Below are positions 1 to 25,794 of a stretch of DNA of 25,794 bases, in pieces (position 1 is the first letter of the stretch; each line of letters begins with the position of its first letter). Below the pieces are notes generated by a model. That model ran no database searches, was not told the origin of the DNA, and saw nothing but the letters and a program-made list of their open reading frames with translations. Origin of the DNA: a virus; the IMG/VR virus record IMGVR_UViG_3300026257_000022, positions 1-25,794 of that record. One strand, 5' to 3'. A program made the translations under genes and the position numbers.

Positions 1-1
1 G

Positions 2-3000
2 ACTACAACAACAACTTGGAGTACAGACCGAAATACCATTACAACATATAATACAATTACAGAATTTGATACTATTACTACTTATAATACTACTAAGTCA
101 ACTACTACGACTTACAATACCACGTTAGCAACTTCCACTTCAAAAAATACTTCTACTTCAAAAACAACTATTACTACTTATAATACCACCCTGGTAACAA
201 TAGAAACACGAAATACGTCTACTTCAAAAACCACTTCGACAACTTTTAATACTACAGCAAGTACGACAACTACTTATAATACCATTACAACTTATAGTAC
301 AATTACAACTTATGAAACTCAAAAAGCAACTACCACAACTTATGAGACTTCAAAATCAACAATAGAAACACGAAATACTTCTACTTCAAGAAATACGACT
401 ACAATTTATAATACGACATTAGCAACTCTTGAATCAAGAGGAACATCGACTTCGAAGAGTACCACTACAACTTTTGAAACTTCAAAAAATACTACCACGA
501 CTTATAATACAATTACAACGTATAATACTATTACTACTTATGAAACTACACTTGCGACTATTACTACTTATGAAACTACTCTAATAACAATAGAAACACG
601 AAATACTTCTACATCAAGAATCACTTCAACAACTTTTAATACTACAGCAAGTACGACAACCACGTATAATACGATTACTTCATATATTACGATTACAGCG
701 TATCAAACTCAAAAGGCAACTACTACAACTTATAATACCACTAAGTCTACCACTACTTCTAAAAATACTTCTACAAGTAAATCAACTACCACGACTTATA
801 ACACTACGTTGGCAACGTCTACTTCAAGGAATACGTCTACTTCAAAAACTACGTCAACAACTTTTAATACCACACATAGTACAATTACAACGTATAATAC
901 GATTACAGAGTATAATACAATAACAACCTATAATACTTCTAAGTCAACTACTACGACTTATAATACTACGTTAGCAACGTCTACTTCAAGGAATACGTCT
1001 ACTTCAAAAACAACTATTACTACTTATAATACTTCTAAAAATACTTTAGAAACAAGGTCGACAAGTACATCAAAATCAACCACTACGACTTATAACACGA
1101 CTCAAAGTACAATTACAACGTATAATACTATTACTACGTATGCTACTATTACAACTTATGAAACACAAAAAGCAACTACTACGACTTACAACACTACGTT
1201 AGCAACCTCAACGTCTAAAAATACTTCCACTTCAAAGAATACGACCACAACTTATAATACTACGTTATCAACTATTGAAACGAGGAGTACTTCTACTTCA
1301 AGAAATACGACTACAACGTATAATACGTCAAAAAATACTATTGAACAGAGGGCGACACAGACTTCAAAGAATACGACCACAACTTATAATACGATTACAA
1401 CTTATAGTACAACTACTACTTACAATACCACACTTGAGACTATTACTACGTATAATACCACACTTACTACATCAACCGCTTATAGTACGATTACAGCGTA
1501 TGCAACTACTACAACTTATAATACTACACATAATACCACAACAACTTATAATACGATTACAACCTATAGTACAACTACTACTTATGAGACTTCAAAGGAC
1601 ACCACGACTACTTTTACTACGATTACAACTTATAGTACAACTACTACTTACAATACCACAACACTTACGATTACTAAGTATAATACGACATTAGCAACAA
1701 TAGAATCAAGAAATACTATTACTTCTCATTCAACTACTACTGCGTATGCTACCATTACTACGAAGTCAACTATTACCACGTATAATACTTCTAAAAATAC
1801 TTTAGAATCGAGGGCGACAAGTACTTCAAAAGAAACTATTACTACTTATAATACCTCAAAGGCAACTATAACAACTTATAATACCTCGAAAAATACTTTA
1901 GAAACACGAGCAACAATTACTTCACACTCTACGATTACTACCTACAATACTACGCTATCAACGATAGAACAGAGGTCAACGGCAACTTCACATACCACTT
2001 CTACACAATATACTACAATTACAACTTATAGTACAACTACTACTTACAATACCACACTTTCTACGACAACTACCTATAATACTACACTTGCCACTATTGA
2101 GTCAAGGAATACTATCACTTCAAAGGATACGAGTACAACTTTTAATACTACACATAGTACAACAACCGTTTATAGTACTATTACTTCGAAGAATACGATA
2201 ACAACTTATCAGACACAGAAGGCAACTACAACAACGTATAATACGACATTAGCAACGATAGAATCAAGAAATACCAGCACTTCACATACAACTTCTACCA
2301 CGTATAATACTTCTAAAAATACTTTAGAAACAAAAGCAACAGCTACGTCACACTCTACAAGTACTGCGTACACGACTATTACTGCTTATGCAACTATTAC
2401 AACTTTTGAGACTTCAAAGAATACTATAGAATCGAGGTCAACGGCAACTTCTAAAAATACGAGTACGACTTATAATACCACACTCTCTACGACAACTACT
2501 TATAATACTATTACGGTTTATATTACGACCACAACTTATAATACTTCAAAGAATACTTTAGAATCACGAGCAACGATTACTTCGAAGAATACCATAACTA
2601 CATATAATACTATTACTTCGAAGAATACGTCTACTACTCATTCAACCATAGAATCGAGAACTACGTCTACATCGTGGTCCACAGGTGCAAATACTACTGC
2701 TACAACATCAACTTCAAAGAGTACAAATACTAACACAATTACAACGTATAATACGATTACATCTCATAATACTTCCACTTCGTATTTTACTAATTTTACT
2801 ACGACCTACATAACTACTTGGCTGACTCTTGCTCGAGGAAAATGGAAAAATACTTCAAAAAGTACTACAAAAAATACTAAACGTATAACGAGTAAAAATA
2901 CAAGTGAAAATGTTGCAACGTCAACTTCAAAAAATACAAGTACAGCTACCATAACTACGTATAACACGAATACGACTTATATCACAGGAACTATTACTCA

Positions 3001-6000
3001 ACAGGATACAACAACTATTTATTCTACCATAACTACATATAATACGATTACTTCTTATGCGACTGCTACTTCGAAGAATACGATAACGACTTATGTTACA
3101 ATTACTAATTATACTACAAGTACAACGTATAATACGACTAAAAGTACTGCTACTTCACACGCCACGGCTACTTCACATAGTACGATTACCACCTATAATA
3201 CTTCGAAAAATACGTTAACTACCTATAACACAATCACCGCTTATAGTACGAGTACAATATTTAATACCACACAAAGTACGACAACTACCGCAAGTACAAT
3301 TACGTCTAAAAATACCATTACAACTTATAATACAATTACTGCTTATATTACAAGTACAACGTATAATACTTCCCACGATACGATTACCACTTATAATACA
3401 ATTACTATTTATTCGACTATTACAACTTTTAATACGTCAACACTTACGATTACGAAGTATAATACTTCACACTCAACTTCTACCGCTTATAATACGATTA
3501 CTTCGCACTCTACGATTACAACTTATAATACTTCGAGAGATACTTCTACCGTGTACGCTACTACTACTATTTATTCGACTATTACAACGTTTAATACTTC
3601 ACACTCAACTATTACCACTTTTAATACTTCTCATAGTACGATAGAAACAAGAGGAACAATTACCTCACATAATACGATTACCACTTATAATACAATTACT
3701 GCTTACGCAACGATTACAACTTTTGAGACTAATCATAGTACAATTACATCGTATAACACAATTACTGCTTATATTACAAGTACTACTTACAATACCACAC
3801 TTGAGACTATTACTACGTATAATACTTCACACGCTACCATAACTACATATAATACGATTACTTCTTATATTACGAGTACAACTTTTAATACTACTCAAAG
3901 TACAATTACAGCGTATAATACAATTACTACTCATAGTACAATTACTTCGTATAATACAATTACTATTTATTCTACGATTACAACTTTTCAAACACAAAAA
4001 GCAACTATTACTACGTATAATACTTCACACTCAACTATTGAGACACGAAATACGTCTACTTCTCGTATAACGTCTACCACTTTTAATACTTCTCATAGTA
4101 CGATAGAAACAAGAGCAACGTCAACTTCACATAGTACGATTACGACCTACAATACTTCACATAGTACTATTGAACAACGGAGTACTATTACTTCAAAAGA
4201 TACTACTACTACTTACAATACCACACACGCAACTATTACCACTTTTAATACTTCTCATAGTACGATAGAAACAAGAGCAACGTCAACTTCACATAGTACG
4301 ATTACAGAGTATAATACAATAACTACTTATACCACATCTACAACTTATATTACTACACACGACACCACGACAACATTTAATACTATTACAACTTATAGTA
4401 CAATTACAACTTTTGAAACGAGTACTACTACTACCACAACTTATGATACAATTACAACTTTTAATACTATTACAACTTTTAATACGTCAACACTTACGAT
4501 TACTAAGTATAACACTACTACATCAACCATTGAAACACGAAATACGTCTACTTCTCATTCGACCACAACGACTTTTGAAACTTCACACGCTACCATAACT
4601 ACATATAATACAATTACAGCATATATTACAAGTACAACGTATAATACTACTGCAGAAACTACCACGACTTACGATACAATTACAACTTTTAATACTATTA
4701 CAACGTTTAATACTTCACACTCAACTATTACAACGTATAATACGACACACGCAACTGCTACGACATTAGCAACTGCAACTACAAAGTCAACTATTACAAC
4801 TTATAATACTTCGAAAGATACCACTACTACGTATGATACAATTACTACATTTAATACAATAACAACTTTTGAAACGGACACTACAACTATTACAACGTAT
4901 AATACAATTACAGAGTTTACAACTATTACAACGTATAATACGTCAACGCTTACGATTACAAAGTATGATACCTCAACTTCAACTTTAGAAACAAGGGCAA
5001 CGTCTACTTCAAAGAATACAATTACTACTTATGAGACTTCAAAGGACACCACAACAACATTTACTACGATTACAACGTATGAAACCACAACAACATTTAA
5101 TACCACACTTTCGACCATTACCACTTATAATACAACAACTGCAACCGCTACGACATTAGCAACCGCTACTTCACATAATACAACTACAACGTATAATACT
5201 ACACAAAGTACAATTACAACGTATAATACAATTACTTCATACATTACGACTACAACTTTTGAAACGAGTACTACTACTACCACAACTTTTGATACGATTA
5301 CAGAGTATACAACTATTACGACTTATAATACGTCAACACTTACGATTACTAAGTATAACACTACTACATCAACTATTGAGACAAGAGCAACTTCTACTTC
5401 AAAGAATACAATTACTACTTTTAATACTTCAAAAGATACTACTACTACGTATGACACAATTACAACTTATGAAACTACCACAACGTATAATACTACAGCA
5501 GAAACTACTACTACGTATGATACGATTACAACTTTTAATACGATTACAACTTTTAATACAGATACTACGACTATTACAACGTATAATACAACCAAAGCAA
5601 CTGCTACGACATTAGCAACTGCGACAACTAAATCAACTACCACAACTTTTAATACATCACAGGATACCACTACGACTTATGACACAATTACAACGTTTAA
5701 TACTATTACAACGTTTGAAACAGACACCACAACTATTACGACTTATAATACATCAACGCTTACTATTACAAAATATGATACTACTACATCAACTGCTACG
5801 ACATTAGCAACTGCAACTACAAAGTCAACTACTACAACGTATAATACGTCAAAAGATACTACCACAACTTACGATACAATTACAACTTTTAATACCATTA
5901 CAACGTTTGAAACAGATACTACAACCATTACAACATATAATACAATTACAGAGTATACAACCATTACAACGTTTGAAACAGACACTACAACTATTACCAC

Positions 6001-7858
6001 TTATAATACATCAACAGCAACTGCTACGACATTAGCAACTGCAACAACTAAATCAACCACGACAACATTTGAAACTTCAAAAGATACAACAACCACATAT
6101 GACACGATTACAACGTTTAATACGATTACAACGTTTGAAACAGACACTACAACCATTACAACTTATAATACTTCAACACTTACGATTACTAAGTATAACA
6201 CTACTACATCAACTATTGAAACTGCGGCGACAAGTACGTCAAAAAATACTACTACTACTTTTAATACTTCGCAGGATACTACAACTACGTATGATACGAT
6301 TACAACTTTTAATACTATTACAACATATGAAACGAGTACTACAACGTCTACGACTTTCAATACCACTACCACAACGTCTACGACTTACAATACTACACAG
6401 AGTACAATTACAACGTTTAACACAATTACAGAGTTTAACACTATAACAACATTTGAAACTTCAACGAGTACGATTACGACTTTTGAAACAGACACTACAA
6501 CTATTACAACGTATAATACGTCAACACTTACAATTACAAAGTATAGTACTACTACAACTTATCAAACTACCACAACTTTTAATACTACACAGAGTACAAT
6601 AACTACTTACAATACAATCACTACTTATGACACCGCAACAACTATGGCGACTGCAACGTCTAAATCAACCACGACAACATTTGAAACATCTAAAGATACT
6701 ACTACTATTTATGATACAACTACTACTTATGAAACCACGACAACTTTTGAAACAAGTACTACAACGTCCACGACCTATAACACTACTACATCAACTATTG
6801 AAACTGCGGCGACAAGTACATCAAAAGAAACTACTACAACTTTTGAGACTTCTAAGGATACAATCACAACTTTTGAAACTCAAAAACAAACTATTACAAC
6901 GTTTGAAACAGACACCACAACTATTACGACTTTCAATACCACTACCACAACGTCTACGACTTACAATACTACACAAAGTACTATAACTACTTATAATACG
7001 ATTACAACGTATAATACTATAACAACTTATAATACTTCGAAGGATACCATTACGACTTTTGAAACAGATACTACGACTATTACAACGTATAATACGTCAA
7101 CACTTACAACTACAAAGTATAGTACGATTACAGCGTATGCAACTACTACAACGTATAATACTACTCAAAGTACGATAACTACTTATAACACGATTACAAC
7201 TTATGACACCGCGACAACGATGGCGACTGCGACATCTAAATCGACTACTACAACTTTTGAGACTTCAAAAGATACAACAACTACTTTTGAAACAGACACT
7301 ACAACTATTACAACTTATAATACTTATAAAACTACTACGACAACGTTTAATACTACCGTATCAGCAAATACGACTTTAGCAACTGCTACTACAAAAAATA
7401 CTACTACAACTTTTGAGACTACTAAGAATACAACCACAACTTATGAAACGAGTACTACAACGTCTACTACATTTATTACCACGAAAAATACTACTACAAC
7501 GTATAATACTACTCAAAGTACGATAACTACTTATAACACGATTACAACTTATGATACTGCTACAACTTTAGCAACAGCAACGTCTAAATCGACCACAACA
7601 ACATTTGAAACATCGAAAGATACTACTACGATTTATAATACTACAACTACGACAAGTACAACTTATGAGACTTCAACTCTTACGATTACAAAATATACAA
7701 CAAGTACTACAACGTCTACGACTTATAACACGACTCAAAGTACAATTACAACGTATAATACAATTACAGAATTTGATACTATAACCGAATATACTACAAC
7801 GTTTGATACTATTACAACGTATACCACAAGTAGAATTACAGGTTACTATTATAGTTAA
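2..7858 (+). CDS. Giant Thr-rich repeat protein, putative fibre/adhesin (5' partial)
   Basis: The frame is open from base 2 to the TAA at 7856-7858, so at least 2,618 residues are visible and the start codon is upstream of the window. A TTG at 809 is an internal Leu in a repeat, not a start. Close to half the residues are Thr; the rest are mostly Asn, Ser, Tyr, Phe, Ile, Lys, Asp and Glu. I saw no Cys or Pro and very little Gly. The protein is built of x-T units of 6 residues (NT-ITTY, AT-STSK, ST-IETR) or 4 residues (NT-SK, NT-TL, ET-DT). Units in the first half carry many Lys, Arg and His; the second half has many Asp and Glu. The end is short and aromatic (GYYYS). High beta propensity and strand-like alternation suggest a fibrous beta structure. 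The position beside tail genes suggests a virion fibre or surface protein, which is inference. No known family is recognised. Confidence 0.85.
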   Translation, partial: TTTTTWSTDRNTITTYNTITEFDTITTYNTTKSTTTTYNTTLATSTSKNTSTSKTTITTYNTTLVTIETRNTSTSKTTSTTFNTTASTTTTYNTITTYSTITTYETQKATTTTYETSKSTIETRNTSTSRNTTTIYNTTLATLESRGTSTSKSTTTTFETSKNTTTTYNTITTYNTITTYETTLATITTYETTLITIETRNTSTSRITSTTFNTTASTTTTYNTITSYITITAYQTQKATTTTYNTTKSTTTSKNTSTSKSTTTTYNTTLATSTSRNTSTSKTTSTTFNTTHSTITTYNTITEYNTITTYNTSKSTTTTYNTTLATSTSRNTSTSKTTITTYNTSKNTLETRSTSTSKSTTTTYNTTQSTITTYNTITTYATITTYETQKATTTTYNTTLATSTSKNTSTSKNTTTTYNTTLSTIETRSTSTSRNTTTTYNTSKNTIEQRATQTSKNTTTTYNTITTYSTTTTYNTTLETITTYNTTLTTSTAYSTITAYATTTTYNTTHNTTTTYNTITTYSTTTTYETSKDTTTTFTTITTYSTTTTYNTTTLTITKYNTTLATIESRNTITSHSTTTAYATITTKSTITTYNTSKNTLESRATSTSKETITTYNTSKATITTYNTSKNTLETRATITSHSTITTYNTTLSTIEQRSTATSHTTSTQYTTITTYSTTTTYNTTLSTTTTYNTTLATIESRNTITSKDTSTTFNTTHSTTTVYSTITSKNTITTYQTQKATTTTYNTTLATIESRNTSTSHTTSTTYNTSKNTLETKATATSHSTSTAYTTITAYATITTFETSKNTIESRSTATSKNTSTTYNTTLSTTTTYNTITVYITTTTYNTSKNTLESRATITSKNTITTYNTITSKNTSTTHSTIESRTTSTSWSTGANTTATTSTSKSTNTNTITTYNTITSHNTSTSYFTNFTTTYITTWLTLARGKWKNTSKSTTKNTKRITSKNTSENVATSTSKNTSTATITTYNTNTTYITGTITQQDTTTIYSTITTYNTITSYATATSKNTITTYVTITNYTTSTTYNTTKSTATSHATATSHSTITTYNTSKNTLTTYNTITAYSTSTIFNTTQSTTTTASTITSKNTITTYNTITAYITSTTYNTSHDTITTYNTITIYSTITTFNTSTLTITKYNTSHSTSTAYNTITSHSTITTYNTSRDTSTVYATTTIYSTITTFNTSHSTITTFNTSHSTIETRGTITSHNTITTYNTITAYATITTFETNHSTITSYNTITAYITSTTYNTTLETITTYNTSHATITTYNTITSYITSTTFNTTQSTITAYNTITTHSTITSYNTITIYSTITTFQTQKATITTYNTSHSTIETRNTSTSRITSTTFNTSHSTIETRATSTSHSTITTYNTSHSTIEQRSTITSKDTTTTYNTTHATITTFNTSHSTIETRATSTSHSTITEYNTITTYTTSTTYITTHDTTTTFNTITTYSTITTFETSTTTTTTYDTITTFNTITTFNTSTLTITKYNTTTSTIETRNTSTSHSTTTTFETSHATITTYNTITAYITSTTYNTTAETTTTYDTITTFNTITTFNTSHSTITTYNTTHATATTLATATTKSTITTYNTSKDTTTTYDTITTFNTITTFETDTTTITTYNTITEFTTITTYNTSTLTITKYDTSTSTLETRATSTSKNTITTYETSKDTTTTFTTITTYETTTTFNTTLSTITTYNTTTATATTLATATSHNTTTTYNTTQSTITTYNTITSYITTTTFETSTTTTTTFDTITEYTTITTYNTSTLTITKYNTTTSTIETRATSTSKNTITTFNTSKDTTTTYDTITTYETTTTYNTTAETTTTYDTITTFNTITTFNTDTTTITTYNTTKATATTLATATTKSTTTTFNTSQDTTTTYDTITTFNTITTFETDTTTITTYNTSTLTITKYDTTTSTATTLATATTKSTTTTYNTSKDTTTTYDTITTFNTITTFETDTTTITTYNTITEYTTITTFETDTTTITTYNTSTATATTLATATTKSTTTTFETSKDTTTTYDTITTFNTITTFETDTTTITTYNTSTLTITKYNTTTSTIETAATSTSKNTTTTFNTSQDTTTTYDTITTFNTITTYETSTTTSTTFNTTTTTSTTYNTTQSTITTFNTITEFNTITTFETSTSTITTFETDTTTITTYNTSTLTITKYSTTTTYQTTTTFNTTQSTITTYNTITTYDTATTMATATSKSTTTTFETSKDTTTIYDTTTTYETTTTFETSTTTSTTYNTTTSTIETAATSTSKETTTTFETSKDTITTFETQKQTITTFETDTTTITTFNTTTTTSTTYNTTQSTITTYNTITTYNTITTYNTSKDTITTFETDTTTITTYNTSTLTTTKYSTITAYATTTTYNTTQSTITTYNTITTYDTATTMATATSKSTTTTFETSKDTTTTFETDTTTITTYNTYKTTTTTFNTTVSANTTLATATTKNTTTTFETTKNTTTTYETSTTTSTTFITTKNTTTTYNTTQSTITTYNTITTYDTATTLATATSKSTTTTFETSKDTTTIYNTTTTTSTTYETSTLTITKYTTSTTTSTTYNTTQSTITTYNTITEFDTITEYTTTFDTITTYTTSRITGYYYS
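2678..3004 (+). other. Irregular insert within the Thr-rich repeat
   Basis: This stretch departs from the 4/6 pattern. It has consecutive 4-residue units, two Trp residues, Gly, and a Lys/Arg-rich part. It holds the only odd-length gap I found in the protein: the 9 residues LTLARGKWK (2822-2848) between two x-T positions. Before and after it the regular pattern resumes. It could be a hinge, a processing site or a junction between two separately evolved repeat arms. Its function is unknown. Confidence 0.7.
3613..3653 (+). repeat. 41-bp partial copy of the 69-bp block
   Basis: Identical over 41 bp to the start of the blocks at 4075 and 4237, and diverging after the AAGAG. This points to fairly recent in-frame duplication within the repeat gene. 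Confidence 0.8.
4075..4143 (+). repeat. 69-bp exact direct repeat, copy 1
   Basis: Identical over 69 bp to 4237-4305, with an offset of 162 bp (54 codons). The exact match contrasts with the synonymous scrambling elsewhere in the gene and suggests recent recombination. Confidence 0.85.
4237..4305 (+). repeat. 69-bp exact direct repeat, copy 2
   Basis: Second copy of the block at 4075-4143. Both copies are in the same reading frame and encode the same peptide, including an IETR unit. Confidence 0.85.
4487..4527 (+). repeat. 41-bp exact repeat, copy A of a ~845-bp higher-order period
   Basis: The same 41 bases, encoding the LT-ITKY unit and its flanks, occur at 5333 and 6173. The offsets are 846 and 840 bp (282 and 280 codons), suggesting duplication of a large multi-unit segment. 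Confidence 0.8.
5333..5373 (+). repeat. 41-bp exact repeat, copy B
   Basis: Identical to 4487-4527 and 6173-6213, and in the same frame. Confidence 0.8.
6173..6213 (+). repeat. 41-bp exact repeat, copy C
   Basis: Identical to 4487-4527 and 5333-5373. After this copy the following unit reads IETA in place of IETR. Confidence 0.8.
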
Positions 7859-7887
7859 AAAAAATTAATTTTAGAATAAAAAGTTTA

Positions 7888-7899
7888 TATTTATATATG
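7888..7899 (+). promoter_or_regulatory. TATTTATATATG motif, putative phage promoter element
   Basis: This lies in the 77-bp gap after the Thr-rich gene, 37 bp before the AUG of the first carbohydrate gene. The identical 12-mer occurs before the sheath gene (12451). Related forms lie before four other-gene starts in all. Read forward it is TATTTATA, the reverse complement of the T4 late element TATAAATA, so its polarity is uncertain. Confidence 0.4.
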
Positions 7900-7935
7900 T
7901 GTATATAATGGTTATATTTCTCAAGGAGTTACTTA

Positions 7936-8907
7936 ATGGCTAAAATGAAATCCGAAATGTTTGACCCGAACATTAAAGATGAACGTATAGGCGCATACGA
8001 AAAGAATCAATATTTGGTTGACAATCTCGCCGGCGTAGATAAATATTTCAGAAAACGAATGAAACGGCATACTACAGAGTTTTCTTATGATGTGATGGCA
8101 AACGAAATACCTTATTTTAAAACTATAAATTATACAGAATATGCTACCTCTTTTATGATGGTTCCTTTAAGTCAAATAATGAGGGAACAACAGATTAAAG
8201 ATGCTTATTATGATGAAGAGAGTGAAGACTACCCGGTATTAGATTGGGTAACATATTTTAAAGAGAATGTAGAAAATAAGGTATCTAACAAATATCAAGA
8301 CAGGGTAGATTTAACAGAAGACCCAAAGTTTGATAGGGAACTTGAAGCATTAGTAGTTTTGCCAGGTTCGAATAAAATAAAAAGTAGAGTTTGTTTAAAT
8401 AAATTGAAGACTATTAAAGAACGACACGGTACGAAGGTTGTATTTAAACCACACCCAATAACACAACATCAGATTATCGGAGAATTAAAAGATTTGTTCG
8501 GAGAGTCTTGTATATTACCTCGTGAAGCAGATTTGTATGCTTTTATGTTAAAGGTTCCGAGAATTTATACAACTAATATTAGTGAATCTTGTTTGTATGC
8601 TGTTTGTTTAGGAAAAGAAATAGGACACATAGAGGTACATCAGGATATGGCTTGGGGCTCTTTTTATCATATGAATTGGCCTATATTTCAATGTGAGGTT
8701 CGTGGTCAAGATACTCATTATTTTATTAATAAAGTTCTTTCAAGTCCGAAGTGTGGTATAATAAATCCAAAAGTAGATGTTAATTGGAAAAGAAAAATAG
8801 ATGATTATTTGACTTATATACATAAGGAGAGGGAGTTGTGGTATGAAGTATTTGTTCGTGACGACCCTATTGTTAAGCCGGAAGAATTTAAGAAGAAGAA
8901 ATCTTAG
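7936..8907 (+). CDS. Putative GT-B glycosyltransferase with KPHP motif (capsule/Kdo-transferase-like)
   Basis: This is a 323-residue protein with ATG at 7936 and a clear AAGGAG at 7923-7928. The second half has a GT-B style nucleotide-sugar region: a strand ending in VVFKPHP, with K171-P-H-P174, then a Glu/Ser-containing strand (TTNISES) and a Gly-Lys turn (CLGKEIGHI). KPHP motifs are known in polysaccharide transferases such as the KpsC/KpsS Kdo transferases and glycerophosphotransferases. The N-terminal 100 residues are not recognised. It heads the operon that includes a Kdo-8-phosphate synthase, which makes a Kdo transferase an attractive guess. The family is inferred from motif and context only. 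The exact substrate and acceptor are unknown. Confidence 0.5.
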   Translation: MAKMKSEMFDPNIKDERIGAYEKNQYLVDNLAGVDKYFRKRMKRHTTEFSYDVMANEIPYFKTINYTEYATSFMMVPLSQIMREQQIKDAYYDEESEDYPVLDWVTYFKENVENKVSNKYQDRVDLTEDPKFDRELEALVVLPGSNKIKSRVCLNKLKTIKERHGTKVVFKPHPITQHQIIGELKDLFGESCILPREADLYAFMLKVPRIYTTNISESCLYAVCLGKEIGHIEVHQDMAWGSFYHMNWPIFQCEVRGQDTHYFINKVLSSPKCGIINPKVDVNWKRKIDDYLTYIHKERELWYEVFVRDDPIVKPEEFKKKKS

Positions 8908-8917
8908 GAGTTTTTAA

Positions 8918-10312
8918 ATGAAGAAAGTTTTGATTAGAGACATAGTATTTGGAGGCGAAGATACACCTTTAATAGCTGGTCCTTGTGTTGTTGAAACATA
9001 TAAACTTGCGATAGATGTCGCAAAAGAACTTGTTAAAATAGGAGAAAAAACAAATACTCCTATAATATATAAGAGTTCTTGGGATAAAGCAAATCGGTCA
9101 TCTAATTCGTCTTACAGAGGTCCTGGTATGGAAAAAGGATTAGAAGCACTTAGACGAGTCAAAGATGAAACGGGATTACCTATACTTACAGATGTACACG
9201 AGGTTCATCAAATAAAAGAAATCGAGGACGTGGTAGATATAATTCAAATACCCGCATTTTTATGTCGCCAAACTGATTTGATAAAGGCCGCAGCACAGAC
9301 CGGCAAAGTAGTAAATGTTAAGAAAGGTCAGTTTTTATCACCCTGGGAAATAGAAAATGTAATAATAAAGATTACTGAAGAAGGAAATGAAAATATTCTA
9401 ATTACTGAACGTGGAACGCAATTTGGTTATCAAAATCTCGTTGTGGATATGAGGTCAATTCCTATAATGCAGGAATTCGGATTTCCTGTAATATTTGATG
9501 CTACACATAGCAATCAACTTCCTGGAGGAAATGGTACATCAACAGCAGGTATGAGAAATATGGTACCTTATCTCGCTAAAGCCGCTGTCGCTGTAGGTTG
9601 TGACGGATTGTTTTTTGAAACTCACCCGGACCCTGAAAATGCTAAATCAGACTCATCAACTCAATGGCCATTAGATAGTTTAGAAGAAGTAATTTCATCA
9701 TTAAAGATGAAACCCGCAAAACCACAAATGGTTGTATCTAATAAACAAAGTAAGGCTGAAATTTATAAACAGAGATTATCAGAAAAACTTAATCATAATG
9801 TAGTTAATTTTGAGGATATGGAAATCAGTACAGAAAATAATAAAGAATTTGATGATGGTTTTTTAAAAACTGCTGACAAGTTGATGTCCGAGAGAAGTCT
9901 ATCTGATTCACACCGAGTCTTAACTCAAGAAGATTTAGATAATATAAAGGATAAGAAAACAGAAGTTATTCTTAGTGATGGATATCTTGATACTTTAAAT
10001 CCATATGAGGTTGATGTTAATTTAGTATCTTTATTTAATTCAGCAACAAGATTAATATATATACAACTTGAACCTAAAAGAAGACCGGTTGATTGGTGGA
10101 TGGATAAATTTAATTTTTTAAGAGAACGACACGACCAAGAAGAGTTAGATATTTTTGTGGTTTTCAAAGCAGAACCATCAAAACTTAGGATGATTAGATT
10201 ACCTAATGATTATCATAAAAAGAAAGAACAGGAAGAAAAGAAACGTACTGAAAAGAAAGTTCCTTTAATTCGTTGGAATAACCCTAAAGACAAACCTAAA
10301 CCAAGGATATAA
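8918..10312 (+). CDS. kdsA: Kdo-8-phosphate synthase with unidentified C-terminal extension
   Basis: Residues 1-265 match KdsA, which condenses phosphoenolpyruvate and arabinose-5-phosphate to Kdo-8-phosphate. Hallmarks are K57-A-N-R-S-S62, SYRGPG, DVHE, PAFLCRQTDL, NVKKGQF and FETHPDP. Cys23 in AGPC, with His197, Glu234 and Asp245, matches the metal-binding set of the metal-dependent class (Aquifex type) and not the E. coli type, which has Asn in place of the Cys. Usual KdsA length is about 280 residues, but this protein has 464. The extra 190 residues contain a folded-looking part (about 350-430, ending DIFVVFK) and a Lys-rich tail, and I recognise no family. ATG at 8918 follows TAGGAG that overlaps the previous stop. 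Kdo is normally a core-LPS or capsule sugar, so a phage copy boosts or redirects supply. Confidence 0.9.
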   Translation: MKKVLIRDIVFGGEDTPLIAGPCVVETYKLAIDVAKELVKIGEKTNTPIIYKSSWDKANRSSNSSYRGPGMEKGLEALRRVKDETGLPILTDVHEVHQIKEIEDVVDIIQIPAFLCRQTDLIKAAAQTGKVVNVKKGQFLSPWEIENVIIKITEEGNENILITERGTQFGYQNLVVDMRSIPIMQEFGFPVIFDATHSNQLPGGNGTSTAGMRNMVPYLAKAAVAVGCDGLFFETHPDPENAKSDSSTQWPLDSLEEVISSLKMKPAKPQMVVSNKQSKAEIYKQRLSEKLNHNVVNFEDMEISTENNKEFDDGFLKTADKLMSERSLSDSHRVLTQEDLDNIKDKKTEVILSDGYLDTLNPYEVDVNLVSLFNSATRLIYIQLEPKRRPVDWWMDKFNFLRERHDQEELDIFVVFKAEPSKLRMIRLPNDYHKKKEQEEKKRTEKKVPLIRWNNPKDKPKPRI

Positions 10313-10316
10313 TAAT

Positions 10317-10661
10317 ATGCACACAGCAGGAAAAGTATGGGGCAAGACTGCTAATATTTTTTCTAATCCTAATTTTGAAGTACACAGGATAGAAGTAAAT
10401 AAAGGCGGGTTTTGTTCTAAACATAAACACAAATATAAATTTAATGCTTTTTACGTAGAAAGTGGTGAGTTAGAGATTATAATCTACAAAAATGATTATG
10501 ATTTAGTGGATACGACCGTTTTAAAAGCAGGTGATATGACCATTGCAAAACCAGGAGAATATCATAGTTTTAAAGCAAATTCTAAAACTATATGTTATGA
10601 GTTTTATTGGGCAGAATTAAATCACGATGATATAGAAAGAGAATCTGTAGGCGGTATTTAG
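10317..10661 (+). CDS. Small single-domain cupin protein
   Basis: This 114-residue protein starts 4 bp after the kdsA stop, with AAGGA just upstream. Cupin motif 1 is visible as H36-K-H38 followed by FYVESGEL, and motif 2 as G72..KPGEYHSFKAN with H83 and N88. The usual motif-1 Glu is replaced by Asn43, so metal binding may be altered. Short cupins in sugar operons are often isomerases or epimerases. One possibility is a role in supplying the pentose phosphate for KdsA, but nothing in the sequence proves that. Its stop overlaps the next start by one base (TAGTG), so translation is probably coupled. Confidence 0.7.
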   Translation: MHTAGKVWGKTANIFSNPNFEVHRIEVNKGGFCSKHKHKYKFNAFYVESGELEIIIYKNDYDLVDTTVLKAGDMTIAKPGEYHSFKANSKTICYEFYWAELNHDDIERESVGGI

Positions 10662-11434
10662 TGTTAACGATTCCTATTGAAGAGTTAGTTCGAGATAAAA
10701 GAGTTATTCTTGTAGGTAACTCTGTAGAAATGATGAGTTATGAATATGGTGATTTTATTGATTCATTTGATATTGTAATACATCACGGTGCGAGTATAGC
10801 GAGAACTCCGTCAATGTTCAAAAATCTCGGTAGTCGAACTGATATATGGGTAACAGGGTCTTTTAGGATGAATACCTATAAGACTATTCCTCGAGAATTT
10901 TACGATGGTAGATATAAAGATACTATGGTATTATTTAACAGGGTTAGAACTAAATTATTAGATGTAGATTGTCAAGTGAGATGGGAAAATACATTACCTG
11001 ATATACCAAGAATAGATATGTTTCACGATATTGAACTAATACAAATGTTAGACTCATTGGATTATATGTCCGGATTCGGTGACGGGTATAGAGGCCCTGT
11101 AGATGGTATGAGACCTTCAGGCGGATTTATGTCTATATTATATTTTACTAAAAAAGTAACTACATATAAAAGTTTTGACATAATAGGGTTTGATTTTTTC
11201 AGAAAAATAACAGAGACAACGAGAGAAGAAAGTGCAAAACCATATAGTTGGCATCTACCTATAAGAAAAGATAAAGGTGGACATCCACACAACGCAAAAT
11301 TAGAGTTTGACTATGTATCTAAGTTAGAAAAAGAAAAAAAGATAACGTGGAATATTTTATCTAATTTAAATAAAGAGACTATAAAATATGATAAGAATTG
11401 GATATCCGGCAGTATTTTTGATAATTGGTCATAA
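10661..11434 (+). CDS. GT29-like (sialyltransferase-fold) glycosyltransferase
   Basis: This 257-residue protein starts at GTG 10661, overlapping the cupin stop. It carries the motif series of family GT29: an L-motif-like stretch with V18-G-N-S21, YG..IDS.D and G57-S-R-T-D61; an S-motif-like R151-P-S-G-G-F156 followed by a hydrophobic helix and IIGFDFF; and a late His210...Glu215 pair (HNAKLE) like motif VS. GT29 enzymes use CMP-activated acidic sugars. They transfer sialic acid in animals, and plant members are linked to Kdo addition in pectin. With kdsA two genes upstream, CMP-Kdo is the natural donor candidate, but the donor is inferred. It has no signal peptide or membrane anchor, so it probably acts in the cytoplasm. 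Confidence 0.75.
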   Translation: MLTIPIEELVRDKRVILVGNSVEMMSYEYGDFIDSFDIVIHHGASIARTPSMFKNLGSRTDIWVTGSFRMNTYKTIPREFYDGRYKDTMVLFNRVRTKLLDVDCQVRWENTLPDIPRIDMFHDIELIQMLDSLDYMSGFGDGYRGPVDGMRPSGGFMSILYFTKKVTTYKSFDIIGFDFFRKITETTREESAKPYSWHLPIRKDKGGHPHNAKLEFDYVSKLEKEKKITWNILSNLNKETIKYDKNWISGSIFDNWS

Positions 11435-12141
11435 TGAACGTTTATATAGGATATGATAGTAGACAAGATTATTCTGAAAATTTTTCAGGTGTTGTTAATC
11501 CTCCATATCAAGTATCGAAGTATTCGATAGAAAAATATAATAAGAGTGTAAATATAGAACCTATAATTATTTCAGAATTAAAATTAAAAAATCTTTATTG
11601 GAGAAATACAGACTATTTATCAAGTACAGAATTTGTTTATAGTAGATTTCTCACTCCGTATTTAAACGGTTATGACGGATTAGCGTTATTTTGTGATTCT
11701 GATTTTTTGTGGCAAACAGATGTTAATGAGATATTAGATTATTATGATGAAAAATATTCTGTTATGTGTGTAAAACATAATTATACACCGCCGGAGAGTA
11801 CTAAAATGGATGGCAGAGCACAAACTCATTATCCAAGAAAAAATTGGTCGAGTCTTATGTTATTTAATTGCTCACATCCGGATATTAAAAAATTAAGTGT
11901 TAAGAATATTAATACGAAAAATGCAAAGTGGTTACATAGATTTGAATGGACAAGTGATGAGTGTATCGGAGAAATTCCAGCAACTTTCAATTGGTTAGAA
12001 GGTTGGTATAATGATAGAATTAACCCGAAAGCAATTCACTATACACGTGGAGGTCCGTGGCATACTACGTGGAATGGCCATTATAAAGAACAATGGTTAG
12101 AAACATATAACGAATTAGTTAAGGAGAAATCAAATGGCTAA
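11434..12141 (+). CDS. GT8-like glycosyltransferase (GT-A fold, DxD)
   Basis: This 235-residue protein starts at ATG 11434, which overlaps the previous stop by one base (TAATG). An upstream TTG at 11425 is possible but less likely. The N-terminus has a GT-A start (YIGYDSRQ) and a variable middle. The metal-binding D88-S-D90 sits in LFCDSDFLW. Late in the protein, H202 and GGPW (206-209) match the conserved C-terminal GT8 signature. GT8 enzymes transfer Glc, Gal or GlcNAc-type sugars from nucleotide donors. As part of the same operon it may extend or cap the sugar added by its neighbours. The acceptor is unknown. It overlaps the next gene by 8 bp. Confidence 0.7.
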   Translation: MNVYIGYDSRQDYSENFSGVVNPPYQVSKYSIEKYNKSVNIEPIIISELKLKNLYWRNTDYLSSTEFVYSRFLTPYLNGYDGLALFCDSDFLWQTDVNEILDYYDEKYSVMCVKHNYTPPESTKMDGRAQTHYPRKNWSSLMLFNCSHPDIKKLSVKNINTKNAKWLHRFEWTSDECIGEIPATFNWLEGWYNDRINPKAIHYTRGGPWHTTWNGHYKEQWLETYNELVKEKSNG

Positions 12142-12424
12142 AGAAACAAAGTTCACAGACGATGAACTAAAACAAATAAATGAAGTAGCAGATGCTTATA
12201 GCGCACTACAAACAGAGTTGGGAAACATCGGAGTTCAAAAAATATTATTGGATGAGAGAGTTGCTAAAATTGATGAAAGAGAAGGTGCTATTCGAGGAGA
12301 GTGGAAACAGAATCAGGTTAAAGAACAGGATTTAGTAAAAACTCTAAGTGACAAGTATGGTGCAGGTACTCTTGACCCTAAAACGGGTACTTTTGTGCCG
12401 GTAGAAGAAAATAAACCAGCATAA
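12134..12424 (+). CDS. Small coiled-coil phage protein of unknown function
   Basis: This 96-residue, mostly helical, highly charged protein has a heptad-like section around residues 12-75 and a C-terminal KYGAGTLDPKTGTFVP patch. The layout resembles small hypothetical proteins common in marine T4-like phages (from memory). ATG 12134 follows AAGGAG at 12121-12126 and overlaps the GT8-like stop by 8 bp. It ends the carbohydrate operon and precedes the sheath gene. No function is assigned. Confidence 0.75.
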   Translation: MAKETKFTDDELKQINEVADAYSALQTELGNIGVQKILLDERVAKIDEREGAIRGEWKQNQVKEQDLVKTLSDKYGAGTLDPKTGTFVPVEENKPA

Positions 12425-12431
12425 ATATAAC

Positions 12432-12450
12432 GTTTTGAAATTTTCAAAAC
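12432..12450. promoter_or_regulatory. Perfect 9-bp inverted repeat before the sheath promoter motif
   Basis: GTTTTGAAA and TTTCAAAAC are perfect complements around a single T, and the 12-mer TATTTATATATG follows immediately. It is too AT-rich and lacks the U-tract needed for a strong terminator. It could be a protein-binding operator or a weak end signal for the operon upstream. Confidence 0.45.
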
Positions 12451-12462
12451 TATTTATATATG
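12451..12462 (+). promoter_or_regulatory. TATTTATATATG motif, putative promoter for the sheath gene
   Basis: Exact copy of the 12-mer at 7888. It sits 38 bp before the sheath ATG and abuts the inverted repeat at 12432-12450. Confidence 0.45.
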
Positions 12463-12500
12463 TTTACAACAATAACCTCATTTCATAATAGGAGAAAATA

Positions 12501-14927
12501 ATGGCAGAACGAATTGTATCTCCCGGTGTATTTACCCGAGAGAAAGATTTATCCTTCTTGCCACAAGGTGTCGCAGAGATTGGAGCCGCAGTTGTCGGAC
12601 CAACTCTTCGAGGACCTGCTTTTACTCCTACCGTAATATCTTCAGCAAGTGAATTTGAAGCACAATTCGGTGCTATTGGTGGTACTAAAAACTACTATAC
12701 CGGAATTGCAGTACAAAGATATTTGAATGGCGGAGCGCCAAGTGTAACGGTAGTTAGAGTATTAGGCATTGGAGGATACAAAACAGATGCGATGAACGTA
12801 GTAATAAATACAGGAACTTACAATAATAGGATTCTCGCAACCTTAGCACCATCAAACAAACATCAAGCAGGAATAGGTGATTTATCATCTACTTCAGCAA
12901 GTCGCGGTCCAAATGATGCCGCAGCAAAAGATACAGCAGATTACGCTGAAGATTCATTTGTAATAGATGTATCAGGTTCAGATATAACCCATACAAAAAT
13001 ATTAGGTGCTAATCTTTCAGGTGGCGACCCTAATAGTCTTACAGATGACCCGCAAGATAGTAATAACCATCTTTATATGTACAAATATTTCAATAAAGGC
13101 GGAGATGTTCCAGGAGGTCAAACCGTTACAGGTGATGCTACGATTTCCTCTTCATTAGTAACATTGAATTTTGCAGATGGTGTTCAATCATTTGATGCAA
13201 ATGGAAATGCTTCTACTTGGACAGGTAATAGTTCATATTCTGTAGCAAGAACACCATACATTATGTCACAAAGACTAAATGGTGGTTCAGCGACTAATCT
13301 ATTTAGATTTTATACTCGCGGTGCAGGTGCTGAATTGAACGAAAAATGTCACATTGGTATTACGAATATTAAAGCGGCGGCAACTGCGAACACATCACCG
13401 GATTGGGCTCAGTTTGACGTACAAGTTTATTTGAAGGATGACCAAAATGTATTCTCAGCAGTAGAGAATTATAATGGATGTAATTTAGACCCTGAAAGTG
13501 CTAATTATGTAGTTAATATGATTGGTGATGGACACGAATCAACTGATAATCAAGGTAAAATAACCAAGTATGGTGGATTTGGCAATAGGTCTAAATTTAT
13601 TAGAATCGGTGATTATACCGGAATAGAAGATGGTAAGAATAAAGCGTACGCTCCAATGGGATTTAATAAAGTTAGTAATCCTACACCTGGAGGCACAAAT
13701 GTACCGACAGCATCTTTTGTGACAAGTTCAGATTCAGATAACATTTTTGAGCCAGGTCAATTTCCAGGTTGGGATTTCGCAGGCACTAATTATGTTAATG
13801 GCACTTATTTAGCACCAATTCCTTTGGATGCCGGAACAGGTGCGAACGTAACTTTCTCACTTGAAGATTGTAATGGTACAAACGGTGGTAATCCAGGATT
13901 TGCTGGTTTGGATACGAAATTATCATTGGCTTCAGGTACAAACGTACAACAACGTAAGTTTAAAGTGCCTATGCAATGGGGATTTGATGGAGATAATCCT
14001 GCTCGTAATATTTACTTCGGTAATGATATCGTAGGAAATAATACACAAGGATTTGATTGTTCATCAGCAACTACAAGTGGTTCAGTTGCTTATAAGAAAG
14101 CATTGAATACAATTCAAGACCCGGACTTTATTGACATTAATATGTTAGCAACTCCAGGTATTATTCACGCTTATCATTCGACCGTTACTAACAGAGCAAT
14201 AAGCATAGCTTCTAATCGTGGCGATTGTTTTTATATAATGGACGGCTCTAAATATAACGAGAGTGTAACAAATGCTGTAAGTAATGTTGGTGGTTTAGAT
14301 AACAACTATGTTGCGACTTACTTTCCTTGGGTACAAATACCAAACCCAGGAGGCGGACCTAATCTTTGGGTTCCACCATCAGTAGTTATGTTAGGTGTAT
14401 ATGCTAACAACGATAGAATCGGCCAGGAGTGGTTTGCTCCCGCAGGTTTAAATCGAGGTGGTATAGCCGCACTTGACGTTAAGAAGGTCTTGACTCATAC
14501 AGATAGAGATGAGTTATATGATGGAAGAGTTAATCCGATTGCTTCTTTCCCAGGACAGGGAATTGTAGCATTTGGTCAGAAGACTCTACAATCAAGACCA
14601 TCAGCGCTTGATAGAGTAAATGTTCGTAGATTATTAATTAACTTGAAGAAGTTCATAGCATCATCTTCGAGATTCTTAGTATTCGAACAGAACACAGCGG
14701 CGACAAGAAACCGTTTCTTGAACATTGTCAATCCATATATGGAGTCTGTACAACAACGTTCAGGTCTCTCGGCATTCAGAGTAGTAATGGATGATTCCAA
14801 TAATACTCCTGAAGTAGTAGATAGAAACCAATTAGTTGGTCAAATCTTCTTACAGCCTACGAGAACTGCAGAGTTTATTGTACTTGACTTTGTTGTATTG
14901 CCAACAGGCGCGGCATTCCCTGAGTAA
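12501..14927 (+). CDS. 18: Tail sheath protein (T4 gp18-like)
   Basis: This is the contractile sheath subunit that surrounds the tail tube. The N-terminus (ERIVSPGVFTREKDLS, then GAAVVGPTLRGPAF and the FGAIGG...YLNGGAPSVTVVRVLG stretch) and the C-terminal region from about residue 700 (VNVRRLLINLKKFI, FVFEQNTAATRNRFL-like stretch, then GLSAFRV and TAEFIVLDF) are typical of T4-type sheath proteins. At 808 residues it is longer than T4 gp18 (about 659). The excess lies in the variable middle (about 95-560), rich in Gly, Asn and Ser, which probably forms surface domains. ATG 12501 follows AGGAGA at 12490. A strong terminator lies downstream. Confidence 0.93.
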   Translation: MAERIVSPGVFTREKDLSFLPQGVAEIGAAVVGPTLRGPAFTPTVISSASEFEAQFGAIGGTKNYYTGIAVQRYLNGGAPSVTVVRVLGIGGYKTDAMNVVINTGTYNNRILATLAPSNKHQAGIGDLSSTSASRGPNDAAAKDTADYAEDSFVIDVSGSDITHTKILGANLSGGDPNSLTDDPQDSNNHLYMYKYFNKGGDVPGGQTVTGDATISSSLVTLNFADGVQSFDANGNASTWTGNSSYSVARTPYIMSQRLNGGSATNLFRFYTRGAGAELNEKCHIGITNIKAAATANTSPDWAQFDVQVYLKDDQNVFSAVENYNGCNLDPESANYVVNMIGDGHESTDNQGKITKYGGFGNRSKFIRIGDYTGIEDGKNKAYAPMGFNKVSNPTPGGTNVPTASFVTSSDSDNIFEPGQFPGWDFAGTNYVNGTYLAPIPLDAGTGANVTFSLEDCNGTNGGNPGFAGLDTKLSLASGTNVQQRKFKVPMQWGFDGDNPARNIYFGNDIVGNNTQGFDCSSATTSGSVAYKKALNTIQDPDFIDINMLATPGIIHAYHSTVTNRAISIASNRGDCFYIMDGSKYNESVTNAVSNVGGLDNNYVATYFPWVQIPNPGGGPNLWVPPSVVMLGVYANNDRIGQEWFAPAGLNRGGIAALDVKKVLTHTDRDELYDGRVNPIASFPGQGIVAFGQKTLQSRPSALDRVNVRRLLINLKKFIASSSRFLVFEQNTAATRNRFLNIVNPYMESVQQRSGLSAFRVVMDDSNNTPEVVDRNQLVGQIFLQPTRTAEFIVLDFVVLPTGAAFPE

Positions 14928-14948
14928 AATAGGGAGGTTTAAAGAACT

Positions 14949-14975
14949 AAGGGGCTCATTACGAGTCCCTTTTTT
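14949..14975 (+). terminator. Rho-independent terminator after the sheath gene
   Basis: AAGGGGCTC pairs with GAGTCCCTT across a 5-base loop (ATTAC), giving a 9-bp stem with one G-U pair, followed by a run of T ending at 14975. It probably lowers read-through into the tube gene, which has its own motif at 15048. Confidence 0.85.
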
Positions 14976-15047
14976 CTTATATTATAAAACTAAGAAAAAA
15001 CTAAGAAAAAGAAATAGATTGTTTCACACGATTTTATCATTTCGGTA

Positions 15048-15059
15048 TATTTATAATAG
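15048..15059 (+). promoter_or_regulatory. TATTTATAATAG motif, putative promoter for the tube gene
   Basis: A variant of the TATTTATATATG element located 27 bp before the tube ATG and downstream of the terminator. This is where a new promoter would be expected. Confidence 0.42.
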
Positions 15060-15086
15060 AACAATAAACTTAACAGGAGAAAGCAG

Positions 15087-15575
15087 ATGCCTGATATGAT
15101 AGATGCAGCTGAGATATTTTTTACACCGTTCGAGCCAAAAACGAAAAATCGTTTTATTATGGAAGTCGAAGGTGTACCAAGTTTCTTGATTAGAGCCGCC
15201 AATCGTCCGTCAATAGAATTTGAAGAGATTGAATTAAATCACATTAATGTTAAGCGGTATGTGAAAGGTAAAGCTTCTTGGCAACCTTTAGACATTACTC
15301 TTTATGACCCAATCGTACCAAGTGGTGCTCAAGCAGTTATTGAGTGGATAAGACTTGGTCACGAATCAGTAACAGGAAGAGACGGATATTCTGACTTCTA
15401 TAAAAAGAATGTTAATTTCCAATTACTTGGCCCTGTTGGTGATGTTGTTGAAAAATGGGACCTTAAAGGAGCTTATATTCAATCTGCAAATTTTGGTGAT
15501 TTGGATTGGTCAGTTAGTGAACCTGTAGACATAACTTGTACTTTACGTTATGACTACGCAGTATTACAATTCTAA
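15087..15575 (+). CDS. 19: Tail tube protein (T4 gp19-like)
   Basis: This 162-residue protein matches the length of T4 gp19 (about 163). It has the typical tube-protein layout: a KNRF.MEVEGVPSFLI start, then an acidic strand (EFEEIELNH), KRYVKGKASWQPLDITLYDP, a helix (QAVIEWIR), and a final strand pair ending VDITCTLRYDYAVLQF. It forms the inner tube through which DNA passes. ATG 15087 follows AGGAGA at 15075. It directly follows the sheath gene, as in many myoviruses, but the portal gene that follows gp19 in T4 is not here. Confidence 0.92.
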   Translation: MPDMIDAAEIFFTPFEPKTKNRFIMEVEGVPSFLIRAANRPSIEFEEIELNHINVKRYVKGKASWQPLDITLYDPIVPSGAQAVIEWIRLGHESVTGRDGYSDFYKKNVNFQLLGPVGDVVEKWDLKGAYIQSANFGDLDWSVSEPVDITCTLRYDYAVLQF

Positions 15576-15578
15576 GAT

Positions 15579-15791
15579 ATGAATTTTATTAGAGAAATGC
15601 TATCAAGTGATGCGAAAATCTCGTCTAAACGGGCGATAGGTTTCGCATCATTTGTTATGCTTGTAGCAAGTTGGGTAGCAAATACATTTTGGCAGTTTGA
15701 AGTTAAAGAGATGATTCTCGAAAACTTTATGTATATTACTATAGTTGGCTTGGGCGTAACAGCAGCAGAAAAATTTAGTCGAAATAAATAG
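15579..15791 (+). CDS. Small two-helix membrane protein (holin-like)
   Basis: This 70-residue protein has a charged N-terminus (SSDAKISSKRA), a hydrophobic helix at about 20-40 (IGFASFVMLVASWVANTFW), a short loop, and a second helix at about 47-63 that ends in a basic tail (EKFSRNK). Size and topology fit class II holins, but small membrane proteins of this kind with other roles are common in phages. ATG 15579 is 3 bp after the tube stop with no clear ribosome site, so translation is probably coupled. Confidence 0.6.
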   Translation: MNFIREMLSSDAKISSKRAIGFASFVMLVASWVANTFWQFEVKEMILENFMYITIVGLGVTAAEKFSRNK

Positions 15792-15825
15792 TTTTAATTC
15801 TTAACTTAATTAAGAGGTAATTGTT

Positions 15826-16563
15826 ATGAGTAAATTTCCTACTGAGGTAATAGATTTACCTTCTAAGGGATTAGTGTATCCAAAAGAACATCCACTTTCA
15901 AGTGGTAATGTTGAAATAAAATATATGACAGCAAAAGAAGAAGATATTCTTACGTCACCTAACCTTATCGAAAAAGGCATCGTATTAGATAAATTGTTAG
16001 AAAGTATTATTGTTACGGAAGGCGTGAAATTAGATGATTTCATTATAGGTGATAAAAACACATTATTGGTATCAGCACGTATTCTTGGATATGGTAAAGA
16101 TTATCCTGTTATGCTCGGAGATGAAGAAGTTAGTATTGACCTAACTAAATTAAAAGAGATTTGGATAGACGAAAAAAATCTTGTTGAGAAAAACAAAAAT
16201 GAATTTAAGTATACTACACCACTCAGTAAGAATGAAATAGTATTTTCTATATTAGATGGTCATATGGAAAAGCAACTTGACGATTTAAATAAAGCATATG
16301 AAAAAGCAGGTCAATCGAGAGAGTTAACTAATCGTTATAAACTTATTATTCAATCTGTTGATGGTAAAACAGAAGCAAAAGACATAGACGACTTTGTAGA
16401 CAATCGTTTTATGGCAAGGGATTCCGTAGCATTCAGAGAGTATATAGCAGATATAGCTCCTGATATAGACTTTAAAACTAAAGTCAAGTTATCAGACGGA
16501 ACTGAACAGGAGGTAACGGTCCCAATGACCGTTCGATTTTTTTGGCCTAACGCCACAATATAG
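15826..16563 (+). CDS. 26: Tail/baseplate assembly protein, T4 gp26-like (frame-0 product)
   Basis: This 245-residue protein opens with FPTEVIDLPSKGLVYP and continues with EIKYMTAKEEDILTS, a hallmark of the T4 gp26-like baseplate family. It ends VPMTVRFFWPNATI. From memory, relatives also end in FFWP plus a few residues, so the frame-0 stop at 16561-16563 looks genuine. The family zinc-finger-like Cys pairs are absent here. Codons near the end carry a ribosome-site-like AGGAGGT (16508-16514), a 7-bp hairpin and a run of seven T, followed by an open +1 frame. A second, longer product is therefore likely. The role is baseplate-hub or tail assembly, probably not a virion component. Confidence 0.85.
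   Translation: MSKFPTEVIDLPSKGLVYPKEHPLSSGNVEIKYMTAKEEDILTSPNLIEKGIVLDKLLESIIVTEGVKLDDFIIGDKNTLLVSARILGYGKDYPVMLGDEEVSIDLTKLKEIWIDEKNLVEKNKNEFKYTTPLSKNEIVFSILDGHMEKQLDDLNKAYEKAGQSRELTNRYKLIIQSVDGKTEAKDIDDFVDNRFMARDSVAFREYIADIAPDIDFKTKVKLSDGTEQEVTVPMTVRFFWPNATI
16515..16543 (+). promoter_or_regulatory. Putative recoding signal: hairpin plus T7 slippery run
   Basis: AACGGTC (16515-16521) pairs perfectly with GACCGTT (16527-16533) around CCAAT. Three bases later a run of seven T (16537-16543) is read as CGA-TTT-TTT-TGG. AGGAGGT lies just upstream at 16508-16514. A +1 slip on the TTT codons would move ribosomes into the frame that stays open to 16747. An internal start at ATG 16525 using the AGGAGG is also possible but would still need the shift. 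Confidence 0.65.
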
Positions 16564-16747
16564 AGAAAGCGTCTACGAACAAGTATTTCAATTAGGCTAT
16601 CACAGCCAAGGTTTTCATAATTTTACTGAGTTATATGATATGCCCATAGGTATGCGTGAATGGTACTATAGGCGATTAGTGAAGGCTAAAAAAGAAGAAA
16701 ATAACGCTGTAAAGAAAGCAAATTCTAAATATAAACGACCTAAATAA
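16529..16747 (+). CDS. Frameshifted C-terminal extension of the gp26-like protein
   Basis: The +1 frame is open from the stop at 16526-16528 to the TAA at 16745-16747 and has no ATG, GTG or TTG until the middle of the segment, so it cannot start by itself at its beginning. From 16544 it encodes about 67 residues: GLTPQYRESVYEQVFQL, then GFHNF, DMPIGMREWYY and a Lys-rich tail. This looks like real protein (amphipathic helices, MP..R.WY motif). Joined to residues 1-238 of the upstream product, it gives about 306 residues. It covers most of the 212 bp between the frame-0 stop and the methyltransferase gene. A one-base error in the T run would give the same picture. Confidence 0.7.
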   Translation, partial: PFDFFGLTPQYRESVYEQVFQLGYHSQGFHNFTELYDMPIGMREWYYRRLVKAKKEENNAVKKANSKYKRPK

Positions 16748-16762
16748 TATTTATTATAAATA
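16748..16762. promoter_or_regulatory. Palindromic TATTTAT-T-ATAAATA element
   Basis: A perfect 7-bp inverted repeat around one T. It contains the recurring TATTTAT form and, at 16755-16762, an exact T4 late-promoter TATAAATA in the forward direction. It is only 13 bp from the methyltransferase ATG, which leaves little room for a leader carrying the GGAG at 16767. Confidence 0.4.
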
Positions 16763-16775
16763 GCCCGGAGTAATA

Positions 16776-17378
16776 ATGAGTGACATTGTTGAAAATTTTA
16801 AGTATCTATCACAATCGTTAGAATTTGAAGATGACAGAATTAAATACGATAGGGGTGATGGTGTAATAGTCAATGTTATGATGACTTGGGAAAACCCTAT
16901 TATGTCTGCATCTGCAGAATATGTATGTCAAAATGGCGGTGATATAATAGAGTTTGGTTTCGGTATGGGAATCGCATCAAATTACATACAATCACAGAGT
17001 ATAAATTCACATACTATTTGTGAGATACATCCACAAGTAATAGAAAAGGCAGAGGCGTGGGCTGAAGGCAAGTCAAATGTAACTTTAATTACAGGTAGTT
17101 GGGTTACTAACAAAGATGAATTAGGTACATATGATGGTATATTTTATGATGCTGATTATACAAGTGATTTGTTACATTTTAGTGGTTCTGTAACGTCTTT
17201 GAGTAAGTCCGGCACTCTTCTTACTTTCTTTAATCCGGCATCATCAAGTTACAATTATTTACAAATACCTGTGGACGGTTATGACGAAGTTTCTGTAGAT
17301 GCTTCATCAGTAGACCCGCCACCTGATTATTGGAATACATCACAGAAAATATATTATATGCCTAAAAGAGAATTTTAA
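16776..17378 (+). CDS. Class I SAM methyltransferase, GAMT/RMT2-like
   Basis: This 200-residue protein carries the pattern of guanidinoacetate methyltransferase and arginine N-methyltransferase 2: VMMTWENPIM at about 35-44, then the SAM-binding glycine loop EFGFG with G61-F-G-M-G65, an acidic residue after the next strand (CEIHPQV), and YDGIFYDAD. It probably methylates a guanidino or amine group, perhaps on a phage or host protein. The acceptor is unknown. ATG 16776 follows CGGAG. It sits between the gp26-like gene and the tape measure, where other phages usually have no enzyme, so it looks like an inserted accessory gene. Confidence 0.75.
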   Translation: MSDIVENFKYLSQSLEFEDDRIKYDRGDGVIVNVMMTWENPIMSASAEYVCQNGGDIIEFGFGMGIASNYIQSQSINSHTICEIHPQVIEKAEAWAEGKSNVTLITGSWVTNKDELGTYDGIFYDADYTSDLLHFSGSVTSLSKSGTLLTFFNPASSSYNYLQIPVDGYDEVSVDASSVDPPPDYWNTSQKIYYMPKREF

Positions 17379-17388
17379 GGTTGTGTGA

Positions 17389-17400
17389 TATTTATATAAG
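17389..17400 (+). promoter_or_regulatory. TATTTATATAAG motif, putative promoter
   Basis: A variant of the recurring element in the 42-bp gap after the methyltransferase gene, 20 bp before the next ATG. It could restore independent expression of the tape-measure operon downstream of an inserted gene. Confidence 0.4.
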
Positions 17401-17420
17401 AATCGAATCGGAGAATCTCT

Positions 17421-17603
17421 ATGAAAAATCAAATTAAAGAAGGTCTTATTGACAAGATTATGACTATGATAGCAAAAGGTCGTATAGATTCTAAAGTTAA
17501 AAAAATGATGAAAGACGACCCTGAATTTGCTAAACGCATAAAAAAAGCAAGAGACAATCAAAAACAAGCAGAAAAATCTTTACAGGCATTTCTTGACTCA
17601 TAA
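17421..17603 (+). CDS. 60-residue basic helical protein of unknown function
   Basis: A short Lys-rich helical protein (19-ish basic residues by eye) with the pattern KKMMKDDPEFAKRIKKA. ATG 17421 follows CGGAGA, and its stop overlaps the tape-measure start (TAATG at 17601-17605), so the two are coupled. The position directly before the tape measure suggests a tail-assembly role, which is inference. I recognise no family. Confidence 0.7.
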   Translation: MKNQIKEGLIDKIMTMIAKGRIDSKVKKMMKDDPEFAKRIKKARDNQKQAEKSLQAFLDS

Positions 17604-19546
17604 TGACACTTAAAGAAATAAAAGAACTTAAAAAAGAGCTAAAGGAAGTAAAGGACCTTCAAGCCGATATTACTAAAAATACAGCCCGTCGTAACAAGGA
17701 AGGCAAGTTAGGAGTTCAAGCCCAAAAAGAACTTAATGGGCTCAAAGAACGAGAAAAAAAACTTGCAGAAGATATAGCTGACGCGGAAGGTCCTCACGGT
17801 AGAGTTGCAAACATTAAAAAGACTATTTCTTTAACAAAGTCTTTTAATAAGATAGCAACTAATTCACAAAAAATATTATTAAAATCATTTGGTATTCAAA
17901 CAAATGAGTCTGAACTCTTAAAAACTATTCAAAAAGAAAAAACAAAAGGAAATAAAGCAGACCAAAATAAAATAAAAGCTTTAAACGCTGCGGCTGAATT
18001 AGAACAAGAATTTCTCAATGACTTAAAAGAAGGTAATTTTGTTGTAGAAGAAGCAGAATCTAAACTACAAGCATTGAAAGAAGAGTTCGAAGATATGGGT
18101 GATTCTTTTGCAACAGCTGTAGATGATTCTTTTAAAAATTTTCCTAAAATACAAAAAGATGCTGATAAAATTTCAAATGCATTAGAAACTGAAATACCAT
18201 TTCTTGACCAACTTGAGCAAATGAAAAAGAAAGCAAAAGATTTCGGAAATATGTTATTAAATCCGACGACCGCCGCATTAGCAGTAGTAGGGTTCATAGT
18301 CAAGAAAATGGTAGACTTTGCTAAGAAAGCAAAAGAGGTTAGACAAGATTTAGGTATCGTAGCAACTGATTCTGTTGTTTTATCAGCACAGATGTCTGCG
18401 GCGGGAGCGAGTGTAGCCGCACTTTCAGGTGATTCTCAAAAAGCACAAGATTCAATAAAAGCATTAGCAAATAGTATGAGTAGAATGCCTAATCTAAGTT
18501 TACAAACTTCGAGACAATTTGGTGCTATAGTAGCATTATCAGGTGCGACAGCAGAAGAGATGGCAACTATATTAGAGTTACAAACTCTGACTACAGCAGG
18601 TTCATCTGAAAAAGCAGTTCAAGATATAAAATCAGTAGAAGCGTTAGCAGAACAAGCAGGAGTATTAAAGAGTAAAGTATTTGGTGATGTAGCGGATGCG
18701 GCAAAAACTCAAGCATTCTTCTTTGGTAAGAGCGCAAAAGAGATTGCTAAAGCGGCGATTGATATGAGAAAACTCGGTATTAGTGCGAGTGCCTTAAATA
18801 ATGTAGCAGAATCAATTTTAGATTTAGAAACATCAATAGGAAAAGAATTTGAATTACAAACTTTATTTGGTAAAACTATAAATTTAAACAAAGCAAGACA
18901 AGCCGCATTTGAAAGAGATGGAGTTAAACTGAGTCAAGAATTAAGAAGGCAACTCGGAGGTCAATTTGATTTAAGTAAAGCAAATTATGCACAAGTTAAA
19001 TCATTGACAGAAGCATTTGGTTTAACACAAGAAGAACTACAAAAAGTTATACAAGGTCAAGATATTTTTAATTCTAAAGCTGAGGTAGGTAATACATTTT
19101 TTGAGACAATGAAAAAATCTGCAGTAGGTATAGGAATTGCGGTTGGTAGTCTTATTGGATTATTAATTGGGTTAAAAGCAGTAGCTACAGAAGGTATGAC
19201 CCTACCAGGTGATATAGCAAAAGTAGCAACGGCAACAGCAATTGGTGCAGGTTTAGGGTTTGGAGTAGGAAAAGCAGTTGAGCAATATAGTGTTGAAGAT
19301 AGTACTTTCAATAAAAAAGCAGTAGGTTCACTCACACCACCTGTATCAGTATCATCAAATGATGAGTGGTTTGTTTCTAAAGGTGAACAAGGTAGAATTG
19401 ATTTAGACTCAGCACGTAGAAGAGCTGCAGAACAAAAACAACTTGAAGCAACAGAAAGAGCAGAAAAAATAACAAAAGTTAAATTTGATGCTATGATATT
19501 AGCAGTTAACGATTTAGGTAGTAAACTTGTACGGGAGTTAGCTTAA
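17603..19546 (+). CDS. Tail tape-measure protein
   Basis: This 647-residue protein has a long helical, charged N-terminal part (coiled coil about 1-215, rich in Lys, Glu and Leu) and a hydrophobic segment at about 222-236 (TTAALAVVGFIV). A middle of Ala-rich helices (about 250-490) follows, then two close hydrophobic stretches at about 508-528 and 542-556 (Gly/Ala/Ile-rich), and a polar C-terminus. This layout fits a tape-measure protein, which sets tail length and leaves the tail at infection. The size is near T4 gp29 (590). It overlaps both neighbours by one base, and the gene upstream of the inserted enzyme is an assembly-chaperone-like gene with a frameshift, as expected for this position. 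Confidence 0.8.
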   Translation: MTLKEIKELKKELKEVKDLQADITKNTARRNKEGKLGVQAQKELNGLKEREKKLAEDIADAEGPHGRVANIKKTISLTKSFNKIATNSQKILLKSFGIQTNESELLKTIQKEKTKGNKADQNKIKALNAAAELEQEFLNDLKEGNFVVEEAESKLQALKEEFEDMGDSFATAVDDSFKNFPKIQKDADKISNALETEIPFLDQLEQMKKKAKDFGNMLLNPTTAALAVVGFIVKKMVDFAKKAKEVRQDLGIVATDSVVLSAQMSAAGASVAALSGDSQKAQDSIKALANSMSRMPNLSLQTSRQFGAIVALSGATAEEMATILELQTLTTAGSSEKAVQDIKSVEALAEQAGVLKSKVFGDVADAAKTQAFFFGKSAKEIAKAAIDMRKLGISASALNNVAESILDLETSIGKEFELQTLFGKTINLNKARQAAFERDGVKLSQELRRQLGGQFDLSKANYAQVKSLTEAFGLTQEELQKVIQGQDIFNSKAEVGNTFFETMKKSAVGIGIAVGSLIGLLIGLKAVATEGMTLPGDIAKVATATAIGAGLGFGVGKAVEQYSVEDSTFNKKAVGSLTPPVSVSSNDEWFVSKGEQGRIDLDSARRRAAEQKQLEATERAEKITKVKFDAMILAVNDLGSKLVRELA

Positions 19547-22278
19547 TGGCTTTAGAAGATTTATTAGGAAGTATAGAATCATTTGATTATAATCAAGTAG
19601 GACTACCACAATCATTTGAAGCGAATAACGGTGTCGTTACAGGTCAACAAACATTTGATAGACCATTAGAAGAACCATTACCTATAAGTGAAACACTTGG
19701 TTATGGATTACGTACTTCATCACAGAATTTTATTGAAGATACATTCGCAAACGGATTTACTGCTAATATGTCTTCAACTCAATTTAATTTTATAGAAGGA
19801 AATCAGACCGCAATAGTAGATGAAGTTTCTTTTGGAGATATCACTTACGTATTCGGTGCTGAAGAGATTGTATTTCAAAATAATTTGGCTATACAAAATA
19901 GTATAGCTTTTACAGGGTTTGCAGGCGATGATGATTTTAGGAGACAATCAAGTCGAATTGCAGATTGGGTAACTACTCCAAGTAATTTTTTAGCAGAAGA
20001 CTCTACTACTGCGGCTAATACTTCACTTAATTTAGATTATGTAGAACAACATAATATTATGGTTGATGGTCTAAGTCTTTCAACCGGAAGAGTGATACAA
20101 TATCCAACAAATTATACAGATAAGCAGATGACAAATGAGGAAGGCGGATTTCATCAATTACGTCCAAATAGATTAGAACAATTTGCGGAAGATTATTTTG
20201 TAACTCAAGATAGGATTATGTTAATGTCTGACGGTGGTGATACTACTACTCTAAAACAATATTTATCAAGTAAAAAACAAAAAGGAGCTGACGAATTTAT
20301 AAGAGAATTGAGTCCTGGAAATCACCCTTTTATCATTAAAAAAATAGGTTCATCTTATGGATTACCTGATATGCCTGATTTAGGTCCGAGTGTAGCACAG
20401 AATGTTGTGGAATGGATAGGTAAAGGAATAAATCTTCTTGATAATATGGCAGGGGGATTTGTACGTGGCACACCTGATACGATTTCAGGTAGAGTGCATA
20501 GAGAATTTGATGATGCTCTTAGAAAAGGTAAATTTATAATTTCAGGAACAGGACTTCTCTTTGGATTGAAACAATTTGGTTTACAATTATTCAATAGAAC
20601 TATTGAAACTCGTATATGGAATCCTGTATCCTTATTTAGTACCGACTTTTATCATATGAAGAGACACGTTGGTGGTTTAGAATATGGTGCATTAATGAAA
20701 GACCCTAAAGAAGCTCTTAAAGACGCAGCCCCAGCATTTTTAGAACCGTTAGTAGACCCAATAATTAAAGCAGTCTTTCCAACTATAGGAGATGGTAAAT
20801 CAACGTCAAGAGCAGTTTTTCAAGTTGATTGGCATTCGAAACAAGATGCTCCAAAACTACCTATAAGCGACTCAAGTGAATTATCATTTTCACTTGATGG
20901 AGCCGCGAATTTAGCTTCGAACATTGGCGGGGCGATTGTGAACGCAGTATCCAGCGGTGTAAATAGTATGTTAGCAGATGGGAAAATAGCATTACATAAT
21001 CCTAATCATTATTTGAGAATTGGCGGTATATTAGACCCATATGCTGGACCTGAAGGCGGTACACCTATTGAAGATGTAAGTACTATTAAGAAGAAGATAA
21101 CTACTCCTGACCAGGGAGCAACAACTTTTTACGACCCGTCTGACCTTACTCCTTCCGCTAAGGAAAAATACAATAACTACTCTTTTAAAACTTATGGTCA
21201 AATCAGAGATGCTGCGGACGATAAGAACGAAAGTAGAAATAGATATGAAGTAGGGTACGAAGAGAATGTAGTAGGTAAAGCACCTACGAATCCTGTAACA
21301 CCGGGTATGATAAAATTGCCACCCGGCGGAATGACACAAGAAGTATATGATAAAAGAAAACAAGCTAAAAAGGATTACAAAGAAGACCTTAAAGCGTGGA
21401 CAGAGAGAAAGAAAAACTTTGATGGTTCACTCGGTCAAGACCTTAAGTTACAAAAAAGGTTTTATGAAAGATTTAATCCAGGTGCAGATGAAGGACCTGC
21501 GGATTATGTTAATTCATATCCATTGGTTAGAGAAGAAGGCGGTCTCGCATATGATTTTATAGATTTTTATTTTAAAACGAGACAATGGACAGGTGCTAAA
21601 AGAGATATAAGATATTTACAATTTTCAGCTATATTAAATAATATTAATGAATCTGTAACACCTGAATATAATGAACAGAGATATCTCGGTAGACCTGATA
21701 AATATTATACTTATAATGGTGTCGATAGAGATGTAACTTTAGAGTTTACTATATATCCACATAGTAAAACAGAATTACCGTATCTAATGGAAAAACTTAA
21801 TTATCTTGTTGGATTATGTTATCCACAATATAGTAGTGAAGGATTTATGATTGCGCCACAAGTCGATTTAACGGTTGGTCATATGTTTAGAGAACAACCA
21901 GGATATATTAATCAGTTAGCAATAAATGTTCAAGATAATACTACTTGGGAAACAGACCTTTTTCAATTTCCAAAACATATAACTGCTAATTTAACTTTTA
22001 GATATTTCGGAAAACACATACCACATCAATTTGGTAAACATTATGATGTTCCTTATCTTCAACCTTTTACAGGCGGAGATAAAACTAATACAGATAAGCC
22101 ACAACAAGTAGGAGCGTTAGGTTCTGAACTTACTTATAAGGCTAATGCAGATAGCACTGAGGTAGATTTGTACAAAAAGAGTATAACTCGAAGAAGACCG
22201 GTTGCAGGTATTCCTGAAGAGATAGTCAAAGAGATAGGCGAAGCGAGTGTTAAAAGAGAAATAGGGAGTGACGGATAA
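19546..22278 (+). CDS. Large baseplate / tail-tube-junction protein
   Basis: This 910-residue protein starts at ATG 19546 inside the tape-measure stop. The C-terminal 200 residues (about 660-860: DFIDFYFKTRQW, QFSAILNNINES, YLGRPDKYYTYNG, DVTLEFTIYPHS, LNYLVGLCYPQY, IAPQVDLTVGHMF) resemble a T4-like baseplate-tube initiator (gp48/gp54) type region, from memory. The first 650 residues form a large, mostly polar extension that I do not recognise. It would sit at the tube base, linking the hub to the first tube ring. It overlaps the next gene by one base (TAATG). The exact T4 equivalent is uncertain. Confidence 0.55.
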   Translation: MALEDLLGSIESFDYNQVGLPQSFEANNGVVTGQQTFDRPLEEPLPISETLGYGLRTSSQNFIEDTFANGFTANMSSTQFNFIEGNQTAIVDEVSFGDITYVFGAEEIVFQNNLAIQNSIAFTGFAGDDDFRRQSSRIADWVTTPSNFLAEDSTTAANTSLNLDYVEQHNIMVDGLSLSTGRVIQYPTNYTDKQMTNEEGGFHQLRPNRLEQFAEDYFVTQDRIMLMSDGGDTTTLKQYLSSKKQKGADEFIRELSPGNHPFIIKKIGSSYGLPDMPDLGPSVAQNVVEWIGKGINLLDNMAGGFVRGTPDTISGRVHREFDDALRKGKFIISGTGLLFGLKQFGLQLFNRTIETRIWNPVSLFSTDFYHMKRHVGGLEYGALMKDPKEALKDAAPAFLEPLVDPIIKAVFPTIGDGKSTSRAVFQVDWHSKQDAPKLPISDSSELSFSLDGAANLASNIGGAIVNAVSSGVNSMLADGKIALHNPNHYLRIGGILDPYAGPEGGTPIEDVSTIKKKITTPDQGATTFYDPSDLTPSAKEKYNNYSFKTYGQIRDAADDKNESRNRYEVGYEENVVGKAPTNPVTPGMIKLPPGGMTQEVYDKRKQAKKDYKEDLKAWTERKKNFDGSLGQDLKLQKRFYERFNPGADEGPADYVNSYPLVREEGGLAYDFIDFYFKTRQWTGAKRDIRYLQFSAILNNINESVTPEYNEQRYLGRPDKYYTYNGVDRDVTLEFTIYPHSKTELPYLMEKLNYLVGLCYPQYSSEGFMIAPQVDLTVGHMFREQPGYINQLAINVQDNTTWETDLFQFPKHITANLTFRYFGKHIPHQFGKHYDVPYLQPFTGGDKTNTDKPQQVGALGSELTYKANADSTEVDLYKKSITRRRPVAGIPEEIVKEIGEASVKREIGSDG

Positions 22279-22571
22279 TGCGTTATAAACACACACCCGT
22301 GAAACGAGCACCTACAGGAGACCGAGTATATGGTACAACGTTTTATCCTAAAATACCAATAAAGGATACGGATGTTTTTAAATATTTTCCTCGAGGTACA
22401 CGATTTGATAAAATAGCGTATGATTTCTATGGTGACCAATCTTTATGGTGGATTATCACTTTAGCTAATGGAATCACTAATGCTGATGTTCAAGTAGACC
22501 CGTTAGAAGAATATAGAGTTCCTAAAGAAATTGAGTCAATATTATCTGATTTTAAACAAATAAACGAATAG
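22278..22571 (+). CDS. 53: Baseplate wedge protein, gp53-like (LysM-like fold)
   Basis: This 97-residue protein has the core motif FDKIAYDFYGDQSLWWIITLANG, split at about residues 43-65, which is typical of gp53/LysM-like baseplate proteins. The C-terminus VDPLEEYRVP also fits. T4 gp53 is about twice as long, so this is a minimal version. ATG 22278 overlaps the upstream stop. It lies between two large baseplate proteins. Confidence 0.82.
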   Translation: MRYKHTPVKRAPTGDRVYGTTFYPKIPIKDTDVFKYFPRGTRFDKIAYDFYGDQSLWWIITLANGITNADVQVDPLEEYRVPKEIESILSDFKQINE

Positions 22572-22575
22572 TGTT

Positions 22576-25500
22576 ATGTTAGGCGAACCATTAAGTTTAA
22601 GTGTAAGACACGAACTTGAAAGACGTAAGAAAGCGTTGAGTAGAGATTCAATTATCCCCGATATAAAGGGCGATACTTTAAATTATTCCTTTGCTGAAAT
22701 GATGACAAAGACAACTTATGTTCGTCTTATATCGCCTTTATACGGTACTGAAATTGCAGGTACTTTATTAAAAAATTCTGACCCATACAATAATTTTAAT
22801 CAAAAACATTGGTTAGATTGGAATGAATCCAAAGGTAGTAGTCGTGGTCACGTACCGCCTCCAGGTATTTCATCTGTTAGAACTGCTTATATGGGTGAAG
22901 GTGCTACTATTAATACAATCAAAGAAGCGTCTATAGAACTAAAAGTTTATTCTAATGAACAATATAATAAAATAATTCCTGAGTTTGTTAGGATAGGTAG
23001 AATAATTTATCTTGAATTTGGATGGTCTAATCCGAGAATTGATATAATACGGGCACAAGCTGTCCCGAGAGATTTTTTAAGACGAACTTTTGATAGCCAA
23101 ACAGGTGAACATGGTGTAGAATTAGATTATGAAAAGACTCAACACTTTCCTGGTGAATTTGCTGTGAATACTAATGGCAATAGTGATATACTTGTAGGTT
23201 CAGTATCTAACTATTCTGCAAAGTTAAATGAAGCCGGCGGATATGATATTACGTTAGATTTGAAAACTTCAGGTCACGGGTTATATTACGCATCTACTAA
23301 TAAAAAGAAACATCAATCTATACCTCTATTGACAGACAATGTAGCAGCGGGTGATGAACGCGCAAATCAAACCGAAAATGCAGAACAAATAGCATCTAAT
23401 AAGTCTGAGAATGATTTTAACAATACCCTTGATGAAAGAAACGGTTTAATACTTTTATCGAAAATAAAACAAAATTTACAGGAAGTTTTCGATATCGCAG
23501 GTGCTTTTGAGTATCCGGTTCTCGTAAAAGATAAATCATCTGACAAAAATGAATATAAAAAAGAACCATTAATGATAGAACAACCATCTGTTTTTTATCT
23601 AAACGACAAAGAGCACAATGAATATATGGAGAAGTGTATAACTCATTTAGAAACCCGTGGATTTAGCGTTGAGAAAGTCTACGCTCCACCTGAGAATCCA
23701 TTGGTTGGTCGTGTAGCGATAGACGAAGAAACTATGTTATACGCTCAACAGAGAGCAATGGATAAGAGAAAACTATTAGGGTTTACTGCTATTCACATAG
23801 CGTATAGAGATTTAATTATAACTTGTATGGACACCGGAGAAACGACAAAGATAGGCGAAGAGGATGGTAAAGGTCAAATTAAAGTCAATCAATGTTATAT
23901 AAATTATTATTGTAGTATAAAGTATATTGAAGATAATATTTTATCAAGATTATTCGGCACAGCAGACGCAAATTCAGAGATAATAGTATCAGGTGTGAGG
24001 TCATTACACGTAGCACAAGAAAAAGTAAATGCTGGTATGAAGTTTCCTAAGGATAATTCGACACCATTTTTAAATAGTAATTTGATGTTAACACATAAAC
24101 AATTAGTACCTTCAAGTTTTACAGATTGTTTGATAAATACAGAAGCAATGTCAGCACTTTTACAGAGAACTCATTTAGGATTTTATGGTACTAATTCCGA
24201 TGCAAAACAAACAAAAGAAATGGCAAATTATTCTAAAGCTTTAGGCAAAACGTTACAAGAAGCATTTCCGTTTGAGATAGGGTTCTCGCCAACGACAGCG
24301 GCCGCATCTATCAAAGCTAAGAAAAGAAATCCGAATCACGTTCTCGCAAAGATTAGAAATATGTATGTCAATGTGAATGTTCTACAAGAAGCTTTTTTAG
24401 GAGATAACAATTCTCCTTTTTGTGATAGAAATTTTTATCCAACTACATCACGAGATGGCTCAACCACTGAAATCGAGGCGTGGGATGAAGACCCGTGGTG
24501 GTATATATTTTTCGCAGGAGATGACAGAGTAACTTTTTACCAAGATGAATCAGTAACGTTTGATAAAATGTCTTGTGTAGGTTCTGTACGAGAAGGATTG
24601 ATAAATTTCTATAATAGAATTTCTGATAATTTTCATGGTTTTCCTAATTTTGAAGTAGGTGCTAATGTTCATTTACCGGGGTTTCTTCAGGTTTATGATT
24701 TAAGAACCACTAAAACTGACGATTATTATGAGTTTGAAGTTTATTCAAAAGATTCTCTTGTTAAGTCGTTAGAACTTAATAGTAAGATTCCTAAAAATGT
24801 AGAGTTAGCCGCTACAATAGGAGCGAGTACAAAGTTTGATTTGACTGATGCTTTAGGAGGAGTTAATTCAGGATTAAACCCTGAACTCCTTCACGATTTA
24901 GAACTATCAGCCGGAAAACAAAAAGCGTTTTTTAATCCATTACACGCCGCTTCATACGGCAGTACTGATTATATAAAAGGATTAGGAGATATAGATATAG
25001 CAACTGCAGATGTAGGAGAAAATAATGTTCTTGCTATCAACCCTAGCGATAGTCCCGGGACAATAGAAGCTACGATAAGATACGGTATTGAAAATGGTTT
25101 ATTATCACAATATGCTGAATATTCAGATAAAAAAATTGAGGAATTAACAAATGCTGTTTTTGATGGCCAAACAACTATTGAGTTTAATAACGGCGGTTCT
25201 TATACAGGACAAGCTGAAATTGAACAATATACTGATGATGCGTGGAATTATTTAAAGGTTGTAAGAGATTCTTATACTAAATCTTTTCAAGGAATCGCTC
25301 CGGGTTTCATAAAACAAAATAGACCTCCTACTGATGAAGGTAGTAAAAATTCAAGCGCGGATGTAGCAGAAGACAAAAAAGTTCGTGATAAATATCCTAA
25401 TATAAATGAAGGATTAGCACATATTTCAGATACAATGGATAAGTTGTTTCTTTTAAAAGGCCGAGGAACAGAAAAAGTCGTAGATAAAAAAGATGGAGAA

Positions 25501-25794
25501 CCATCAGTAAATTTAGGCGATGATGGACAGAGTGGTGCTACAATTACAGGTATACCGGCAGTAGATGTTAGTGGTAATATGCAGTTAGCCACTCTTGAAC
25601 AATTTCATCTTACTTTTAGTAAGGTTGTATCACCTAATGCAAAAGAAGGGGTTACTTCTAACGGAGCTAGGAAAGCACCTTATATTTCTATCGGTACTCA
25701 TTCTGATTATCAAAGTTATATGGACCAATTAATATATAATGATAATGTACAATCTTTAGAAAAATTGAATAATACAATAAGTTATTTTGAATTA
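22576..25794 (+). CDS. Giant virion structural protein, probably baseplate (3' partial)
   Basis: The frame is open from ATG 22576 to the last base, so 1,073 residues are visible and the end lies beyond the window. There is no clear ribosome site; the start is 5 bp after the gp53-like stop, so it is probably coupled. Visible landmarks are VRLISPLYG near residue 47, LEFGWSNP at 146-153, and a GSVSNYSAKLNEAGGYDITLDL stretch from about 208. The LEFGWS and GSVSNYS patterns recall large structural proteins of marine T4-like phages, from memory. Downstream is a mixed region with several Trp-rich stretches (DEDPWWYIFFAG). The exact baseplate role is not established. Confidence 0.65.
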   Translation, partial: MLGEPLSLSVRHELERRKKALSRDSIIPDIKGDTLNYSFAEMMTKTTYVRLISPLYGTEIAGTLLKNSDPYNNFNQKHWLDWNESKGSSRGHVPPPGISSVRTAYMGEGATINTIKEASIELKVYSNEQYNKIIPEFVRIGRIIYLEFGWSNPRIDIIRAQAVPRDFLRRTFDSQTGEHGVELDYEKTQHFPGEFAVNTNGNSDILVGSVSNYSAKLNEAGGYDITLDLKTSGHGLYYASTNKKKHQSIPLLTDNVAAGDERANQTENAEQIASNKSENDFNNTLDERNGLILLSKIKQNLQEVFDIAGAFEYPVLVKDKSSDKNEYKKEPLMIEQPSVFYLNDKEHNEYMEKCITHLETRGFSVEKVYAPPENPLVGRVAIDEETMLYAQQRAMDKRKLLGFTAIHIAYRDLIITCMDTGETTKIGEEDGKGQIKVNQCYINYYCSIKYIEDNILSRLFGTADANSEIIVSGVRSLHVAQEKVNAGMKFPKDNSTPFLNSNLMLTHKQLVPSSFTDCLINTEAMSALLQRTHLGFYGTNSDAKQTKEMANYSKALGKTLQEAFPFEIGFSPTTAAASIKAKKRNPNHVLAKIRNMYVNVNVLQEAFLGDNNSPFCDRNFYPTTSRDGSTTEIEAWDEDPWWYIFFAGDDRVTFYQDESVTFDKMSCVGSVREGLINFYNRISDNFHGFPNFEVGANVHLPGFLQVYDLRTTKTDDYYEFEVYSKDSLVKSLELNSKIPKNVELAATIGASTKFDLTDALGGVNSGLNPELLHDLELSAGKQKAFFNPLHAASYGSTDYIKGLGDIDIATADVGENNVLAINPSDSPGTIEATIRYGIENGLLSQYAEYSDKKIEELTNAVFDGQTTIEFNNGGSYTGQAEIEQYTDDAWNYLKVVRDSYTKSFQGIAPGFIKQNRPPTDEGSKNSSADVAEDKKVRDKYPNINEGLAHISDTMDKLFLLKGRGTEKVVDKKDGEPSVNLGDDGQSGATITGIPAVDVSGNMQLATLEQFHLTFSKVVSPNAKEGVTSNGARKAPYISIGTHSDYQSYMDQLIYNDNVQSLEKLNNTISYFEL

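Follow-up and report, generated by a model that had tools for sequence, protein, structure and literature searches.

A threonine-coded phage protein with two mirror-matched arms and a glycosyltransferase-like partner may represent an undescribed class of glycosylated viral fibre

Known Peptidase_S74 phage tail fibres are parallel homotrimers of varied sequence. Among the enzymes that transfer sugars, a (K/R)xHP CMP-binding motif is common to sialyltransferases and Kdo transferases (PMC12887879). We analysed a marine phage in which a giant Thr-rich protein, written in a strict repeat grammar, is encoded directly upstream of a protein of 323 residues (P323) that carries this motif. The window is the whole 25,794-base IMG/VR virus record IMGVR_UViG_3300026257_000022; relatives with a giant Thr-rich protein number in the hundreds, and their loci are given L-numbers (L089 etc.). 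Computation established the repeat grammar and its unit parity, the equality of the arms and their mirror register, the linkage of the genes, the identity of KdsA and, in one relative, fusion of the repeat to a baseplate domain. The explanation that we favour, with a probability of about 0.6, is a glycosylated tail fibre of new architecture with antiparallel Thr-coded arms, whose Thr residues would be modified by P323. For parsing, a unit of the repeat protein was defined as 4 or 6 residues with T in second position (four-units and six-units); the features of the window are as follows.

2–7858, + strand: probable fibre protein with the Thr grammar; 2,618 aa visible, 5′ end lost at the contig start
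2–2689, + strand: arm 1 (truncated); four-units on a single unit parity, 43/43
2690–3037 (residues ~897–1012), + strand: irregular central insert; K-W-K at 2840–2848 skipped by the parser; parity flip
3038–7855, + strand: arm 2; four-units on a single unit parity, 88/89; mirror-correlated with arm 1
7936–8907, + strand: P323 (323 aa), GT-B-like; invariant K171-x-H173-P174; near-obligate partner of Thr-repeat genes
8918–10312, + strand: KdsA (3-deoxy-8-phosphooctulonate synthase); KdsA part at residues 15–264, ~200-aa C-terminal extension
10317–10661, + strand: cupin; Cupin_2 37.8 bits, cutoff 27.2
10661–11434, + strand: GT29 sialyltransferase-like protein; Pfam PF00777 20.0 bits, below the gathering score of 23
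11425–12141, + strand: P235, glycosyltransferase-like; phrog_28018, 47% identity to the DLP6 ‘nucleotide-diphospho-sugar transferase’
12501–14927, + strand: contractile tail sheath protein; phrog_23, E 6.8e-71
15087–15575, + strand: tail tube protein; phrog_4542
16776–17378, + strand: methyltransferase-like protein; homologues lie between both fibre genes of podoviral loci

Three large ORFs (647, 910 and 1073+ aa) follow 3′ of the tail tube gene at 17603–25794; a PHROG search with them gave no match, and two of the three weakly resemble tail-region proteins of phages immuto and Mel-JY01.

The 2–7858 ORF contains 1,230 Thr (47%), 0 Pro and 0 Cys among its 2,618 residues. Parsing by dynamic programming leaves 4 residues uncovered (K-W-K at 947–949 and the final S), compared to 136–200 (mean 172) for the same parse of 50 residue shuffles, which confirms the claim of an earlier note, made from the letters alone, that, save for one insert, the protein consists of xT units, each 4 or 6 residues long. 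Alternative length pairs perform far worse and leave at least 84 residues uncovered (84 for 5/7, 140 for 3/5). Without the insert (residues ~900–1012), the protein comprises 328 six-units and 134 four-units. Outside it, 132 steps lead from a four-unit to a six-unit and one to another four-unit, so that the reported succession of four-unit and six-unit holds, as part of a stronger parity rule: (i) consecutive four-units are separated by an odd number of six-units (1, 3, 5 or 7) in 132 of 143 intervals, the 11 even ones lying mostly within the insert, with odd/even ratios of 158/15 in L089 and 174/15 in L012; and (ii) one unit-index parity holds 131 of the 132 four-units outside the insert, divided between the arms as given in the list above. 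The even unit lengths keep residue parity, as had also been stated, and this parity switches once, at the central insert.

The restriction of four-units to alternate units means that the real module is the unit pair, of 12 or 10 residues, and the proposal that four-units are free register-preserving shorteners of a strand does not survive this. The two unit sides are unlike in composition, with Glu at position 4 in 20% of side 1 compared to 3% of side 2 in arm 1. Such a 12/10-residue pair would be expected if the chain formed a coil whose two sides differ, and we tentatively propose a solenoid-like coil as the fold of the repeat, at slightly less than even odds. The even-unit rule is looser, and the parity rule weaker, among the podoviral relatives and those at a greater distance. 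In the unit string of arm 1 of the window, module types form a super-repeat of ~22+22+22+10 residues (76, sometimes 54). The 12-residue TxT module brings to mind Tenebrio-type antifreeze coils, and a TxT solenoid surface with unmodified Thr, ice-binding-like or of another kind, may be considered; we regard it as very improbable, since the protein has 0 Cys, where insect-type coils carry a disulphide per coil, has no match among PDB sequences and is encoded beside a near-obligate glycosyltransferase-like partner.

The grammar is maintained at the protein level. NTITTY occurs in 23 copies with 21 distinct DNA spellings, and pN/pS among relatives is 0.20–0.40; together these values indicate selection on the protein and rule out DNA slippage or a repeat-array artefact. 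The Thr-repeat protein has no family match in Pfam, PHROGs or PDB sequences, in line with the earlier statement that no described family with this rule is known. Used as a protein query against its own record, PDB and Pfam, the repeat returned no matches, to which low-complexity filtering probably contributes, and as a DNA query against phage records it gave weak 66–70% matches in Staphylococcus phages only. A search of the literature for Thr-rich repeats in phages, for glycosyltransferases of phages and for Kdo in connection with phages found no description, in a coverage that included few subscription journals.

Seven complete single-gene relatives (860–3,312 residues) carry a low-Thr insert at 0.46–0.50 of their length; in the longest, L089+L096 with 3,312 aa, it lies at residue ~1,660. 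The short insert noted previously in the window protein is real, with the parity flip located there, and we reread it as the centre of a mirror-symmetric two-arm molecule, the expected midpoint or turn. Applied to the window gene, the equal-arm model predicts that ~720 residues are absent from its 5′ end, for a total near that of the 3,312-residue relative. Many relatives, podoviruses with terminases related to those of Flavobacterium/Cellulophaga phages, carry two Thr genes in place of one, and the repeat regions of the two match closely in length: over 28 pairs with lengths of 405–1,154, the median difference is 9 aa, compared to a mean of 142 and a minimum of 64 in a permutation null. Large exceptions are L027, where the first protein loses frame at its end, L055 and L082, where the first protein exceeds the second by ~130–140 residues while the register counted from the base end is preserved, and L127, a locus without P323. 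In L161 and L175 the midpoint insert is a 60–80 residue Cys-containing domain, a candidate receptor-binding tip. In L212 (899–2608) and L217 (1–2973) the first Thr protein ends in a sequence that is Hint/intein-like by eye (CVVEGTEV...ILTHN), for which Pfam gave no match.

The two arms resemble each other in reverse. Aromatic positions of arm 1 correlate with those of arm 2 reversed with r of 0.2–0.75 (median 0.45), compared to 0.21 for mismatched pairs, and the window gives 0.64 across 917 residues, where the unit-shuffle maximum is 0.30, in a null that, like ±60-residue shifts, is not stringent enough for periodic sequence. The comparison was therefore extended by scans over all shifts, by blocks and by further residue classes. 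The all-shift optimum lies 3–66 residues from zero in the 15 arm pairs shown, most of the 100-residue blocks in those pairs reach 0.4–0.9, and basic and aliphatic residues, which were not used in choosing the register, give the identical midpoint in L089, L012 and L013. Given the weakness of the unit-shuffle null, we regard it as stronger evidence that the offset stays constant at zero and that basic and aliphatic residues agree. In ~10 two-gene lineages with both marks, the N-terminal W of the first protein falls −4 to +6 residues from the C-terminal W of the second. The L120, L075 and L133 pairs show little mirror signal, and in the most periodic stretches, the window included, local palindromes outscore the midpoint: the mirror signal arises partly from quasi-periodicity. 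For the window we do not claim a unique exact hairpin register, as near-equal optima exist at +25, −51 and +47 and palindromes dominate its periodic stretches.

Reversed similarity can be produced neither by duplication nor by DNA inversion and thus requires a structural cause, of which antiparallel contact between the arms would be the simplest. Unit parity, midpoint inserts or equal lengths, and mirror register combine to suggest two equal antiparallel arms, an arrangement that we consider likely on sequence grounds. The fibre envisaged previously, with long extended β-strands packed in parallel, for example as a homotrimer, and even lengths keeping the side-chain faces, would equally account for even-length units throughout. 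It could also draw on a weak C-terminal match to Peptidase_S74, a chaperone typical of trimeric fibres, in L079 (19.5) and L133 (19.6), both below the cutoff of 22; by inspection, no S74 domain was seen at the C-terminus of the window protein. This parallel arrangement predicts neither the restriction of four-units to alternate units nor midpoint inserts nor matched two-gene lengths, and parallel alignment optima are scattered, so that we consider it unlikely.

Several lines of evidence point to the tail as the location of the Thr-repeat protein, in agreement with the earlier assignment to a phage fibre. In the window, sheath and tube genes lie downstream of the fibre gene, and in relatives the genes directly upstream resemble, by inspection, structural tail proteins of phage immuto. 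The syntenic place in phi18:3 holds virion proteins verified by MS, and the sub-cutoff Peptidase_S74 similarity at the C-terminus of L079 and L133 adds a weak indication. In phage DLP6 the repeat forms the C-terminal part of a protein with a baseplate-wedge N-terminus (phrog_17744, E 2.3e-236), and the same genome encodes P323, P235 and GT29-like genes. On this evidence, the Thr-repeat protein is very probably a tail fibre. The DLP6 protein (Stenotrophomonas phage DLP6 AAY80_265, L383 1408–5274) is annotated as baseplate wedge and has ~700 residues of xT repeat, broken by an apparent carbohydrate-binding-type domain.

The near-obligate neighbour of the repeat, the glycosyltransferase-like P323, was absent from the earlier note. 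It recurs beside Thr-repeat genes collected by DNA pattern alone: with at least 1 kb of downstream sequence, pattern-fetched Thr loci contain P323 in 46 instances and miss it in 11, of which several are cut and three (L023, L117 and L127) seem genuine. Conversely, among P323-fetched loci with upstream sequence, a Thr-rich ORF lies upstream in 60/60 (within 130 bases in 54), and a P323 clade that is ~20% identical shows the same in 76/76, nearly all of its loci also holding GT29-like and P235 homologues. Pooled across very different phages, the Thr-rich gene is upstream in 136/136 loci and directly upstream in 130, while none of 67 other viral KdsA loci used as control has one. In L023, midpoint mirror symmetry is still present in two residue classes with no P323 neighbour. 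Vibrio phage F86 (OZ196285, L381 4035–4640) has, upstream of its P323 homologue, an unannotated ~200-aa ORF rich in Thr/Ser, with two tiny CDS drawn within it. The linkage bears on the possibility that P323, KdsA and the GT-like genes modify host lipopolysaccharide during infection and adjoin the fibre gene by chance. In its favour, Kdo is a sugar of lipopolysaccharide, and viral contigs that have no Thr-repeat genes can carry KdsA too, but chance adjacency is difficult to reconcile with 136 of 136 loci, and we regard this explanation as improbable.

In an alignment of 34 P323 sequences, K171, H173 and P174 are invariant save for one aligned variant at P172, which is the (K/R)xHP motif used to test for retaining Kdo transferases (GT99/GT107/GT140). 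The QxxxD motif with the Asp nucleophile, which precedes the HP motif in these families, is not visible as an invariant motif in the alignment, where P323 has LPGSN in that region, and P323 is therefore not assigned to them. A structure model (pLDDT 85.6, pTM 0.84) was compared to the PDB by Foldseek, and the 13 best matches are all Kdo transferases (WbbB, KrkA, KpsC), the best with E 1.5e-5 and probability 1.00 but with TM of only 0.3–0.42. Given these TM values and the missing QxxxD, mechanism and donor of P323 are uncertain; it may be an inverting CMP-sugar transferase. We consider it likely that P323 acts as a glycosyltransferase on the Thr fibre, and slightly more probable than not that it uses a Kdo-type donor.

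A folded shaft may be contrasted with a largely unfolded, mucin-like brush, in which P323 and its partners would coat Thr with acidic sugar and no defined fold would exist. An AlphaFold2 run that covered the C-terminal 240 residues and included 7 relatives yielded pLDDT 26.7, pTM 0.12 and no secondary structure, and so lent nothing to the β-strand structure put forward previously; because the run used a single chain of one arm and a shallow alignment, its result is not decisive. Failure on one arm fits a need for the other arm, a brush, or a failure of the method. The brush would also accommodate 47% Thr and a near-obligate glycosyltransferase-like neighbour. It does not require unit parity, equal arms or mirror register, and 0 Pro in 2,618 residues is unlike the Pro/Thr/Ser-rich mucin domains; we therefore judge it, too, to be unlikely.

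For the favoured fibre of two antiparallel arms, the adjoining genes point to a possible sugar supply. KdsA next to P323 in the window exceeds the cutoffs of two NCBIfam equivalogs (NF003543, 393.7 vs 242; TIGR01362, 383.8 vs 314), and KdsA also lies beside P323 in L161/L162 and L168, making three lineages with the window. Its C-terminal extension (~200 aa, 9707–10309) has no match in PDB sequences or Pfam. L168 further encodes KdsB (TIGR00466, 185.8 vs cutoff 155.2), fused to a methyltransferase domain (3852–5126). GT29-like homologues occur in loci of the second P323 clade as well as in phage DLP6 (PF00777, 31.8 vs 23), and cupin, methyltransferase, 2OG-oxygenase, GT4 and GT25 genes are repeatedly found nearby. 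KdsA itself was rejected as a marker of the system on the control count given above, and the majority of P323 phages have no KdsA nearby; phages that have no sugar-supply genes could draw on host CMP-Kdo.

In the mechanism that we infer, which extends to glycosylation, sugar identity, fold and presence in virions, the 2–7858 ORF would form the shaft of a tail fibre from two-unit modules (6+6 or 6+4) joined end to end; every unit would present its Thr at position 2, and six-units usually a further Thr at position 4. The shaft would consist of two equal arms, antiparallel and in register, made in the window phage by one hairpin chain turning at the central insert and in related phages by two separate proteins. 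The N-terminus of arm 1 and the C-terminus of arm 2 would form the fibre base, and the tip would be the insert or, with two proteins, the domain at the C-terminus of the first. P323 would be a dedicated CMP-sugar-dependent glycosyltransferase, probably attaching Kdo or a Kdo-like sugar to Thr, with KdsA raising the supply of Kdo-type sugar and the GT29-like and P235 enzymes probably extending the glycan.

The results suggest a glycosylated viral fibre class that was previously undescribed. Its full form, with length-matched antiparallel Thr-coded solenoid-like arms in one chain or two genes, zipper-like mirrored units and Thr decorated by a phage CMP-Kdo-type transferase, in hundreds of contigs and several families, is a possibility that we advance tentatively and hold to be a little less probable than not. 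If true, pairing partner, arm length and register of a phage fibre would be legible from sequence, a rare structural code, and a Kdo-type sugar would be found on protein Thr, with candidate enzyme, sugar supply and acceptor encoded together. It would also provide a hypothesis of function for phrog_26179, as well as for genes left unannotated or called hypothetical in isolates such as KVP40, Lullwater, F86 and DLP6.

Compared to described systems, the protein shares with Peptidase_S74 phage tail fibres a long repetitive shaft, a tail gene neighbourhood and, in L079 and L133, a C-terminus with weak, sub-cutoff S74 similarity, and differs in that its shaft follows the Thr grammar and has two mirror-matched arms. 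Repeats of xT type occur in the isolate proteins DLP6 AAY80_265, KVP40.0254 and Lullwater gp41; their genomes carry P323 homologues, adjacent to or near the repeat gene in KVP40 and Lullwater, but the proteins are short or fused, have a looser grammar of mostly 4-residue units and bear the annotation hypothetical or baseplate wedge. Our phages share with Flavobacterium phage immuto and Cellulophaga phage phi18:3 a similar genome position and a related protein, the sheath in the window and the terminase in the podoviral group; those two phages hold other tail proteins in that place and no ORF with the Thr grammar. GT99 (WbbB), GT107 (KpsC) and GT140 (KrkA) are the best PDB fold matches of P323, at low TM, and share its (K/R)xHP motif, with a Ser 43 residues past the motif His in P323 and 44 in KrkA; they are encoded in capsule or LPS loci, whereas P323 is encoded by phages, beside a candidate protein acceptor.
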